Origin: Hyphomicrobiales bacterium
GTDB taxonomy: Bacteria > Pseudomonadota > Alphaproteobacteria > Rhizobiales > Beijerinckiaceae
NCBI GenBank assembly: GCA_947455725.1
Contig: CANGPL010000008.1
Location: 1 to 64,000, forward strand
Direction: 5' to 3'
Length of the DNA stretch: 64,000 nt
In this document: positions 1-64,000 of the stretch, piece after piece
Numbering within the stretch: the stretch's first letter is position 1
How the letters are laid out: the number at the start of each line of letters is the position of its first letter
Made by a program: the position numbers and the translations under genes
The notes under the pieces: generated by a model
What the model saw: only the letters and a program-made list of their open reading frames with translations
Databases searched by the model: none
Told to the model about the DNA's origin: nothing

Positions 1-341
1 CGATAACGCCGCGTTTGCCGCATGATGGAGAGCGCATGCAGCACCACATATTCACTCATGCGATTGGTAAGATCCGGATCAACAACGCGAGCGATTGCAA
101 CATCGGGTAATTGCGCGTCGCGGAAAAGATGATCAACCCCCGCACCCATCGAGAAGACCGCTTTGAGGTTCGCATACTGAGCAAGCGATCCGGGCGGATG
201 ATACCATGTCATCGCAAATTCAACCGATGTCACATCATAGCTCTCGCCAAGTTTCACGATCGCGCGGTCCGGCAAAAGGGCCCGAAATTCTTTAACCCAC
301 GGATCAGGATCACCCGAGCCTAGCACAATGAGAAGGGTCAT
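1..341 (-). CDS. 2-hydroxyacid dehydrogenase, GhrA-like (partial, C-terminus cut by window edge)
   Basis: Reading leftward from an ATG at 341, an open frame of 113 codons runs off the window. It starts MTLLIVLGSGDPDP and contains WYHPPGSL, LKAVFSMGAGVDHL and MSEYVVLHALHH. This matches the order of motifs in the catalytic-domain N-terminus of glyoxylate/hydroxypyruvate reductase A (an NAD(P)H-dependent D-2-hydroxyacid dehydrogenase). The Rossmann domain and the catalytic Arg/Glu/His lie outside the window. The start is 3 bases after the deoA stop, so the two are probably cotranscribed. Substrate is unknown; a link to nucleoside catabolism is only suggested by position. Confidence 0.8.
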   Translation of the reverse strand, partial: MTLLIVLGSGDPDPWVKEFRALLPDRAIVKLGESYDVTSVEFAMTWYHPPGSLAQYANLKAVFSMGAGVDHLFRDAQLPDVAIARVVDPDLTNRMSEYVVLHALSIMRQTRRY

Positions 342-344
342 TTC

Positions 345-1667
345 TTATAATCCCTTGCCTTGAAAGCGGTCGTGAATAAGCGGGCGAATGACAGCGGCAC
401 CCTCACCAAGCGTATAGGCTTGGCGGATACGGATAGCTGCCGCTTCTGCATCTGATGCGTTGCGTGCATGCACAAAGCCCAACGGCGTATCGTTTGAAAC
501 CGCCGTGCCAACGGAAAGCAGTTTCGTAAATCCAACGCTGTGATCAATACCGTCTTCAGCACGTGTGCGACCGCCGCCAAGGGCAACAACCGCAAGTCCG
601 ATCTCGCGTGTTGCGATGGCATGAACCACGCCTTCGCGTTTGGCTAAAATGGGCAGGATCACATCGGCTTTTGGCAGATGTTTTTCAGGCTTCTCCATCA
701 CATCCGATGGACCGCCCAAAGCCGTTACCATGCGTTGGAAATGATCCGCCGCAGCACCACTCGCAATCGCCTGTTCAAGCTTGGCGAAACCTTCGTCAAG
801 CGTTGCGACAAGGCCGCCGATCAAAAGCATATCAGCACCCAGCGTCAAGACGACCTGATGCAATCGCGCGTCGCGATGCGCACCTGTGAGATACTCAATC
901 GTATTCATCACCTCGACGGCATTGCCCGCGGCCGACGCCAAAGGCTCGTCCATATCGGTGATCAGGGCCGTCGTCGGCAGACCTGCGCCGGCTGCGACAT
1001 CCGCCAAACTTTTTGCCAGTTCCCGCGAGCCTTCGAGCGTCGGCATAAAAGCGCCGCTCCCGGTCTTCACATCCATCACCAGCCCTTGCAGCCCCGCCGC
1101 CAGCTTCTTTGACAGGATCGAGGCGGTGATGAGCGGGATCGACTCGACGGTGGCCGTTACATCACGGATCGAATAGAGCTTCTTGTCGGCAGGTGCGAGG
1201 TCCGATGTCTGGCCTATAATGGCCGCACCTGTCTCCCTTACAACCTTGCGGAAGAGCGCAATGTCCGGTTGCGAGATGTAGCCCGGAATGGAGTCGAGCT
1301 TGTCGAGCGTGCCGCCGGTATGGCCTAACCCGCGACCTGAGATCATCGGCACGTAACCGCCGCAAGCCGCCACCGCAGGTGCCAGCATCAGGCTCACATT
1401 ATCGCCGATGCCACCGGTTGAATGCTTATCTAAAACGGGCCCGGGACTATCTGACCAATCGATTCTTGTACCTGAACGCATCATACATGTCGTTAAAGCT
1501 ACACGTTCCGGCATGGTCATGCCGCGAAAAAACACCGCCATCGCGAAGGCGGCCGCCTGCGCATCCGTCACCCGCCCATTTGTTAATCCGGCGATAAAAT
1601 CGCTGATTTCCCGTTCGCTAAGCTCGGTTCCATCCCGCTTTTTGCGGATAATTTCTTGCGGAAGCAT
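345..1667 (-). CDS. deoA: Thymidine phosphorylase
   Basis: 440 residues, the same length as E. coli DeoA. It phosphorolyses thymidine (and deoxyuridine) to base plus 2-deoxyribose-1-phosphate in the cytoplasm. The phosphate-binding motif DKHSTGGIGD is at residues 80-89, followed by the family signature around SGRGLGHTGGTLDKLDS. An N-terminal helical domain and a C-terminal alpha/beta domain (GGGRTRAEDGIDHSVGF) are in the expected places. The ATG has GGAG 7 bases upstream. The gene directly precedes the hydroxyacid dehydrogenase fragment. No deoC, deoB, deoD or cdd homologue is visible in the window; they may lie beyond its left edge. Confidence 0.96.
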   Translation of the reverse strand: MLPQEIIRKKRDGTELSEREISDFIAGLTNGRVTDAQAAAFAMAVFFRGMTMPERVALTTCMMRSGTRIDWSDSPGPVLDKHSTGGIGDNVSLMLAPAVAACGGYVPMISGRGLGHTGGTLDKLDSIPGYISQPDIALFRKVVRETGAAIIGQTSDLAPADKKLYSIRDVTATVESIPLITASILSKKLAAGLQGLVMDVKTGSGAFMPTLEGSRELAKSLADVAAGAGLPTTALITDMDEPLASAAGNAVEVMNTIEYLTGAHRDARLHQVVLTLGADMLLIGGLVATLDEGFAKLEQAIASGAAADHFQRMVTALGGPSDVMEKPEKHLPKADVILPILAKREGVVHAIATREIGLAVVALGGGRTRAEDGIDHSVGFTKLLSVGTAVSNDTPLGFVHARNASDAEAAAIRIRQAYTLGEGAAVIRPLIHDRFQGKGL

Positions 1668-1735
1668 CTTTAATCTCCGAAACCATCGTCAATTCCGGTG
1701 ATACAGTGCTTTGCCAAGAAAATCAGGTCTAAAAA

Positions 1736-2623
1736 TCAGGCGGCGTAACGCGTCGCGTCCTCGCCATAATGGTCAATATAGCGCGGATGAATAGCGCTGA
1801 CCGGCAAGATGACAAGCACATCCGTTGTCCCAAACTGATAGTCTATCACCGCCCCATCGCCGATCTTGGCACCAACGCGCAAGTAACCCTTGATCAAAGG
1901 CGGCAAGGATTGCAGCGCTAATTTTGAATTGATCGTCTCAGGCCGGATCAAATCCATCGCAATACTACGCTCCGGCAATGCAGACGCCTGCCAATGACCT
2001 TCCGCCCGTGCGTTATAGTGTAGAAAACTTAAAGGCAGCGCCAAGGCTTGAGGATCCGTCCCCTCAAAGCTCGCGCAGCCAAACATGACATCAATATGAT
2101 ACCGCTTCACATAAGCCCAAATGCCATGCCAGAGCAGCTCAACTGTCCTTTTATCCCGATAATCCCGCGCCACACAGGAGCGCCCAAGCTCTAAAAACCG
2201 CTTGCCCGGATGCGCCGCCAGTAAAGGTCCGATGTCGAATTCGGACGCTGTATAAAAGCCGCCATAACGATCGGCGACGTCTTGGCGAAGTAATCGATAA
2301 GTACCGACAATTTTGGGTTTGGTCTCGGCATGATCAATCACAAGAAGATGGTCGCAAATGGCGTCAAACGCATCAATATCCCGCCGCTTCATGCGGGAAA
2401 GAAGGTCGGGAATAGCTGACATTTCTTCGCAAAATACCGTGTAACGAAGACGCTGCGCCTTTTTGATCTCTTTTTTTGTTGCTGCCAGACGCACTTCAAG
2501 CGAGCCAATCCGCCCAAGCGTCAAGGGGTCCAACGCCGGACGATGGAGAAGCGAGTGCATAAAACCCGTGCCCGCCCGCGCCATAGAGGCTACTTGGCCC
2601 GTAAAGGTCTTATGATCATACAT
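1736..2623 (-). CDS. olsB: L-ornithine N(alpha)-acyltransferase, GNAT superfamily
   Basis: 295 residues from the preferred start. It resembles the hemolysin/OlsB family, which transfers a 3-hydroxyacyl chain from acyl-carrier protein to ornithine, the first step of ornithine-lipid synthesis in phosphate-limited rhizobia. Visible landmarks are the N-terminal RLRYTVFCEEM segment, the acidic DAFDAICDHL, the core VGTYRLLRQD and RFLELGRSCVARDYR, and YHIDVMFGCASF. An upstream in-frame start at 2674 is open, but the ATG at 2623 has a GGGAG Shine-Dalgarno sequence about 8 bases before it, so 2623 is chosen. The second enzyme, OlsA, is not nearby. Membrane-associated in known relatives. Confidence 0.85.
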   Translation of the reverse strand: MYDHKTFTGQVASMARAGTGFMHSLLHRPALDPLTLGRIGSLEVRLAATKKEIKKAQRLRYTVFCEEMSAIPDLLSRMKRRDIDAFDAICDHLLVIDHAETKPKIVGTYRLLRQDVADRYGGFYTASEFDIGPLLAAHPGKRFLELGRSCVARDYRDKRTVELLWHGIWAYVKRYHIDVMFGCASFEGTDPQALALPLSFLHYNARAEGHWQASALPERSIAMDLIRPETINSKLALQSLPPLIKGYLRVGAKIGDGAVIDYQFGTTDVLVILPVSAIHPRYIDHYGEDATRYAA

Positions 2624-2731
2624 CTTGTTTTCTCCCGTCATCGAACAATCAGAATCGATCCGAAAACACCGCATTATGACAGAGACATCATAAAACGCTG
2701 ACGGGAATGTGACAGAAACGCCGCTTTTTTA

Positions 2732-4258
2732 TTACACCGTATGATCACGGTATCGATAGCTTAACGCCTCGGCGAGGTGGATCCGGCGAAGCGTTTCTTG
2801 GCCATCCAGATCAGCAATGGTTCGCGCAACCTTTAAAACGCGGTGATATCCCCGTGCGGTCAATTTCATGGCATCAGCGGCACTTCGTAAAAGCGATAAA
2901 CCAGCGTCATCTAAGGCCGCAATCTCCACTAAGCGGCTAACCGGGCAGGCGGCGTTTGAGGTGACGTCGTCCAAGCCAAGTTCTTGATATCGTTGGGTCT
3001 GAAACTTCCGCGCGCGCGAAACGCGCTTGGCTACATCGGCCGATGGCTCCCCCGATCCCGGGTTAATCAAGTCCGCAGCCGTCACTGCCGGGACCTCAAT
3101 CACCAAATCAATGCGATCCAAAAAAGGCCCGGAAATACGCGATTGGTATTGCGCAGCGCAGGTGGCATTCGGCGCTTTTTTGCAAGCATAGCCGGGTTCA
3201 GATGCACGTCCACACCGGCAAGGGTTCATCGCAGCAACTAATTGGAATCGCGCAGGATAAGTCACACGGTGGTTGGCGCGGGCGATAATAACTTCACCCG
3301 TTTCGAGGGGTTGGCGCAAACTATCGAGCACTTGAGGCTGGAATTCTGGCAATTCATCAAGAAACAACACGCCATGATGCGCCAATGAGGCTTCACCGGG
3401 CCGCGCTTTGATACCACCACCCACCAAAGCCGCCATCGATGCCGAATGGTGCGGGGCGCGAAACGGACGGCGATCAGTGAGCTCGCCCCCTGCGAGCGCT
3501 CCGGCGACCGATTGGATCATCGAGATTTCTAAAAGTTCTTTTGGACTAAGCGGCGGAAGAATCGAGGGTAATCTTGAGGCTAACATGGATTTTCCGGCAC
3601 CTGGCGGGCCTGAAAGCAGCATATTATGACCACCAGCCGCCGCGATTTCGAGAACACGGCGCGCGGTATCTTGCCCTTTAATATCGGCAAGATCGGGCAA
3701 AGGTGCGCCGTCCTTCTGGATCGCTGCCGTCGGTCGACTCAGAACTTGCGTACCTTTGAAGTGATTGGCGAGCTGGATGAGCGAGCGCGGCGCAATGATT
3801 TCAATATCATTCGATGCCCAAGAGGCTTCTGGCCCCGACGCATAAGGGCAAATCAAGCCATGACCGCGGGCATTCGCGGCGATTGCCGTCGGCAAAACGC
3901 CAACCACAGGCGAAATGGAGCCATCAAGCCCCAATTCGCCCAAGACCGTAAATCCTTCAAGCGCATCGGCCGGAATGGCACCAATGGCCGCCATTAAAGC
4001 GAGCGCAATGGGCAAATCAAAATGGCTACCCTCTTTCGGCATATCGGCCGGTGCTAAATTGACGGTAATTCGCTTCATGGGAAGCGCTAATCCGGATGCA
4101 ATGAGCGCGGAGCGCACCCTTTCGCGCGATTCTGCCACCGCTTTGTCCGGTAAGCCGACAATATTGAAGAGAACTTTACCGGGGATCAGCTGTGCCTGAA
4201 CATCGACAGGCTTTGCGTCGATGCCCTCAAAAGCGACCGTGGATACGCGGGCGACCAT
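2732..4258 (-). CDS. comM: YifB/ComM-family Mg-chelatase-like AAA ATPase
   Basis: 508 residues, the usual family length. An N-terminal Lon-substrate-like (ChlI) domain occupies roughly residues 1-170. An AAA+ module follows, with Walker A GPPGAGKS at 217-224 and Walker B GVLFLDELPEF. A cysteine cluster (CRCGR...YACKK...ATCAAQ) and the C-terminal Mg_chelatase_C segment with the RGYHRVLKVARTIADL motif come last. In naturally transformable bacteria ComM is a hexameric helicase that promotes branch migration of incoming DNA. In others the role is unproven. The MVARVSTVAF start is typical, though the ribosome site is weak. It lies downstream of mutS on the same strand, separated by two palindromes. 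Confidence 0.93.
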   Translation of the reverse strand: MVARVSTVAFEGIDAKPVDVQAQLIPGKVLFNIVGLPDKAVAESRERVRSALIASGLALPMKRITVNLAPADMPKEGSHFDLPIALALMAAIGAIPADALEGFTVLGELGLDGSISPVVGVLPTAIAANARGHGLICPYASGPEASWASNDIEIIAPRSLIQLANHFKGTQVLSRPTAAIQKDGAPLPDLADIKGQDTARRVLEIAAAGGHNMLLSGPPGAGKSMLASRLPSILPPLSPKELLEISMIQSVAGALAGGELTDRRPFRAPHHSASMAALVGGGIKARPGEASLAHHGVLFLDELPEFQPQVLDSLRQPLETGEVIIARANHRVTYPARFQLVAAMNPCRCGRASEPGYACKKAPNATCAAQYQSRISGPFLDRIDLVIEVPAVTAADLINPGSGEPSADVAKRVSRARKFQTQRYQELGLDDVTSNAACPVSRLVEIAALDDAGLSLLRSAADAMKLTARGYHRVLKVARTIADLDGQETLRRIHLAEALSYRYRDHTV

Positions 4259-4320
4259 GCTAGATCGCCCGCTTTGTCATAAGCTGTTTTATTGAGGCAG
4301 GCATTTTCTTTGTCATGACA

Positions 4321-4337
4321 AGCACTACACTAGTGCT
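4321..4337. repeat. Inverted repeat 7-3-7 in the mutS-comM spacer
   Basis: AGCACTA-CAC-TAGTGCT is a perfect inverted repeat of two 7-base arms with a 3-base centre. It lies 17 bases from a second palindrome in the same 114-base spacer, 63 bases upstream of the comM start. It could be an operator or an RNA hairpin; there is no U-tract, so a simple terminator is unlikely. Confidence 0.5.
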
Positions 4338-4354
4338 AGCCCTGCCCGCCCGCC

Positions 4355-4372
4355 CCTGTCACATGTGACAGG
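4355..4372. repeat. Perfect 18-bp palindrome abutting the mutS stop codon
   Basis: CCTGTCACATGTGACAGG is self-complementary over all 18 bases and begins at the base next to the mutS stop codon (4373-4375). In RNA it could fold only with strain at its centre; in DNA it has the shape of a dimeric-regulator site. The following sequence on the mutS strand is G-rich and lacks a T run. Confidence 0.5.
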
Positions 4373-7078
4373 CTATTCGATAGCGGCTGATTTTAGCCGA
4401 TAAAGCGCTTCCAACGCCTCGCGCGGCGTTAACTCGTCAGGATGAAGCGCTGCGAGTGCTTCACGGAGCCGATCCGGTTGATCGGAAGCTTTCACATTAT
4501 GGAATTGCAGCGGAACCAGCGCCGAAAACAACGGTAAGTCATCGATCATCCGGGCCACGGGCGCCTGTCGATCCGATGCCTCGAGTTCCGCTAAGATCGT
4601 TGTGGCCCGCTCAATAACCGAGCGCGGCAATCCCGCGAGCCGCGCAACCTGAATGCCATAGGAGCGGTCGGCAGTGCCGGGCACGACTTCGTGCAGAAAA
4701 ATCACCTCGCCATGATGATCGGTGACGCGCATCGTTGCGTTGACGAGGCGATTGAGGCGCTTCGTCAGCGCGGTTAATTCATGAAAATGGGTCGCAAACA
4801 GCGCCCGGCAACGATTGCCTTCATGCAGATGTTCAATTGTTGCCCAAGCAATCGATAATCCATCAAAAGTCGCCGTACCACGGCCAATTTCGTCCAAAAT
4901 AACGAGGGAGCGCTCGCTGGCTTGGTTCAAAATAGCGGCTGTCTCGATCATCTCTACCATAAAGGTTGAGCGGCCACGGGCTAAATCATCAGCAGCACCC
5001 ACGCGTGAGAAAAGCCGATCAACAATACCAATCGTCGCCCTTTTTGCCGGCACATAGGCCCCCGCTTGCGCAAGTACGGCGATCAATGCGTTCTGGCGAA
5101 GATAAGTCGATTTACCGGCCATATTCGGCCCGGTAATGATTTGGATCCGGCCGGACGCGGAGCCATCCGGTGGAGATAAAGTGGCATGATTGGCCACAAA
5201 CGCCTCTCCCTGTCGCTTAAGCGCTGCTTCAACGACCGGATGACGGCCACTTTCGATATCAAAATCAAGCCCGTTTGTGAGCATTGGGCGGACGTAAGAT
5301 TGATCATCGGCGAGTTCGGCAAACGCCGTTGAAACGTCAATAACGGCCAAAGCATCGGCGGCGCGTTTAATCGCCTCCATCTGCTCAATAACCCGTTGAG
5401 ATAGTTCGGCATAAAGCTCGAGTTCAAGCGCCAGCGCTTTGTCCGCCGCTGAAGCGATCCGGCTATCAAGGTCGGCTAATTCTACGGTCGAAAACCGCAT
5501 CGCGCCTTGCATGGTTTGACGGTGGATGAAGAGCGTTGAGTGGGGCGGTTGCAGAAATTGTTCACCAGCCGCCTGAGGTACTTCGAGAAAATAGCCAAGG
5601 AAATTATTGTGCTTTATCCTCAACGTACGAGCGCCGGTTTGTTCGATATAGTTGGCCTGCAAGGAGGCTATAACCCGACGGCTTTCGTCCCTTAGGCCGC
5701 GAATTTCATCGAGGGGGCTAGAAAAACCTGCGCGAATAAATCCGCCATCTCGCTTGTTAAGGGGCAAATCGTCCGACAAAGCCGCTTGGAAATAGGCGGC
5801 CAGATCCGAATCGAGCGCATCAAGCGCTTGGGCGGCCTTTTGAATTTCGACGGGCGTTTCCTCGTTCCCTTTGATCCGCATGGCCACCAAATGAGCGAGA
5901 TGAAACGCGTCTCGTAAGGCAGCAAGATCACGCGGCCCGCCTCGATCCATCGCCAATCGGGATAAAGCACGGGCCATATCGGGAGCAGACTTCAACGCCG
6001 TCCGCAATTCGCCGCGTAAAGCGCGCCGATCCAGAAAAAAGGCGACCGAGTCCTGTCTAGCCCGAATGTCTTCGAGATCGGTCAACGGACCGGCAATGCG
6101 TTCGGCCAGTAAACGGGCACCCGGTGGGGTTACGGTGTAATCAATCGTCGCCAAAAGACTGCCGCGCCGCTCGCCTGATAGCGTACGGGTGAGCTCGAGA
6201 TTGGCCCGCGTCGCCGCATCAATCTGCATGGCCCCGTTGGTCGCTTCTCGAACGGGTGGCGATAAAGGCGGACGAACACCCAATTGGGTACGTTCAATAT
6301 AGGCGGTAATGGCCGCAACTGCTGCCAATTCGGCTTTTGTGAAAGCCCCAAAACCAGCGAGAGATGCGACCACGAAAAAGGCGGACAAGCGCCGCTCGGC
6401 CGATGTCGCATCAAACCCATCGCGTGCCATCGGTGTAACGGCGCCCGGCATATCGCGATAAAGCGTTTTAAGCGGCCCTGATTCGTCGATTAAACTATCG
6501 GGAAGTAAGATTTCCCTTGGCTCAAGACGCGCAATTTCGGCTAGTAAAGTCGCTTCCTCAGTTTCCGTAACTCGAAATCGCCCCGTAGAAATATCGGCCG
6601 AGGCAAGCCCGTACCGCCAGCTGCCATCCTCTTGCCGTGCCCGCGCGACCGCCACGAGCAAATTGGCACGTGCCGGATCGAGCAATCGATCTTCGGTAAT
6701 GGTGCCGGGCGTGACAAGGCGGGTAACGTCGCGGCGAACGACAGATTTAGGGCCCCGCTTCTTGGCTTCCGCCGGATCTTCCATTTGTTCGCACACAGCG
6801 ACCCTATGGCCGCCCGCGATCAAGCGTTGGAGATATTCATCGGCCCTTTCCACCGGGACGCCGCACATCGGGATATCTGACCCGTTATGCCTGCCACGCT
6901 TGGTGAGCACGATGCCAAGCGTGCGCGAGGCAATCTCTGCATCCTCAAAAAACAATTCGTAAAAGTCGCCCATTCGATAAAACAGGAGCGAATCCGGATT
7001 TGCGCCCTTAATTTCGATATATTGCGCCATCATTGGCGTTGGGCGGTCTTCGGCAGGATTTTCTTGGGTGCGGCTCAT
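4373..7078 (-). CDS. mutS: DNA mismatch repair protein MutS
   Basis: 901 residues. The protein recognises base mismatches and small loops and starts methyl- or nick-directed repair. The mismatch-contacting Phe-x-Glu is present in GDFYELF (F39, E41). The connector, lever (core) and clamp domains follow. The ATPase carries Walker [10 protein letters not shown] near residues 648-656, the Walker B segment [11 protein letters not shown] and [11 protein letters not shown]-terminal helical tail ends [16 protein letters not shown], the usual tetramerisation region. Divergent from the malic enzyme gene, with about 150 bases between the starts. Confidence 0.98.
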
Positions 7079-7229
7079 ATCTCTACACTAGCAAAGCCTG
7101 TCGCCTTCTTCACGCCCCTTTGCCGACTTATCCGACATTTTATCCTCTACGACGGAAGGATTGTTGAGCTTATGGTCTGACCGGCCTAAGGTCGCTGTTA
7201 ATTAGGTTCGAATTGAGGGGTGAATGCGC

Positions 7230-9518
7230 ATGGCTGAAGGCAAGTCGACCAAACGGACGCGTCCAACGATTTCCGACAAGGAGGCGCTCGACTTCCACGC
7301 CATGGGCCGACCCGGCAAGATTGAGATTGTGGCGACAAAGCCGATGGCGACGCAACGCGATTTGTCGCTGGCCTACTCGCCGGGCGTGGCTGTCCCCGTT
7401 AAAGCAATTGCCGAAAATCCCGCGCTCGCCTTCGATTATACGGCAAAAGGCAATCTTGTTGCGGTTATTTCGAACGGGACGGCAATTTTAGGGCTCGGCA
7501 ATCTCGGTGCGCTCGCCTCCAAGCCGGTGATGGAAGGAAAAGCCGTCCTATTCAAGCGCTTTGCGGATGTGGATTCGATCGATCTTGAAGTCGATACCGA
7601 GGATCCGGAGCAGTTTATCAATGCCGTTCGCTATCTAGGCCCTTCCTTTGGCGGCATTAATCTTGAGGACATCAAGGCGCCTGAATGCTTCATCATCGAG
7701 GAAAAACTGCGCGAATTGATGGATATTCCGGTTTTTCATGATGACCAGCACGGTACCGCCATTATCGCCGCAGCCGGTATCATGAACGCGATGAAATTGA
7801 CGGGCCGCGAGCTCAAAACCACCAAACTCGTCTGCAACGGGGCAGGAGCGGCCGGTATTGCGTGTCTTGAACTGATCAAAGCCATGGGTTTTGCCGCGGA
7901 AAACGTCATTCTCTGCGATACCAAAGGCGTTGTACATCGCGGCCGTACCGAGGGAATGAATCAGTGGAAGTCATCCCACGCGGTTGAAACCAAAGACCGT
8001 ACGCTCGAAGACGCCATGCGTGGCGCCGATGTGTTCTTTGGCCTTTCCGCTAAGGGCGCGCTCTCGGCCGAAATGGTCAAAAGCATGGCACCAAACCCGA
8101 TCATTTTTGCTATGGCCAATCCGGATCCTGAAATCACGCCGGAAGAGGCGCACGCGGTACGCGATGACGTGATCATCGCGACGGGGCGCTCGGATTACCC
8201 CAATCAAGTCAATAATGTCTTGGGTTTCCCCTATATTTTCCGCGGTGCGCTCGATGTGCGGGCCTCCACCATCAATATGGAGATGAAGATTGCGGCGGCT
8301 TACGCGTTAGCGGAACTTGCTCAAGAGGACGTGCCGGATGATGTCGCTGCCGCCTATCAAGGTGCGCGTCCTCGCTTCGGGCGGGATTACATAATCCCGG
8401 TCCCCTTCGATCCTCGCCTGATCCACGTTATTCCGCCAGCCGTCGCCAAAGCGGCGATGGAAACGGGCGTCGCTCGTAAGCCGATTGCGGATATGGACGT
8501 CTATAAAGCCCAGCTTTCCGCCCGGCGCGACCCCGTTGCCGGCGCATTACAACGGATTTTTGAGCGTGTCCGTCGATATCCAAAGCGCGTTGTCTTTGCC
8601 GAGGGCGAGGAAGAACAAGTCATCCGCGCCGCCGTGTCTTATGTTGCGCAAGGATTAGGAACGGCCATTTTGGTAGGACGTGAAGATCGGGTGCGGGAGC
8701 GGGCTCAAGCCGCCGGTATCGATCTTGATGGCCGGGAGGGCATCGAAATTCACAATGCCCGCCTCTCCAAACGCAATCCGGCCTATGCGCAGTATCTCTA
8801 TGAGCGACTTCAGCGAAAGGGCTATTTGCTGCGAGATTGCCAGCGCCTGATCAATCAAGACCGCAACTATTTCGGCTCTGCTATGGTCGCTTTAGGCGAT
8901 GCGGACGCCATGGTCACCGGTGCCACGCGTAATTACTCGGTGGCTTTGAGCGATGTGCTGAATGTGATCGATACCAAGCCCGGACACCGTTTGATGGGAG
9001 CTTCGCTCGTATTGGCGCGCGGGCGGACCGTTGTGGTGGCCGATACGGCCATTACGGAATTACCAACGGCCGAGCAAATTGCCGATATTGCGGTTGAAGC
9101 CGCAGGCGTCGCCCGGCGGTTAGGTTACGAACCGCGCGTGGCGATGCTCGCTTATTCAACCTTTGGTCATCCGCAAGGGGAGCGCTCCGCTAAGGTCATT
9201 GATGCGGTTAAATTGCTCGATAAACGCCGCGTTGATTTCGAATATGATGGCGAAATGGCCGCAGATGTCGCGCTTAACAAAGACGTTATGGCGCAATATC
9301 CCTTTTGCCGGTTGACGGATACCGCCAATGTCCTTGTTATGCCCGCTTTCCACGCAGCATCGATTTCAACCAAAATGTTACAAACAATCGGCGGCTCGAC
9401 AGTAATAGGTCCGCTGCTTGTGGGATTAGACCGTTCGGTTCAGATCATGCCGCTTGGCGCAAAGGACTCGGATATCGTCAACATGGCCGCGCTGGCTGCT
9501 TTTAATGTGGGCGGGTGA
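7230..9518 (+). CDS. maeB: NADP-dependent malic enzyme with phosphotransacetylase-like C-terminal domain
   Basis: 762 residues from the chosen start. Residues 1 to about 430 form the malic enzyme (oxidative decarboxylation of malate to pyruvate): YSPGVAVP near 49, the metal-site segment FHDDQHGTA near 171, and the nucleotide site [12 protein letters not shown] near 206. From about 440 to the end is a phosphate acetyltransferase-like domain ([32 protein letters not shown]), known in proteobacterial MaeB as a regulatory acetyl-CoA-sensing part without PTA activity. An ATG at 7224 is also open, but the GAGGGG at 7215-7220 is correctly spaced only for the ATG at 7230. Supplies NADPH and pyruvate. 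Confidence 0.95.
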
Positions 9519-9535
9519 GGAGTGGTCGTGCGTCT

Positions 9536-9560
9536 CGGCTCGCTCCGTTTTAGCGAGCCG
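9536..9560. terminator. 9-bp hairpin between convergent maeB and DUF1640 genes
   Basis: CGGCTCGCT (9536-9544) pairs with AGCGAGCCG (9552-9560) around a 7-base loop. It sits 17 bases after the malic enzyme stop and 34 bases before the end of the leftward DUF1640 gene. There is no clear T-tract on either side, so it may be a weak bidirectional terminator or an mRNA 3'-end stabiliser. Confidence 0.5.
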
Positions 9561-9593
9561 GTCGACATACGGTATTAAACTGTTCCTACAATC

Positions 9594-9860
9594 TCACGGA
9601 TGAATCATCCGCGCCATGGCAAATACCGCACCCAAAATAATCAAAGTCTGGCCGAACATCCATTTTAGAATGTCAGCTTTAGCCCCTTCAATTCTCGCTT
9701 CGAGTTCGAGTTTGGCTTGGGTTAAATCGCCTTTGGTCGCTATTTGCTCTGAGGTGGCATCGGCAAACGCTTGTGCAGCCGCTTTGGCTTGGGCGTGCGA
9801 AAAGCCGCCCGCTTCTAATTTTTCAACAAATTTTAGCGTATCAAAAGCGACTGCGCTCAT
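9594..9860 (-). CDS. DUF1640 (CCDC90-like) small coiled-coil membrane protein
   Basis: 88 residues. It starts MSAVAFDTLKFVEKLEAGGF. A central charged, heptad-like stretch (ATKGDLTQAKLELEARIEGAKADI) follows, with one C-terminal transmembrane segment (WMFGQTLIILGAVFAMARM). This architecture is that of the DUF1640 family, related to mitochondrial CCDC90/MCUR1 proteins; bacterial members have no established function. An earlier ATG at 9875 exists, but GGAGG lies 8 bases before the ATG at 9860 and overlaps the earlier start, so 9860 is chosen. Likely an inner-membrane protein with a cytoplasmic coiled coil. Confidence 0.8.
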   Translation of the reverse strand: MSAVAFDTLKFVEKLEAGGFSHAQAKAAAQAFADATSEQIATKGDLTQAKLELEARIEGAKADILKWMFGQTLIILGAVFAMARMIHP

Positions 9861-9970
9861 TGTTCCAGCCTCCATTCGAGGGTGAGATATAGGTTAGCGC
9901 GCCATAAAATGCCAGTAATTTGCACAAGTGAGCGTGTGTAACTCTGCTGGTTCACGCTTGATCTATTGCC

Positions 9971-10351
9971 TCACCCCCGCGCCACCGGTGTCATCCAGCC
10001 CATGGGTGCGCCTGTTGGGTCTTGGACAATCGCGATTCGGCCAACATCAGGCACATCAAAGGGTGGCCGAAGGACAACTCCACCTGCTTTTTTGAGCGCT
10101 TCTAACCGTTTATCGATATCGTCCACCGCGAGATACGAAAACCAATGCGGTGGCGCTCCCGGCGGAGCAAACATGGAAAGTGGCACGATGCCGGCTTGCG
10201 GAATGCCATTATTAAACGCGATCCAGTAATTCGGGTCGCCATTTTGCATTGTATCGAATGTCCAGCCAATTGTTTCGCTAAAAAACGCCTTGGCCTTTTC
10301 AACATCGCTCGTGTTCAATTCACTCCAGAAAAACGTACCATGCCTGTTCAT
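9971..10351 (-). CDS. VOC-superfamily protein (glyoxalase/bleomycin-resistance fold)
   Basis: 126 residues containing two beta-alpha-beta-beta-beta units. The first starts GTFFWSELNTSDVEKAKAFFSE and the second FSYLAVDDIDKRLEALKKAGG, ending GRIAIVQDPTGAPMGWM. These are the usual signatures of the VOC (vicinal oxygen chelate) family, whose members bind a metal and small organic substrates. Nothing in the sequence gives the substrate. A GGGGG ribosome site stands about 8 bases before the ATG. It stands alone between the DUF1640 gene and tadA. Confidence 0.85.
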   Translation of the reverse strand: MNRHGTFFWSELNTSDVEKAKAFFSETIGWTFDTMQNGDPNYWIAFNNGIPQAGIVPLSMFAPPGAPPHWFSYLAVDDIDKRLEALKKAGGVVLRPPFDVPDVGRIAIVQDPTGAPMGWMTPVARG

Positions 10352-10437
10352 TGCCGCGTTCCCCCGATGGATACCGCAAAAGTTTTTCAGAAAGTCACGT
10401 CACGATAAACCAATCTAAGGTTGTTTAGAGTCAGGAG

Positions 10438-10899
10438 TTAATCGCCTCTAAGTTGAGCAAAGAAGTTCTTTAACAGGGCCCCTGATTGCGTCTCGTTAAT
10501 GCCGCCATATACTTCAGGAGCATGATGGCAGGTAGGTTGGGTGAAAAACCGATGGCCATGATCAACCGCGCCACCTTTTTCATCGGCTGCGCCGTAATAA
10601 AGCCGCCGAATTCGGGCAAAGGAAATGGCGCCCGCGCACATCGCGCAGGGCTCGAGTGTCACATGCAGATCGCAGCCAATGAGCCTTTCGGAGCCGATTT
10701 TTTTAGCGGCCTCCCTGATGACAAGAATTTCTGCATGAGCTGTCGGATCATGGTCGATAATGGTGCGGTTACCGGCAATGGCGAGAATTTCGCCATTTCT
10801 GACAATAACGGCTCCGACAGGAACTTCGCCCATTTCACCGGCTTTTTTTGCTGCTTCGAGGGCGTGTTCCATCGGCGTCATTCTATTTCGTTCCATCAT
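10438..10899 (-). CDS. tadA: tRNA-specific adenosine-34 deaminase
   Basis: About 153 residues. The zinc-dependent deaminase converts A34 to inosine in tRNA-Arg(ACG). The catalytic HAE is at residues 55-57 (PTAHAEI) and the zinc cysteines at 85 and 88 (EPCAMC), followed by FARIRRLYYGAADEKGGAVDHG. The open frame extends upstream to 11097, but that part lies inside rluB and is not TadA-like. ATGs at 10899, 10896 and 10881 are all possible because none has a strong ribosome site. 10899 gives the family's normal length. Divergent from rluB with about 50 bases between starts. Confidence 0.93.
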   Translation of the reverse strand: MMERNRMTPMEHALEAAKKAGEMGEVPVGAVIVRNGEILAIAGNRTIIDHDPTAHAEILVIREAAKKIGSERLIGCDLHVTLEPCAMCAGAISFARIRRLYYGAADEKGGAVDHGHRFFTQPTCHHAPEVYGGINETQSGALLKNFFAQLRGD

Positions 10900-10949
10900 C
10901 TTAAGAAGCGAAGCTCGCAACTGGCGAAATACTCTGCTATCAGCGGCGC

Positions 10950-12935
10950 ATGAATGACAAAAGCAAAAATCGTGGTGGCGGCAAAGGTCGGCCACCGAGT
11001 GGTGGTTCCGGTCGCGGCCGCGGACCCGGTGCGCGTGGTGACTCATCAACCCCGCGCGGGTTCCATAAGGCACGCACGCCCGCTCCACGTGGTCCATCTG
11101 GTGACGAGGACGGCAAAAAGGCTTTTCGTCCCCGTAGCCCCGCTGAATCGCGTGGTTCGAGCGAAGCGAGTGGCGAAAAGCGGCCTTTTAGGCCAAGAGG
11201 CGAGAAAAGCTTTGGTGATCGTCCGACCGGCGAGCGTCAGTTTTCATCCCGCCCACCGCGTGAAGGTTCGGGTGACGGTAAGCGTCCATTTAGGCCGCGA
11301 GCTGATCGACCATCCGGTGAAAGGCCCTATTCAGCCCGTCCGCCACGCGAAGGAGCCAACGATGAAAAGCGCTCATTCCGTCCGCGTGGCGAGAGAACGG
11401 CGGATGATCGTGCCCGTGGCGAACGACCCTATCGGGAAAGATCGGGCAGGCCGTCAGGATTTAAGGGTAAAACGCGTAGTTTTAGCGCGCCAAAGGCCAA
11501 TCCGGGCGAACGTATCGCAAAGGTCATGGCCCGCGTCGGACTGTGCTCACGCCGCGACGCCGAGCAGTGGATCTTAGACGGCCGCGTCGTGGTCAATGAC
11601 CAGACGATAAAAAGCCCCGCCTTAGATGTGTTGCCAACGGATAAGGTATTGGTCGACGGCACGCCGCTGCCGATGCGTGAGCGTACGCGGCTCTTTTTGT
11701 ATCATAAAGAGCGCGGCTTGGTGACAACCGCTAGAGATCCCGAGGGACGCCCAACGGTTTTCTCGCGTCTGCCTAAAAATCTACCCCGCGTCATTACGAT
11801 CGGCCGCCTCGATATCAATACGGAAGGGCTCTTGCTGCTTACCAATGATGGCGGGCTGGCCCGTATCATCGAATTACCCGAAACCGGATGGTTGCGGCGT
11901 TATCGTGTGCGTTGCTACGGCGAAATTTCTCAACCAGTGCTCGATAGTCTGCGTGACGGCATCACGGTTGAGGGGATGAATTATGGCCCCATCGAAGCCA
12001 CTCTTGATCGTGAAAAAGGCGACAATGTCTGGCTGACGCTGGGCTTGCGCGAAGGCAAAAACCGCGAAGTTAAGCGCGTTTTGGAACATCTTGGGCTTCA
12101 GGTTAACCGATTGATCCGAGTTTCCTTCGGACCTTTCCAATTGGGTGATCTTGACGAAGGTGCGGTCGAAGAAGTCAAAACGGGTTTCTTGCGCGATCAA
12201 CTCGGGCCGGCGCTGATTTCTGAATCCGGCGTCGATTTCGATGCCCCGATCTTTAACCATGAGCCAGAGCCTGAACCGGTCTTCGAGCCAGCGCGCGAAC
12301 GTTATCAACGGCCTGAGCGGCCTGAACGGGGCCCGTCTGAGGATCGCGATCAAAGGCGCGCCAAGCCGGACCGCACACGCGGCGCTGGCCCACGGCCATC
12401 ACAACCCAAACCGTCCCGCTCCCGGGAAGAGACGATGCCGGATGTCGAGGCAGATGGACCTGTCCGGCCAAAATGGCGGCACCCAACGGAGCCATTGCGC
12501 AGCATTTGGCGTGCTAACGATGCGGAGCAAAAGGCGTCGACGCGTTCAACGCCCAAGACACCGCGTCGCGGCGCTGACCCGAAAGAAATCCGGAGCGAGA
12601 ATGCCGAACGTGAGCATCGCCGTACCGGCAGCATCAAAACCCGCAGCGGAAAGTCGGTCTTGGTTGAAAAATTGGCCCCTTCTCAGCGACGCGAAGCGGT
12701 ACAAGAGACCTCGGCAAAACGCTCAGAAAAGACAGCTTTCAAGCCTCGCCGACCGCGCGACGAAGCGTCTCCACCCGATCGTGATCAGCGCCCCGAGCGC
12801 GGAGCTCGCAAATTTGGAAATAAGCCATCGGGAGATCGGCCAGCAACGGGACGCACCGATGGGCGCAAGCCCTTTGGTGGAGGCAAAACCTCAGGCGGTG
12901 CCGGTCGAGGTCCGCGCTCGCCTCGGACACGCTGA
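10950..12935 (+). CDS. rluB: 23S rRNA pseudouridine synthase RluB/RluE/RluF type with long basic low-complexity tails
   Basis: 661 residues, about twice a typical RluB. An S4 RNA-binding domain lies at about 185-240 (PGERIAKVMARVGLCSRRDA). The synthase domain runs about 246-420, with catalytic Asp288 in GRLDINTEGLLLL and the motif LREGKNREVKRVLEHLG. Residues 1-180 are rich in Arg, Pro and Gly and contain imperfect repeats of roughly 30 residues (KRPFRPR...GERPYSARPPREG). About 230 further Arg/Pro/Glu-rich residues follow the domain. Such tails occur on alphaproteobacterial RluB, and these are long. The family modifies 23S rRNA near position 2605. Followed after 18 bases by rsmD. Confidence 0.92.
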   Translation: MNDKSKNRGGGKGRPPSGGSGRGRGPGARGDSSTPRGFHKARTPAPRGPSGDEDGKKAFRPRSPAESRGSSEASGEKRPFRPRGEKSFGDRPTGERQFSSRPPREGSGDGKRPFRPRADRPSGERPYSARPPREGANDEKRSFRPRGERTADDRARGERPYRERSGRPSGFKGKTRSFSAPKANPGERIAKVMARVGLCSRRDAEQWILDGRVVVNDQTIKSPALDVLPTDKVLVDGTPLPMRERTRLFLYHKERGLVTTARDPEGRPTVFSRLPKNLPRVITIGRLDINTEGLLLLTNDGGLARIIELPETGWLRRYRVRCYGEISQPVLDSLRDGITVEGMNYGPIEATLDREKGDNVWLTLGLREGKNREVKRVLEHLGLQVNRLIRVSFGPFQLGDLDEGAVEEVKTGFLRDQLGPALISESGVDFDAPIFNHEPEPEPVFEPARERYQRPERPERGPSEDRDQRRAKPDRTRGAGPRPSQPKPSRSREETMPDVEADGPVRPKWRHPTEPLRSIWRANDAEQKASTRSTPKTPRRGADPKEIRSENAEREHRRTGSIKTRSGKSVLVEKLAPSQRREAVQETSAKRSEKTAFKPRRPRDEASPPDRDQRPERGARKFGNKPSGDRPATGRTDGRKPFGGGKTSGGAGRGPRSPRTR

Positions 12936-12953
12936 TCGACAGAGCGGGTGACA

Positions 12954-13538
12954 ATGCGGATCATTGGCGGGCGATTTAAGGGCCGTTTATTGCAAGCGCC
13001 TTCGGGCTTAGCGACGAGACCAACCTCGGATCGCCTGCGCGAAACGCTGTTTAACGTACTCGCGCATGGTTATGATGACCCGATCACAGGCGCCCGCGTG
13101 CTCGATCTTTTTGCGGGCACGGGTGCGCTTGGGCTTGAAGCCCTCTCCCGAGGCGCAGCCTTTGTGCAATTTGTTGAAGAAGCCGCAGTGGCACGCGGGC
13201 TCATTAAAGCAAATGTCGAAGCGCTGGGCGTTGCAGGTGTCACTAAGGTGTATCGGCGGGACGCAACCTATATGGGCCCCGTTGCGCCGGCCGAACCCTT
13301 TTCGCTCATCTTTTGTGATCCGCCCTATGGCAAAGGGCTTGCCGCTTTAGCTCTAGCTTCCGCGCTGAAAGGTGGCTGGTTAGTCCCCGATGCGCTCATC
13401 ATTGTTGAAGAGAAGGCGGATCAAACGGATATCCTCCCTTCTGGATTTGAAGAGATTGAAGAGCGCCTCTATGGCGACACAAAACTCGTATTCACGAGAT
13501 TGGCTCGTCCGTCCGACGCCACCGATGGTCTGAAATAA
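12954..13538 (+). CDS. rsmD: 16S rRNA (guanine-966-N2)-methyltransferase
   Basis: 194 residues from the ATG at 12954. An in-frame GTG at 12948 is possible, but family members begin MRIIGGRFKGR. The SAM-binding motif VLDLFAGTGALGLEALSRGA and the catalytic motif IFCDPPYGKGL (the DPPY of N2-guanine methylases) are both intact. It methylates G966 of 16S rRNA on the assembled small subunit. Pairing with rluB gives a small rRNA-modification operon, a common alphaproteobacterial arrangement. Confidence 0.95.
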   Translation: MRIIGGRFKGRLLQAPSGLATRPTSDRLRETLFNVLAHGYDDPITGARVLDLFAGTGALGLEALSRGAAFVQFVEEAAVARGLIKANVEALGVAGVTKVYRRDATYMGPVAPAEPFSLIFCDPPYGKGLAALALASALKGGWLVPDALIIVEEKADQTDILPSGFEEIEERLYGDTKLVFTRLARPSDATDGLK

Positions 13539-13600
13539 GATATTATGCTTTGATCCATCGAATAGGATCAGCGTTAAGTGGATAGCCTATGGGGGTTGAT

Positions 13601-14005
13601 ATGACCGATGAAGCGAACCACCGAACGGGCGGGTGCCTATGCGGTGCTGTAAGGTTCAAAGTTAACGCTCCGATGCGTCAGGTTATCGCCTGCCATTGTG
13701 GACAATGCCGTAAAACCACGGGCAATTTTTTCACATCGACCAATGCGCCAGCAAATTCGGTTTCGTTTATCGAAGAAAAGGGTCTGACTTGGTTCAAATC
13801 TTCGGACAAGGCTGAACGGGGCTTTTGTCACGTTTGTGGAAGTAATCTGTTTTGGCGCGCCCTTGGCAGCGATACAATTTCGATTACGGCAGGTTCATTG
13901 GATGGTCCCACGGGACTGCATATTCAGGAGCATATTTATGTTGCTGATAAGCCTGATTGGTACGAGATCACGGACGGCAAGCCTCAATTTGCGGTCTGGC
14001 GCTAG
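13601..14005 (+). CDS. GFA (glutathione-dependent formaldehyde-activating)/CENP-V fold protein
   Basis: 134 residues. The zinc ligands of the GFA fold are all visible: GGCLCGAVRF near the N-terminus, CHCGQCRKTTG, and FCHVCGSNLFWR. Family members bind zinc through seven cysteines. A few speed up formaldehyde-glutathione adduct formation, but most are uncharacterised, so no substrate is assigned. The frame is open from 13589, but GGGGG sits 6 bases before the ATG at 13601. A free-standing gene between rsmD and the hydantoinase-like gene. Confidence 0.88.
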   Translation: MTDEANHRTGGCLCGAVRFKVNAPMRQVIACHCGQCRKTTGNFFTSTNAPANSVSFIEEKGLTWFKSSDKAERGFCHVCGSNLFWRALGSDTISITAGSLDGPTGLHIQEHIYVADKPDWYEITDGKPQFAVWR

Positions 14006-14052
14006 AATTGGCGCGTAAGCACGCCATAAACAGGGTATGGAAATAAGAATTT

Positions 14053-16056
14053 ATGGCGCTTCTTCTCGGAATTGACACCGGCGGCACCTATACGGACGCC
14101 GTTCTCTTTAACAATCAAACGGGTTTAGTTGTTGCTAAAGCTAAATCGCTAACGACGCGCCATGATCTTGCGATTGGTATATCCGGTGCGGTCGATCGCG
14201 TTATTACCCAGTCAAAAACCGAGCCATCGACAATCGAGCTCGTGTCGCTTTCGACGACATTAGCGACGAATGCGCTCGTCGAAGGGCAGCAGCGCCGTAT
14301 TGGCCTCGTCATGATCGGGTTCAGTGAAGCCGATGTAAAACGGGCGGATCTTGATAAGGCGCTTGGTACCGATCCGATGGTATTGGTCGGCGGAGGTCAT
14401 ACGGTAACAGGTGATGCCGCGATGTCTTTGGATATCGAGGCGCTCGAAGTCTGGCTCTCTGGCGCTGGACGTTCCGTGACGGGCTATGCGATTGCAGGCT
14501 ATTTTTCAACGCGCAATCCTGCCCATGAAATAGCGGTTCGTGATGTCATCCGCGCTCGCACCCAATTACCTGTTACCTGCAGCCATGAATTGACCAATCA
14601 GCTGGATGGTCCTCGGCGTGCTTTGACTTGCTTATTGAATGCTCGTCTCATTCCCTTGATCGACGGACTTATTGCCGCCACCGACCGATTCTTGGATGCG
14701 CGCGGTATTCATGCTCCCGTAATGGTTGTGCGTGGCGACGGAGCTTTGATTGCCGCGAATGTTGCGCGTGAACGCCCTATCGAGACGATTTTATCGGGGC
14801 CAGCCGCCACCCTTGTCGGCGCTGCCTTTCTGACCGGATCGAAGGATGCCTTGGTATCCGATATTGGCGGCACGACAACCGATATTGCCGTCATGAAAAA
14901 TGGTACGCCACGGCTTGATCCGTTGGGTGCGCGTGTTGGTGGTTTTCAAACCATGGTGCAGGCGGTGGCCATGCGCACGATTGGCCTCGGCGGCGATAGT
15001 GAAGTTCGCCTCGTGGAAGAGGGGCTTTCGATCACCCTCGAACTTGGTCCTCGCAGAGCTATGCCGATCAGCCTCTTGGCCATGGATCATAAAGACATGG
15101 TGCACCAAGCGCTTGATCGGCAATTACGCGCAGAGATTGCAAGACCGACAGACGCACGGTTCATCGTTCCGATGCCGGTCACGGATGCCGCCCGCGCGGG
15201 GTTGTCGTCAGCCGAGGCTTCATTATTGGCCAAAATTGGCAATGAGCCCCAACCTGTCGATAAAGTCGCCGAAACCCGTACGGAGCTTGGCGCTCTTACC
15301 CGTCTCGTTACCAATGGTCTCGTGATGATCTCGGCGTTGACGCCATCAGATGCCGCGCACGTGCTCGGAATCCACGATATCTGGGACAGCGAAGCGGCAA
15401 AGCTTGCAGCAGATCTTGTTGCGCGCCGCCGTGGAGGCAAGGGCGAGGTCCTCTTTGAGACGGCCGAGCAGGTAGCGCAGGCCGTGATTAAACGTTTGGT
15501 ACGTCGATCGGCGGAAGCGCTAATTGACGTGGCGTTGGACGAGGATGGCTTCAAACTCGATCGGCCAAGTCTGCATCCGCTGATTGTTGCATCGCTCGAC
15601 AAAAAGCGGGGCGTTTCGTCGGTGCGGTTTGATTTTAATTTGCCAATCATCGGCGTCGGTGCCTCAGCGCCAACCTATTATCCGATGATCGGTGAATTGC
15701 TCGCGACCGAAACGGTCATGCCTGAGCATGCGGATGTCGCGAATGCACTTGGTGCGGTGGTGGGTCACGTAAAAATTACCGGAGAAACGATCATTTTGTC
15801 GCCTGGCTCCGGCCGTTTCCGGATACATGGCCCTGCATCTACGCATGATTTTCATGATCTTGAGGCGGCAGCCCGTGCTGCAATTGAAGGGCTGCGTAAC
15901 GACATCACGCTGCGGGCAGAGGCTGCGGGAGCCGATGACGCCGAGATCGTGATTGACCGGAAGGATGTCACCGCTTTTGCGGATGGCCAGACTATCTTTG
16001 TCGAAAGTCGAATTACGGCGATAGCAACCGGCAGACCACGTTTGGTAAAGCTCTAA
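14053..16056 (+). CDS. Hydantoinase/oxoprolinase family protein (HyuA-like)
   Basis: 667 residues. The N-terminal Hydant_A_N domain starts LLLGIDTGGTYTDAVLF (an actin-like phosphate loop). The Hydantoinase_A domain carries SDIGGTTTDIAVM and a third glycine-rich element GGFQTMVQAVAMRTIGLGGDSEV. Family enzymes are ATP-dependent and open cyclic amides such as 5-oxoproline or hydantoins, or carboxylate ketones as in acetone carboxylase. A HyuB partner, usual for this family, is absent next door, so the substrate cannot be called. It lies 76 bases before the methylmalonyl-CoA mutase genes in the same direction. Confidence 0.88.
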   Translation: MALLLGIDTGGTYTDAVLFNNQTGLVVAKAKSLTTRHDLAIGISGAVDRVITQSKTEPSTIELVSLSTTLATNALVEGQQRRIGLVMIGFSEADVKRADLDKALGTDPMVLVGGGHTVTGDAAMSLDIEALEVWLSGAGRSVTGYAIAGYFSTRNPAHEIAVRDVIRARTQLPVTCSHELTNQLDGPRRALTCLLNARLIPLIDGLIAATDRFLDARGIHAPVMVVRGDGALIAANVARERPIETILSGPAATLVGAAFLTGSKDALVSDIGGTTTDIAVMKNGTPRLDPLGARVGGFQTMVQAVAMRTIGLGGDSEVRLVEEGLSITLELGPRRAMPISLLAMDHKDMVHQALDRQLRAEIARPTDARFIVPMPVTDAARAGLSSAEASLLAKIGNEPQPVDKVAETRTELGALTRLVTNGLVMISALTPSDAAHVLGIHDIWDSEAAKLAADLVARRRGGKGEVLFETAEQVAQAVIKRLVRRSAEALIDVALDEDGFKLDRPSLHPLIVASLDKKRGVSSVRFDFNLPIIGVGASAPTYYPMIGELLATETVMPEHADVANALGAVVGHVKITGETIILSPGSGRFRIHGPASTHDFHDLEAAARAAIEGLRNDITLRAEAAGADDAEIVIDRKDVTAFADGQTIFVESRITAIATGRPRLVKL

Positions 16057-16132
16057 GCGTCTCCCCCGAAAGGCGAGGTGGAAAGTCTAGGCTGTTTCAT
16101 GCCATTGTCCGCTCAGTTTGAGAGGAATCTGC

Positions 16133-17584
16133 ATGGCACTCGAGTTGAATGAACCGGTTATCACGGATGCGTCTTTGTGGCGTAAGCGCGCGGAAGCCAT
16201 TCTTAAAGGTGCTGATTTTGATGCGGTTCTAACTTCTAAAACCTATGACGGTCTTCGCATTGAACCTCTTTATGATAAGGCCCAAGGTAAGCGTCCATTG
16301 ATGGGGGTAAGCGCGGGCTCGCCATGGGCCATTATGAGCCGTGTCGACGATTCTGAGCCAGGCCGTGCAAATTTTCAGGCACTGACAGATTTAGAAAATG
16401 GCGCGACCGGGCTTGTTTTGGTGTTCGAAAATTCTGTCGGATCCTATGGTTTTGGCTTACCTGCTGACGCCGATACTATTGCCGATGCCTTGAAGGGGAT
16501 CTATCTCGACGCCGGGATTGAATTGGCTTTGGATTGCGGTCCTAGAGGCCGAGATGCTGCGCATGCCTTTTCAAAGGCGTGCAAGGCCATGGGTTTCCCG
16601 GCCAACACGGTTAAAGCGAGATTTGGGTTAAACCCAATTGGGCTTGGCGCGCGCGATGGCGTGTTTCCAGCCGATAGCCAGAAAATGACAGCAAATGTTG
16701 CGGCAAGTGTTAATGATTTGGTCTCTCAAGGTTTTGGCGGACCATTCGTCGTCGCCGATGGCAGGATCGTTCACAATGCCGGTGGATCGGAGGCGCAAGA
16801 ACTCGGCTTTGTGCTCGCAAGTGCGATTTTTTATCTCTGTGCTTTAGAGAGTGCAGGAATTTCGCTTGAAGAAGCGCGCGGGATGATTGAATTCCGTCTA
16901 TCATCGGACGCCGATCAGTTTCTATCGATCGCGAAACACCGTGCCCTGCGTCGCCTTTGGGCGAGTATTGAAACGCAATGCGGTTTAACAGCGAAGCCTA
17001 TTTTTGTGGCCTCGGAGACGGCGTATCGAATGACGGCGAAACGCGATCCACATGTCAATATTCTACGGGCCGGAATGGGATGTTTTGCGGCCGCAATTGG
17101 TGGATCGGATGCGATAACTGTTTTGCCATTCACGACTGCCTTAGGCCTTGCCGATCCTTTTGCCCGCAGGCTCGCCCGAAATACCCAACTCATTTTACTG
17201 GAAGAGGCCCATCTCGCCAAAGTTACCGATCCTGTAGCAGGCGCGGGCGGATACGAGGCCCTCACGGACGGACTTGTTGCGGAAGGATGGAACGAATTTC
17301 AGCGCATTGAGACCGAGGGTGGTATCGTGGCGGCGCTGAATTTGGGAAGCCTTCAAGCGCGTATTGCTGTTGCCCTAATTTCCCGTCGCGATGCCCTCGT
17401 TGAAAAAAAATCGATCATGGTTGGGGTAACCGCTTTTCTGAATCCCGACGAAAAATCGACAAACGTATTGGCGCCGATGCCGATCCAAATAAAAAATGTC
17501 GATTGTTCATTCCCTCCGCTCGTTCCGATCAGACTTGCGGAAGCCTTCGAGCCTGCCAAAGACCAAGAAGGAGCGAAATTATGA
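16133..17584 (+). CDS. mutA: Methylmalonyl-CoA mutase, small (beta) subunit, short form
   Basis: 483 residues. It matches the MUT TIM-barrel domain: the N-terminal [15 protein letters not shown]...[15 protein letters not shown] and the barrel parts [39 protein letters not shown] and [25 protein letters not shown]. The small subunit of heterodimeric mutases is catalytically inactive and supports the large one. Classical small subunits are over 600 residues and end in a degenerate B12 domain; this one stops before it. The ATG at 16133 is preceded by AGAGGA; a TTG at 16118 is less likely. The stop overlaps the mutB start by 4 bases (ATGA). Confidence 0.88.
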
Positions 17585-19737
17585 GCCGCATCCCAAACTT
17601 TGCAAAAGCTCATTTCGTCGGCGTTGAGCTCGAAAGCCCTCATCAAGCTCAGTCCTCTTGGATGACTCCTGAAGGCATTGCGGTAAAAGGCGGCTATGAT
17701 TACGCGGATCGCGATGGTTTGAGCTTTATCGACTCGCTTCCAGGTCTTTCACCTTTTGTGCGTGGGCCTTATCCCACTATGTATGTCAACCAGCCTTGGA
17801 CTATCCGGCAATATGCGGGCTTTTCGACGGCAGAAGACTCAAATGCGTTTTACCGCCGGAATCTTGCGGCCGGACAAAAAGGCCTCTCGGTTGCGTTCGA
17901 TTTGGCAACGCATCGCGGCTATGATTCAGATCATCCTCGCGTCGCCGGTGACGTTGGCATGGCGGGCGTAGCAATCGATTCAATCTATGATATGCGCACT
18001 TTATTTTCAGGTATTCCTCTCAACGAGATGAGTGTCTCAATGACGATGAATGGCGCTGTCTTGCCAATTCTCGCGCTCTATATTGTTGCGGCAGAAGAAC
18101 AGGGAGTACCAACCGAACAATTATCCGGTACAATCCAGAACGATATTCTCAAAGAATTTATGGTTCGCAACACCTATATTTATCCGCCGAAAGCATCGAT
18201 GCGGATCATCTCGGATATCTTTGCATTTACATCGAAGCATATGCCGAAATTTAATTCGATCTCGATATCCGGCTATCACATGCAAGAAGCTGGTGCGACG
18301 CAGGATTTAGAGCTCGCCTATACGATTGCCGATGGCGTTGAATATTTGCGCGCAGGGGTTGCAGCCGGAATTGATATTGATGCTTTTGCTCCGCGCCTGT
18401 CGTTCTTTTGGGCGATTGGAATGAATTTTTTCATGGAGATTGCAAAGCTCCGCGCCGCACGACTGATTTGGACAAAGCTCGTTAAGCAATTCAATCCAAA
18501 ATCCGAAAAATCTCTACCGTTGCGCACACATTCTCAGACATCAGGATGGTCGCTGACTGCGCAAGACGTATTTAATAACGTGATCCGAACCGAGATTGAA
18601 GCGATGGCTGCAACCCAAGGTCATACGCAGTCTTTACATACAAATTCGCTCGACGAAGCGCTCGCTCTTCCTACCGATTTCTCTGCCCGGATTGCACGCA
18701 ATACGCAGCTCTTCTTGCAGGCTGAAAGTGGTACGACAAGAATTATTGATCCATGGGGTGGCTCTTACTATGTCGAGCGCTTAACGGCCGATCTTGCACA
18801 AAAAGCTTGGACTCATATTGAAGAAATTGAAGCATTGGGCGGTATGGCAAAGGCCATTGAGTCCGGTATTCCAAAACGCCGAATTGAAGAGGCCGCAGCC
18901 CGCGCGCAAGCCCGTATTGATAGTGGCCAACAGGCTGTTATTGGCGTGAACCGATATAGGCCTTTGAGTGAACAACCCATTGATGTTTTGAAGGTTGATA
19001 ATTCGGCTGTTCTTAAGCAACAGCTCGAAAAATTAAAGCGCCTGCGTTTGGAAAGAGATCCGGAGGCGGTGCGGTTATCGCTTCAGGCTTTGGAAGACGG
19101 AGCTCGGAGCTCTGGGAATCTTTTGGGTCTTGCGGTTGACGCGGCGCGGGCTAAGGCCACGGTAGGCGAAATTTCACTTGCACTTGAAAATGTTTTTGGT
19201 CGGCATAAGGCTGCTGCCGAAGTCGTTACGGGCATTTATCGTAAGGAAATTGGATCGCTTGACGAGGCCTTTGGTCGCGCGAGAGATATGGTTGCGTCAT
19301 TCAAAGAGAATGACGGCCGGTTGCCGCGCATTTTCGTGGCCAAAATGGGTCAAGATGGCCATGATCGAGGACAAAAGGTGATTGCCTCAGCCTTCTCCGA
19401 TTTGGGATTTGAGGTCGAAGTTGGTGACTTATTTGCAACCCCCGAAGAGGCTGCCCGCGAGGCGATTGCAAAGGATGTTCATGTTGTGGGCGTTTCAACG
19501 CTAGCGGCCGGTCATTTAACGCTGGTTCCTGCCTTGAAGGCTGCCTTGGATCAGGCAGGCCGCGGCGATATTATGGTCGTTGTCGGGGGTGTTATTCCCG
19601 AGCAGGATTTTGACGCATTATATGAGGCCGGCGCGGATGCTATTTTCCCGCCCGGGACCGTTATTTCACAAGCCGCGATGAAAGTACTGGATCGTCTGAA
19701 CGAACGTCGTGGCTACCGTCAAGCCGAACCTAAATAA
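17581..19737 (+). CDS. mutB: Methylmalonyl-CoA mutase, large (alpha) catalytic subunit
   Basis: 718 residues, the normal length. The enzyme interconverts (R)-methylmalonyl-CoA and succinyl-CoA with adenosylcobalamin, in propionate and branched-chain amino acid breakdown. The substrate barrel includes [21 protein letters not shown] and [19 protein letters not shown]. The C-terminal cobalamin domain has DGHDRG at 592-597, with His594 as the cobalt ligand, and [12 protein letters not shown] and [11 protein letters not shown]. The ATG overlaps the mutA stop (ATGA), giving translational coupling, and supersedes an upstream open start at 17503. The G-protein chaperone gene (meaB) and epimerase are not in the window. 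Confidence 0.97.
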
Positions 19738-19746
19738 GCCGCTTGA

Positions 19747-20844
19747 TTATTGACCTTCAAAGGCTTGGGATTGTCGCTGATCATCGGGAGCAGCTGATAG
19801 TTGGGCACCAATGGCTCGAACGGCGGCAGGGGCTTCGGCAAATGTGCCATGTTTGAAAAAATCGCCCGTATCGGTGTTCGTTAGATCGTAAACTCTAACG
19901 CCCAATTTGGTAATTTCGGCGCGTTGATCTTTGTTTGAAACGTCGAGTGCGCCCACGCGCTGACGATCGCCCGCAAGGGTACTTGAAATGGATAAGGCTT
20001 TATCGTCTGAAGCGGCAAAGATAGACACACGCGCGTAAGACCCAACACGCGCTAATTGTTGCTTAAAGACATCTAGGTCAATATCGGGCGCCGCTAACAT
20101 AACCTCGCCAAGATGGCCGCCGAGGTCTCCCTGTCCAGCGATGGCTGACTCTCTTAGGGCTTCCATGGTCAGCCATGTCCCCATTGAATGGGCGAGGACG
20201 TGAATCCGGCCAACCCCTGGGAGCGTACCCAAATCTGATAAAACCTGATGCAAATCGTCACGGGAGGCCATGGCATTGTCTTTGTCAGCTGCATAGGCAA
20301 ACATTTTATTTTGGGATGGCCAAGTAAATAGAACAGGAACGCCGGTGAACCCGGAATCGGTTGCAATTTGTGCTAAACGGAAACGCGCCTCGTCATATCC
20401 AGTATTAAATCCATGGACATATAACAGGATATCTTTGCTTGCTCCTACTCGACCGGAGAGCTGGGTAGCGATTTCATTCCGAAAACTCTCCCGGTCCAAG
20501 ATATGTTGTCCAGCAAAGGTAAAATGCGATTTTCTACTTTCACTTCCCCAACTTGGCCGCTCAATGACGCCGGTCTGATGATCTTTGGGAATGCTGATCA
20601 GGTTCATCAAGTAATTCGTCGTAGGCGATAACTCAGCCGTCACACTTCCATCTGATTTCATTTTACGGCTTGTTGCGACGAAGATAGGCATGACATCGCC
20701 TGTCATCTGAGTTGACGACGCAGCTGGTAACGTCGACATTTTCCCAGCGGTACTTGAACAGCCACCCAATACCAAAACGCTAAGGCAGATCGATACCCAT
20801 GGCATGATCCTCAACAAAGGCAGGATTGTCTTAATTCTGTTCAT
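19747..20844 (-). CDS. Lipoprotein alpha/beta hydrolase (DUF900 family)
   Basis: 365 residues. A hydrophobic N-terminus ends in the lipobox VLGGC with Cys29, which predicts a lipid-anchored envelope protein. The mature part has VLLYVHGF-like and nucleophile-elbow segments (ILLYVHGFNTGYDEAR; VLAHSMGTWLTMEAL, with Ser in AHSMG). This is the DUF900 pattern of alpha/beta hydrolases, of unknown substrate. Upstream is a Ser/Thr-rich linker. Its stop lies 9 bases from the converging mutB stop. The start has no good ribosome site; MNRIKTILP is taken because it gives a proper signal peptide. Confidence 0.8.
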   Translation of the reverse strand: MNRIKTILPLLRIMPWVSICLSVLVLGGCSSTAGKMSTLPAASSTQMTGDVMPIFVATSRKMKSDGSVTAELSPTTNYLMNLISIPKDHQTGVIERPSWGSESRKSHFTFAGQHILDRESFRNEIATQLSGRVGASKDILLYVHGFNTGYDEARFRLAQIATDSGFTGVPVLFTWPSQNKMFAYAADKDNAMASRDDLHQVLSDLGTLPGVGRIHVLAHSMGTWLTMEALRESAIAGQGDLGGHLGEVMLAAPDIDLDVFKQQLARVGSYARVSIFAASDDKALSISSTLAGDRQRVGALDVSNKDQRAEITKLGVRVYDLTNTDTGDFFKHGTFAEAPAAVRAIGAQLSAAPDDQRQSQAFEGQ

Positions 20845-20915
20845 TTTTTACCTATTTGCCCAATGATCTTTGGATCTTTTAATATCCAATCATGACCAGA
20901 ATTGGACGGTAGTTT

Positions 20916-21926
20916 TTATGACCCGATTAATGCTGTCGAAGCCCGAATTGCCCCAACTGTCATTCCGTTCCAGTTTTTGAGCGTAGGCCAAGCTTTGGCA
21001 TCAAAGGTCATGCGGGTTACGTCGTCCATAGGGAGAAAACGGTGCAGAATTCCAGCTAACATCGCCTGGGCCGCACGGCCTTCACCATCGTCAGCTTTTA
21101 ATGCGATCCCGAGCCCAAGTTCCGGAATAGCGGCGCAATATACGCCTTCTGCGCCGGTTTTCATGAAAACACGTTCACGAAAAAGCTCCATAGCAATCGT
21201 ATCGAGTCGACCCGTGCCTGCGACCATGAAGGGGTTGGCGGCCGCAGCTTCACGAATACGTTTGGCGGCTTTCGCCCGCTCTGGCTCCAGTCCGTTCCCT
21301 GTTGCCAATCGTGCAAAGCCCAACGCAATGGATTTTAGCGGTGCGGCATAAGTGGGGATAGAGCAACCGTCCGTACCCGTGAATTCATCCAGAAACTGGA
21401 AACCCATGATTTCTTCACCCGCCGCGCGGATTTCGCGCTGAACGCGGTGTTCCGGATTGATGTATCCTTTTGGGTCTTCATCTAAGCCGCAGGCAAGGCA
21501 GACAAAGCCGGAATGCTTTCCCGAGCAATTATTGTGAAGTGCCGTGGGCTTCTGACCGGAGGCAGCTAGTGACCGTTCTGCTTCCCCAGAGCTTGGCCAA
21601 TGGGCGCCACATTCCAAGCATGTGGCATCACGCCCCGCTTTTTTCAGCATGCCAAGTGCCGTTTCGACATGTTCCGGCTCACCGGAATGGGAAGAAACGG
21701 CTAGGGCAATTTCTTTTGGGGTCAGGCCAAATCTATCAGCGGCACCGCTTTCCAGCAAAGGGAGGGCCTGAAAGGCTTTAACGGCCGATCTTGGAAATAC
21801 CGGCGTATCAATATCGCCGAGAGACAGCACAATACCACCATCGGCGTCCACGACGGCCACGGAGCCCCGATGGCGTGATTCTACTGCTTTGCCACGAAGA
21901 ACTTCGACGAGCACCGGATTTTCCAT
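20916..21926 (-). CDS. L-asparaginase, class 3 (R. etli inducible type, Asparaginase_II family)
   Basis: 336 residues. It hydrolyses asparagine to aspartate and ammonia. The key residues described for the R. etli enzyme are present one position earlier here: Ser47 and Lys50 in PRSAVKAF, Ser79 in AVSSHSGE, and the zinc-site residues Cys134, Lys137 and Cys188 in NCSGKHSG and TDGCSIPTY. No signal peptide is visible, so it is cytoplasmic. This family is unrelated to E. coli AnsA/AnsB. Divergent from the UDP-glucose dehydrogenase gene; no transporter or regulator of asparagine is adjacent. Confidence 0.9.
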   Translation of the reverse strand: MENPVLVEVLRGKAVESRHRGSVAVVDADGGIVLSLGDIDTPVFPRSAVKAFQALPLLESGAADRFGLTPKEIALAVSSHSGEPEHVETALGMLKKAGRDATCLECGAHWPSSGEAERSLAASGQKPTALHNNCSGKHSGFVCLACGLDEDPKGYINPEHRVQREIRAAGEEIMGFQFLDEFTGTDGCSIPTYAAPLKSIALGFARLATGNGLEPERAKAAKRIREAAAANPFMVAGTGRLDTIAMELFRERVFMKTGAEGVYCAAIPELGLGIALKADDGEGRAAQAMLAGILHRFLPMDDVTRMTFDAKAWPTLKNWNGMTVGAIRASTALIGS

Positions 21927-22080
21927 AATCTCTATCTCTCTCTAATAATCGGGAGGTCTTTATCCTGCTTTCACCACTTGCCTGTAGGCCAAGATGCGTG
22001 TGAAGGAAAGCTGTCACAGTTGATGGTTAAACCCATCGCGAATTTACGGCTTGGTATGTCTTTGGTTTGGAGACGATTTC

Positions 22081-23385
22081 ATGCGGATAACAATGATCGG
22101 GGCAGGCTATGTGGGCTTGGTTTCAGGGGCCTGCTTCGCTGATTTCGGACATTTTGTGACTTGCATGGATCTCGATGCAAATAAGATCAATGCATTGAAT
22201 GAGGGACAATTGCCCATCTACGAGCCCGGTCTCGATGAACTTGTGGCAAAAAATGCCAAGGATGGCCGGTTAACGTTCTCGTCCGATATGGACGCTGCCA
22301 TTAAAGGGGCGGATGCAATTTTTATTGCCGTCGGCACGCCTTCACGACGCGGCGATGGCCATGCCGATCTTTCATATGTGTATGCGGCAGCTCGCGATAT
22401 CGCCCATCGCACCGACGGAAACGCAATTATTGTCACAAAATCGACGGTTCCTGTCGGAACGGGGGACGAGGTTGAGCGCATCATGCGTGAAATTCGCCCG
22501 GAGCTTGATATTTCCGTCGTCTCCAACCCGGAATTCCTGCGGGAAGGTGCTGCAATTGGTGATTTCAAACGCCCTGACCGTATTGTCGTCGGTACAACCG
22601 ATGAAAATGCCCGGCGGGTAATGACGGAGATTTACCGGCCACTTTATCTCAATGAGCCGCCTTTATTATTCACGGATCGCCGTACGTCTGAATTAATCAA
22701 ATATGCAGCCAACGCCTTTTTGGCTGTTAAAATCACTTACATCAACGAAATCGCTGATCTTTGCGAACAGGTTGGCGCCAATGTGCAGGAAGTTGCGCGA
22801 GGGATTGGTCTGGATAACCGTATTGGAGCAAAATTTCTGCACCCCGGGCCTGGCTATGGTGGCTCATGCTTTCCTAAGGATACACAAGCTCTGGTTAAGA
22901 CGGCGCAAGATTCAGGGGTTCCACTGCGTATTGTTGAGACAGTGGTATCAGTTAATGATCAGCGCAAGCGTGCAATGTCGAGACGAATTGTTCAGGCCTG
23001 TGGGGGAGATGTCCGCGGCAAGCGTGTCGCGATATTGGGGCTGACCTTTAAACCGAACACGGATGACATGCGTGATGCGCCATCCATCGCTTTAATTACA
23101 GCCCTTCAAGATTTGGGTGCAAAGATAACGGCATATGATCCGATCGGTATGGAACAAGCCAAATTACATTTAGCCAATGTCGATTTCGCCTCCGATGCAT
23201 ATGCATGCGCGAATGGTGCAGATGTTCTAGTAATCGTGACAGAGTGGGATGCATTCCGCGCGCTTGATCTTGATCGGATCAAGGCTACATTAACTCAACC
23301 CATTATTGTTGATTTACGAAATATATACAGGCCAGCCGATATCAGGGCTAAAGGGTTTAAATACATCAGCGTAGGACGCCCCTAA
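22081..23385 (+). CDS. ugd: UDP-glucose 6-dehydrogenase
   Basis: 434 residues. It makes UDP-glucuronate from UDP-glucose with two NAD+, a precursor for surface polysaccharides. The NAD site is GAGYVG at 7-12, and the catalytic cysteine is Cys263 in GYGGSCFPKDTQAL. The central helix (TSELIKYAANAFLAVKITYINE) and the C-terminal domain (LGLTFKPNTDDMRDAPS) are typical. The frame is open from 22051, but the ATG at 22081 has GGAGA about 8 bases upstream and starts with the conserved beta strand. No polysaccharide cluster surrounds it. The stop is 11 bases from that of mogA. Confidence 0.96.
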   Translation: MRITMIGAGYVGLVSGACFADFGHFVTCMDLDANKINALNEGQLPIYEPGLDELVAKNAKDGRLTFSSDMDAAIKGADAIFIAVGTPSRRGDGHADLSYVYAAARDIAHRTDGNAIIVTKSTVPVGTGDEVERIMREIRPELDISVVSNPEFLREGAAIGDFKRPDRIVVGTTDENARRVMTEIYRPLYLNEPPLLFTDRRTSELIKYAANAFLAVKITYINEIADLCEQVGANVQEVARGIGLDNRIGAKFLHPGPGYGGSCFPKDTQALVKTAQDSGVPLRIVETVVSVNDQRKRAMSRRIVQACGGDVRGKRVAILGLTFKPNTDDMRDAPSIALITALQDLGAKITAYDPIGMEQAKLHLANVDFASDAYACANGADVLVIVTEWDAFRALDLDRIKATLTQPIIVDLRNIYRPADIRAKGFKYISVGRP

Positions 23386-23396
23386 ACTATCAAGGT

Positions 23397-23945
23397 CTAT
23401 GATTTAGGGCGAAACGACTTGCAAAATGTTGGATTAGTTTCAATTCGATAGCCACCGATTAGATCAAGACAATACGGTATTGCAGCAAAAACGGCATCAA
23501 GACATGTCCGGATTGCAGATGGCTTTCCCGGCAAATTGATAATGAGGCTTTGCCCCCTAATTCCCGCCGTTTGGCGCGAAAGTATGGCAGTAGGCACTTC
23601 CTTTAAACTCGCAATACGCATTAGTTCGCCAAATCCGGGCATCATTTTTTGACACACCGCTTCTGTCGCTTCCGGCGTAATGTCGCGGATTGCGGGTCCC
23701 GTTCCGCCCGTCGTTAAAATGAGCGAGCATTGTTTGTGATCGGCTAAATCTATCAATGCGTTTTCGATTAATTCCTGTTCATCAGGCACAATGATAGCGA
23801 CTGGCTGCCATGGCGTTTCTAGCAATTCGCTGAGCGCGGCAATAATGCCCGGACCACCCTTATCTTCATATTCACCGCGATAGGCACGATCCGAAATCGT
23901 TATAATTCCAATTGGCAGCGGTAAATTTGCTTGGGGTGTTGTCAT
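23397..23945 (-). CDS. mogA: Molybdopterin adenylyltransferase (MogA type)
   Basis: 182 residues from the ATG at 23945. Family motifs are IGIITISDRAYRGEYEDKGGP near the N-terminus, the substrate loop LILTTGGTGPAIRDITPEAT and LPGKPSAIRTCLDAVF. MogA adenylates molybdopterin before molybdenum insertion. The open frame extends to 24065, but the extra 40 residues overlap the divergent cysQ gene and are not MogA-like. No other moa or moe gene is nearby. Confidence 0.93.
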   Translation of the reverse strand: MTTPQANLPLPIGIITISDRAYRGEYEDKGGPGIIAALSELLETPWQPVAIIVPDEQELIENALIDLADHKQCSLILTTGGTGPAIRDITPEATEAVCQKMMPGFGELMRIASLKEVPTAILSRQTAGIRGQSLIINLPGKPSAIRTCLDAVFAAIPYCLDLIGGYRIETNPTFCKSFRPKS

Positions 23946-24023
23946 GGCACATAACCTTGGACTATCGAATTGAAGCATGCGTAGCGCGAACCGGTTCTTT
24001 CGTGCAACCGGAGGATGGCTCGA

Positions 24024-24830
24024 ATGGTAACCGATCTCGATGAAATCGCCCGTATTTTTGGTCAAATTGCCGTCAATGCAGCTGTGCCGATCATGGATTT
24101 TTTTAATTCGGACGGCGAAGCACGTCGAAAGACCGACGGCAGCCCGGTTACCGATGCCGATCTTGCATCGGAGCGTCTGATTTTAAAGGCTCTTGCTTCT
24201 GAATTCCCAGATATTCCTGTTGTATCCGAAGAGGCTGCATCTGAAGGTCATTTCCCCGAAGTAAATCAGCGATTTATCTTGGTAGATCCGCTCGATGGAA
24301 CGCGCGAATTTGCCCGTCGCCGGACCGAGTTTGCCGTCAATATCGGTCTCATTGATCATGGAATTGCTGTTGCTGGTGCCATTTATGCTCCCGCTCTCGG
24401 GCAGCTTTGGCTTGGGGGGAGTGTCGCACTTTCCATCCGCATCGCGCCCGGTGCTATGTTGAATGATGAACTTAATTCGAGAAAAATTTCGGTCAGAACC
24501 GCACCAACGGGGCATTTAAAGGCTGTTGCGAGCCGCTCCCATCCCGATCGGCAGACGGGAGAGTTTTTAGATCGTCTCGCGATTGAAGAGAGAGTATCAG
24601 CCGGATCGTCATTGAAATTTTGCTTAGTAGCCGAAGGGCAGGCCGACATTTATCCGCGCTTCGGACCTACAATGGAGTGGGATGTAGCTGCTGGAGATGC
24701 AATTTTACGGGCTGCTGGCGGAATAATGGTGGCAGGCGACGGTAGTCCATTTCACTATTCTAAACCGGGATATCACACGGGTGCCTTTGTTGCTTTAGGT
24801 GACCCAAGTCTTATCAAATCAGTATTCTAA
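24024..24830 (+). CDS. cysQ: Inositol monophosphatase-family phosphatase, CysQ (3'(2'),5'-bisphosphate nucleotidase) type
   Basis: 268 residues. The lithium-sensitive, Mg-dependent phosphatase motifs are complete: SPVTDADLASE, VVSEEA, the metal core LVDPLDGTREFARRR and WDVAAGDAILRAAGG. The wording around DGTREF fits CysQ, which removes 3'-phosphoadenosine 5'-phosphate, better than SuhB or histidinol phosphatase; this remains a family-level judgement. GGAGG (24010-24014) directly abuts the ATG at 24015, so the ATG at 24024, 9 bases away, is the better start. Divergent from mogA. Confidence 0.85.
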   Translation: MVTDLDEIARIFGQIAVNAAVPIMDFFNSDGEARRKTDGSPVTDADLASERLILKALASEFPDIPVVSEEAASEGHFPEVNQRFILVDPLDGTREFARRRTEFAVNIGLIDHGIAVAGAIYAPALGQLWLGGSVALSIRIAPGAMLNDELNSRKISVRTAPTGHLKAVASRSHPDRQTGEFLDRLAIEERVSAGSSLKFCLVAEGQADIYPRFGPTMEWDVAAGDAILRAAGGIMVAGDGSPFHYSKPGYHTGAFVALGDPSLIKSVF

Positions 24831-24839
24831 ATATCTAAT

Positions 24840-25127
24840 TTAGGCTCGTCTTACGTGTCTAAGCTGTTGAATTAAAGTTGCTTTTAAGCCGCGTGATCCG
24901 TGACGCTCGAATGACGCTTGCCATTCTGAGAGTTCATCCAGCGTTAGCTTATATCGCGCCGAGGCCTCTTCAATCGTTAAAAGACCACCACGAATTGCAG
25001 AAATTAGTTGTGCCTTGCGGCTCGTAACCCATCGAGTTGTATTTGATTTCGGCAGGTTAGAAAGCGTGATCAATTCACCATTCGGACCAACGACCGCGGT
25101 CGAATCAGCAAGATATAACTCTGACAT
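24840..25127 (-). CDS. sciP: CtrA inhibitor SciP (DUF1153 family)
   Basis: 95 residues, close to the Caulobacter protein's length. It has the DUF1153 pattern NLPKSNTTRWVTSRKAQLISAIRGGLLTIEEASARYKLT (helix-turn-helix). It ends ELSEWQASFERHGSRGLKATLIQQL. In Caulobacter SciP binds CtrA-controlled promoters, blocks RNA polymerase recruitment and helps set the cell-cycle order. Its presence places the host among CtrA-using alphaproteobacteria. It converges on cysQ with 9 bases between stops. The 286 bases upstream, shared with the permease operon, show no convincing CtrA box. Confidence 0.93.
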   Translation of the reverse strand: MSELYLADSTAVVGPNGELITLSNLPKSNTTRWVTSRKAQLISAIRGGLLTIEEASARYKLTLDELSEWQASFERHGSRGLKATLIQQLRHVRRA

Positions 25128-25359
25128 TTTATGTTACTCAACGCATTACTGTACTAAACACTGAAAATTATACGTTAGGAAAGGTAACAAACCCATTTCT
25201 AACGGCCGAATCATAGTCCAATTTATTGCATATTTATTTAATTTTCACGATAGATGCTCTTTGTTGCAGACTTTTTTGGTTGGTTCATTTGAAGTTTTAT
25301 GTACGATAGCCTCGTAGTTTCCGAAAAATGGGAATTTACCATTTACCGACGTGCGAACA

Positions 25360-25377
25360 TTATTCGTGCACGAATAA
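25360..25377. promoter_or_regulatory. Perfect 18-bp palindromic operator before the permease operon
   Basis: TTATTCGTGCACGAATAA is fully self-complementary and ends 36 bases before the permease ATG. A possible promoter, TTTACC (25335-25340) with a 17-base gap to CATTAT (25358-25363), would place the palindrome over the -10 and start region. That is a repressor-like layout. No regulator gene is adjacent, so the cognate protein is unknown. The palindrome is seen directly; the promoter and its regulation are inferred. Confidence 0.65.
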
Positions 25378-25413
25378 CGTAAATGCAAAAAGCAACGATT
25401 GGGGAGTACAGCA

Positions 25414-26964
25414 ATGGTAGATCATCAATATGACGACCGCGCAAAAAGGGAGGATCTGAAAGTCCTTCATTCAATGGGCTATGCGCAAGAATTAGAGCGT
25501 AGCATGAGCGCGTTTTCAAATTTTGCGATTTCCTTTTCCATTATTTGCATTTTATCAGGCGGGATCAATTCGCTGGCACAAGCAACTTCGGGAGCAGGTG
25601 GCGGTGCCATTGGTATCGGGTGGCTTATTGGGTGCGTTGTGTCGGGCGTATTTGGTTTAGCGATGGCGCAGATTGGATCTGCCTATCCCACAGCTGGTGG
25701 TCTTTATCATTGGGGCTCCATTCTTGGTAATCGATTTACTGGTTGGTTGACGGCATGGCTTAATCTGCTGGGTCTCGTTACCGTTCTTGGTGCAATTAAC
25801 GTTGGTACGTGGAACTTTTTTGCCGGTGCTTTCGGTTTTGACGCCGCAAATTTAAACAATCAAATGATATTTCTGGCGGTTATTACGTCTATTCAGGCGA
25901 TTGTGAATCATTACGGAATTAAGTTGACCGCAAAGCTCACCGACCTCTCGGGCTATCTCATTTTTGCTGCAGCGTTGGCACTGACCATTGGCTGTTTTAT
26001 TGCTGCCGAACATTGGGATTTCCAACGCCTTTGGACATTCAAGAATTATTCGGGTCTGCCTGAAGGCGATGGGGCCGTTTGGCCACAATCTGACTCGTTG
26101 CTTCGTGTTTTCCTACTCGGTCTTTTGCTGCCGATTTACACAATTACCGGATACGATGCCTCGGCTCATACTTCGGAAGAGACGAAGCGTGCTGCTCATT
26201 CTGTTCCGCGTGGCATTGTTTCGTCGATTATCTGGTCGTCGATTGCAGGATGGGTTATGCTTTGTGCATTCGTCCTCATGATTCCTGACATGGACGAAGC
26301 GGCGAAGCAGGGCTGGAATGTCTTTTTCTGGGCAATCAATGAGCGGATGAACCCAACTTTCGCTACCGTGCTTTATATCGCGATCTTCGTATCACAATTT
26401 TTGTGTGGACTGGCGACAGTCACGTCGGCGTCACGCATGATCTTTGCCTTTTCGCGCGACGGAGGCCTACCATTCTCGAGTATGTTAGCGAGTGTTAGTA
26501 AGACACATCGTACACCAGTATCGGCAATTTGGACGGCATCGATTCTGTCGGTTCTGTTCGTTTGGGGAACGACGGTCATATCTATTGCGGGTGCATCGGC
26601 CTATACGATCGTCGTTTCCTGTACCGTTATTTTCTTGTTTCTCTCATTCACTGTTCCAATTGCACTTGGCTTCTTCGCCCACGGGACATCAAAATGGGAC
26701 AAGATGGGTCCGTGGGATTTAGGCCCCGGACTGTTCAAGCTGGTTGCTTTCCTTTCGGTCCTGGCGATGGCGCTTATCTTTTATGTCGGAGTGCAGCCAC
26801 CGAACGATTGGGCGCTTTCGATAACAATTGGCTTCCTTGTTTTAACAGCACTTATTTGGGTGCTATTTGAAAATAAGCGCTTCAAGGGGCCACCGATTGG
26901 CGACGTGATTGCGAAACGTCAGTCCGAAATTGCTGCGGCTGAAGCTGCGGTTGGCGAAAAATAG
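25414..26964 (+). CDS. APC-superfamily amino acid/amine permease
   Basis: 516 residues with about twelve hydrophobic segments. The cytoplasmic N-terminus leads into AISFSIICILSGGINSLAQ, the substrate-proximal first helix of the APC fold; IGSAYPTAGGLYHWG and GYDASAHTSEETKRA follow. The latter motif is typical of amino acid and GABA permeases. GGGGAG lies 7 bases before the ATG at 25414; a TTG at 25399 is less likely. It is the first gene of an operon with a gamma-glutamyl ligase and two dehydrogenases, so it probably imports their amine substrate. A palindromic operator lies just upstream. Confidence 0.88.
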   Translation: MVDHQYDDRAKREDLKVLHSMGYAQELERSMSAFSNFAISFSIICILSGGINSLAQATSGAGGGAIGIGWLIGCVVSGVFGLAMAQIGSAYPTAGGLYHWGSILGNRFTGWLTAWLNLLGLVTVLGAINVGTWNFFAGAFGFDAANLNNQMIFLAVITSIQAIVNHYGIKLTAKLTDLSGYLIFAAALALTIGCFIAAEHWDFQRLWTFKNYSGLPEGDGAVWPQSDSLLRVFLLGLLLPIYTITGYDASAHTSEETKRAAHSVPRGIVSSIIWSSIAGWVMLCAFVLMIPDMDEAAKQGWNVFFWAINERMNPTFATVLYIAIFVSQFLCGLATVTSASRMIFAFSRDGGLPFSSMLASVSKTHRTPVSAIWTASILSVLFVWGTTVISIAGASAYTIVVSCTVIFLFLSFTVPIALGFFAHGTSKWDKMGPWDLGPGLFKLVAFLSVLAMALIFYVGVQPPNDWALSITIGFLVLTALIWVLFENKRFKGPPIGDVIAKRQSEIAAAEAAVGEK

Positions 26965-26988
26965 GATACTTCCTGCTTGCATGAAGCC

Positions 26989-27018
26989 GTGGCCGCGGGT
27001 TTTATAGCCTGCGGCCAC
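26989..27018 (+). repeat. Intercistronic 11-bp hairpin
   Basis: GTGGCCGCGGG (26989-26999) pairs with CCTGCGGCCAC (27008-27018), with one G-U pair in RNA and an 8-base loop. It lies between the permease stop and the ligase start, 29 bases before the latter. There is no T run after it. It could adjust the ratio of permease to enzyme by RNA processing or partial termination. Confidence 0.6.
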
Positions 27019-27047
27019 CCTACATTTGAATCGTGTTGAAAGCTCCC

Positions 27048-28421
27048 ATGAACCTACCTTTAAAAATTACATCTGCTCAAGAAGCTTTAGAATTTGTTCG
27101 TGAACGCGACTTGCCGTACGTCCGAGTGGGCCTTTTTGACATCGATGGCGTATTTCGTGGCAAATACATTAATCGGGATAAATTTGAGAGCTCGCTGGAA
27201 AAAGGTCTCGGTTTTTGTGATGTCGTGGTCGGCTGGGACTCAAACGACCAGCTTTACGACAATGTAAAAGTGACGGGTTGGCATACGGGATACCCAGACG
27301 CTGCCGTCCGTCTTTTGCCAGACACGATGCGATTAATCCCGTTTGAAGATGATCTACCCCTGTTTTTGTGTGAGTTCGCAGACAAGTGGGAGGACGTTTG
27401 TCCTCGCGGTACATTGCGGCGCGTGCTGAAGCGTGCGGCTGACATGGGCTTCAATGTGAGCGCGGCTGCCGAATTTGAATTTTTCCTATTTGAGGAAACG
27501 CCCCACACGGTGCGGGAAAAAAATTATAAAAATCTCAAAAATATAACGCCTGGGTTCTTTGGATACTCAATGTTGAGGAGTTCTGTTCACGCTGATTTTT
27601 ATCGTGATCTCCTTGACCTTGGACGGAAAATGAATTTCGAAATTGAGGGCCTTCATACCGAAACGGGCCCTGGCGTTTTGGAAGCCGCAATTAAGGTTGG
27701 GGATGCTTTATCTGCCGCCGACAAGGCCGCTTTGTTCAAAACTTACACCAAAGTGCTCGCGCAAAAGCGCGGGTGGATGGCCTCCTTTATGGCAAAATCG
27801 TCGCATGAATGGCCGGGACAATCAGGTCACCTGCATCTCTCGTTGCAGGATAGAGAAACCGGGCGCGGGTTGTTTTATGATAACTCAAAGCCGTATTCGA
27901 TATCGGATACGATGCGGTGGTTTGTGGGAGGTCAACAAGCTTTAATGCCGGAACTTCTGGCTATGGTAGCCTCGACGGTAAATTCATATTCACGGTTGAT
28001 CCCGGGATTTTGGGCACCGACGGACTCCGCTTGGGCGGTTGATAATCGGACAACGGCATTGCGCGTCATCGAAGGCTCAGAAAAGTCCCAGCGCGTCGAG
28101 TATCGCGTTGCCGCAGCTGATATTAATCCATATTTGGCGCTTGCCGCGGCAATTGGCTCAGGTCTATGGGGGATTGAGAATAAAATTGAGCCGGGTGAGC
28201 CTCAAACGGGAAATGCCTATGAGGCAAAGCTTCCGAAAAATCGCGCGCTACCGCGTACCTTGTGGGAAGCGGCGCAAAAGCTAAAGGCTTCAAAGGCGGG
28301 CCGTGACTTGTTTGGTGACGCCTTCGTCGACCATTATGCCGCAAGCCGGGAATGGGAAGAGCGCGAGTTTCGTCGTGCAATTACCGACTGGGAAATGCAG
28401 CGTTATTTCGAGATTATTTGA
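27048..28421 (+). CDS. Glutamine synthetase-family gamma-glutamyl-amine ligase (PuuA/GlnA3-like)
   Basis: 457 residues. It has the glutamine synthetase fold: the beta-grasp N-terminal domain (VRVGLFDIDGVFRGKYI), then the ATP/metal residues in AAEFEFFLFEE, TGPGVLEAAI, GQSGHLHLSL and VEYRVAAADINPYLALA. The family member type that lacks the adenylylation tyrosine region couples glutamate to amines such as putrescine or ethanolamine. The operon context (permease and two dehydrogenases) supports a catabolic ligase and not nitrogen assimilation. The exact amine is unknown. A GTG at 27033 is open, but no ribosome site decides between it and the ATG at 27048. Confidence 0.86.
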   Translation: MNLPLKITSAQEALEFVRERDLPYVRVGLFDIDGVFRGKYINRDKFESSLEKGLGFCDVVVGWDSNDQLYDNVKVTGWHTGYPDAAVRLLPDTMRLIPFEDDLPLFLCEFADKWEDVCPRGTLRRVLKRAADMGFNVSAAAEFEFFLFEETPHTVREKNYKNLKNITPGFFGYSMLRSSVHADFYRDLLDLGRKMNFEIEGLHTETGPGVLEAAIKVGDALSAADKAALFKTYTKVLAQKRGWMASFMAKSSHEWPGQSGHLHLSLQDRETGRGLFYDNSKPYSISDTMRWFVGGQQALMPELLAMVASTVNSYSRLIPGFWAPTDSAWAVDNRTTALRVIEGSEKSQRVEYRVAAADINPYLALAAAIGSGLWGIENKIEPGEPQTGNAYEAKLPKNRALPRTLWEAAQKLKASKAGRDLFGDAFVDHYAASREWEEREFRRAITDWEMQRYFEII

Positions 28422-28440
28422 ATTCAACAGTGAGAAGATG

Positions 28441-29823
28441 ATGACTGATATTGTTTGTACGTCGCCGATAGACGGCACGGAAGTGGCCCGCCTTACCTCA
28501 GCGTCGGCGAGTGTTATTGAGGCGACGTTGAAAGACGCTCGCAGCGCTCAAAAAATTTGGTCGAAAGTTCCCTTGGCTGAACGCGCCGCGAAATTATCAG
28601 CCTTTGTGGATGCAATGCTTGCGATGAACCAAGATGTTGTGCCTGAAATTGCACAGCAAATGGGTAGGCCTGTAAAATGGGGTGGCGAGTTCCGGGGTTT
28701 TGAGGAACGCGCACGCCACATGATAAAGATTGCACCAGAAGCGCTTGCCCCCATTGTCCCAGAAATAAAGGCGGGTTTGACGCGCTACATTGAAAAAACG
28801 CCGGTTGGCGTCGTCCTCGTTATTGCGCCATGGAATTATCCTTATTTGACAGCTGTTAACTCTGTCGTCCCGGCCTTGATGGCGGGAAATGCTGTTATTC
28901 TAAAAGCGGCTGCTCAGACCATTTTGGTCGGCGAGCGTTTTGCAAAAGCAATGATTGCAGCAGATTTACCAAAGGGTCTATTTACCAATCTTGTTCTGAC
29001 GCACGAAGATACGTCGCGCATCCTTTCTTCTGGTGCTATTGATCATTGTAATTTTACCGGTTCCGTTGCCGGCGGACGTGCCATTGAAAGATCGGCAGCA
29101 GGAACATTTACAACACTTGGACTTGAATTAGGTGGGAAGGATCCCGCCTATGTTCGGGCCGATGCTAATTTTGATCATGCCGTTGAGAATTTAGTTGATG
29201 GCGCTTTTTTCAATTCGGGACAATGTTGCTGTGGGATTGAGCGGATTTACGTCGATGAAAACCTATATGATCGCTTCGTCGATGCCTTTGTCGCTCTGAC
29301 CAAAACTTATAAATTAGGCAATCCCTTGGATGAAACGACAACGCTTGGCCCAATGGCTACGGCCAAAGGAGCAGAAATCGTACGTGCTCAGATTAAGGAA
29401 GCGGTATCAAAGGGAGCGAAAGCGCATATTGATCCAAGCCTATTCCCTCAAGATAAAGGCAACGGGACTTATCTGATGCCGCAAGTTCTCACGAATGTTG
29501 ATCACTCGATGAGTGTGATGATCGAAGAGAATTTTGGACCAGTTGTCGGCATTATGAAAGTCAAGGATGACGCCGAGGCTATTCGTTTGATGAATGATAG
29601 TCCCTATGGTTTGACGGCCGCCATTTGGACGCAGGATGAGGCCGCGGCGGCCTCTATTGGGCGGGAGATTGAAACAGGCACCGTTTTCATGAATCGGTGT
29701 GACTATCTTGACCCGGCATTGGCTTGGACCGGTGTCAAGGATACGGGTCGTGGTGTTAGCCTCTCGGAGATCGGCTACGACATGTTAACCCGCGCCAAAA
29801 GCTATCATCTGCGTACGATTTGA
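28441..29823 (+). CDS. NAD(P)+-dependent aldehyde dehydrogenase
   Basis: 460 residues. It oxidises an aldehyde to the acid. The general base Glu229 lies in LGLELGGKDP and the nucleophile is most likely Cys263 in FNSGQCCCG; the oxyanion loop segment APWNYPYLTAVN and the C-terminal ENFGPVVGIM are present. Substrate class cannot be read directly; the operon suggests a gamma-glutamylamino aldehyde. Adjacent ATGs at 28438 and 28441 follow GAGAAG; the second has the better spacing. It starts 19 bases after the ligase gene and ends 12 bases before the iron alcohol dehydrogenase gene. Confidence 0.9.
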   Translation: MTDIVCTSPIDGTEVARLTSASASVIEATLKDARSAQKIWSKVPLAERAAKLSAFVDAMLAMNQDVVPEIAQQMGRPVKWGGEFRGFEERARHMIKIAPEALAPIVPEIKAGLTRYIEKTPVGVVLVIAPWNYPYLTAVNSVVPALMAGNAVILKAAAQTILVGERFAKAMIAADLPKGLFTNLVLTHEDTSRILSSGAIDHCNFTGSVAGGRAIERSAAGTFTTLGLELGGKDPAYVRADANFDHAVENLVDGAFFNSGQCCCGIERIYVDENLYDRFVDAFVALTKTYKLGNPLDETTTLGPMATAKGAEIVRAQIKEAVSKGAKAHIDPSLFPQDKGNGTYLMPQVLTNVDHSMSVMIEENFGPVVGIMKVKDDAEAIRLMNDSPYGLTAAIWTQDEAAAASIGREIETGTVFMNRCDYLDPALAWTGVKDTGRGVSLSEIGYDMLTRAKSYHLRTI

Positions 29824-29835
29824 ATGGAATAAGCA

Positions 29836-30999
29836 ATGACACAATCACCGATCGCTAATTGGAATTATCCAACCGCAATAAAATTTGGCGCGGGCCGAAT
29901 TAAGGAATTACCGCAGATCTGCAAAGATCAAGGCTTTAAGAATCCACTTCTGGTAACGGATCCGTTTTTAGCAACACAGAAAATGACGCATGATGTTGTT
30001 GCTGCTCTCAAGGCGTCCGGAATTGGCGTTGCGGTATTTTCAGACATCAAGCCAAATCCGGTTGATAGTAATATTGAAGCCGGATTGAAGGTCCTAAAGT
30101 CGGGCGGCCACGATAGCGTGATCGCGTTTGGCGGCGGATCGGGATTGGACGCGGGAAAAGTTATAGCCTTCATGGCAGGCCAGTCCCGTCCAATGTGGGA
30201 TTTTGAAGATGTTGGTGATTGGTGGACCCGCGCAGATCCGAAGGGAATTTTTCCGAATATAGCTGTGCCCACGACTGCGGGCACCGGTTCGGAAGTGGGG
30301 CGTGCTGGTGTCATCACACAAGAGTCGACGCACACCAAGAAAGTTATCTTTCATCCTTTGATGATGCCAAAGGTAACGATTTGTGATCCGGAATTAACGG
30401 TCGGAATGCCTTCTAAAATTACCGTTGGAACGGGTATGGATGCACTCGCTCATTGCCTAGAAGCCTATTGTTCGCCGTTTTATCACCCTATGGGTGAAGG
30501 CATTGCCGTTGAAGGCATTCGCCTTGTCAAAGAAAATCTGCCGCGCGTGTTTAAGGATGGAAATGATATTGAAGCACGCGCGCATATGATGTCGGCTGCT
30601 GCAATGGGCGCGACTGCATTTCAAAAGGGTCTCGGGGCAATTCATGCGCTTTCCCACCCTGTAGGTGCTTTGCACGATACCCATCATGGTATGACGAATG
30701 CGGTCTTTATGCCTTATGTATTAGTGTTCAATAAACCTGCAATCGAAGCAAAGATTGCGCGACTAGCAGCGTTTATCGGGCTTGAGCCAAGTTTTGACGC
30801 CTTTTTAAATTGGATTCTTGAACTTAGGAAACAACTTGGGGTGCCGCACACGCTGAAAGAGTTTGGGGTTGAGTTGAACAATCTGGATGCGATGTCGAAG
30901 ATGGCACCAGAAGACCCGACGGCTGGCGGCAATCCTGTACCACTGACTGAAGCTGTGGCTCGTATGTTATTTGAGAAAACCTATCGGGGCGATCTTTAA
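29836..30999 (+). CDS. Iron-containing (group III) alcohol dehydrogenase
   Basis: 387 residues. It has the NAD site GGGSGLDAGK (99-108) and the metal ligands Asp202, His206, His270 and His284, aligned with those of lactaldehyde reductase FucO. Family enzymes interconvert primary alcohols and aldehydes. In this operon it could oxidise the hydroxyl end of a gamma-glutamylated amino alcohol and hand the aldehyde to the preceding dehydrogenase; that is inference. GGAAT precedes the ATG. The stop is only 3 bases from that of the converging glycosyltransferase gene. Confidence 0.92.
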   Translation: MTQSPIANWNYPTAIKFGAGRIKELPQICKDQGFKNPLLVTDPFLATQKMTHDVVAALKASGIGVAVFSDIKPNPVDSNIEAGLKVLKSGGHDSVIAFGGGSGLDAGKVIAFMAGQSRPMWDFEDVGDWWTRADPKGIFPNIAVPTTAGTGSEVGRAGVITQESTHTKKVIFHPLMMPKVTICDPELTVGMPSKITVGTGMDALAHCLEAYCSPFYHPMGEGIAVEGIRLVKENLPRVFKDGNDIEARAHMMSAAAMGATAFQKGLGAIHALSHPVGALHDTHHGMTNAVFMPYVLVFNKPAIEAKIARLAAFIGLEPSFDAFLNWILELRKQLGVPHTLKEFGVELNNLDAMSKMAPEDPTAGGNPVPLTEAVARMLFEKTYRGDL

Positions 31000-31002
31000 A
31001 TC

Positions 31003-32502
31003 TTAGATAGGGCAAGCGCCAGGGTCTGCGTGTCGGTTATAGACCGCAGGCCCAAGCCTCACATCCGTGAGGCGATAGAGAACGAAATTTTCAATGATGG
31101 TGTCTCCGAATTTGCGAGATACCGTGCCGATGCGCTCTGCCGTTCCATAACAATCTTTATGAGCCGCAAGAAATCCCGCTCCCTCGTCGGCCCAATCGAT
31201 AAATAAAGCTGGCCTCTTGATTAAATTTGGATCGGGAGAGGGTAAGAATCCGTACCGAATGCGTTCATTCATCTGAATGACTTCTGATTTTCCACGCAAG
31301 GCAAAACTCAACGCGCCAGTGTGTTCATAGGTGCCGGTGGCAATCCAAGATGTACCTGTCTCCTTTTGTTTTTCGATAAGCTCATCGCCTAATTCTGACC
31401 AACCTTGAGTCAGCATGGCCGGGTTACGTGACGGATCAATTGGAATAAATGGGTGTAAGATTTCAATAAATAGGATTGCACCAATTCCATATCCTACAAT
31501 AACGGCCCATTTATTTAGCCGCGGTCTGTTTACTTGCTCAGCCGCCCAGGCTGCTAAAATGGACAAAGCTGGCATGAGGGGTGCTGGCCAATTGCCGTTC
31601 ACGCGGTCATGCAGAGAATGGAGCATAAGATAGGCGATAAAGGGTAATGAGGTAGCAATTAAAAACACTTGGCTTGACTCAGTTTGCCGTCGAATTGCCA
31701 TGAGTCCGCGTCCGACCCCGATAAACGCGATAAGCCCGATAATAGGTGTCATTAAGAGCCATTGAACACCCACTAGCTCAAAGAAATGACTTGGATTGAA
31801 TTCCTCGCCAACGGTTCGCCCAAGCTGTTTGGTAAACGAAACGAAATCATGATTGGCGTTCCATAAAAGTACTGGGAAAAACAGGGTAATGGCCAATACG
31901 CCGCCCACCCATGTCTGCCAGCTCTTAAACCAGTGCCTCTGACTAGGAACTATAGCAAGCCAAAGCAGTATACCGGCACCCATAAAGATGCCGGAATATT
32001 TCGATAAAAGGCCTAGCCCGGCGACGAGCCCAATAGCGAGCCACCATCGAGCGTCGACCGAGTGTCTAAGTTCGGCCACCGCCCAAAGGGTTAAACCCCA
32101 GAAAAAGACACTTGGTATATCGGGAGTGATAACGATGGACCCGACGCTTACGATCAGTATGGCATTAAAGTAAATGACCGCTCGATCGGCAATTGTATCG
32201 CTAAACAGTAGATAGGCTGTTCGCCATAACAAGAGCGACCCAATCCCTGCAGATAGAGGGGCGAGAAGGCGAACTCCTAGACTATTATCGCCCAATGTGA
32301 AGCGACCGACTGCGATCCACCAGGCGACCATGGGTGCATGATCATAATACCCAAATGAGGGGGCCAATGACCAAAGTCGGTAATAGGCTTCATCAAACAC
32401 CAAGCCGCTTTTTGCTGCCAAGTACAACCGAAGTAATGTGATGCCCGCAATCAGAGATAGAATTCGGGAATTTGGAAGAAATTGTGTAGAAGTTCTAGGC
32501 AT
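31003..32502 (-). CDS. GT39-family membrane glycosyltransferase (ArnT/PMT-like)
   Basis: 499 residues with about ten or more hydrophobic helices. The acidic first-loop motif FDEAYYRLWS near residue 40 followed by YDHAPMVAWWI is the hallmark of polyprenyl-phosphate-sugar transferases such as ArnT and protein mannosyltransferases. A soluble C-terminal domain starts around residue 390. These enzymes move a sugar from a lipid carrier to lipid A, lipids or proteins on the periplasmic face. Acceptor and donor are unknown, and no undecaprenyl-sugar synthesis gene is nearby. The start ATG has GGAG about 11 bases upstream. Confidence 0.87.
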   Translation of the reverse strand: MPRTSTQFLPNSRILSLIAGITLLRLYLAAKSGLVFDEAYYRLWSLAPSFGYYDHAPMVAWWIAVGRFTLGDNSLGVRLLAPLSAGIGSLLLWRTAYLLFSDTIADRAVIYFNAILIVSVGSIVITPDIPSVFFWGLTLWAVAELRHSVDARWWLAIGLVAGLGLLSKYSGIFMGAGILLWLAIVPSQRHWFKSWQTWVGGVLAITLFFPVLLWNANHDFVSFTKQLGRTVGEEFNPSHFFELVGVQWLLMTPIIGLIAFIGVGRGLMAIRRQTESSQVFLIATSLPFIAYLMLHSLHDRVNGNWPAPLMPALSILAAWAAEQVNRPRLNKWAVIVGYGIGAILFIEILHPFIPIDPSRNPAMLTQGWSELGDELIEKQKETGTSWIATGTYEHTGALSFALRGKSEVIQMNERIRYGFLPSPDPNLIKRPALFIDWADEGAGFLAAHKDCYGTAERIGTVSRKFGDTIIENFVLYRLTDVRLGPAVYNRHADPGACPI

Positions 32503-32589
32503 TTAGGCAGCGGCTCCTAGCTTAAAAATTGACGTCACCATGGCACCGCCATCCTTTTTCGTCCATCGCAACCGTCCGGAGGTTGAAAG

Positions 32590-32643
32590 ATGTTAATGAG
32601 TATGCAAAGGTTAATCACGATTTATTTGTGTAAAATTCGGTAA
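32590..32643 (+). CDS. Possible 17-codon small ORF with ideal ribosome site
   Basis: The frame encodes MLMSMQRLITIYLCKIR and stops at TAA. GGAGG (32578-32582) stands exactly 7 bases before the ATG, better than the site of the next gene, whose start is 69 bases downstream. It could be a leader peptide or a small membrane peptide, or a chance match. There is no other support. Confidence 0.3.
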   Translation: MLMSMQRLITIYLCKIR

Positions 32644-32712
32644 CGTTGCGCTGTTTCTAGCCGTATTTAGACGGCGCGATAAGAGTATGATGGACGGAAA
32701 GCGACCCTCTTC

Positions 32713-33144
32713 ATGGTGGATGGATCTTACCAGGCTAGTCTGCCTGCCGTGGTCGAGGGCGGCAACCAGACTAGGATAACGCGAACGGACGAGCCGCCGA
32801 TAGAGGGGCGTTTCGAGCGTGCTTTCGACGGTGAGAACGAGTTCGTACGGGAACCACCGATCGAAATCGTCATAAATCCGCAAGAAATTCGTGAAAAAAT
32901 TCTTCATTATCTTGGTGCCGTATTGGCCCGATGCTGGATTGACAGGGGATTGCTCGACGAAATTGAACGCGATGCCCATCGTACCTTACGCCATTTAGGC
33001 ATCCTTTTGCCGGATGAGATCGAAATTAAAGTTGAACGCACGAATAAGGACCGGCCGAGGCTCGTAATATTTGAGCAGGACGAAGGCCGCCGCTTCCGTC
33101 GTCGGATTTGCTATCTTCAGTTAATCATGATGGCCGGTAAATAA
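32713..33144 (+). CDS. Small protein with nitrile-hydratase-like leader peptide (NHLP)-like region
   Basis: 143 residues. Residues 1-60 are polar and charged. From about 66 the pattern LGAVLARCWIDRGLLDEIE, then TLRHLGILLPDEIEIKVER and PRLVIFEQ, follows the NHLP/nitrile hydratase alpha N-terminal fold: an aromatic-Asp helix, a glycine turn, Pro-(acidic), a beta strand and a final VI strand. NHLP domains serve as leaders of some modified peptides or occur alone. No modification enzyme (YcaO, lanthionine or radical SAM) is adjacent and the C-terminus (RRICYLQLIMMAGK) has no obvious core peptide. It might instead be a stand-alone protein of unknown role. An antisense frame (32611-32979) looks less protein-like. 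Confidence 0.65.
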   Translation: MVDGSYQASLPAVVEGGNQTRITRTDEPPIEGRFERAFDGENEFVREPPIEIVINPQEIREKILHYLGAVLARCWIDRGLLDEIERDAHRTLRHLGILLPDEIEIKVERTNKDRPRLVIFEQDEGRRFRRRICYLQLIMMAGK

Positions 33145-33235
33145 GCACGCTTGGCCAGATTAGGCGCTCGTGTTGGTGCTATGATCTTACCTAAATTATT
33201 CTTAAGATCTTGCCTCGGCTCTTTGCATCGTCGGG

Positions 33236-34000
33236 GTGGCTATTGTGTTTTGTCCATTAAGTGACATTTCGCCTTTCGGCATTATTGTCATGCTAGTTGG
33301 ATTATGTTTGGCTTCGTTGGCGCGCGGTTACTCTGGCTTCGGTTTTTCGGCTGTTTTGATTGCGAGTTGGTCCCTTATCACCGATCCCGCTAGAGCGATT
33401 GCCGTTACCGTTCTTCTTGAAATCACAGCAAGCATCATTCAGGCATTTTCGGTATGGAAACAAATTCCTTGGAAGCGAGTGCTCTTATTGATGGGTGGGG
33501 CCGTTCCCGGAATGCTTTTCGGCGTTTACGTTCTCACGACAGTTCCCGTTGACACGTTAAAACTCATCGTCGCGGTTTTTGTTCTAATAAGCGCTATATT
33601 GCTATCAATGGGTTGGAAGCTGAAGGCTCGTGCGAATAGTTTAGGTACGTTCGCCGTAGGAATCGCATCCGGTGCCGCCAACGGATCGATTGGGATGGGC
33701 GGCTTACCTGTCGCCTTATTTCTAACCGCTGATGGAGACAGTCCCGCTAAAATACGCGCCGCAGTCGTTGCTTATTTTTTCTTGCTGGATTTGCTTGGCT
33801 TTATTCTTTTCTCGAAAATTGGAATTATAAGTGTCGAGACCTTTTCAACAGCCGCACTCGCTCTCCCAGTGCTTCTTATCGGTATGTTTCTTGGAACGCG
33901 GCATTTTCTCGGCGCGACGCCGGAAGGTTTTCGGCGTGTGACATTATTTATGCTGATGGGCATTGCAATCATCGGGATCATTCGTACTCTGCTGTCTTGA
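33236..34000 (+). CDS. TSUP-family (TauE/SafE) membrane transporter
   Basis: 254 residues with seven to eight hydrophobic segments in two related halves: GYSGFGFSAVLIASWSLI in the first and SGAANGSIGMGGLPVALFL in the second. The repeated glycine-rich (G-x-G-G) entry motif is typical of TSUP proteins, which export sulfite, sulfoacetate or other anions. Substrate unknown. The GTG at 33236 is the longest start; nearby GTGs and an internal ATG are possible, and there is no clear ribosome site. It ends 19 bases before a gamma-glutamyltransferase-family gene, likely an operon. Confidence 0.85.
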   Translation: MAIVFCPLSDISPFGIIVMLVGLCLASLARGYSGFGFSAVLIASWSLITDPARAIAVTVLLEITASIIQAFSVWKQIPWKRVLLLMGGAVPGMLFGVYVLTTVPVDTLKLIVAVFVLISAILLSMGWKLKARANSLGTFAVGIASGAANGSIGMGGLPVALFLTADGDSPAKIRAAVVAYFFLLDLLGFILFSKIGIISVETFSTAALALPVLLIGMFLGTRHFLGATPEGFRRVTLFMLMGIAIIGIIRTLLS

Positions 34001-34019
34001 TCAGAGGAGACTATTCAAG

Positions 34020-35606
34020 ATGCGTGATTTGCACGTCCCAGGGCGATCAGTGGCTTACGGTTCAAATGGTGCCGTTGCGACGTCACAGCAGCTTTCATCG
34101 GCGATTGCGATGGAAGTCTTGCGTCATGGCGGCAATGCAATGGACGCCGCTTTAACAGCCTCGGCTGCCCAATGTGTCATTGAGCCCCATAATACAGGAA
34201 TTGGGGGTGATTGCTTCGCGCTCTATTGGCGGGCTGATCAGAAAAAGCTCTATGGACTCAATGGATCCGGATGGGCCCCTGCAGGGCTATCTGATACATT
34301 TCTTCTCGATCAGGGAATTCGATCAATTGGTCCTGAGAGTGTTCATGCCGTTACAATTCCTGGCGCAATTGATGCTTGGTCGCGTCTGCTAGCAGATCAT
34401 GGCACAAGATCTTTTTCGGATATTCTCGCACCGGCCATCGATCTCGCAGAAAGCGGGTTTCATGTGCACGAGCGCGCTGCTGCCGATTGGCATGAAGAAG
34501 TTAGTAAATTGTCCAATGATGAAGGTGCACGAACCCAATTATTGATGAATGGAAGGGCTCCTAAGGCGGGTGAGCGGATTCGGTTTCCGGCGTTGGCTGC
34601 TACGCTTCGCCTTTTGGCAAAGGAAGGGCGCGATGTTTTTTACAAGGGGTCAATTGCTCAGGATTTGGTGACTTTTTTAAATTCTAAAGGTGGCACTCAT
34701 TCGCTCGCAGATTTCGCGGAATTTGAAACCCACTATGTCGATCCCATCCATGCCCATTATCGTGGTGTTGACCTTTACCAAATCCCACCTAGTGGTCAGG
34801 GGTTGACCGCCTTGGTGCTTCTCAGAATTCTAGATGGCTTTTCGTTTAAGGGATTAGATCCATTTGGCCCGGATCGGTTTCATTTGCAGATCGAGGCAAC
34901 CCAACTCGCTTATTCTGTTCGAGATGCTTTTGTTGCGGATCCAGCCTTTGCGCATGTCCCAGTTCATGAATTGCTCTCAGATCCTTTTATCGCGTCTCTG
35001 CGAGATAGGATTGACCTCAAAAAGGCGTCACCAAATCTATCTCACGTTGAAACTAATTTCCAAAGAGACACGATTTATCTGACCGTCGCGGATAAGTGGG
35101 GCAATGTGTGCTCTTTTATCAATTCACTTTATTTCTCGTTTGGAACCGGCATGGTCAGCCCGAAAACGGGTATTACGGTGCAAAACCGTGGCGCATGCTT
35201 TAGAGTAGAGCCGGGTCATCCAAATAACGTCGCGCCTAGAAAGCGCCCGCTCCATACGATCATTCCCGCTATGACGATGAAAGACGGAAGGCCTTGGCTG
35301 TCATTTGGCGTGATGGGTGGAGCCTATCAGCCTGTTGGCCAAGCCCATATCATGCAAAATCTCATTGATTTTGAAATGAATATTCAAGAATCCTTTGACG
35401 CTCCGCGTGGTTTCCGCCGCCTTGATTGTTTTGAGGGCGAGAGAGGTATCACAGATCATGTGATGCTTGATTTGGCGATGCGTGGTCATCCCGTTACCCG
35501 GCCCGGATTGCCCTTAGGAGGCGGACAAGGAATTTTGATCGCCCCGGATGGTTCTTACGCTGTGGGGACAGATCCGCGTAAAGATGGCACGGCGCTCGCT
35601 TACTAG
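34020..35606 (+). CDS. Gamma-glutamyltransferase family protein (Ntn hydrolase)
   Basis: 528 residues. The N-terminal GGNAMDAALTASAAQCVIEP and NTGIGGDCFALYW segments and the maturation site are visible. The likely autocatalytic Thr351 lies in RDTIYLTVADKWGN, followed by INSLYFSFGTGM. Such proenzymes cut themselves before the Thr and then hydrolyse gamma-glutamyl bonds or transfer the glutamyl group; some relatives act on cephalosporins. No signal peptide is visible, so it seems cytoplasmic, unlike classical Ggt. A GAGGAG site precedes the ATG at 34020; the frame is open from 33963. Its closeness to the gamma-glutamyl ligase operon is notable. Confidence 0.88.
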   Translation: MRDLHVPGRSVAYGSNGAVATSQQLSSAIAMEVLRHGGNAMDAALTASAAQCVIEPHNTGIGGDCFALYWRADQKKLYGLNGSGWAPAGLSDTFLLDQGIRSIGPESVHAVTIPGAIDAWSRLLADHGTRSFSDILAPAIDLAESGFHVHERAAADWHEEVSKLSNDEGARTQLLMNGRAPKAGERIRFPALAATLRLLAKEGRDVFYKGSIAQDLVTFLNSKGGTHSLADFAEFETHYVDPIHAHYRGVDLYQIPPSGQGLTALVLLRILDGFSFKGLDPFGPDRFHLQIEATQLAYSVRDAFVADPAFAHVPVHELLSDPFIASLRDRIDLKKASPNLSHVETNFQRDTIYLTVADKWGNVCSFINSLYFSFGTGMVSPKTGITVQNRGACFRVEPGHPNNVAPRKRPLHTIIPAMTMKDGRPWLSFGVMGGAYQPVGQAHIMQNLIDFEMNIQESFDAPRGFRRLDCFEGERGITDHVMLDLAMRGHPVTRPGLPLGGGQGILIAPDGSYAVGTDPRKDGTALAY

Positions 35607-35612
35607 GGTATG

Positions 35613-36377
35613 TTAGTCGCAATTTTGTAATTTGGATTGCCAACATGTAATCGCGAGGTGCTCAGCGCCCGCGAGTTCCTCGGCGGACATCATATGTTCG
35701 AGCTCGTTACGTGATTTGATGGCGGATTGAACGGCGACAATCCGGTCCGGCGCGTTATTGGTGAGCGCGCTAGCGGCTAGGCTAGTCCACATAAAGGCCT
35801 TAGGATAGCTTTGCTCGACCCCATAGCCATAGCGATAGAGCTCCCCCAATCCAGCCTGGGACGCAATATCACCTTTGGCGGCCGCAAGTTTAAACCATTG
35901 AAATGCCTCGTCAAAATTCTGTGAGACGCCGCCGCCTTTTCGATAAATTTGTGCGAGATAGCGTTGCGCTTCAGTAGCACCCTGTTCGGCACTATTTCGC
36001 AGTAAGGCAATCGCGGTATCGGGATCGTAATAGGAGCCAGCTTTATCGAGATAAATGTCGGCAAGTACCAATGAAGAACCGATGTGGTGCTTTTCTAATG
36101 CTAATTTAAGCCAGCGGACGGCTATTTTTTTATCAGCTGCAACACCGCGGCCGGACAGATACATTAACCCGAGACGAAATTGTGCTTCAGGGTCTCCTTG
36201 CGTTGCCGGTGGAGTCCATAATTTTACGGCACCACTTTCGTCGCCTCGCAAAAGCGCATTTTGCCCATCGCTTATCGGATCGGCTAAGGCTGCTTGATTG
36301 CTAATCATCAATCCAGCAACCAAGGCGATTTTAGGTAGACGACGAAAAATACGCGTTACTACACACAACAGGGGCAT
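35613..36377 (-). CDS. Secreted Sel1-like repeat protein
   Basis: 254 residues. A signal peptide (IALVAGLMISNQAALA) ends near residue 32. The mature part has about four Sel1-like repeats of 36 residues (AQFRLGLMYLSGRGVAADKK, AQRYLAQIYRKGGGVSQNFDEA, QAGLGELYRYGYGVEQSYPKA), which form a curved helical scaffold for protein contacts. The C-terminus carries two cysteines (ITCWQSKLQNC) that could form a disulfide in the periplasm. Partner unknown. Its stop is 6 bases from the converging gamma-glutamyltransferase stop. Confidence 0.87.
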   Translation of the reverse strand: MPLLCVVTRIFRRLPKIALVAGLMISNQAALADPISDGQNALLRGDESGAVKLWTPPATQGDPEAQFRLGLMYLSGRGVAADKKIAVRWLKLALEKHHIGSSLVLADIYLDKAGSYYDPDTAIALLRNSAEQGATEAQRYLAQIYRKGGGVSQNFDEAFQWFKLAAAKGDIASQAGLGELYRYGYGVEQSYPKAFMWTSLAASALTNNAPDRIVAVQSAIKSRNELEHMMSAEELAGAEHLAITCWQSKLQNCD

Positions 36378-36393
36378 TTACCGGCTCGAATAA

Positions 36394-36438
36394 ATATAGT
36401 GATGGACACGAGACTTTCTTGCGCCATTCGCACTATAT
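36394..36438. promoter_or_regulatory. Spaced inverted repeat ATATAGTG...CACTATAT
   Basis: Two perfect 8-base arms (36394-36401 and 36431-36438) are separated by 29 bases in the 182-base gap between the divergent Sel1 gene and the cytochrome operon. Each arm could be a half of a looped or two-site operator. The spacing is too wide for a compact hairpin terminator. Function is inferred from position only. Confidence 0.35.
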
Positions 36439-36559
36439 TCGCCATAAGTCGTAATAAGTGAAAGAGATTATTTGTAATTACGGCGCTATTTTGCCGCAAT
36501 CCTTATCCAGACAGGCTTTCGTTAGGCCTTCCAACCACTAAATTCTGCGAAAGCATATC

Positions 36560-37696
36560 ATGACTTCAAATTCAAAAAACACGACTGACGCGACGGTTAG
36601 CGTCTGGGATCTTGGCGTCCGCGTTTTTCATTGGAGTCTTTTGATTGCCGTCTTTGTTGCCGCGTTGACCGGGTTTTTTGGCTCACCCGACTCTCTCGGG
36701 ATACATTTAGCAGCCGGTGTCACAATAAGTTTTTTAGTCCTTTTTCGCGTCATTTGGGGCTTTTCGGGATCAACTTACGCCCGCTTTCGTTCGTTTTTGT
36801 TTGCTCCTGACGCTGCAATTAAAAGAATTAAGGATATGATGGCCCATCGCCATGTGCGCTATCTTGGCCATAACCCGCTCGGCGCTTGGATGATTTTTGC
36901 GCTTCTTGTTACGCTGTTGCTCATCGTTTCAACTGGCGCGGTCGTTTTAGGTGGGGTTTTCAAACAGGGGCCTTTGGCCTTCACGACCAGTTTTGCGACC
37001 GGGCGGTTAGTTCAGGAAATTCATCAAATCTTCGCCTTTGGCCTTTTAGGCCTTATCAGTTTGCATATGGCAGGGGTTGTTTACGAAACCATTATTGGCA
37101 AAGAAACGCTTATATCCGCCATGATAACGGGTAAAAAGCCAAATATATCAGATGTTTCTCAACCACGTGCTGTCCGGGCTAAACCTCTTGTTGCCTTGGT
37201 GACATTTGTGGCTTTTGGGCTAGGCGGAACATTTGGCGTTGCGAGTTTTGCTGCTCGTCCTGCGCTCGGTGTGCCAGTTGCTGCACTCGATCCGCTTTAC
37301 GCCAAAGAGTGTGGCGCGTGTCATTTCGCGTACCATCCCAGCATGGGGACGGCGACCCTGTGGGATGGCATTTTAAGTCATCTTGATCAGCATTTCGGCG
37401 AAGATGCGAGCCTTTCTGAGCCTATCCGTGCCCAATTGGCGGCCTATCTTAAGGAAAACTCGTCGGAGCATTGGGATACGCGTGTTGCTCATGTCTTAGC
37501 GACCGCTAACCCGAAAGAGCCGCTTCGATTTACGGCGACGCGGTTTTGGACGCGGATGCATCGTGAGATTCCGGATAAGGTATTTGCCTCTAAAGCGGTG
37601 GGCTTTAAGGGGGCGTGCAATGCCTGCCATAGTGACGCAAAAACCGGGCTGTTTGCTCCACAAAACCTTGAAATTCCAGAGGAAGCACATCTATGA
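36560..37696 (+). CDS. Cytochrome b561-type protein fused to a diheme cytochrome c (DHC) domain
   Basis: 378 residues. Residues 1-180 form a four-helix cytochrome b with candidate haem ligands His24, His49, His155 and His169. A further membrane helix lies at about 210-230. Residues 240-378 are a periplasmic DHC domain with haem motifs CGACH (251-255) and CNACH (353-357). In Rhodobacter the separate genes for a cytochrome b, DHC and SHP form one operon; here b and DHC are fused. It likely carries electrons from the quinone pool to SHP. The stop overlaps the next start (ATGA). Confidence 0.87.
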   Translation: MTSNSKNTTDATVSVWDLGVRVFHWSLLIAVFVAALTGFFGSPDSLGIHLAAGVTISFLVLFRVIWGFSGSTYARFRSFLFAPDAAIKRIKDMMAHRHVRYLGHNPLGAWMIFALLVTLLLIVSTGAVVLGGVFKQGPLAFTTSFATGRLVQEIHQIFAFGLLGLISLHMAGVVYETIIGKETLISAMITGKKPNISDVSQPRAVRAKPLVALVTFVAFGLGGTFGVASFAARPALGVPVAALDPLYAKECGACHFAYHPSMGTATLWDGILSHLDQHFGEDASLSEPIRAQLAAYLKENSSEHWDTRVAHVLATANPKEPLRFTATRFWTRMHREIPDKVFASKAVGFKGACNACHSDAKTGLFAPQNLEIPEEAHL

Positions 37697-38106
37697 AAAA
37701 TCGTCTTTTTGTAACCTTTGCGCTTGTCGCGTTGATGCCCATGATTGCTTATGCGGGGGCGGCGCAAAAGCCGATTATTGATAGTTATTTAGCGGCAGCA
37801 AAGGCAGAAAATGCAGCCTTTTCAGGCTTTTCGGCCGAGCGCGGTAAGACCTTTTTTCTAGCGAAACATGACGCTTCGGCGGATACGCCTTCTTGCACGA
37901 CCTGCCATACGGCGGACCCTACAAAGGCTGGACAGAGTAGGGCTGGTAAGGAGATTGCTCCGATGGCGGTTTCAAAGACCCCTGACCGTTTTACCGATGC
38001 CGAGAAGGTTGAAAAATGGTTCACTCGGAATTGTCAGAGTGTCTTGGGCAGGGCTTGCACGGCGCAGGAAAAGGGTGATTTTATCACTTTTATGTCGAGC
38101 CTTTAA
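37693..38106 (+). CDS. shp: SHP-like monoheme cytochrome c (DUF1924)
   Basis: 137 residues with a signal peptide (residues 1-21). The single haem motif CTTCH is at 68-72. Near the C-terminus, Asn113 stands next to Cys114, with Cys122 eight residues on (RNCQSVLGRAC). This fits the unusual Asn haem ligand and nearby disulfide reported for sphaeroides haem protein, a high-spin cytochrome that binds oxygen, NO and other small ligands. The periplasmic role is unsettled in the literature. It starts inside the last codon of the cytochrome b gene and is followed by a DHC gene. Confidence 0.85.
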   Translation: MKNRLFVTFALVALMPMIAYAGAAQKPIIDSYLAAAKAENAAFSGFSAERGKTFFLAKHDASADTPSCTTCHTADPTKAGQSRAGKEIAPMAVSKTPDRFTDAEKVEKWFTRNCQSVLGRACTAQEKGDFITFMSSL

Positions 38107-38128
38107 CTCATTGATTAAACAGGATTTT

Positions 38129-38611
38129 ATGATGAATAAACGCGTTTCAATCGGTGCTTTTTCCGCCCTTATTTTAGGCCTTTCTTTGGCACTGGTTGGA
38201 ACCGGGAATTCGGCTTTGCCGCAGGTTGAGCCCGCTTATGTTAAGGAATGTGGGGCGTGTCATATCCCTTACCCGGCGCAATATTTGCCAAAGCGCTCGT
38301 GGGAGCGGATTTTGGGCTCTTTGGACAAGCATTTTGGCGAAAATGCCACGCTTTCACCCAAAGCGCTGACGCCGATCAAGACCTATCTCGATTCTCACGC
38401 GGCGGATTCGGCGGCCGGAAATCCGCGCATTATGCGTGACGTTGGAGTGAATATAATGCCACTTCGGATAGTAGAAATGCCCTTTTGGATACATATCCAT
38501 CGCAAACAGATAGATCGACATGCATTCGATAATCCAAAGATAAAGAACGCCGGCAATTGCGGCGCGTGCCACCGGGGTGCGGCAAATGGTAAGTTTGGTG
38601 ACGACGATTAG
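38129..38611 (+). CDS. dhc: Diheme cytochrome c (DHC)
   Basis: 160 residues with a signal peptide of about 29 residues. Two haem motifs, CGACH at 41-45 and 144-148, match DHC, the electron donor of SHP. The protein is collinear with the C-terminal domain of the cytochrome b gene two positions upstream (KECGACH, LD-HFGE-A-LS, FW...H, C-ACH), so the operon holds two copies of the domain. Tandem ATGs at 38129 and 38132 follow AGGA; the second has slightly better spacing. The open frame upstream to 37868 overlaps shp and is not real. Confidence 0.87.
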   Translation: MMNKRVSIGAFSALILGLSLALVGTGNSALPQVEPAYVKECGACHIPYPAQYLPKRSWERILGSLDKHFGENATLSPKALTPIKTYLDSHAADSAAGNPRIMRDVGVNIMPLRIVEMPFWIHIHRKQIDRHAFDNPKIKNAGNCGACHRGAANGKFGDDD

Positions 38612-38715
38612 AGAATGCTGCAATATACCGATTGACCATTCCTCAAGGTGAAGAGTAGCCTCTCGTTGACGTCGGCTCCGCAGAATGGGCCGGTCATACA
38701 ACTGGAGGAAATCAG

Positions 38716-39744
38716 ATGAGCGATATTACACGCACAAGTCGTCGTGACCTTTTGAAGCTGGCGGCCATCGGCGCTGCTGGTGCTGCCCTGCCGATGCCCT
38801 TCATCACCCGCGCCCGCGCCGATAACAAGCGCATCGCGATGGTCGTGAAGAACCTCGGTAACTCTTATTTTGACGCTTGCGCCAATGGTGCAAAACAGGC
38901 GGCGAGTGAAGTCGGTGGTTTTGAAATCATCTATACCGCACCAACCAAGGCAACCGCTGAAGACCAGATCGCGATTATCGATTCTCTCATTGCGCAGAAG
39001 GTCGACGGTATTATCGTTTCGGCCAATGATGCGAATGCCCTTGTGCCGGTCGGCAAGAAGGCCGCATCGCGCGGCATCAAGGTCATCTCGTTTGACTCGG
39101 CTATCGCGAAAGATGGTCGCATCATGCATCTGAACGCTTCCTCGACGCCTTTGATTGGCGCCAAGCAAGTGCAGATGATTGCCAAGACGCTGAAGGGCGA
39201 AGGAGAAGTTGCTATTCTCTCTGCTGCTTCCACCATGACGAACCAGAACTCCTGGATCGCCGCCATGAAGGAAGAATGGAAGAAGCCAGAATACGCCAAG
39301 ATGCCTTTGGTCGCGACCGTTTATGGCGATGACCAAGACGATAAATCCTATCGCGAAATGCAGGCTCTCGTGAAAGCACATCCGAATTTGAAGGGTGTTA
39401 TTTCACCAACCACGATTGGTATTCGCTCAGGCGCTAAAGCGATTATCGATGGCGGCTTGATTGGTAAGGTTTACATTACCGGCCTTGGCCTTCCTTCTGA
39501 AATGAAGGACGCCGTGTTGAAGGGTGCTTGCGATAGTTTCGCGATCTGGAATCCGGTTGAGTATGGTTATTCGTCAACGCAAATCATGATCAATATCTTG
39601 AATGGCGCCGATGCAAGCGCTGGCAAGACGGTCAAGATGGGCAAGAAGGGCGAAACGAAGATTGGTGACGATGGCGAAGCCGCAATGGGCGAGCCTTTCG
39701 AGTTCAACAAGTCGAACGTCGAAGAATTCGCGAAAATTTTCTGA
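38716..39744 (+). CDS. Sugar ABC transporter periplasmic binding protein (RbsB/RhaS-like)
   Basis: 342 residues. A Tat-type signal (TSRRDLLKLAAIGAAGAALP...TRARA) precedes a class I periplasmic-binding fold: RIAMVVKNLGNSYFDACANGAKQAA, IDSLIAQKVDGIIVSANDANALVP, and ISPTTIGIRSGAKAI. This is the CUT2 type that binds monosaccharides. GGAGG lies 7 bases before the ATG. It leads a run of ATPase, two permeases and a rhamnose mutarotase, so L-rhamnose or another deoxy- or aldohexose is a plausible ligand. A 104-base gap separates it from dhc. Confidence 0.9.
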   Translation: MSDITRTSRRDLLKLAAIGAAGAALPMPFITRARADNKRIAMVVKNLGNSYFDACANGAKQAASEVGGFEIIYTAPTKATAEDQIAIIDSLIAQKVDGIIVSANDANALVPVGKKAASRGIKVISFDSAIAKDGRIMHLNASSTPLIGAKQVQMIAKTLKGEGEVAILSAASTMTNQNSWIAAMKEEWKKPEYAKMPLVATVYGDDQDDKSYREMQALVKAHPNLKGVISPTTIGIRSGAKAIIDGGLIGKVYITGLGLPSEMKDAVLKGACDSFAIWNPVEYGYSSTQIMINILNGADASAGKTVKMGKKGETKIGDDGEAAMGEPFEFNKSNVEEFAKIF

Positions 39745-39810
39745 TCACGATCGTTCTTGAAAAATGTAAGCCATTCGGCGGGGCTTAGGTCCCGCCGAGT
39801 GTGCCTTTAA

Positions 39811-41361
39811 ATGACCCTTGAAGAATTGGCTGCTGTGACCACGTCTCAACCCGTCCTTTCTCTTTCGCATGTTTCGAAAAGCTTTCCGGGCGTGCGTGCT
39901 TTGCATGATGTTTCATTTGCGCTCTACCCGGGGCAAGTGACGGCTTTGATCGGCGAAAACGGTGCCGGCAAATCAACCATCGTCAAAATTCTAACTGGCA
40001 TTTACGTGCCCGATGAAGGCCACATCAATGTCGGCGGAAAGGTTCAGCATTTTTCATCGCCGCGCGATTCATGGGCTGCAGGCATTGCCGCTATTCATCA
40101 AGAAACCGTGATGTTTGATGAATTAAGCGTCGCTGAAAATATTTTCATGGGCCATATGCCCGGCGGACGTTTGATTGATTGGCGTGAGACCAAATCGCGC
40201 GCGCGCGAATTACTCGCTCGAATTGAAGCCGATTTTGATGCTGATGCGCCGCTTAAGACGCTATCGGTTGCGCAAAAACATATGGTCGAGATTACGCGTG
40301 CTTTGAGCCATGATGCCTCTGTTATCATTATGGATGAGCCAACGGCGGCTTTGTCGCGCCACGAGATTGACGAGCTGTTTCGGATTGTTGCGCAACTAAA
40401 AGCGGAAGGCCGATCGATTATTTTCATCTCGCATAAATTCGATGAAATTTTTAGGCTCTCGGATCGCTGGGTTTGCTTGCGCGATGGCGAAAAAGTTGGC
40501 GAAGGAATGACGAGCGATGTGTCCGAGCCGGACCTTGTAAGGCTGATGGTTGGGCGACCGATTGATCAAGTCTTTCCGAAGCGGGATATTCCAATCGGTG
40601 ACACGATATTGGAAGTGAAAGGCCTGACCAATGCCACCGAATTTGCCGATATCTCCTTCACGCTCCGCAAGGGTGAAATTTTAGGCCTCTACGGACTTGT
40701 TGGGGCCGGCCGATCAGAAGTGATGCAATGCGTATTCGGCATGAGCCAGGCCACACGCGGTACGGTTATGATGGAAGGTAAAGCGCTTACTATTCACGAG
40801 CCGATTGACGCTATTCGTGCAGGCATTTCTTACGTGCCCGAAGACCGTCAAGATCAGGGCGCTTTCTTGCCGCTTGGCATTCGCGAAAACATCACAATGG
40901 CTTCGCTCGCGGGCCATGTAAAAAGCTTTTTATTATCCGGTGCATCCGAACGCACGGCGACGCATGCTTTAGGCGGCAGGCTTTCGGTGAAAGCCGCGCA
41001 TTGGGAGCAAGTTTTGGGTGAACTTTCAGGCGGTAATCAGCAAAAGGTTGTGATTGCCAAATGGCTCGCCACCAAGCCCAAAATAATCATTCTCGATGAG
41101 CCAACCAAAGGCATTGATGTGGGCTCAAAAGCAGCGGTGCATGATTTTATCGGTGAGCTCGCCGAAGAAGGCCTAGCCGTTATTTTGGTAAGCTCTGAAT
41201 TGCCGGAAATTATGGGTCTCTCGGACCGGGTGATTGTGATGCATGAAGGCCGTATCGCCGCGCAATTTGAGCGGGGTAAGGGAACAGGTGCTGCTGCGTG
41301 GAGCGCGGAAGCCATTGTGGCGGCTGCTACAGGCGGGCCTCTTCAGGAGCATGCGGCATGA
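39811..41361 (+). CDS. CUT2 sugar ABC transporter, double ATPase subunit
   Basis: 516 residues made of two ABC cassettes. The first has Walker A GENGAGKST at 48-56, Walker B VIIMDEPTAALS and a signature region (LKTLSVAQKHMVEITRALS). The second has the degenerate P-loop LVGAGRSEV, which is normal for RbsA-like proteins, and an intact LSGGNQQKVVIAKWL. It drives import by the two following permeases. The ATG at 39811 has only a weak ribosome site. The stop overlaps the next start (ATGA). Confidence 0.93.
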   Translation: MTLEELAAVTTSQPVLSLSHVSKSFPGVRALHDVSFALYPGQVTALIGENGAGKSTIVKILTGIYVPDEGHINVGGKVQHFSSPRDSWAAGIAAIHQETVMFDELSVAENIFMGHMPGGRLIDWRETKSRARELLARIEADFDADAPLKTLSVAQKHMVEITRALSHDASVIIMDEPTAALSRHEIDELFRIVAQLKAEGRSIIFISHKFDEIFRLSDRWVCLRDGEKVGEGMTSDVSEPDLVRLMVGRPIDQVFPKRDIPIGDTILEVKGLTNATEFADISFTLRKGEILGLYGLVGAGRSEVMQCVFGMSQATRGTVMMEGKALTIHEPIDAIRAGISYVPEDRQDQGAFLPLGIRENITMASLAGHVKSFLLSGASERTATHALGGRLSVKAAHWEQVLGELSGGNQQKVVIAKWLATKPKIIILDEPTKGIDVGSKAAVHDFIGELAEEGLAVILVSSELPEIMGLSDRVIVMHEGRIAAQFERGKGTGAAAWSAEAIVAAATGGPLQEHAA

Positions 41362-42353
41362 GCCTCCTCTTACGCTATCGCGAGGCTATTTTGGCGCTCA
41401 TCATCGCTTTGATGGTGTTGGGGATTAGTCTTTACGCGCCGCCTTTCGGAACACTCTCCAATGGTGTTGGCGTTCTGAATGATACGGCGTTTTTGTTTAT
41501 GATGGCTTTGGCGCAGATGATTGTGATTCTGACGCGGGGTATTGATTTATCGGTTGCCGCCAATCTTGCTTTAACCGGCATGTTGACGGGCATGTTCAAC
41601 ATGGTGTTTCCCGATTTGCCTGCCCTTATCTATGTGGCTTTGGCTTTGGTGGTTGGCGGTGGCTTAGGCCTGATTAATGGTTCCTTGATTGCTTTTTTAC
41701 GCATTCCACCGATTGTTGTTACCCTCGGAACCTTGGCGATTTTCCGGGGTACGATTGTGGTTGTTGACGGTGGCTCGCAAGTCAATACGTCTGATATGAG
41801 CTCTACCTTTGCGGGCTTTCCTAAACTTGAACTCTTTGGCCTATCGAGTGTGTTTTGGATTGCAGCTATTGTGGCGGTTCTCGCATGGTTCTTTCTGGGC
41901 CAAACGCGTTCTGGCCGTGGGCTTTATGCGGTGGGCGGTAATCCAGTAGCGGCGCGTTATTGCGGCATTAGCCTGCCTTTCCAGCAAATGCTCGCCTATG
42001 GCATTTCGGGTGCCGTTGCAGGCATGAGTGGCTATTTGTGGGTGGCGCGCTATGGCGTGGCCTATGTGGAGATTGCATCGGGCTATGAGCTGACGGTAAT
42101 TGCGGCTTGCGTGATTGGCGGCGTATCGATTGGTGGCGGCGTGGGTACGGTTGCAGGAACATTATTAGGCGCTTTGTTTATCGGCGTTATTGTGAATGCG
42201 CTGCCAGTGATGCAGGTCTCGCCCTTTTGGCAAATGGCGATTTCGGGTGCGGTTATTCTTGCCGCCGTGATTATCAATGCTCGCGCCGAAGGGCGTGCTT
42301 TAAAGCTTATTTTGCCTGAAGCGCGGCGCGCTGCCGCGCAAGCCAAGCGTTGA
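41358..42353 (+). CDS. CUT2 sugar ABC transporter permease 1
   Basis: 331 residues with about ten membrane helices. Family motifs are TRGIDLSVAANLALTGML, the glycine-rich INGSLIAFLRIPPIVVTLGTLAIFRG and YAVGGNPVAARYCGI, with a final VIGGVSIGGGVGTVAGTLLGALF. The start at 41358 overlaps the ATPase stop by 4 bases; the longer frame from 41298 lies inside the ATPase. It forms the channel with the next permease, as in RhaP/RhaQ pairs. Confidence 0.92.
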   Translation: MSLLLRYREAILALIIALMVLGISLYAPPFGTLSNGVGVLNDTAFLFMMALAQMIVILTRGIDLSVAANLALTGMLTGMFNMVFPDLPALIYVALALVVGGGLGLINGSLIAFLRIPPIVVTLGTLAIFRGTIVVVDGGSQVNTSDMSSTFAGFPKLELFGLSSVFWIAAIVAVLAWFFLGQTRSGRGLYAVGGNPVAARYCGISLPFQQMLAYGISGAVAGMSGYLWVARYGVAYVEIASGYELTVIAACVIGGVSIGGGVGTVAGTLLGALFIGVIVNALPVMQVSPFWQMAISGAVILAAVIINARAEGRALKLILPEARRAAAQAKR

Positions 42354-42363
42354 GGGGGCGGCG

Positions 42364-43380
42364 ATGAGTGATCCTTCCATTCAAGCGACCGCTTCGCGTT
42401 ATACGGTAGCCGACCGCGCGCCTCGCAAAGTGTCCACCGTCTTGCTGCGTTGGGAAAGCATTTTGGTGATGATGCTGGCGGCTGTCATTATCGGCAATAC
42501 GCTTAAATCGCCCTATTTTCTTGATCCGTTTAATCTCGCCGATGCGACCTATAATTTTTCTGAAAAGGCTATCATGGCGCTGATTATGGCGCTTTTGATT
42601 CTGGTGCGTGAAATTGATCTATCGGTTGCAGCCATTGTAGCACTCTCATCGCTTGCGATTGGCTATATGGGGGTTGCGGGCTATGGGCCTTTTGCTCTGA
42701 TTGTGACAGGGCTTGCGGTTGGTTTGTTGTGCGGTGCGTTTAACGGGTTTCTTGTAACGCGATCGGGTGTTCCCTCCATCGTGATTACGATTGGCACGAT
42801 GTCGCTTTATCGCGGCATTGCGCAGGTGAGCTTAGGCGATCAGGCATTGACGGCTTATCCGCAGCGCTATTTGGATCTCGGCCAAAGCTATCTCTTAGAT
42901 TGGCCGCCAACCCCTTTGTCGTTTTTTCTGTTTCTTGTTTTAGCGGTATGTTTCGCGGTATTTTTGCACAAGACCGCTGCAGGTCGTCAGCTTTTTGCGA
43001 TAGGCGCTAATCCGGTAGCCGCGCGCTTTTCTGGTATTCGGGTTGATCGGATCAGGCTCATTTTATTCACCATTTCTGGCCTGCTCGCGGGGTTGGGTGC
43101 CGTGCTTTTAACCGCGCGTATTGGCGTGATGCGACCCAATATCGCGCTCGGTTGGGAGCTTGATATTATCACCATGGTAATTTTGGGCGGCGTTGCGATT
43201 TCAGGCGGCGTGGGCACGATTGGTGGCGTGGTGCTTGCGGTGTTTGTGCTTGGCCTTGCGACCTTTGGTCTTGCGCTGATGAATGTACCCGGCATCGTGA
43301 TTAATGTGCTCTTGGGTCTGCTGTTGATTATATCCATTGCAGCACCGATTATCATTCGTGGGCAAAGCGGGAGACGATGA
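42364..43380 (+). CDS. CUT2 sugar ABC transporter permease 2
   Basis: 338 residues. It shares the same helix pattern and motifs as the previous gene: VREIDLSVAAIVALSSLAIG, RSGVPSIVITIGTMSLYRG, FAIGANPVAARFSGIRV and ILGGVAISGGVGTIGGVVLAVFV. Two distinct permeases are usual for the rhamnose-type transporters of rhizobia. It begins 10 bases after permease 1 and its TGA overlaps the mutarotase start by one base. Confidence 0.92.
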   Translation: MSDPSIQATASRYTVADRAPRKVSTVLLRWESILVMMLAAVIIGNTLKSPYFLDPFNLADATYNFSEKAIMALIMALLILVREIDLSVAAIVALSSLAIGYMGVAGYGPFALIVTGLAVGLLCGAFNGFLVTRSGVPSIVITIGTMSLYRGIAQVSLGDQALTAYPQRYLDLGQSYLLDWPPTPLSFFLFLVLAVCFAVFLHKTAAGRQLFAIGANPVAARFSGIRVDRIRLILFTISGLLAGLGAVLLTARIGVMRPNIALGWELDIITMVILGGVAISGGVGTIGGVVLAVFVLGLATFGLALMNVPGIVINVLLGLLLIISIAAPIIIRGQSGRR

Positions 43381-43694
43381 TGGAGCGCTATGCCTTCAAA
43401 ATGTTTCTCAATCCCGGGCAGCGCGACGCGTATAAAAAGCGTCATGATGAAATCTGGCCAGAGCTTGCGCATTTGTTGCGCGAGGCTGGTATTCGAAATT
43501 ACTCGATCTTCTTAGACGAAGAAACGCATATTCTCTTTGGCTATCTTGAGCGATCCGATACGCATGGGATGGATCAATTGCCCGACCACCCAGTGATGAG
43601 GCGTTGGTGGGATTATATGAAAGATGTCATGCAAACGGATGCGACGGGTGCGCCGATTGCTATTCGAATAGGCGAAGTTTTTCATCTTGATTAG
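43380..43694 (+). CDS. rhaM: L-rhamnose mutarotase
   Basis: 104 residues, matching RhaM in length and motifs: His22 in KRHDEIWPEL, the IRNYSIFLDEETHILFGYLE strand pair, and RRWWDYMKDVM. It interconverts the anomers of L-rhamnose (and in relatives of other 6-deoxy sugars). A second ATG at 43377 is in frame; GGGAG is spaced 6 bases from the ATG at 43380. Its place directly after the permeases is the best evidence that the transporter carries L-rhamnose or a near relative. Confidence 0.92.
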   Translation: MERYAFKMFLNPGQRDAYKKRHDEIWPELAHLLREAGIRNYSIFLDEETHILFGYLERSDTHGMDQLPDHPVMRRWWDYMKDVMQTDATGAPIAIRIGEVFHLD

Positions 43695-43722
43695 AACAAT
43701 TAAATTGTAGGGAGTGTGTAAC

Positions 43723-44760
43723 ATGGAAATGAGAACGTTTACTACCCGAAATGGTGCTGTATTGCCCTTTTCTGTCGTCGGTTTTGGTACGGCACCGTTA
43801 GGCGATTTGTTTACCAAACTTGATGAAAAGACATCCATCGAGACCGTAGAAGCTGCCTATAAAGGTGGCGTAACAGTTTTTGATACGTCACCCCATTACG
43901 GCAACGGATTGGCGGAGGCTCGCGTCGGGTCGGGGTTACGCCATGCCGATCGCAAAAAGGTGATTGTGTCGACCAAGATTGGACGCGTCATGGACCCTTG
44001 GGCAAAGCCAGCGGCCGCACGATCTGATGTGATCTCGCCAGGTTTTGCCGGTGGCTTTCCTCATGCAGCACGGTTTGACTATTCGCGGGATGGTACGATG
44101 CGTTCGATCGAGCAATCTTTGCTACGCATGGGGCTGGATCATCTTGATATTGTACTCATTCATGACTGCGATATTTGGACCCACGGTGAAGTGGATGCCC
44201 CTATTCGGTTCAAAGAGGCTATGGATGGGGCTTACAAGGCGTTGGATGATTTGCGGTCACAAAGGGTAGTTGGTGCGATTGGCGTCGGTATCAACGAATC
44301 CTCCACAGCGACGAAATTTATTCGCGCGGGTGATTTTGACGTGACAATGCTGGCGGGCCGTTATTCGCTTCTTGTTCAAAATGCGCTGGATGAGTTTTTT
44401 CCGGTCGCTCTGGAAAAGAAAATGGGCATCATGTTGGCCGGTGTCTTTAACTCTGGCATTTTGGCCACGGGTGCTATTCCTAACGCAAAATTTGACTATG
44501 GTAATGCCTCGCCTGAAATTATGGATCGCGTTCGGAAGATCGATGCTGTCTGCAAGTCACATGGCGTTTCAATACGGCAAGCAGCCTTACGTTTTTCAAT
44601 GTCCCATCCCGCCGTTGTTTCGGTTGTGTTGGGTGGCGTGAAGCCAGAAGAAGTTTTATCGAATATTGCGGACGCGGACGTTAGCGTGCCGGTTTCTTTA
44701 TGGTCGGATCTCAAATCGGCAGGCCTCTTGAATGCGGCTGCCCCGACGCCAACGAAGTGA
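43723..44760 (+). CDS. Aldo-keto reductase (D-threo-aldose 1-dehydrogenase-like)
   Basis: 345 residues. The catalytic tetrad is visible as Asp54, Tyr59, Lys85 and His147 in FDTSPHYGNGL, STKIGR and LIHDCD. The wording resembles D-threo-aldose (L-fucose) dehydrogenases and pyridoxal dehydrogenases, which oxidise C1 of a sugar to a lactone with NAD(P)+. It fits an oxidative, non-phosphorylating sugar pathway. GGGAG stands about 8 bases before the ATG at 43723; a GTG at 43714 is less likely. Confidence 0.85.
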   Translation: MEMRTFTTRNGAVLPFSVVGFGTAPLGDLFTKLDEKTSIETVEAAYKGGVTVFDTSPHYGNGLAEARVGSGLRHADRKKVIVSTKIGRVMDPWAKPAAARSDVISPGFAGGFPHAARFDYSRDGTMRSIEQSLLRMGLDHLDIVLIHDCDIWTHGEVDAPIRFKEAMDGAYKALDDLRSQRVVGAIGVGINESSTATKFIRAGDFDVTMLAGRYSLLVQNALDEFFPVALEKKMGIMLAGVFNSGILATGAIPNAKFDYGNASPEIMDRVRKIDAVCKSHGVSIRQAALRFSMSHPAVVSVVLGGVKPEEVLSNIADADVSVPVSLWSDLKSAGLLNAAAPTPTK

Positions 44761-44768
44761 TCCGCTCA

Positions 44769-45548
44769 ATGAACGGCTTTGATCCAGCCAAGGCATTTTC
44801 CTTAACGGGTAAAGTAGCCGCGGTGACGGGTGGCGGAAAGGGTATCGGGCGGGGCGTGGGTATTGGCCTTGCCCGGTCTGGTGCATTTGTTCATATACTT
44901 GATCGTGATCTGGCCGCTGCAGAAGATGCCGTTTCAATGCTTACATGCGAGGGGCATCGTGCGAAGGCGCATCGCGTCGATGTCGGTGATGAGTCGGAGA
45001 TTAATGCGGCGATGTCATCTATCGCCGCAGAAGGCGCGATTGATGTGCTTGTGAACAATGCGGGGCTCGCTATTAGGAAGCCGTCTGTTGACCTCTCCGT
45101 CGCAGATTGGGACGCGGTGCTGAAAGTAAATTTAACAGGCGTGTTTTTATGTGCGCGTGCAGCCGCACGCCATATGATCCCCAATAAGAGCGGTGCGATT
45201 GTTAATCTCGCATCAATCATGGGGCTATCAGGCGGCGGGCTTTATCCGAATATTTCCTATCAGGCGACGAAAGGAGCGGTGGTTAATCTCACCCGCGCTT
45301 TAGCGGTTGAATGGGCACCTTTTGGTGTGCGCGTGAATGCCGTAGCACCGACTTGGGTGCGGACGGATTTTATCAAGCCGCTCACGGATAATCCGGACTT
45401 GCTTGCGCGCATGAATGCGATGACGCCGCTTGGCCGTATCGCCGAGATTGACGAAGTCGTCGGCGGTATAGTCTATCTAGCAAGCCCGGCGGCCGCGATG
45501 GTCACGGGGCATACGCTTGCCATTGATGGCGGTTTTCTAGCCCAGTAG
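44769..45548 (+). CDS. Short-chain dehydrogenase/reductase
   Basis: 259 residues. Classical SDR features: the cofactor site TGGGKGIGRG at 20-29, NNAG at 96-99, and the catalytic set Asn121, Ser149, Tyr164, Lys168 in YQATKG. The Asp at the end of beta strand 2 (ILDRDL) suggests NAD+. In this operon it could act on a sugar acid or 2-keto-3-deoxy acid. The frame is open from 44700; a GTG at 44757 overlapping the previous stop is an alternative start, and no ribosome site decides between them. Confidence 0.87.
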   Translation: MNGFDPAKAFSLTGKVAAVTGGGKGIGRGVGIGLARSGAFVHILDRDLAAAEDAVSMLTCEGHRAKAHRVDVGDESEINAAMSSIAAEGAIDVLVNNAGLAIRKPSVDLSVADWDAVLKVNLTGVFLCARAAARHMIPNKSGAIVNLASIMGLSGGGLYPNISYQATKGAVVNLTRALAVEWAPFGVRVNAVAPTWVRTDFIKPLTDNPDLLARMNAMTPLGRIAEIDEVVGGIVYLASPAAAMVTGHTLAIDGGFLAQ

Positions 45549-45557
45549 AGTAGGTTC

Positions 45558-46934
45558 ATGAATAAGGTTCCAATGACGATCGCGGAGACAAAAGCCGCGG
45601 TTCAATCCGGTCGGTTGACGGCAGAGCAATCGGTGGCTGAGGCGCTCGAGCGGATTAACGCTTGGAATGGCAAGCTAAAAGCCTTTGTCACCGTTGATGG
45701 TGACCGCGCGCTGGCGGACGCGCGGCATCTAGACCATTTGGCGGCGATGGGTGTGCCGAAGGGGCCGCTTTTCGGCGTGCCTTTGGCGATTAAGGACATT
45801 ATCGATGTCGCAGGGCTTCGCACCGGTGGCGGCTCGCTGACGCGCAAGGACGCGGCGGTGGCTCAAGCCGATGCCGAGGTGGTGACGCGGCTCAGGAATG
45901 CCGGTGCCGTCATTATGGGCAAGGTCGCGACGGTAGAATACGCCTTTGGCGGCTGGGGCTCGAATGAGACAGTGGGTGCGCCGCATAATCCGTGGGATCT
46001 GGAATGCGCCCGCGTGCCGGGTGGCTCCTCAAGCGGATCTGGTGTGGCTGTGGCTGCCGGTCTGGTGCCCGGCGCGTTGGGGTCCGATACCGGCGGGTCG
46101 ATCCGGCTGCCCTCCTCCTTTGCGGGCATGGTGGGCTTGAAGACGACGGCGGGCTTGATCCCGAAAACGGGCGTGTTGCCGCTCTCCGATATTCTCGACA
46201 CAATCGGTCCGATGACGCGGTGTGTGGAAGATGCCGCGATTTTGTTTGATGTATTGATGGGCCATGCGCCGGGCAGCAGTGTTCCGGCAAAGGTTGAGGC
46301 CAAAGAGGCGTTCCGCAATAAGCGGATTGGCGTTCCGGTCGATTTGGGCGTTTCGCTCCATCCGGATACGGCAAAGGTCTATGCTGATATACAGGAGCGC
46401 TTAAAGGCTGCCGGGGCGACGTTGGTGCCGGTGCGCTTTCCGACGAGTCTTGCGGATTATGCGGCGCCTTGCGGCATGTTTTTGGCGGTTGATTCCTATC
46501 GTCATTACGGCCCGCTTGCCGAGGAAGAGCCTAACCGTTTGGGCGATCCCGTCCGTAAACGCATGTTGAGCGGCAAGTCGGTAACCGCCGTGGATTACTC
46601 TAAGAATTTGGAGCGCCGCGAGCGCGAAAAGGCGGTGATTGCTGCCGTTTTTGAAACCGTCGATACGATTTTGATGCCATCAACGGCGATGCCGGCGCCT
46701 GTCCTTGGCGAACATCCGGAACATGACAGTCCCGCGGTCTTTACCCGTTTTGCTAATTATTTTGATCTGGCAGCGATTTCGCTCCCTGTGGGCCTGTCGA
46801 GCAACGGATTGCCGATTGCCATGCAATTTGTTGTGCCCGGTCTGGCAGAAGCCCGCGCGCTCGATCTGGCCTATCGGCTGGAAATGGCCGAAGGCGGCCC
46901 GATCCTCTGCCCACTTTTGGCGAAAATGGCCTGA
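45558..46934 (+). CDS. Amidase signature (AS) family hydrolase
   Basis: 458 residues. The Ser-cisSer-Lys triad is present: Lys79 in AIKDIID, Ser157 or Ser158 in GGSSSGSG, and the nucleophile Ser181 in SDTGGSIRLP. Such enzymes hydrolyse amides or, as AtzF and GatA relatives, allophanate or glutamyl-tRNA; the substrate here is open. The codon use is more GC-rich than in the preceding genes. It begins 9 bases after the SDR stop, apparently in the same transcript, which is unusual for a sugar operon. Confidence 0.88.
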   Translation: MNKVPMTIAETKAAVQSGRLTAEQSVAEALERINAWNGKLKAFVTVDGDRALADARHLDHLAAMGVPKGPLFGVPLAIKDIIDVAGLRTGGGSLTRKDAAVAQADAEVVTRLRNAGAVIMGKVATVEYAFGGWGSNETVGAPHNPWDLECARVPGGSSSGSGVAVAAGLVPGALGSDTGGSIRLPSSFAGMVGLKTTAGLIPKTGVLPLSDILDTIGPMTRCVEDAAILFDVLMGHAPGSSVPAKVEAKEAFRNKRIGVPVDLGVSLHPDTAKVYADIQERLKAAGATLVPVRFPTSLADYAAPCGMFLAVDSYRHYGPLAEEEPNRLGDPVRKRMLSGKSVTAVDYSKNLERREREKAVIAAVFETVDTILMPSTAMPAPVLGEHPEHDSPAVFTRFANYFDLAAISLPVGLSSNGLPIAMQFVVPGLAEARALDLAYRLEMAEGGPILCPLLAKMA

Positions 46935-46946
46935 GCGCTAAAATTT

Positions 46947-46960
46947 TTGATGGAGATCAA
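46947..46960. promoter_or_regulatory. Consensus FNR/FixK/Anr box with downstream -10 element
   Basis: TTGATGGAGATCAA matches the palindromic TTGAT-N4-ATCAA consensus exactly. A perfect TATAAT is at 47003-47008, with no good -35. A start of transcription near 47015 would put the box centre at about -61.5, a class I activator position, and leave a 5' leader of about 90 bases before fpr. The box and the TATAAT are seen; the regulation is inferred. Confidence 0.65.
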
Positions 46961-47106
46961 GGGTTCTAAGTCCGCATAAGGGCATAAGCTTTCAGACGAC
47001 CATATAATACAAATTTAAATGTAAAATATATAAAAATACATTGAATTTAGTTTATTATCGGTCTATGCGTTAAATAGAAGAGATGTGGCACAGTGGATCG
47101 CGGACG

Positions 47107-47880
47107 ATGAGCGCATTTGTGGAAGAAACCGTTACAAGCGTTCATCATTGGACGGAGACATTGTTCAGCTTTACGACGACGCGGAGCCGGTCGTTCCGTT
47201 TCCGCAACGGGCAATTCTCGATGATTGGCTTGCCGGTGGATGGTAAGCCGCTTTTGCGCGCCTATTCGATCGCAAGCCCCAATTATGCCGAAGAGCTCGA
47301 ATTTTTCTCGATCAAGGTGCCGGATGGTCCGCTGACCTCGCGGCTCCTCAATATCGTGCCCGGTGATAAAATCATTGTCGGTCAAAAAGCGACCGGCACG
47401 CTGCTGCTCGATAATCTCCTGCCCGGAAAACATCTCTATCTCTTGGGAACAGGCACTGGCCTTGCGCCGTTTTTAAGCCTGATCCGCGATCCGGAAACCT
47501 ATGAGAATTTCGAAAAAGTCGTGTTGGTCCACGGCACCCGCGAAGTAGCGGAATTGGCCTATGCCGATATGATTGAAAAGGAATTGCCGGAGGACGAATT
47601 CCTCGGCGATTTTGTGCGCGATAAGCTCGTTTATTACCCAACGGTGACGCGCGAGCCGTTTAGAAACCGTGGCCGTATTACCGATCTGATCGAGCAGAAT
47701 GCTCTAACGGATGATATCGGCCTGCCGCCGCTCAACCCAGAAGAGGATCGCGTAATGGTGTGCGGTAATCAAGGTTTGAATACCGATATCGCAACGATCC
47801 TGAAGGCGCGCGGCTTTAGCGAAGGTAATAGCGGCGAGCCCGGCTCTTATGTGGTCGAGCGCGCCTTTGTTGATAAGTAA
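47107..47880 (+). CDS. fpr: Ferredoxin--NADP+ reductase
   Basis: 257 residues. Bacterial Fpr motifs are present: the FAD site RAYSIASPNYAEELEFFSIKV, the NADP site LLGTGTGLAPFLSLIRDP, the segment RVMVCGNQGLNTDI and a C-terminal YVVERAFVDK. It exchanges electrons between NADPH and ferredoxin or flavodoxin. In alphaproteobacteria it is linked to oxidative stress and iron release. An ATG at 47083 is in frame, but its purine tract is too close. The AT-rich 5' region holds an FNR/FixK-like box, so oxygen control is likely. Not part of the sugar operon. Confidence 0.94.
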   Translation: MSAFVEETVTSVHHWTETLFSFTTTRSRSFRFRNGQFSMIGLPVDGKPLLRAYSIASPNYAEELEFFSIKVPDGPLTSRLLNIVPGDKIIVGQKATGTLLLDNLLPGKHLYLLGTGTGLAPFLSLIRDPETYENFEKVVLVHGTREVAELAYADMIEKELPEDEFLGDFVRDKLVYYPTVTREPFRNRGRITDLIEQNALTDDIGLPPLNPEEDRVMVCGNQGLNTDIATILKARGFSEGNSGEPGSYVVERAFVDK

Positions 47881-47886
47881 GCGTAA

Positions 47887-47912
47887 GGCGGCTCTTACTT
47901 ACCCAAGCCGCC
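47887..47912. terminator. Hairpin across the fpr/gabD convergent ends
   Basis: GGCGGCT (47887-47893) pairs with AGCCGCC (47906-47912) around a 12-base loop. The right arm is inside the last codons of gabD and the left arm lies beyond the fpr stop. There is no T-tract. It may slow polymerase from either side; this is weak evidence. Confidence 0.4.
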
Positions 47913-49376
47913 CATCAGCATATATTTAATCTCGACATATTCATCGATGCCGTGCATCGATCCTTCGCGGCCTATGCCGGATTCTTTCATGCCGCCAAAG
48001 GGGGCTTCGGCGGTTGAAATAATGCCTTCATTGATACCCACCATGCCATATTCGAGCGCTTCGCCTACGCGCCATACGCGGCCAATGTCGCGCGTGTAAA
48101 AATAGCAGGCTAGACCAAACTCGGTGTCATTGGCCATCGCGATTGCTTCTTCTTCCGTTTTGAAGCGGAAGATTGGTGCAACGGGGCCAAAGGTTTCTTC
48201 GCGTGCAACGAGCATATCGGGCGTTACATCGCGAATGATGGTGGGTTCAAAGAAGCTGCCGCCTAAAGCGTGGCGCTTACCGCCCGCCAGCACTTTGCCG
48301 CCTTTTGCGATGGCGTCGGCCACGTGTTCTTCGACCTTTTTGATGGCTTTTGCATTGATGAGTGGGCCAGTGGTTACGCCCTCGTCAAAGCCATCGCCAA
48401 CGCTGAGTTTTTTCACGGCCTCAGCGAGCTTTTCGGTGAAGGCATCATAGACACCATCTTGCACAAGCATGCGATTGGCACAGACGCAGGTTTGTCCGGC
48501 ATTGCGATATTTTGAGAGCATAGCGCCTTGAACGGCTGCATCGAGATCGGCGTCATCAAACACGATAAAGGGGGCGTTGCCGCCGAGTTCGAGACCAATT
48601 TTTTTAACGGTTGAGGCGCATTGCGCCATCAGCAATTTGCCAACGGCTGTTGAGCCCGTGAAAGAGAGTGCGCGCACGATGGGGCTTGATGTCATCTCCG
48701 CGCCGATTTCGCGCGCCTGTCCAGTCACGACCGAAAAGACGCCGGCGGGGATGCCCGCGCGTTCGGCCAATTCAGCGAGTGCGAGCGCGGAAAACGGTGT
48801 TTCCTCGGATGGTTTGACAACAAAAGTGCAACCGGCTGCGAGCGCGGGTGCCGCTTTGCGGGTGATCATCGCATTCGGAAAATTCCATGGCGTGATAGCC
48901 GCAACCACGCCTACGGGCTGGCGTATAACCACGATACGGCCATTTGGCCAAGGCGAGGGAACGGTTTCGCCATAAATCCGGCGAGCTTCTTCACCAAAAA
49001 ACTCGACAAAGCTTGCACCATAGGCCACCTCGCCTTTGGCCTCTGCCAAAGGCTTGCCCTGCTCGGCGGTCATGATGCGGCCGAGATCGTCTTGATGTTC
49101 CATCATCAATTCGAACCACCGGCGGAGAATTTGGCCGCGTTGCTTGGCAGCCGTAGCCGCCCATGATTTTTGCGCCCTCTGGGCGGCTTCAATGGCTTGC
49201 GCCGTCTCTGCCTTACCGAGCGAAGGGATTGTGCCGATAACGGCACCTGAGGCGGGGTTTGTGACCTCGATACGCGTGTCTGAACCTACCCAGCGCCCAT
49301 CAATATAGCTCTCTTGGCGGAAGAGGCTCTTTTCTTTGATCAAATTCGACAAAGGAGCGGGCGAGGAAACAGTCAT
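47895..49376 (-). CDS. gabD: Succinate-semialdehyde dehydrogenase (NAD(P)+)
   Basis: 493 residues. The general base is Glu263 in LELGGNAPF, the nucleophile Cys297 in NAGQTCVCANR, and the cofactor segment ITPWNFPNAM is present. The CxC at the active site and overall wording fit GabD, which oxidises succinate semialdehyde to succinate in GABA breakdown; glutarate semialdehyde is an alternative. GGAG is about 8 bases before the ATG at 49376; the longer frame to 49388 lacks one. No gabT adjoins it. It is the last gene of a leftward group, 106 bases after the HAD gene. Confidence 0.92.
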   Translation of the reverse strand: MTVSSPAPLSNLIKEKSLFRQESYIDGRWVGSDTRIEVTNPASGAVIGTIPSLGKAETAQAIEAAQRAQKSWAATAAKQRGQILRRWFELMMEHQDDLGRIMTAEQGKPLAEAKGEVAYGASFVEFFGEEARRIYGETVPSPWPNGRIVVIRQPVGVVAAITPWNFPNAMITRKAAPALAAGCTFVVKPSEETPFSALALAELAERAGIPAGVFSVVTGQAREIGAEMTSSPIVRALSFTGSTAVGKLLMAQCASTVKKIGLELGGNAPFIVFDDADLDAAVQGAMLSKYRNAGQTCVCANRMLVQDGVYDAFTEKLAEAVKKLSVGDGFDEGVTTGPLINAKAIKKVEEHVADAIAKGGKVLAGGKRHALGGSFFEPTIIRDVTPDMLVAREETFGPVAPIFRFKTEEEAIAMANDTEFGLACYFYTRDIGRVWRVGEALEYGMVGINEGIISTAEAPFGGMKESGIGREGSMHGIDEYVEIKYMLMGGLGK

Positions 49377-49482
49377 GATAAACTCCAAAATGATATCGAG
49401 AACCCCGGCAGGGGCACGGCTTTAACGGCTTCCTATACCCTCAACGGAGGTTCTGCCAAGGGTTGCGAGAGGCAAATTCAAA

Positions 49483-50151
49483 CTAAGTGAGTTTGAGCTC
49501 GCTTGCGGCCATGAGAAGGGCGGCCATATCAGGAAAAGAAGCATCCCGTGCGATGGCATCATCCACGCCATACCCCGCCTCGAAATGGCTGCCGCCTGTA
49601 AAGTGCCAAGCAGACATGCCAGCCGATTTGGCGGCGATTAGCCCGAAGGCGCTATCCTCAATCACCACGCAGCGTTCGGGTTTTACGTTCAAACGCTGTG
49701 CGGCATGCAGAAAAAGATCGGGCGCTGGTTTGCCATGTTTCACCATGGTCGCGCTGAAAACGTTCGGTCCGAAATAGGCGTCGAGTTTCGTCGTTGATAG
49801 AGAGTGTGCCGCGCGAACAGGATCACTGCTTGTCGCAACGCAGATTTTTGTCGTGAGTTTTTGAAGAAGGTTCTCGATGCCTTTGATAGGTTTGAGGTCT
49901 CTTTCAAAGCGATCAAATAAAGCCACACGAAGCGCTTCTTTGAAATCAGACGGGGGTGCCTTGCCAGTCTCGTCTCGAATGGCGACGACGGCTTGGTCGA
50001 AACTGCGGCCAACGAGCCGTTCAAAAAAGAAGCGCTCGGTAATGGCGATCTCATAACGCTTTAATGTATTGAGATAGACCGCAACGGTGAGGCTCTCGCT
50101 ATCGACGAGGACGCCGTCACAATCAAAGATAACTAAGTCAAAATGGGGCAC
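49483..50151 (-). CDS. HAD-superfamily phosphatase/phosphoglucomutase-like
   Basis: 222 residues starting at GTG. The HAD motifs are DCDGVLVDSE (nucleophile Asp and general acid), the Ser/Thr motif CVATSSDP, Lys in HGKPAPDLF and the acidic VIEDSAFGLIAA. This subgroup (HAD-IA) includes sugar-phosphate phosphatases such as YieH and beta-phosphoglucomutase. It ends a four-gene leftward set with an isomerase-like SIS protein, a TIM-barrel isomerase and a mutarotase, so it probably acts on a sugar phosphate. Its start is 6 bases after the SIS stop. Confidence 0.85.
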   Translation of the reverse strand: MPHFDLVIFDCDGVLVDSESLTVAVYLNTLKRYEIAITERFFFERLVGRSFDQAVVAIRDETGKAPPSDFKEALRVALFDRFERDLKPIKGIENLLQKLTTKICVATSSDPVRAAHSLSTTKLDAYFGPNVFSATMVKHGKPAPDLFLHAAQRLNVKPERCVVIEDSAFGLIAAKSAGMSAWHFTGGSHFEAGYGVDDAIARDASFPDMAALLMAASELKLT

Positions 50152-50157
50152 GATGAT

Positions 50158-50721
50158 TTACTCGAGATTGGTATGACGGCCACGCATCGTCTCGGCGGTT
50201 TCGCTAAGCCGATCGCGGAGTTTAAGGATGACAAATTCAAAGAAAATCGTTTGTGCGATTTCAAAGAGGGAGCCCATGGGTAAAACAGAAACAGAGACGC
50301 TTTGATCATTCGCCATGGTTTGCGCGGGAATGACCGTTACACAATCTGCTTGCATGGGTGTCGTGCCATTTGGTTGCGACGTGATGACGGCGGTCTTGGC
50401 GCCATCTTCCTTAGCCACACGCATAAAGGCTTCGCCCGAGTTAAGATGTCCTGTACCGGCTGTGACGATCAAGAGATCGCCATTGCCGAGATGGGGCGTC
50501 GTCATATCGCCCAAGACGCTCACGTGAAGCCCCAAGTGAAAGAGGCGCATCGCGAAACCTTTGATCGCCAAACCTTCTCGACCGCAGCCATAAACTGCAA
50601 TTTTATTGGCCTCAAGAATGGCGTTGATGAGGTTATCCGCTGCCTCATCCGGAATCGCGCGGAAGACCTGATGCAGTTCATCGAGTGCGGATGCACCGAG
50701 CGATGCAATGGAAGCTTGCAT
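50158..50721 (-). CDS. SIS-domain sugar-phosphate isomerase (6-phospho-3-hexuloisomerase-like)
   Basis: 187 residues, one SIS domain: AVYGCGREGLAIKGFAMRLFHLG, then GDLLIVTAGTGHLNSGEAFM and KTAVITSQPNG. The length and layout match 6-phospho-3-hexuloisomerase (HxlB), which interconverts hexulose-6-phosphates, but no hexulose-6-phosphate synthase is nearby. It could isomerise a sugar phosphate made by one of the two PfkB kinases. AGGA lies 8 bases before the ATG. The start is 9 bases after the TIM-barrel gene. Confidence 0.82.
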   Translation of the reverse strand: MQASIASLGASALDELHQVFRAIPDEAADNLINAILEANKIAVYGCGREGLAIKGFAMRLFHLGLHVSVLGDMTTPHLGNGDLLIVTAGTGHLNSGEAFMRVAKEDGAKTAVITSQPNGTTPMQADCVTVIPAQTMANDQSVSVSVLPMGSLFEIAQTIFFEFVILKLRDRLSETAETMRGRHTNLE

Positions 50722-50730
50722 GAGAGAATC

Positions 50731-51732
50731 CTAATCCGGAATCGGGCGATTGAATAACGCCGCCTGCACAATTGCTTGGCTTTTGGGTGAATCTTGCCGG
50801 GCGATCGCGTTGGATAATCCGGCATGATTTTTTAGCTTTGCAACAACGGCCTGCATGGCTTCAACCGCTGCGATATTGGTCGCGCATTCCGCGACAGGAT
50901 CAAGGCCTGCCGTATCGGGGAACGTATCGAAATAAATCACGCCCTTATAGCCGCATTGTTCGAGCACATGGAGAAGTTCGATGGTTTGGATGGGATGCAC
51001 GGAACCTGCGATGAGACCGTCATCCCGTTTGCCGTAACCATCGTTTAAATGAACGCCAAGCAATTTGGAGTGGCGGGCGATGAGCGTTGCAGCATGGGCG
51101 GGCATTTCATCGGCATAAAGCACATGCGCAAAGTCGAGTGTAACGCCTGTGTTAGGGCGATTGATTTCTTTAATCGCCAATAGAGTTGTTGCAACATCGG
51201 GCATAAGACTAAACGAGCGTGGCTCATTGGGCTTATATTCGATGGAAATATCAATGGCAGGGTTATGCCGCGCGATTTCATCCATCGCGGCAATCGTATC
51301 ATCCCACGCTTTTGCGTAATCGATTTGGAACGAGTAATCGAAACCATCTTGTCCCATCCAAAGCGTCATGAGATTGCCGCCCGCTTTGGCAAGCGAATCT
51401 AGGCCGCGCTTGGTGATATCAATGGCGTTGCGTCGCACTTGTTGATCGGGATGGGTAAAGGCACCGAGTTTGAAGCCAGGGTCGGTGTAATAGCGCATCG
51501 CGTAGCCGTTGAGGCGAACGCCTGATTGGGCGAGACCTTCGACAATTTCGGTTTCCGTGAAACCTTCAAGATGGTCTGGGAAATTGAGATCAACCGCGTT
51601 CAAGCCTTTAACGCTTGCGGCTCTTTGAACAAGATCGAGCGTGTTGGGTTTACGATTGAGACCGCGCCAATAATTGTTCGTATCGATTTTGAAGGAATTC
51701 AGTCGAGCGGCATAGCCTTGTTGCGTCGTCAC
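50731..51732 (-). CDS. Xylose isomerase-like TIM-barrel sugar isomerase/epimerase
   Basis: 333 residues starting at GTG. The metal-site segments resemble xylose isomerase and tagatose epimerase: ISIEYKPNEPR, VTLDFAHVLYADEMP, LGVHLNDGYGKRDDG and IYFDTFPDT. It probably interconverts an aldose and a ketose, or epimerises a ketose, using a divalent metal. The exact sugar is unknown. The GTG follows the mutarotase stop after one base, so the two are surely coupled. Confidence 0.83.
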   Translation of the reverse strand: MTTQQGYAARLNSFKIDTNNYWRGLNRKPNTLDLVQRAASVKGLNAVDLNFPDHLEGFTETEIVEGLAQSGVRLNGYAMRYYTDPGFKLGAFTHPDQQVRRNAIDITKRGLDSLAKAGGNLMTLWMGQDGFDYSFQIDYAKAWDDTIAAMDEIARHNPAIDISIEYKPNEPRSFSLMPDVATTLLAIKEINRPNTGVTLDFAHVLYADEMPAHAATLIARHSKLLGVHLNDGYGKRDDGLIAGSVHPIQTIELLHVLEQCGYKGVIYFDTFPDTAGLDPVAECATNIAAVEAMQAVVAKLKNHAGLSNAIARQDSPKSQAIVQAALFNRPIPD

Positions 51733-51733
51733 G

Positions 51734-52174
51734 TTAAATCACGCCTTTTTTGAAAATGAAGCAGCCATACGGGCCGGGATCAGACGTTTGAACAATGGCA
51801 AAGCTTTTGGCAGCCGCTTCATAAAAATCAAAGCGCTCATAAGCCCCGATCTTAATCGAGCGACCTTCGGCTTTATTCACAATATCCTGCATCGTGTGGT
51901 GGATGGGTACGAGCTTCTCAGGATCTCCCACGACTTTCATGCGCATGACGGGCTCTTCGACAAAGGTGTCGAGCGGGAAGACGGAAAGGACGGCCTCGGC
52001 GGCGCGCGCGAGGTCGGCGCCAAAGAGTGACACAAGTTTGCCATGGGTCGTCTTGGCGGCCAGCGTCGATGCAGGGTGGTTGCGGTCGCATAAGACAATC
52101 TCATCACCATGGCCCATGGCTTTGAGCACATAGAGAAGGTCGGCGGTCAGGATCGGGTCGAGGCCTTTCAGCAT
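51734..52174 (-). CDS. RbsD/FucU-family sugar mutarotase
   Basis: 146 residues. The family start MLKGLDPILTADLLYVLKAMGHGDEI and catalytic candidates His22 and Asp30 (LCDRNHPAS) are seen, with YECFDFY-like and PYGCFIFKKGVI ending. RbsD/FucU enzymes speed up the anomer exchange of ribose or fucose. AAGGAG is about 8 bases before the ATG at 52174; the frame continues to 52255 without support. First gene of the leftward set, divergent from the ribokinase gene with 140 bases between starts, a likely shared control region. Confidence 0.9.
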   Translation of the reverse strand: MLKGLDPILTADLLYVLKAMGHGDEIVLCDRNHPASTLAAKTTHGKLVSLFGADLARAAEAVLSVFPLDTFVEEPVMRMKVVGDPEKLVPIHHTMQDIVNKAEGRSIKIGAYERFDFYEAAAKSFAIVQTSDPGPYGCFIFKKGVI

Positions 52175-52314
52175 CGCAATGCTCCTTAAAGAAATCGTTG
52201 GGATCAAAATCACAGATCTATCGGCAAGTTGCAATGACCTCTTGCTATGAAACACGTTTGACGATGGAGTCTTGAGCTCATACGATTGAAAAAAGACGAT
52301 TTGGGGAGCGTTTT

Positions 52315-53244
52315 ATGTCTAAGACCGGTGGCATCGCAATTCTTGGAATTTTTGTGGCCGATTTGGCCTTCAGGTCGGGCCGAATGCCAGCGGTTGGCGA
52401 AACCATTATGGGGTCCGGTTTTGCGATGGGGCCGGGTGGTAAGGGTTCCAATCAGGCGGTGGCGGCAGCGAGGGCCGGTGCGCCGGTGACTTTTATTTCG
52501 CGGCTTGGCCAAGATTCCTTTGGCGATATCGCAATGGCGACGTGGCAGAAAGAAGGGATTACCACCCGGGTCGCACGCTCGGATGATGCACCGACGGGAG
52601 CGGCTTTTATCTATGTGAACGACACGAATGGCGAGAACGCGATTATTGTTGTGCCCGGGGCTGCGGGCTTGATTTCGTTAGCTGATGTTGAGGCAGCGGC
52701 CGATTCGATCAGGAATGCAGCGGTTTTTGTGACGCAATTGGAGCAACCGCCAGAAGCCGCATTGCGCGCACTGCAGATTGCGAAAGCCGCGGGTGTTGCG
52801 ACGATTTTTAACCCGGCACCGGCGGCACCTTTTGATGAATCGATTTATGCACTGGTCGATTACATCACGCCGAATGAGAGCGAAGCGTCGGCTATGATCG
52901 GGTTTCCTGTTATGTCCGTTGACGATGCAAGAAAGGCCGGAGATGCACTGCTTGCTAAAGGCGTTGGTACGGCTTTGATCACGTTGGGTGAAAAGGGCGC
53001 TCTGTTTCATGATAAATCGCAGTCGGTGCTGGTGCCAGCCTTTGATGCCGGAGCGGTTGTTGAAACGGCGGGTGCAGGTGATGCGTTTAATGGCGGCTTT
53101 GCGGCAGCACTTGCCAAAGGTATCGAGCCATTAGCCGCTGCACGGTTTGGCTGCGCGGTTGCGGGCATTTCGGTGACGCGGGCGGGTACGGCTCCGGCCA
53201 TGCCGAGTTTAAGCGAAGTCGAGGCTTTGCTTAATCGTATCTAA
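52315..53244 (+). CDS. rbsK: Ribokinase-like PfkB sugar kinase
   Basis: 309 residues. The sugar-site motif GGKGSNQA is at 41-48 and the catalytic GAGDAFNGGF ends with Asp256 as base. The first strand (AILGIFVADLAFRSGRMP) and the ATP-site segment (ALITLGEKGALF) are normal. It phosphorylates a pentose or similar sugar, ribose being the default family call. GGGGAG is 6 bases before the ATG. It is followed by an ABC ATPase gene in the same direction. Confidence 0.9.
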   Translation: MSKTGGIAILGIFVADLAFRSGRMPAVGETIMGSGFAMGPGGKGSNQAVAAARAGAPVTFISRLGQDSFGDIAMATWQKEGITTRVARSDDAPTGAAFIYVNDTNGENAIIVVPGAAGLISLADVEAAADSIRNAAVFVTQLEQPPEAALRALQIAKAAGVATIFNPAPAAPFDESIYALVDYITPNESEASAMIGFPVMSVDDARKAGDALLAKGVGTALITLGEKGALFHDKSQSVLVPAFDAGAVVETAGAGDAFNGGFAAALAKGIEPLAAARFGCAVAGISVTRAGTAPAMPSLSEVEALLNRI

Positions 53245-53320
53245 TGGCTTGCGGCGGCAGATAAAACATCGCAAATTGAAATCGGACCTTAAAGGGCGTG
53301 TATCTTATCGGGGGGAATGA

Positions 53321-54418
53321 ATGGCCGGTCTTGCATTGCGCGGCGTCAAAAAATCGTTTGGCAGCGTGGAAGTCATTCGTGGCGTTGATCTCGATATTAA
53401 AGATGGTGAATTCTGCGTGTTCGTTGGCCCTTCGGGTTGCGGAAAATCGACGCTGTTGCGAATGATTGCAGGCCTTGAAGAGATGAGCGATGGTATTATC
53501 GAAATCGGCGGCAAGGATGTGACGTTCTTACCGCCTGCGAAGCGCCGCATCTCGATGGTGTTTCAATCTTACGCGCTTTATCCGCATATGACGGTGCGCC
53601 AGAACATTGCGTTCGGGCTTAAAATGGCCAAGACTTCACGCGATGAAATTGCGGCGCGCACCACGAAGGCCGCCAATTTATTGCAATTGACAGATTACCT
53701 TGATCGCAAACCTGCGCAACTGTCTGGTGGACAGCGTCAGCGCGTCGCGATTGGGCGCGCGATTGTGCGTGAGCCGGAAGTATTTTTATTCGACGAACCG
53801 CTTTCGAATTTGGATGCAGCCTTGCGTGTTCAGATGCGTATCGAAATCGCCAAACTTCATAATGATCTGAAAGCCACGATGGTTTATGTCACCCATGATC
53901 AGGTTGAAGCCATGACGATGGCCGATAAGATTGTGGTGTTAAATGCGGGTCGTATCGAGCAAATCGGTAGTCCGCTTGATCTCTACCATCGTCCAAATAA
54001 TTTGTTCGTTGCGACCTTTATTGGTAGCCCGAAAATGAATCTGATGCCGGGTGAAGTGACCGGCGTCGATAATGGCTCTGCGACGGTTGTTTTAAAAGGC
54101 GGCGTGCAAATTTCGGTTGATACGCATGGCAAGTCTCTGGCCAAGGGGCCGGTAACCGTTGGCATCAGGCCGGAGCATATTGGCGTTGGATTAACGGGTG
54201 CTCAAAATACCGTTCCGGGCAAAGTGGTGCTGTCCGAGCATTTGGGTGGTGAAACCATGCTCTATGTCGAGACATCTGCGATACCGCAATGCGTGGTGAA
54301 GACCGATGGTTTGGCCTCGCAAAAGATAGGCGAGGCTGTATCGCTCTCACTGCCAGCGAATATGTGTCACCTCTTCGATGCCAACGGACAAGCACTTGTG
54401 AACGGCTCGCTGATTTAA
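53321..54418 (+). CDS. CUT1 sugar ABC transporter ATPase (UgpC/MsmK-like)
   Basis: 365 residues. Walker A GPSGCGKS is at 36-43, the signature LSGGQRQRV near 134, Walker [14 protein letters not shown], and the His switch [11 protein letters not shown]-terminal TOBE/regulatory domain starts near 240. It energises a CUT1 importer; the matching permeases and binding protein lie on the opposite strand at 56410-60224, and no other CUT1 set is present. A GGGGG site precedes the ATG. The stop is 5 bases from that of the converging M42 gene. Confidence 0.94.
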
Positions 54419-54423
54419 GCCGT

Positions 54424-55548
54424 TTAAGGTTCGTGCGGATCGCGATCGAGACTGAAGTTTTCGTCGATCGTGCCAATGGCTGCCGTGAGCAAATCGGATA
54501 GGCTGACGAGATCGTTGAGATCGCACATCTCAAGCGAGGAATGCGTATAACGGCATGGGAAACCCATATCGATCACGGCGACGCCAGAACCTACCAATTG
54601 CACGTAAGAAGATTCGGTGAGCGCGCCGATATGCGCGCTGCGCTGCAAGGAAATGCCGGTTGTCTTTGAGGTTTCTTTAAAGAGCGAGACGATGGCCGGA
54701 TGCGGAATCGCACCGTTCAGCGTACCGCGTCCATGGAAACTATACATGCCCATTGCGGGGCCTGCGCCCAAACGAACATCGCCACGGCTTGCCATATCGG
54801 GCGTATCGGTTGCCAAGATGAGATCGAGCTGAATGGCGATATCGGGTTGTAAAGCTTGGGCTGCTGTTACGGCACCGCGCAAATTAAATTCTTCCTGAAC
54901 GGAGAAAACGATATGCACTGTTGGGTGCATTTTTGACGCAATAAGATTTTTTGCAACATCTAAAACAACAGCGCATCCGGCACGATCATCGACGGATGTT
55001 CCCGCGATCCGATCATTTGCAAGTCTTATCACATTCGGTCGATAGACAACGGGTGTTCCGATATCGATGCCGGCCTTCATCGCCTCATCGGCGGAAGTAA
55101 ATCCAGCATCGATAAAGAGATCTTGATAGGGAACGACCTTGTATTTTTCTTCCGGGCTCGTTGCGTGGTGGCTTTTATTTGCAATGACGCCCGGAACATC
55201 TTTCCCTGCTCCTACGCATAAAAGAACTTCTTGCGATGCGAGTGCACGTTCGGGTACGCCGCCTAAGCGCTCAACACGAATTAAGCCATTGGCTTCGATT
55301 TTTCGTACGATCAATCCCAGTTGATCAATATGGGCGTAGAGCATCACCGAGGGCGCGCCTTTTGCGCCGTGAAGTGTTGCGATAAGATTGCCAAGGCGAT
55401 CTGTTGAATGGGGCAGCCCAAGCTGATCCAACTCCTTTGCAATCGCGCGGCGGACGCGGCCCTCGTGACCGCTGAGACCCGGGATTAGCATCAAGTCGTG
55501 CAACGATGCAGCGAGGCTTTCGAGATGCGATTTCTTCGCGGAGGACAT
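54424..55548 (-). CDS. M42-family metallopeptidase-like protein (SgcX/FrvX type)
   Basis: 374 residues. All M42 dinuclear-metal ligands are visible: His73 and Asp75 in YAHIDQLG, bridging Asp187 in SVDDRAG, Glu219 and Glu220 in VQEEFNLRG, Asp248 in ATDTPD, and His336 in RYTHSSLE. M42 enzymes are usually tetrahedral aminopeptidases, but the SgcX/FrvX branch is found in sugar operons where its substrate is unknown. The start is 4 bases after the BtpA gene stop. AAGGA precedes the ATG. Confidence 0.9.
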   Translation of the reverse strand: MSSAKKSHLESLAASLHDLMLIPGLSGHEGRVRRAIAKELDQLGLPHSTDRLGNLIATLHGAKGAPSVMLYAHIDQLGLIVRKIEANGLIRVERLGGVPERALASQEVLLCVGAGKDVPGVIANKSHHATSPEEKYKVVPYQDLFIDAGFTSADEAMKAGIDIGTPVVYRPNVIRLANDRIAGTSVDDRAGCAVVLDVAKNLIASKMHPTVHIVFSVQEEFNLRGAVTAAQALQPDIAIQLDLILATDTPDMASRGDVRLGAGPAMGMYSFHGRGTLNGAIPHPAIVSLFKETSKTTGISLQRSAHIGALTESSYVQLVGSGVAVIDMGFPCRYTHSSLEMCDLNDLVSLSDLLTAAIGTIDENFSLDRDPHEP

Positions 55549-55552
55549 TTGA

Positions 55553-56365
55553 TTATCCTTTTCGTGCGGCGCGGGCGAGTTTCATGAACTCCATAGCCCG
55601 ATCGGGGTCGACCGCGTTCCATGTATGCCCATCGACCTTTAACGACGAGCCAACAATGCAGCCATCGGCTACGTTAAGCACATCGGCAATGGTTGAATGT
55701 TTAACGCCTGTATTTGCTAGAACAGGTGTCATCGGAAGTGCTTTTTTCACCGCCTCAAGATCACTCATCGCGGCGGCTTCCCCCGTAATCGCGCCGGAGA
55801 CGAGAATAGCATCCGGAATGCTGGAGAAGACGGCGCTGCGTGCGCGGTCTGCGAGGCTGCGTTGATCGAGCGAATGGGCAAATTCGGCGGAGATATTGTA
55901 GAGCAGTGGCATATCGCTTCGACCAAGGCGGTCCCGATAGCGCATGGCCGCACCCGCATTCGGTGTCCATGGCCCCATATCGGAAGCATAGGTGCCGGTA
56001 AAAATTTCACGCACAAAAGAAGCGCCTGTTGCAGCCGCAAGCGCAATGCTGCTCATTGGATCCCATAAAACATTTACGCCAAAGGGCAGTGTGATTTCGC
56101 TGCGTACTTGCCCAATAATATAGGCCATTGTGGCCGTTGAGGCCGTATCGACATTGAACTCATAGGGCCGATCATTTTCATTGCCGAACATGATCGCGTC
56201 AAAGCCAGCGGCTTGGAGCGCTTTAATATCTTTTCTTACGCCGTCTAATAGGCCGTCCAATCCGGCGTCAGTATCATAGAGCGGCGAGCCCGGAAGGGCG
56301 CCGAAATGCACCATTGCTATGACGGGTTTTGTGTTGCCGAATACACGCGTGAACTTAGAGCTCAT
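55553..56365 (-). CDS. BtpA/SgcQ-family protein
   Basis: 270 residues with a TIM-barrel look: KPVIAMVHFGALPGSPLY at the start, then FDAIMFGNENDRPY, PFGVNVLWDPMSSIALAAATGASFVREIFTG, and a phosphate-loop-like GSSLKVDGHTWN near the end. The family takes its name from a cyanobacterial photosystem I assembly factor; SgcQ is its E. coli member in the sgc sugar operon. No enzyme activity is established for the family to my knowledge. It lies between the M42 gene and the two permeases. Confidence 0.9.
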   Translation of the reverse strand: MSSKFTRVFGNTKPVIAMVHFGALPGSPLYDTDAGLDGLLDGVRKDIKALQAAGFDAIMFGNENDRPYEFNVDTASTATMAYIIGQVRSEITLPFGVNVLWDPMSSIALAAATGASFVREIFTGTYASDMGPWTPNAGAAMRYRDRLGRSDMPLLYNISAEFAHSLDQRSLADRARSAVFSSIPDAILVSGAITGEAAAMSDLEAVKKALPMTPVLANTGVKHSTIADVLNVADGCIVGSSLKVDGHTWNAVDPDRAMEFMKLARAARKG

Positions 56366-56409
56366 AGGCCCATTTCTCCGTTACTGAGCGAAACTAAAGG
56401 ATATGAAAC

Positions 56410-57339
56410 TTATTTGACGGCACCTGCCGTTAGTCCCTTCACGATATACCGCTCGAGGAAAACGCCAATCACAATCAGTGGCGCAATCGCACCCGTTGAA
56501 AGGGCTGCCATGGTCCACCAGCTAATGCCTTGCGAACCTGTTTGACTTGCAACCATCACCGGCACCGTTTTTGCGTTGGTGCTCGTGAGAAGGGCGGCAA
56601 AGAAATATTCATTCCAGCATAGCACAACAGACAGAATGAAAGCCGCAACCATGCCCGGAAGGGCAAGCGGTAGAACAATGCGAATGAATGCGCCCCATAT
56701 GCTGCACCCATCAACAAGGGCCGCTTGTTCAAGCTCAATCGGTATGGTTTCGAACTGATCGCGCGTGATCCAAATCACGATTGGCAAGACCATTAAGGTA
56801 TAAACGAGGATGAGGCCGAAGAGATTATCAAGCAGTGCAAGTTCTTTGTATAAAACAAGGAACGGCATGGCGAGAACGACGGGCGGTAGCAGAAGCTGCG
56901 AAAGAAAGAAAAAGGAAATATCTTTGTTTCGCCATGGACCAAATTTATAATTGAACCGCGCTAATCCATAGGCCGCCGGCGCGCCGATGATAACGGCCAA
57001 TAGCGATGCGCCAACCGATGCAATAACGCTATTGCCAAAGCGCAAGAAAAACTCGTCGCGTACGGTCGAGACTTGAAAAATTGTATCGGGCGAAAGACCA
57101 AGCGAGCGCCAACCTTTCCAATCCCCTTGAAAGCGACCGATGAACGGAATGATGTCGCCTTGTGTGACGTTAACAGCGGTTTTGAACGACGTCGAAATCG
57201 TCCAATAAATTGGAAACAGGCAGATAAAGGCCCATGTGAGAAGCGCGGCGTAAATTAAAATTTTGGCAACGGCTCGGCTCCAATTCCAAGGCTGCGACGC
57301 GCGGCGACGCGCGCTATAGGCTTCACTTGCAGTTGTCAT
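56410..57339 (-). CDS. CUT1 sugar ABC transporter permease (MalG-like)
   Basis: 309 residues, six membrane helices. The ATPase-docking EAA loop is EQAALVDGCSIWGAFIRIVLPLALPG. A short cytoplasmic N-terminus and the large periplasmic loop after helix 1 are typical. GGAGG stands 7 bases before the ATG, inside the end of the upstream permease gene, with a 4-base overlap. It pairs with the next gene as the importer channel. Confidence 0.93.
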   Translation of the reverse strand: MTTASEAYSARRRASQPWNWSRAVAKILIYAALLTWAFICLFPIYWTISTSFKTAVNVTQGDIIPFIGRFQGDWKGWRSLGLSPDTIFQVSTVRDEFFLRFGNSVIASVGASLLAVIIGAPAAYGLARFNYKFGPWRNKDISFFFLSQLLLPPVVLAMPFLVLYKELALLDNLFGLILVYTLMVLPIVIWITRDQFETIPIELEQAALVDGCSIWGAFIRIVLPLALPGMVAAFILSVVLCWNEYFFAALLTSTNAKTVPVMVASQTGSQGISWWTMAALSTGAIAPLIVIGVFLERYIVKGLTAGAVK

Positions 57340-58457
57340 TGGGCGGCCTCCCGGCGCATGAAGCGGCCAACAAGATTTAACAGGATCGTGATGAAGATAA
57401 TGATGATGATCAAATAGACCTCGGCAGCCATTGTGCCATAGCCCACATTGGAGCGATCCCGATATTCACGGAAGATGAAACTCGAAACCGTATCCGTTGC
57501 CCCGCCCGGTCCACCGGATGTTGTATTAATTACAATATCGGCCAGCTTCAGTTGAAAAATGATCCGCAGAACAATGGTCGTAACGCTCACGGGCAACATT
57601 AAGGGAAACGTGATGTGCCAGAACGATGTCCAACCCGCAGCACCGTCAACTTTAGCGGCTTCTTGAATGTCTTTCGGCATCGCTTGAAGGCCTGCAAGAA
57701 TCAAGATGATCATGAAGGGCAGCCAAACCCATGCATCAAGGGCTAGGATGCTAAAGCGCGCAATCCACGGTGTTGCGAAAAAGGCTGGGTTATCCCATCC
57801 GAGGTGGCGTGCGAGCCCCGCTAAAGGACCAAATCGAAATTCCATCAAGGATTTGCCGATCATCCAGCTCACTGCAACGGGGCTGAGCATGAAGGGCAAT
57901 AGAAAAGCGACGCGGAAAAATTTGCGGGCACGAATATCGGCGTTAAGTAACAGAGCTAGACCGAAGGCCAGCGCGTATTGCAGCATTACGCTTGCGACAT
58001 AAAAGGTCATGTTACGCAACGCATTCCAGAAATAGGTATCGTGATAAAGTGTTCTCAGATTATCGAGGCCATTGAATTTCTGGCCATCGAACGAACTCAA
58101 ATTCCATTCGCTGAAGGCGATGTAAAAGCCAAAGACGGTTGGAAAAATAACCAAAGCAATGGTGAACAATAAAGCAGGCAGCAGAAACAGGGCTTTATGG
58201 CCTGCTTCACCGCGCATCATCACTTGGGAAATACCAACAGATACCGCCCAGACAACATAGGCATAAAGGGTGGGGCGCCAATCGGTGAGTCCAAAGGTGA
58301 TCACGCCGCTTGCATCAAGAATTTGGAAGATTGCGATGGCTGCAAGCAAGATGCTCGTCACAATGATCAGCATACGTCCGGCGGACTTGCGACCTTCCGA
58401 GATCAAGGATGCATGGCTCATAGCAACAGAGTGTGACATGGCAACCGCTTTTATCAT
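57336..58457 (-). CDS. CUT1 sugar ABC transporter permease (MalF-like)
   Basis: 373 residues. The N-terminal part has two to three extra helices (about residues 25-110) before the usual six. The EAA loop is QEAAKVDGAAGWTSFWHITFPLMLPV. Starts at 58457, 58439 and 58421 are all in frame and none has a good ribosome site, so the N-terminus is uncertain. The leader between the binding-protein gene and this gene carries three inverted repeats that may lower its translation. Confidence 0.9.
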   Translation of the reverse strand: MIKAVAMSHSVAMSHASLISEGRKSAGRMLIIVTSILLAAIAIFQILDASGVITFGLTDWRPTLYAYVVWAVSVGISQVMMRGEAGHKALFLLPALLFTIALVIFPTVFGFYIAFSEWNLSSFDGQKFNGLDNLRTLYHDTYFWNALRNMTFYVASVMLQYALAFGLALLLNADIRARKFFRVAFLLPFMLSPVAVSWMIGKSLMEFRFGPLAGLARHLGWDNPAFFATPWIARFSILALDAWVWLPFMIILILAGLQAMPKDIQEAAKVDGAAGWTSFWHITFPLMLPVSVTTIVLRIIFQLKLADIVINTTSGGPGGATDTVSSFIFREYRDRSNVGYGTMAAEVYLIIIIIFITILLNLVGRFMRREAAQ

Positions 58458-58477
58458 TGGTGTTGAAACGCTCTAGC

Positions 58478-58526
58478 GTCGATTGAAAATGAATCGACTG
58501 GCGGCGATGGATAACGCCGCCAGTCG
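58478..58526 (-). repeat. Overlapping, mutually exclusive hairpins between binding-protein and permease genes
   Basis: Arms at 58495-58506 and 58515-58526 (CGACTGGCGGCG with CGCCGCCAGTCG) form a 12-bp stem right after the binding-protein stop. A second repeat, GTCGATT (58478-58484) with AATCGAC (58492-58498), shares bases 58495-58498 with the first stem, so both cannot form at once. A third small stem lies at 58468-58479. The strong stem fits a 3'-end stabiliser of the binding-protein message; the overlap suggests a switch. Confidence 0.6.
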
Positions 58527-58559
58527 CTGTTCAAGGCTTAATCAAGCATCACGGCCTGA

Positions 58560-60224
58560 TTACATGCCGAGCGAGGCCCGGTAGAGCTTCAATTGGTTTT
58601 CGCGACCGATTTGATCGGTGAGCTTATCCCAAGCGGCTGCAATCGAATCCGCACCCTGCTGCGCCGTCATCTTGCCTGCAAATACCTTTGCGAGCTCGTC
58701 TTCGGCGACGCTGTAATATTGGAAGATACCAGGGATACGTGGCTCAATCGCACGGTTCGGATGGTTATACGAACCGAACTGTGACTTCAGGTAGGACGTG
58801 ATATAGTCCTTGTTATAGCCTGCACCCACCCATTCAGCGATATCCGAATGGCTGTTCCGGTGAACCTGCATGCCCGATGGATACATCACCATCCAAAGCG
58901 ACAGGTCCTTGCCACCGAGATGAGCAGCAGCCGACCAAGCCGCCTTCTGCTTCTTAGGATCTGCGTCCACGCGAGCCATCACGTAAACACCCCAGCCGAG
59001 ATAGGCGCAGTTTGGAGCGAAGTTAGGACCGCTTGCGAGCTTTTCCCACTTCGCCGTCTTGTAGTTATAGACGTCGTCGGAGCCTGGCAGGATGTCGAAG
59101 GCGACATCATTGCCGATAACCGAAGTGTCGCTCGTATTGGCCATTGAGCCAACGTCGCCCCACCAAGAAAGCATCGAGCCTGTACCAGCAAGGAATTGCT
59201 GGAACGCGGTCGTGCCTGGGTCGGCATTGAGCTGATCGGCAGGCTCGGATGGCAGGCTGTCGATCACGTCCTGAATAGCACGAACCCAACCCGGATTGTT
59301 GACGAGTGGCTTCATATTCTCTGGGTCGAACAACCAGGCCTTGTTGTCTGGGTGCTTAACATAGGCCGTTGCACGGTCTTCGAGGAAGTAGAAGCCGAAG
59401 CCGCCCCAACCCTTGGCTGGATCGAGATAGCCAATCGCATCTTGGCCCTTAATCTTCTTGCCCTTGAGGAATTTGGTGACCTCATTGACCTTCTGCCAGG
59501 TCCGTGGCACGGCCCATTCGCCCTGATGACCTTCGGCCTTCCAAGCCTTGGCCAATTCCGGATCAGAGAAATAGTCGGTGCGGTAGTTGAAGTTATGGCA
59601 ATCGCCATCAATCGTGATGCGGTAGGTCTTGCCATCCCATGTGCCGACTGGAGGCTTGAGGTAGTCCGAATAATCGTCAATATCGACCTGCTTCTTGACC
59701 CAATCCGGCATGACGGAGGCAAGGCCCTTGCCGCACACATCGCCTTCGAAAGGTGCGCCCATTTCGAGAATATCGAAGTCGACGGTCTTTGTGGCAATCG
59801 ATTGCTGGAGTCGTGCGTTGTAATCGGCTTGCGCAAGGTCGATCCAGTTGATCTTGGCGCCCGTGTAGGCTTCCCAAGGCTTCAAGAAGCCGCGGAAGAG
59901 CATGTTATGCAGGTTCTGGTTGTTCAGGCCCATGAAGTTGAGCTCAACGCCCTTGAACTCGCCAGGCTTCACATTGGCCTTGGTGGCTTCGAGGCACATC
60001 TCGCCGACCTTCTGCCATTCAGCATCGCCCGGTGAACCCTTACCGACGCCAGGAATTTTGAGAATGGCGGCGCGCAGGCTGTCAGCAGCAAGCGCCGAGC
60101 CGGGTATAGCCGTTGCACCTAGGCCACCCGATGCACCAAGGGCAGCAACACCTGCTGCGCCCTTTAAAAGGCTACGGCGATCCGTCTGCATGCTTAAAAG
60201 TTGGTTGTATTCTTCAACCTTCAT
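58560..60224 (-). CDS. Large extracellular solute-binding protein of a CUT1 importer
   Basis: 554 residues. It has a Tat-like signal (TDRRSLLKGAAGVAALGASGG...GSALA). The mature part resembles family 1 carbohydrate-binding proteins (ATIAT-like lobes; FKGVELNFMGLNNQNLHNMLF, WGGFGFYFLEDRA, FLAGTGSMLSWWGDVGSM). It is longer than MalE-type proteins (about 400), like the AglE or ProX-like large binders of rhizobia. GGGAGAGAG precedes the ATG. Codons are strongly GC-ending, suggesting high expression. The ligand is unknown. Confidence 0.9.
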   Translation of the reverse strand: MKVEEYNQLLSMQTDRRSLLKGAAGVAALGASGGLGATAIPGSALAADSLRAAILKIPGVGKGSPGDAEWQKVGEMCLEATKANVKPGEFKGVELNFMGLNNQNLHNMLFRGFLKPWEAYTGAKINWIDLAQADYNARLQQSIATKTVDFDILEMGAPFEGDVCGKGLASVMPDWVKKQVDIDDYSDYLKPPVGTWDGKTYRITIDGDCHNFNYRTDYFSDPELAKAWKAEGHQGEWAVPRTWQKVNEVTKFLKGKKIKGQDAIGYLDPAKGWGGFGFYFLEDRATAYVKHPDNKAWLFDPENMKPLVNNPGWVRAIQDVIDSLPSEPADQLNADPGTTAFQQFLAGTGSMLSWWGDVGSMANTSDTSVIGNDVAFDILPGSDDVYNYKTAKWEKLASGPNFAPNCAYLGWGVYVMARVDADPKKQKAAWSAAAHLGGKDLSLWMVMYPSGMQVHRNSHSDIAEWVGAGYNKDYITSYLKSQFGSYNHPNRAIEPRIPGIFQYYSVAEDELAKVFAGKMTAQQGADSIAAAWDKLTDQIGRENQLKLYRASLGM

Positions 60225-60373
60225 TGGACTCTCTCCCTTTTTTATCCGCGTCTGTTTCTACGCTGGCAAGGTAAGCTATCCGAGCAAAGGATAGTGTCAA
60301 TGGGCCAAGTGATTACGAATCGGATTTGTTTTCATTATTTTACGCATCAAAAGCCTGAACGCGCTTGCGCAAT

Positions 60374-61282
60374 TTAATGGGACACTAAATCTGCGGTCGT
60401 TTTTTCTTCTTCGCTAAGCGACACAAAATAGCCTGCCATTTTGCTGGCATGGCGGGTGGCATGTTCTAAGGAGGCACCGCCAGCCAGTTTTGCGGCAAGT
60501 GATCCGATAAAACTATCGCCTGCGCCATGCGTGGAAACGACTTTTACTTGTTCTGCCATAACGGTAATTTCGCTGCCGTCTCGCCGGATGAGAAGCAATC
60601 CATCGCCGCCCAAGGTGATAATGACATCGCGGGTGGCGCTTCTCAGATATGGAGCGGCTTTTGAGGCGTCGGCAATGCTATCGACCGTGACCCCTGAAAG
60701 CATCGATGCTTCGACCCGGTTCACCACGAGAATATCGATCTGGTCCAAAAGGTCAGGTGCCATTGGACGGGCAGGTGCCGCGTTTAGGAGGATCGTTGCC
60801 CCCTGTTTCCGGGCCAAGCGGGCCAGCGCGGTATTGATTGATTCGGGCACTTCATTTTGCAGAATGAGAATTTTGCCGCCGCCGAGCGCTTCCCAAGCGT
60901 GACATGCTTCTGACGGTTCGAGCTTAAGATTAGAGCCGGAGACGATAACAGCGCCGTAATTTCCCGATGATTCTAAGATCGCAACGCTCATGCCTGAGCC
61001 GGTTGTCGGATCGATGGAAACCTTAGTCCGGTCGACACCCGCTTGGTCGAGGGAAGCGGTGAGGCGTGTGCCAAAATCATCATCGCCAATGCGCCCGATC
61101 ATGGCCGTTCGAGCCCGCATTCTGGCCGACATTTCCGCCTGATTTCGACCTTTTCCGCCGCATTTATAGGCCCATTCGCTACCAATGGCGGTTTCGTCGG
61201 ATTGCGGCAAATGCTGCGCTTTCACCATAATATCGAGGTGGAGGCTGCCGCATACGATGACATCGAAAGGTAAGGGGGGCAT
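60374..61282 (-). CDS. PfkB-family sugar kinase
   Basis: 302 residues. The sugar-site motif GGKGRNQA (42-49) and catalytic GAGDSFIGSL with Asp256 mark a ribokinase-like fold. The Arg in place of the usual Ser of GGKGSNQ and its own wording (CGSLHLDIMVKAQHLPQSDE) distinguish it from the rbsK copy in this window. It likely phosphorylates the imported sugar or an intermediate. 149 bases separate its stop from the binding-protein start, which probably contains the latter's promoter. The ribosome site is weak. Confidence 0.88.
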   Translation of the reverse strand: MPPLPFDVIVCGSLHLDIMVKAQHLPQSDETAIGSEWAYKCGGKGRNQAEMSARMRARTAMIGRIGDDDFGTRLTASLDQAGVDRTKVSIDPTTGSGMSVAILESSGNYGAVIVSGSNLKLEPSEACHAWEALGGGKILILQNEVPESINTALARLARKQGATILLNAAPARPMAPDLLDQIDILVVNRVEASMLSGVTVDSIADASKAAPYLRSATRDVIITLGGDGLLLIRRDGSEITVMAEQVKVVSTHGAGDSFIGSLAAKLAGGASLEHATRHASKMAGYFVSLSEEEKTTADLVSH

Positions 61283-61448
61283 ATCGATACTTTGCTATAA
61301 GTTGGCCTAAATATTAGGCAATACTGCGCGATAAAGCGTAATATTCAAATGATTTTGTCTCGACTGTCACAAATTTTCTATAGACGAATCCTACAATTAG
61401 AAGTCATTGCGTCGAATAGTTAAGTGTTTTGCCCCATAACTGCGCGTA

Positions 61449-61483
61449 TTTGGTTCTGGGAGCGCTTTATCGAAGGAACCAAA
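61449..61483 (+). promoter_or_regulatory. Inverted repeat that would mask the ribosome site of the secreted protein
   Basis: TTTGGTTC (61449-61456) can pair with GAACCAAA (61476-61483), enclosing 19 bases. The right arm covers most of the AAGGAA ribosome site of the gene starting at 61487. Folding would hide the site; melting or another factor would open it. Whether it forms in cells is unknown. Confidence 0.45.
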
Positions 61484-61486
61484 CAG

Positions 61487-61909
61487 ATGAAAAAATTAGT
61501 ATTGATGATTGCTGCAGCCGGTCTCGTCACGCTGCCCGTTTTGGCCAAGGAGCCTAAAAAGGCCGCCGATTTTGTGATCACCGTATCAAACAGCTCCGCA
61601 GCTGCACTGACCGAATTCAACATTACGGAAGTTGTTCCTGCTGCACCTGTTGCCGCAGCGCCAAAGAGCAATGATTGGTGGATGGCCCCCATCAATATGG
61701 TGTCGTCATGGACCGCGCCAGCTCAGCCCGCACCAACGATGCGCGTTGTGAATGTGCTCAAGAAGCCAATCCCATCGAAGAAGTCCGCGAGCGTAACGCT
61801 CGGCAAGGCGTGCAATGTGACGGTTTCTGCTGTGTTTGCGGATGGCTCGACGGTTGATCCGACGGCTATGGATTTGTGCAAAGACAAGAAGCTGAACATT
61901 GGTGGCTAA
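61487..61909 (+). CDS. Small secreted protein of unknown function
   Basis: 140 residues. A signal peptide (KKLVLMIAAAGLVTLPVLA) is followed by a mature part with a Ala/Pro-rich stretch (EVVPAAPVAAAPKSNDWWM...APAQPAPTMRV) and two cysteines (KACNVTV, DLCKDK) that could form a disulfide. The segment VITVSNSSAAALTEFNI resembles a beta-rich envelope domain, but no family is recognised. AAGGAA precedes the ATG at 61487; the open frame from 61424 is not needed. It ends before the intrinsic terminator. Confidence 0.8.
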   Translation: MKKLVLMIAAAGLVTLPVLAKEPKKAADFVITVSNSSAAALTEFNITEVVPAAPVAAAPKSNDWWMAPINMVSSWTAPAQPAPTMRVVNVLKKPIPSKKSASVTLGKACNVTVSAVFADGSTVDPTAMDLCKDKKLNIGG

Positions 61910-61934
61910 TCAGCTAACCGCCTAATAATTAGAG

Positions 61935-61962
61935 AAAAAGGCACCTTTTCAGGTGCCTTTTT
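61935..61962. terminator. Bidirectional intrinsic terminator
   Basis: GGCACCT (61940-61946) pairs with AGGTGCC (61951-61957), flanked by A5 and T6-ATTTTT, with a 4-base loop. It has a T run for the rightward gene and, on the other strand, a T run for the leftward folD (stop at 61968). This is the only textbook terminator of this kind noticed in the window. Confidence 0.93.
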
Positions 61963-61967
61963 TATTT

Positions 61968-62858
61968 TTACGCCGTCAATCCCACGGGCTCGGGCAGGCC
62001 TTTGGCGCGGCAATAGGCGGTGAGCGTATTGGCAAGCAGGCAGGCAATGGTCATGGGACCTACGCCGCCGGGGACCGGGGTGATGGCACCCGCCACTTTG
62101 GCAGCGCTTTCGTAATGAACGTCGCCGACGAGTTTCATTTTACCGTCCCGTTCGATGCGGTTGATGCCAACATCGATCACGGTCGCGCCGGGTTTTACCC
62201 AATCGCCCGTGACCATTTCGGGACGGCCAACGGCGGCTACGAGAATGTCGGCGCTCCGGCACACCGCGCCTAAATCTTTGGTTTTGCTATGCGCAATGGT
62301 AACCGTGCAGCTATCGCCCAAGAGCAATTGCGCCATGGGCTTGCCGACAATGTTTGATCTACCAACAACGACGGCATTCATGCCGGCCAAAGACCCGTGG
62401 TGGTCGCGTAGCATCATCAGGCAGCCTAAGGGTGTGCAGGGCACCATGCTCTTCTGCCCCGTGCCCAGTAAGCCCACATTCGAGATATGGAAGCCATCAA
62501 CATCCTTGGCCGGATCAATCGTATTGATCACAAGATCGGAATTAAGATGGGGTGGCAGAGGAAGCTGCACCAAGATGCCGTGCACTTTGGGATCGGCGTT
62601 TAGCTTTTCGATTAAGGCTACAAGATCGGACTGGGACGTATTGGCGTCGAGTTTGTACTCGAACGACTCCATGCCGACTTCAACCGTCTGCGTGCCTTTA
62701 TTGCGCACATAGACCTGGCTCGCCGGATCCTCGCCGACCAGAACGACCGCAAGGCCCGGGGCCTCATGGCGCTCTGTTTTGATTGTGCTGACATATTCCG
62801 CAACATGTTGACGGGTTTTGGCAGCAAAGGCTTTGCCGTCGATTATTGTTGCCGTCAT
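61968..62858 (-). CDS. folD: Methylenetetrahydrofolate dehydrogenase/methenyltetrahydrofolate cyclohydrolase
   Basis: 296 residues. It interconverts 5,10-methylene- and 10-formyltetrahydrofolate with NADP+. Tyr50 and Lys54 ([11 protein letters not shown]) are the catalytic pair, [10 protein letters not shown] and the dinucleotide motif [17 protein letters not shown] follow, and [13 protein letters not shown] closes the domain. AAGGA is about 8 bases before the ATG. It ends at the shared terminator. Confidence 0.97.
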
Positions 62859-62927
62859 CTTATATCCTTCGGGTATCTGGTGCTCGTCGCTTCAGATACA
62901 TGTAAACGAGACAAAGATGAATAGATT

Positions 62928-64000
62928 TCAGCTAATCGACACCCAGTTTCGGGTTACCGACGCCTTGATAGCAAGATCAACGATCTTTTGGATTTCCCAC
63001 GCTTCGCGGAAATCGGGGTTGGCAGCCTCTCCGTTCTCGATTGCCGCCAAGAATTCGGCGACTTCGATGGCCTTTAAATCGTTAAACCCGATTTGATGGC
63101 CGGGGGCGACACAGAAGCGGCCATAGGGTGAATGAGCTGGCCCTGCCTCAATGGTGGTGAAGCCCTGATGGCGAGGATCGCCACCCACTTTGTAGTAGCG
63201 CAATTCGTTGAAGCGCTCTTGGGTGAAGGAGAGCGATCCCTTGGTACCCGCCACCTCAAACCCAAGCTGCATCTTGCGGCCGGTAGCGCACCAATTGGCC
63301 TCGATGGAGCCGCGGCAACCTCTGGCAAAACGCACCGTTAAACGAGCAATATCATCGACCTCTACCGCCCGGCGCTCGCTTGAACCGGGCGCGATGGGGC
63401 GGGTTGGAACGACGGTTTCAAGATCGGCGAAGAGTTCGGTGATCGGACCTAAGAGAAAGCGGGCCATGCCGATAATATGGCTGCCAAGATCGGCAATCAC
63501 GCCGCCGCCGCCTTTCGGATCAAGTCGCCAAGACCAAACGCCATCGGGATCGGTCATATAGTCTTCGGCGTGAATACCTCGAAAGCCAATAATCTCGCCG
63601 AGCTCGCCCGAGGCGATCATATCGCGGGCGAGTTTGAGAACGGGGTTTTTGATGTAATTGAACCCGACTTGGGTTTTAACACCCGCCTTATCAGCCGCTT
63701 CCAACATTTCTTTGGCATCAGAAGCATTGGGAGCAATAGGCTTTTCGCAATGGACATGTTTACCGGCAGCGATGGCCGCCAGCGCCATTTCTTTATGAAG
63801 CGTGTTCGGCGTCGTAATTGAAACAATATGGATGTGAGGATCATTGACGAGTTCACGCCAATTATGGGTGATCCGTTTAAATCCATATTGTTTGAAGGCG
63901 GCATGGCCTGCCGCCTCATTATTGTCGGCGACCATTTCGAGAACCGGCCGGTTTTGTAACGGAAAAATCCCACCCGCTGCCCGATAGGCTAGCGCGTGGG
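62928..64000 (-). CDS. Gfo/Idh/MocA-family oxidoreductase (partial, N-terminus cut by window edge)
   Basis: The frame is open from the right edge (reading HALAYRAAGGIFPLQNRP) through the ATG at 63935 to the stop at 62928, so the true start lies beyond the window. The sugar-oxidoreductase motif HCEKPIAPNASDAKEML and the substrate domain (GVWSWRLDPKGGGGVIADLGSHIIGMARF) are clear. It uses NAD(P) to oxidise or reduce a cyclic polyol, sugar or sugar acid; inositol dehydrogenases are relatives. The internal ATG at 63935 is inside the Rossmann domain and is not the start. Confidence 0.9.
   Translation of the reverse strand, partial: HALAYRAAGGIFPLQNRPVLEMVADNNEAAGHAAFKQYGFKRITHNWRELVNDPHIHIVSITTPNTLHKEMALAAIAAGKHVHCEKPIAPNASDAKEMLEAADKAGVKTQVGFNYIKNPVLKLARDMIASGELGEIIGFRGIHAEDYMTDPDGVWSWRLDPKGGGGVIADLGSHIIGMARFLLGPITELFADLETVVPTRPIAPGSSERRAVEVDDIARLTVRFARGCRGSIEANWCATGRKMQLGFEVAGTKGSLSFTQERFNELRYYKVGGDPRHQGFTTIEAGPAHSPYGRFCVAPGHQIGFNDLKAIEVAEFLAAIENGEAANPDFREAWEIQKIVDLAIKASVTRNWVSIS

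Follow-up and report, generated by a model that had tools for sequence, protein, structure and literature searches.

A proposed step order around an SgcX-type M42 protein and a BtpA/SgcQ protein in a sugar locus with a CUT1 importer

Which steps do SgcX and SgcQ carry out, and do both act on one compound? Both genes are among the unsolved genes of E. coli K-12, and an initial annotation of the DNA analysed here was right to call the sgc functions unsettled: according to a 2026 atlas, sgc mutants show no growth defect on 190 Biolog carbon sources (PMC13343008). Relatives of the two proteins are encoded side by side in a stretch of 64,000 nucleotides from a Hyphomicrobiales bacterium (referred to below as the window), within a set of twelve genes that includes an ABC importer and two PfkB kinases. 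For comparison, a genome collection was scanned for proteins related to the window's M42; 260 were confirmed, the best 80 of which were kept and, together with one further locus, make up a set of 81 loci. These are homologous and non-independent, with one contig counted twice (L029 = L111), and they extend at most 10 kb from the M42 gene, some ending earlier at contig ends, so that gene absences only give lower bounds on presence. All twelve genes listed by the initial annotation were recovered as open frames, in place and strand, and are given here with the aldehyde dehydrogenase gene directly downstream of them.

47895..49388, minus strand: aldehyde dehydrogenase, SSADH type (TIGR01780, 741 bits, cut-off 646)
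49483..50151, minus strand: HAD-family phosphatase, beta-phosphoglucomutase/sugar-phosphatase branch (PF13419, E=4e-27)
50158..50721, minus strand: HxlB-like SIS isomerase, 6-phospho-3-hexuloisomerase family (TIGR03127; 24/81 loci)
50731..51732, minus strand: xylose-isomerase-like TIM barrel (PF01261; 28/81 loci)
51734..52255, minus strand: RbsD/FucU-type sugar mutarotase (PF05025, E=5e-33; 41/81 loci)
52315..53244, plus strand: ribokinase RbsK1, PfkB family (TIGR02152, 305.9 bits; 32/81 loci)
53321..54418, plus strand: CUT1 ABC importer ATPase, MalK/UgpC type (NF008653, 480 bits, cut-off 432; 52/81 loci)
54424..55548, minus strand: SgcX-type M42 metallohydrolase (PF05343, 258 bits)
55553..56365, minus strand: BtpA/SgcQ protein, TIM barrel (PF03437, 254 bits; TIGR00259 over cut-off)
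56410..57339, minus strand: ABC permease 2, CUT1 (open frame; orthologs in 65/81 loci)
57336..58457, minus strand: ABC permease 1, CUT1 (open frame; orthologs in 64/81 loci)
58560..60224, minus strand: 554-aa solute-binding protein (open frame; orthologs in 62/81 loci)
60374..61282, minus strand: second PfkB kinase RbsK2, ribokinase-like (PF00294, 180 bits; 22/81 loci)

Pfam and NCBIfam scans covered ten of the twelve proteins, both permeases being named by similarity to annotated permeases (35–39% identity to carbohydrate permeases in the case of permease 2). RbsK1 exceeds the ribokinase equivalog cut-off of TIGR02152 (299.65), RbsK2 scoring 232.1 bits and thus remaining below it, and the SIS protein reaches 159 bits with the HxlB model, whose cut-off is 160. 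The HAD protein reached no NCBIfam equivalog cut-off, and a narrow model built from the window's lineage matched in 3 of the 81 loci, all of that lineage. For the TIM-barrel isomerase, a profile of 17 relatives had 3ktc as its top PDB match (233 bits). The RbsD/FucU protein scores 74.3 bits with L-fucose mutarotase (NF011949), short of the cut-off of 141, against 26 bits with ribose pyranase (cut-off 93); since its frame has 173 aa, where relatives have a median length of 151 aa, the true start probably lies downstream of the annotated one.

The initial annotation took the two halves of the set as one locus, which is borne out by L029, from another family of the class: there, ten genes of the set recur, in changed order, in a single neighbourhood, and the families of both halves therefore belong together. 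Moreover, the sole CUT1 ATPase (53321-54418) sits in the rightward unit, so that the importer is common to both halves, and a UgpC/MalK ATPase, two permeases overlapping by 4 nt and a family-1-fold binding protein are joined in one locus. A crude scan of nine upstream or intergenic stretches for a shared operator gave no 16-mer match beating the best of 30 shuffles, and no 7-bp palindrome (gap of up to 6). The binding protein itself had no Pfam or NCBIfam match at E<=0.001, and a profile of 30 relatives matched no PDB sequence at E<=0.01. Its structural model (pLDDT 65) resembles glycoside-binding proteins (Z about 20–22 over residues ~90–540), the predicted fold being that of family-1 sugar-binding proteins, and we read the N-terminus as a twin-arginine-like leader with an extension. 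As binders of glucan, maltose, trehalose, sulfoquinovose, dinucleotide and ribitol (5iai) are tied among these matches (Z 20–22), no ligand is claimed, and the protein is not a close sequence match of the 5iai type.

The association of the M42 and BtpA genes is tight and, like the recurrence of the gene set in L029, goes beyond chance. In fact, BtpA adjoins M42 in 77 of the 81 loci (best 80 of 260 plus one), always on the same strand, and the gap is 60 nt or less in 74 of this set. Two loci, L077 and L093, show no BtpA, the L077 genome carrying one elsewhere. Co-occurrence of the two genes, as the initial annotation expected it, holds for one M42 subclade and does not extend to the whole families. 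An obligate pairing of these families was considered and rejected: in a class sample of 385 genomes, long M42 matches (at least 138 bits) occur in 32, and 29 of them contain no BtpA over cut-off anywhere. Conversely, 17 of the 19 BtpA loci in the class sample show no M42, although in one of these (L036) the contig breaks off on the side expected for M42. Both genes are present in only three sampled genomes, adjacent in two and on separate contigs in the third (G163); the M42 of the latter (L129) does not differ from the one in L121, a locus that sits at a contig end, so that G163 counts neither for nor against the pairing.

The recurrence of the pair in different uptake settings, also proposed by the initial annotation, was found in three of them: a PTS (L026, E. 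coli; L157, Salmonella), a CUT1 importer (the window and most of the 81 loci, best 80 of 260 plus one) and, in one operon (L176 = L092), a CUT2 importer. M42 identities across paired loci fall from 92% to 62%, and to 36% with E. coli. The sgc operon of E. coli and Salmonella (sgcX-sgcB-sgcC-sgcQ-sgcA-sgcE-sgcR) shares with the window the SgcX-type M42 protein, the BtpA/SgcQ protein (45% identity) and the presence of a transporter. It differs in having a PTS and an RPE-like epimerase, neither of which is encoded among the window's twelve genes, where an ABC importer, two PfkB kinases, RbsD, SIS and TIM-barrel isomerases are found instead; in addition, sgcB and sgcC lie between the M42 and BtpA genes, while in the window these are directly adjacent.

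The window's M42 protein belongs to peptidase family M42 and keeps H73, D187, E219, E220, D242 and H336, which we take from M42 structures to be the dinuclear metal-site residues and which are conserved in 86/86 SgcX-type sequences, a number that includes repeats (L029, L111, L130; L121, L129) and near copies (five Inquilinus-like). Every NCBIfam aminopeptidase equivalog scored below its cut-off, and the best PDB match was MJ0555 (9qr6, 211 bits). The motifs EEFN.RG and HGRGTL are present in the window, in L029 and in E. coli SgcX, and place the window's protein in the SgcX-type subclade as defined in this work. When 118 unaligned M42 sequences were searched, a procedure independent of the gapped alignment, both motifs occurred in 81, HGRGTL in 86 and neither in the other 32. 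Aminopeptidases such as TET, FrvX and YpdE share the family and the metal-site residues, the difference being these motifs, which provide a signature telling the SgcX type from the other M42 proteins compared. After the catalytic glutamates, EEVG is changed to EEFN in the SgcX type and N222 is fixed in 86/86, although column counts in the C-terminal half are weak because most of the 32 others are gapped there, 26 of them even at H336. The M42 tree comprised 118 rows, one a duplicate, that is, all M42 sequences then in hand.

The BtpA protein exceeds the cut-offs of PF03437 (254 bits, cut-off 30) and TIGR00259 (254 bits, cut-off 153), and at 163.7 bits it stays under that of the photosystem I biogenesis protein (NF045918, cut-off 400). 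Its predicted structure is a TIM barrel (pLDDT 92.5) matching, among others, KDPGal aldolase, 3-hexulose-6-phosphate synthase and ribulose-phosphate 3-epimerase; as aldolases, synthases and others are tied at Z 17–19, no reaction class is singled out. Among the papers listed in literature searches, none gave a BtpA function in sugar catabolism. Of the BtpA loci without M42 in the class sample, most adjoin a sugar kinase gene, and seven have a dehydrogenase of one (polyol) type. An FGGY or PfkB kinase lies near BtpA in 15 of the 19 class-sample loci, two by weak matches, and in 7 of the 9 loci that were taken from a second sample; none was seen at the other 4 and 2 loci, some of them on short contigs.

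Among the loci without M42, those of the BtpA-FGGY-SDR-DeoR-CUT1 type (Rhizobium, Shinella, Labrenzia, Thermus) resemble the window in their BtpA (58–71% identical), CUT1 importer and sugar kinase. They differ in having an SDR, with no M42 in the stretch, and in an FGGY of a clade other than the M42-type FGGY (31–32% identity). Reciprocally, an SDR of this type (>50% identity) occurs in none of the 81 M42 loci (best 80 of 260 plus one), the top value being 37%. In R. leguminosarum, the binding protein of such a locus matches PDB 5iai with 646 bits, a structure that holds ribitol according to PMC8468352; the Shinella binding protein is only distantly related to it (142 bits). The near-ortholog of a ribitol-binding protein in this one SDR-type BtpA locus points to pentitols or pentoses. 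The relative that gives this hint of ribitol has no M42 and is tied to the window by the BtpA family only. Known rhizobial pentitol loci (eryA, lalA, rbtABC, mptABCDE) likewise combine ABC uptake with a kinase for adonitol (ribitol) and L-arabitol, the term BtpA being absent from the accessible part of the text describing them (PMC3599248).

Kinases are also recurring neighbours of the pair, since some sugar kinase is encoded in 79 of the 81 loci (best 80 of 260 plus one). The replacement of the PTS by an ABC importer plus kinases, as the initial annotation put it, needs correcting, in that PfkB kinases do not simply take over from the PTS: most often it is an FGGY kinase that accompanies M42, found in 73 of the 81 loci (best 80 of 260 plus one) and within 60 nt of M42 in all 73. 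The window's lineage is without FGGY at the locus and carries PfkB kinases. The best FGGY match elsewhere in the same genome has 259 bits against 772–970 for M42-type orthologs and was set aside as a paralog; as the draft is 90% complete, an M42-type FGGY is probably, though not certainly, absent from the genome.

The trees of BtpA and FGGY conflict. The BtpA tree included 34 of 78 M42-type BtpA (77 loci plus the window; L184 was dropped as too short) and placed Shinella and Labrenzia BtpA inside the M42-type clade (98/97; with L092, 100/95), whereas the FGGY tree, with 16 of 73 M42-type sequences, placed the FGGY of the same organisms inside the SDR type (100/98). With six long-branch rows left out of the clade tests (60 to 54), imposing the FGGY clade on the BtpA data was rejected (lnL 101 lower, p-AU 0.001); a looser constraint, which kept all SDR-type BtpA separate from the other sequences, was not rejected (p-AU 0.21 and 0.44). 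Judged from these sequences, BtpA appears to be interchangeable between M42 and dehydrogenase systems. This conflict, and the fact that BtpA often occurs without M42 and SgcX-type M42 seldom without BtpA, fit M42 as an entry enzyme and BtpA as a later step in common: as far as sequence comparison goes, BtpA probably acts on a sugar phosphate in both kinds of system, which would be entered through either M42 or the dehydrogenase.

A pathway can be proposed on this basis. The CUT1 importer would bring in a sugar derivative of the pentose or pentitol kind, and the SgcX-type M42 protein, presumably no longer a typical peptidase, would hydrolyse it to free the sugar. This would then be phosphorylated, a task falling to FGGY in most relatives, to PfkB kinases in the lineage of the window and to the PTS in E. 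coli. BtpA/SgcQ, most likely a lyase or an epimerase, would convert the resulting sugar phosphate and so lead it into central metabolism. Side forms may be dealt with by RbsD, the HAD protein and the two isomerases (TIM-barrel and HxlB-like). In related loci the SDR would replace M42, both being alternative entries to a trunk ending with BtpA. That the locus is a single uptake-and-catabolism unit organized in this way, with BtpA as the shared later step, seems to us only slightly less probable than the contrary. The specific assignment, BtpA/SgcQ as a pentulose-type-phosphate lyase or epimerase common to SDR+FGGY and hydrolysis routes, and SgcX-type M42 as a non-peptidase hydrolase at an alternative entry, is more tentative, and we would sooner expect it to fail than to hold.

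The initial annotation had suggested that M42 and BtpA act on one intermediate after phosphorylation, for instance a sugar phosphate in amide or glycoside linkage. The tight same-strand adjacency of the genes favours this, as does a distant BtpA system in which the genes for BtpA and an M20 amidohydrolase share 4 nt (L177), another M20 amidohydrolase lying about 7 kb off on the other strand in L182. Furthermore, the E. coli PTS would supply phosphorylated sugar before SgcX acts, an order at odds with the pathway proposed above. Nevertheless, the many class-sample BtpA loci without M42 and the apparent interchangeability of BtpA argue against a common intermediate, which we regard as unlikely. 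Degradation of an L-fucose or other 6-deoxyhexose conjugate, by a FucU mutarotase, an AKR as fucose dehydrogenase, a lactonase and a dehydratase, is likewise improbable. It agrees with the AKR and fuconolactonase-like genes of many relatives (37 and 20 of the 81 loci), which speak against the pentose pathway, with enolase-superfamily and UxaA-like dehydratases (5 loci each), with the RbsD score nearer to L-fucose mutarotase, and with an L-rhamnose importer at 38.7–43.7 kb of the window, followed by an AKR gene. However, these genes are optional (AKR not seen in 44/81, lactonase in 61/81), the fuconolactonase (205 bits, cut-off 400) and fucose mutarotase cut-offs are missed, and RbsK1 passes that of ribokinase. 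L-Fucose dehydrogenases also accept D-arabinose, which further weakens the case.

Salvage of (deoxy)nucleosides or (deoxy)ribose by ribokinase, ribose mutarotase, DeoC and aldehyde dehydrogenase would suit the RbsK1 score and the DeoC and aldehyde dehydrogenase genes within the cluster in L029 and L055. It is very improbable, as DeoC is rare (4/81 loci, two of them, L029 and L111, one contig), the only DeoC-family match in the genome of the window is on a different contig, and the ten window proteins scanned include no nucleoside hydrolase or phosphorylase. A last alternative, in which M42 works as an ordinary aminopeptidase and lies beside BtpA through descent of one mobile cluster, with no joint function, would fit the non-independence of the 81 loci, but is very unlikely given the survival of the pair through rearrangement, three uptake settings and the M42 divergence noted above, and given the EEFN change with its fixed N222.

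If the proposed pathway is true, the dehydrogenase-type rhizobial loci offer culturable strains for finding the SgcQ reaction, the BtpA-FGGY-SDR loci being a simpler system for studying BtpA without M42; for SgcX and SgcQ, the comparison gives a testable step order and a probable partner kinase. Finally, the SSADH-type aldehyde dehydrogenase gene next to HAD is syntenic in L048-L050 and L052, and is a possible further member of the locus.

The twelve genes of the sugar catabolic locus placed at 49483-61282 by the initial annotation were present as described, ten being scanned against profiles and the two permeases named by similarity. In the 2.98-Mb draft genome, whose contig C8 includes the window, one BtpA and one M42 gene were found. 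The CUT1 importer is split over both halves of the locus, with the binding protein and permeases in the leftward unit and the sole CUT1 ATPase in the rightward one. Near the locus lie two further features:

38716-43694, + strand, L-rhamnose import system (profile matches)
43714-46934, aldo/keto reductase, SDR and amidase, after the L-rhamnose import genes

The import system includes a RhaS-type binding protein (402 bits, cut-off 342), an L-rhamnose mutarotase (110 bits, cut-off 99.6), a CUT2 ATPase and two permeases.

With an alignment of the window M42, its relative in the alphaproteobacterial locus L029 and SgcX of E. coli, genome_contigs (one genome per species, 84,980 species) was searched for related proteins. 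M42 relatives were confirmed in 260 stretches, of which the best 80 were retained and, together with L029, gave 81 rows, corresponding to 80 distinct loci, since L111 is the L029 contig. According to profile annotation, BtpA adjoins M42 in 77 of these 81 rows (best 80 of 260 plus L029), on the same strand in every case, and the gap, judged by ORF ends, does not exceed 60 nt in 74 of the 77 pairs. The four rows lacking an adjoining full BtpA are L121, which starts at a contig end, L116, L077 and L093; BtpA was not seen in the L077 and L093 stretches, and the genome of L077 has one elsewhere. In L116, a 73-residue BtpA match (9717-9935) lies directly upstream of M42 with no space for the remainder, pointing to truncation of BtpA or to faulty assembly. 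Loci of alphaproteobacterial type were also borne by L123, from a record labelled Solirubrobacterales, and L083 (Mycobacterium). Both labels look doubtful, since the phylum sample around the L123 genome gave a match sharing contig number and coordinates with a genome of the window's class, and L083 clusters with Inquilinus on the M42 tree.

In a control free of SgcX selection, separate BtpA and M42 searches were made in 385 genomes of the class; 19 BtpA loci exceeded the cut-off, and long M42 matches were obtained in 32 genomes. Both families occurred together in three genomes, adjoining in two (the window and L029) and on separate contigs in the third. Therefore, the co-occurrence anticipated in the initial annotation holds within the M42 subclade but not for the whole families, the pairing being a trait of the former. 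Six metal-site and catalytic residues are kept in all 86 aligned SgcX-type sequences, five of which duplicate or nearly duplicate others. The HGRGTL motif (86/86) and EEFN.RG (81/86), both present in the E. coli and Salmonella sequences, were found in none of 32 other M42 sequences, and every one of the 86 but none of the 32 has N222, beside the catalytic glutamates. A quick tree of 118 M42 sequences, with long branches and unsure deep placings, requires 5 changes for the label "BtpA adjacent", versus a mean of 32 with shuffled labels.

The pair is regularly accompanied by a kinase. An FGGY kinase occurs in 73 of the 81 rows, always within 60 nt of M42, and some kinase in 79, the remaining two being contigs of about 5 kb. 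The rows without FGGY are L065, L104, whose contig ends there, and six of the window's own lineage (L048-L052, L054). In this lineage, window included, PfkB kinases stand in place of the M42-adjoining FGGY, possibly a natural kinase replacement, and part of it carries the HAD gene. Among the importer genes, Perm2 was found in 65 rows, Perm1 in 64, the binding protein in 62 and MalK in 52, followed by RbsD (41), aldo/keto reductase (37), the PfkB kinase RbsK1 (32), TIM isomerase (28), SIS (24), the second PfkB kinase RbsK2 (22), and fuconolactonase-like (20), creatininase-like (17) and DeoC (4) genes. In the class sample, FGGY or PfkB lies near BtpA in 15 of the 19 loci (L040 and L041 by weak matches only), a dehydrogenase with over 50% identity to those used as reference in seven, and M42 in two. 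No kinase was seen at four of the 19, namely L036 (6-kb contig), L042 (4 kb), and L044 and L045, whose stretches are longer but whose BtpA matches are partial. L036 is possibly an M42 locus cut short, since its contig stops where M42 would start; its BtpA is of M42 type in the tree and an AKR gene lies upstream.

The dehydrogenase-type systems, BtpA-FGGY-SDR loci without M42, point to exchange of BtpA. The Shinella and Labrenzia kinase and dehydrogenase are 60% and 65-69% identical to their R. leguminosarum counterparts, the kinase sharing 32% identity with the M42-type FGGY from L029, whereas their BtpA shows 70-71% identity to that of the window versus 51-52% to the rhizobial one. Accordingly, they fall inside the M42-type clade on the BtpA tree (98/97; with L092, 100/95) and inside the SDR type on the FGGY tree (100/98), where M42-type FGGY forms a single clade (100/100); Thermus (L025) follows the same pattern on a long branch. 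Constraining the FGGY clade as one on the BtpA data was rejected (lnL 101 lower, p-AU 0.001). Separation of all SDR-type BtpA from the rest was not rejected (p-AU 0.21; 0.44 without Thermus), so that exchange may have run either way and one or more times. Such an exchange between the dehydrogenase and M42 systems is most readily explained by BtpA catalysing the same putative reaction in both.

Regarding the substrate, 5iai (Arad_9887), a structure which holds ribitol according to PMC8468352, is matched at 646 bits by the R. leguminosarum binding protein from the BtpA-FGGY-SDR locus, and M42-type loci add a ribokinase and a ribose/fucose-type mutarotase. Together, these favour a candidate substrate in the pentose/pentitol family. 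The Shinella binding protein is only distantly akin to 5iai (142 bits), that of the window has no close relative among solved structures, and its model fails to discriminate ligands. According to PMC13343008, slow, nitrogen-containing carbon sources induce sgc in E. coli and growth of sgc mutants is not impaired; pentitol-related chemistry is likewise hypothesized there.

The BtpA model is a TIM barrel of high confidence (pLDDT 92.5), whose C-terminal GSSLK stretch resembles the phosphate-binding loop known from this kind of barrel. Most profile relatives were chains of tryptophan synthase alpha or geranylgeranylglyceryl phosphate synthase, matched weakly and mainly over the C-terminal part, and fold matches were tied between KDPGal aldolase, 3-hexulose-6-phosphate synthase, ribulose-phosphate epimerase and others. 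Fold and kinase linkage suggest that BtpA would act on a phosphorylated ketose, its reaction class being a guess, while M42 would act ahead of the kinase, because SDR takes its place in other systems. The weakest point of this model is the PTS version, where M42 would need to work on a phosphorylated sugar. The locus belongs to a real and conserved but unassigned pathway, a variant built on protein families already known, and the long-standing question of the SgcX and SgcQ roles becomes easier to test.

When a further 249 genomes were sampled, ten of them contained a total of eleven BtpA loci exceeding the cut-off; two repeated earlier loci and nine were fetched. A kinase was found at seven of the nine, FGGY in L176, L178, L180 and L181 and PfkB-like in L177, L179 and L182 (by Pfam for the last two), and none was seen at L183 and L184. 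L176, which is the L092 contig (Mesorhizobium loti LU), carries BtpA, a CUT2 permease, M42, FGGY, a CUT2 importer and DhaK-DhaL, two dihydroxyacetone-kinase-like subunits, in a single operon. With very few enzymes, this operon may be the pathway in minimal form, and its CUT2 importer adds a third setting, in one instance, to the differing uptake contexts already remarked for the pair. Moreover, L177, L179 and L182 represent a second, distant BtpA system, all three combining BtpA with a PfkB-like kinase and a CUT2 importer. Phosphotriesterase-family and GATase1-like proteins accompany it in L177 and L182 (Pfam), with similar-looking ones in L179, and an M20 hydrolase, of the same clan as M42, is encoded in L182 and in L177, where it overlaps BtpA by 4 nt.
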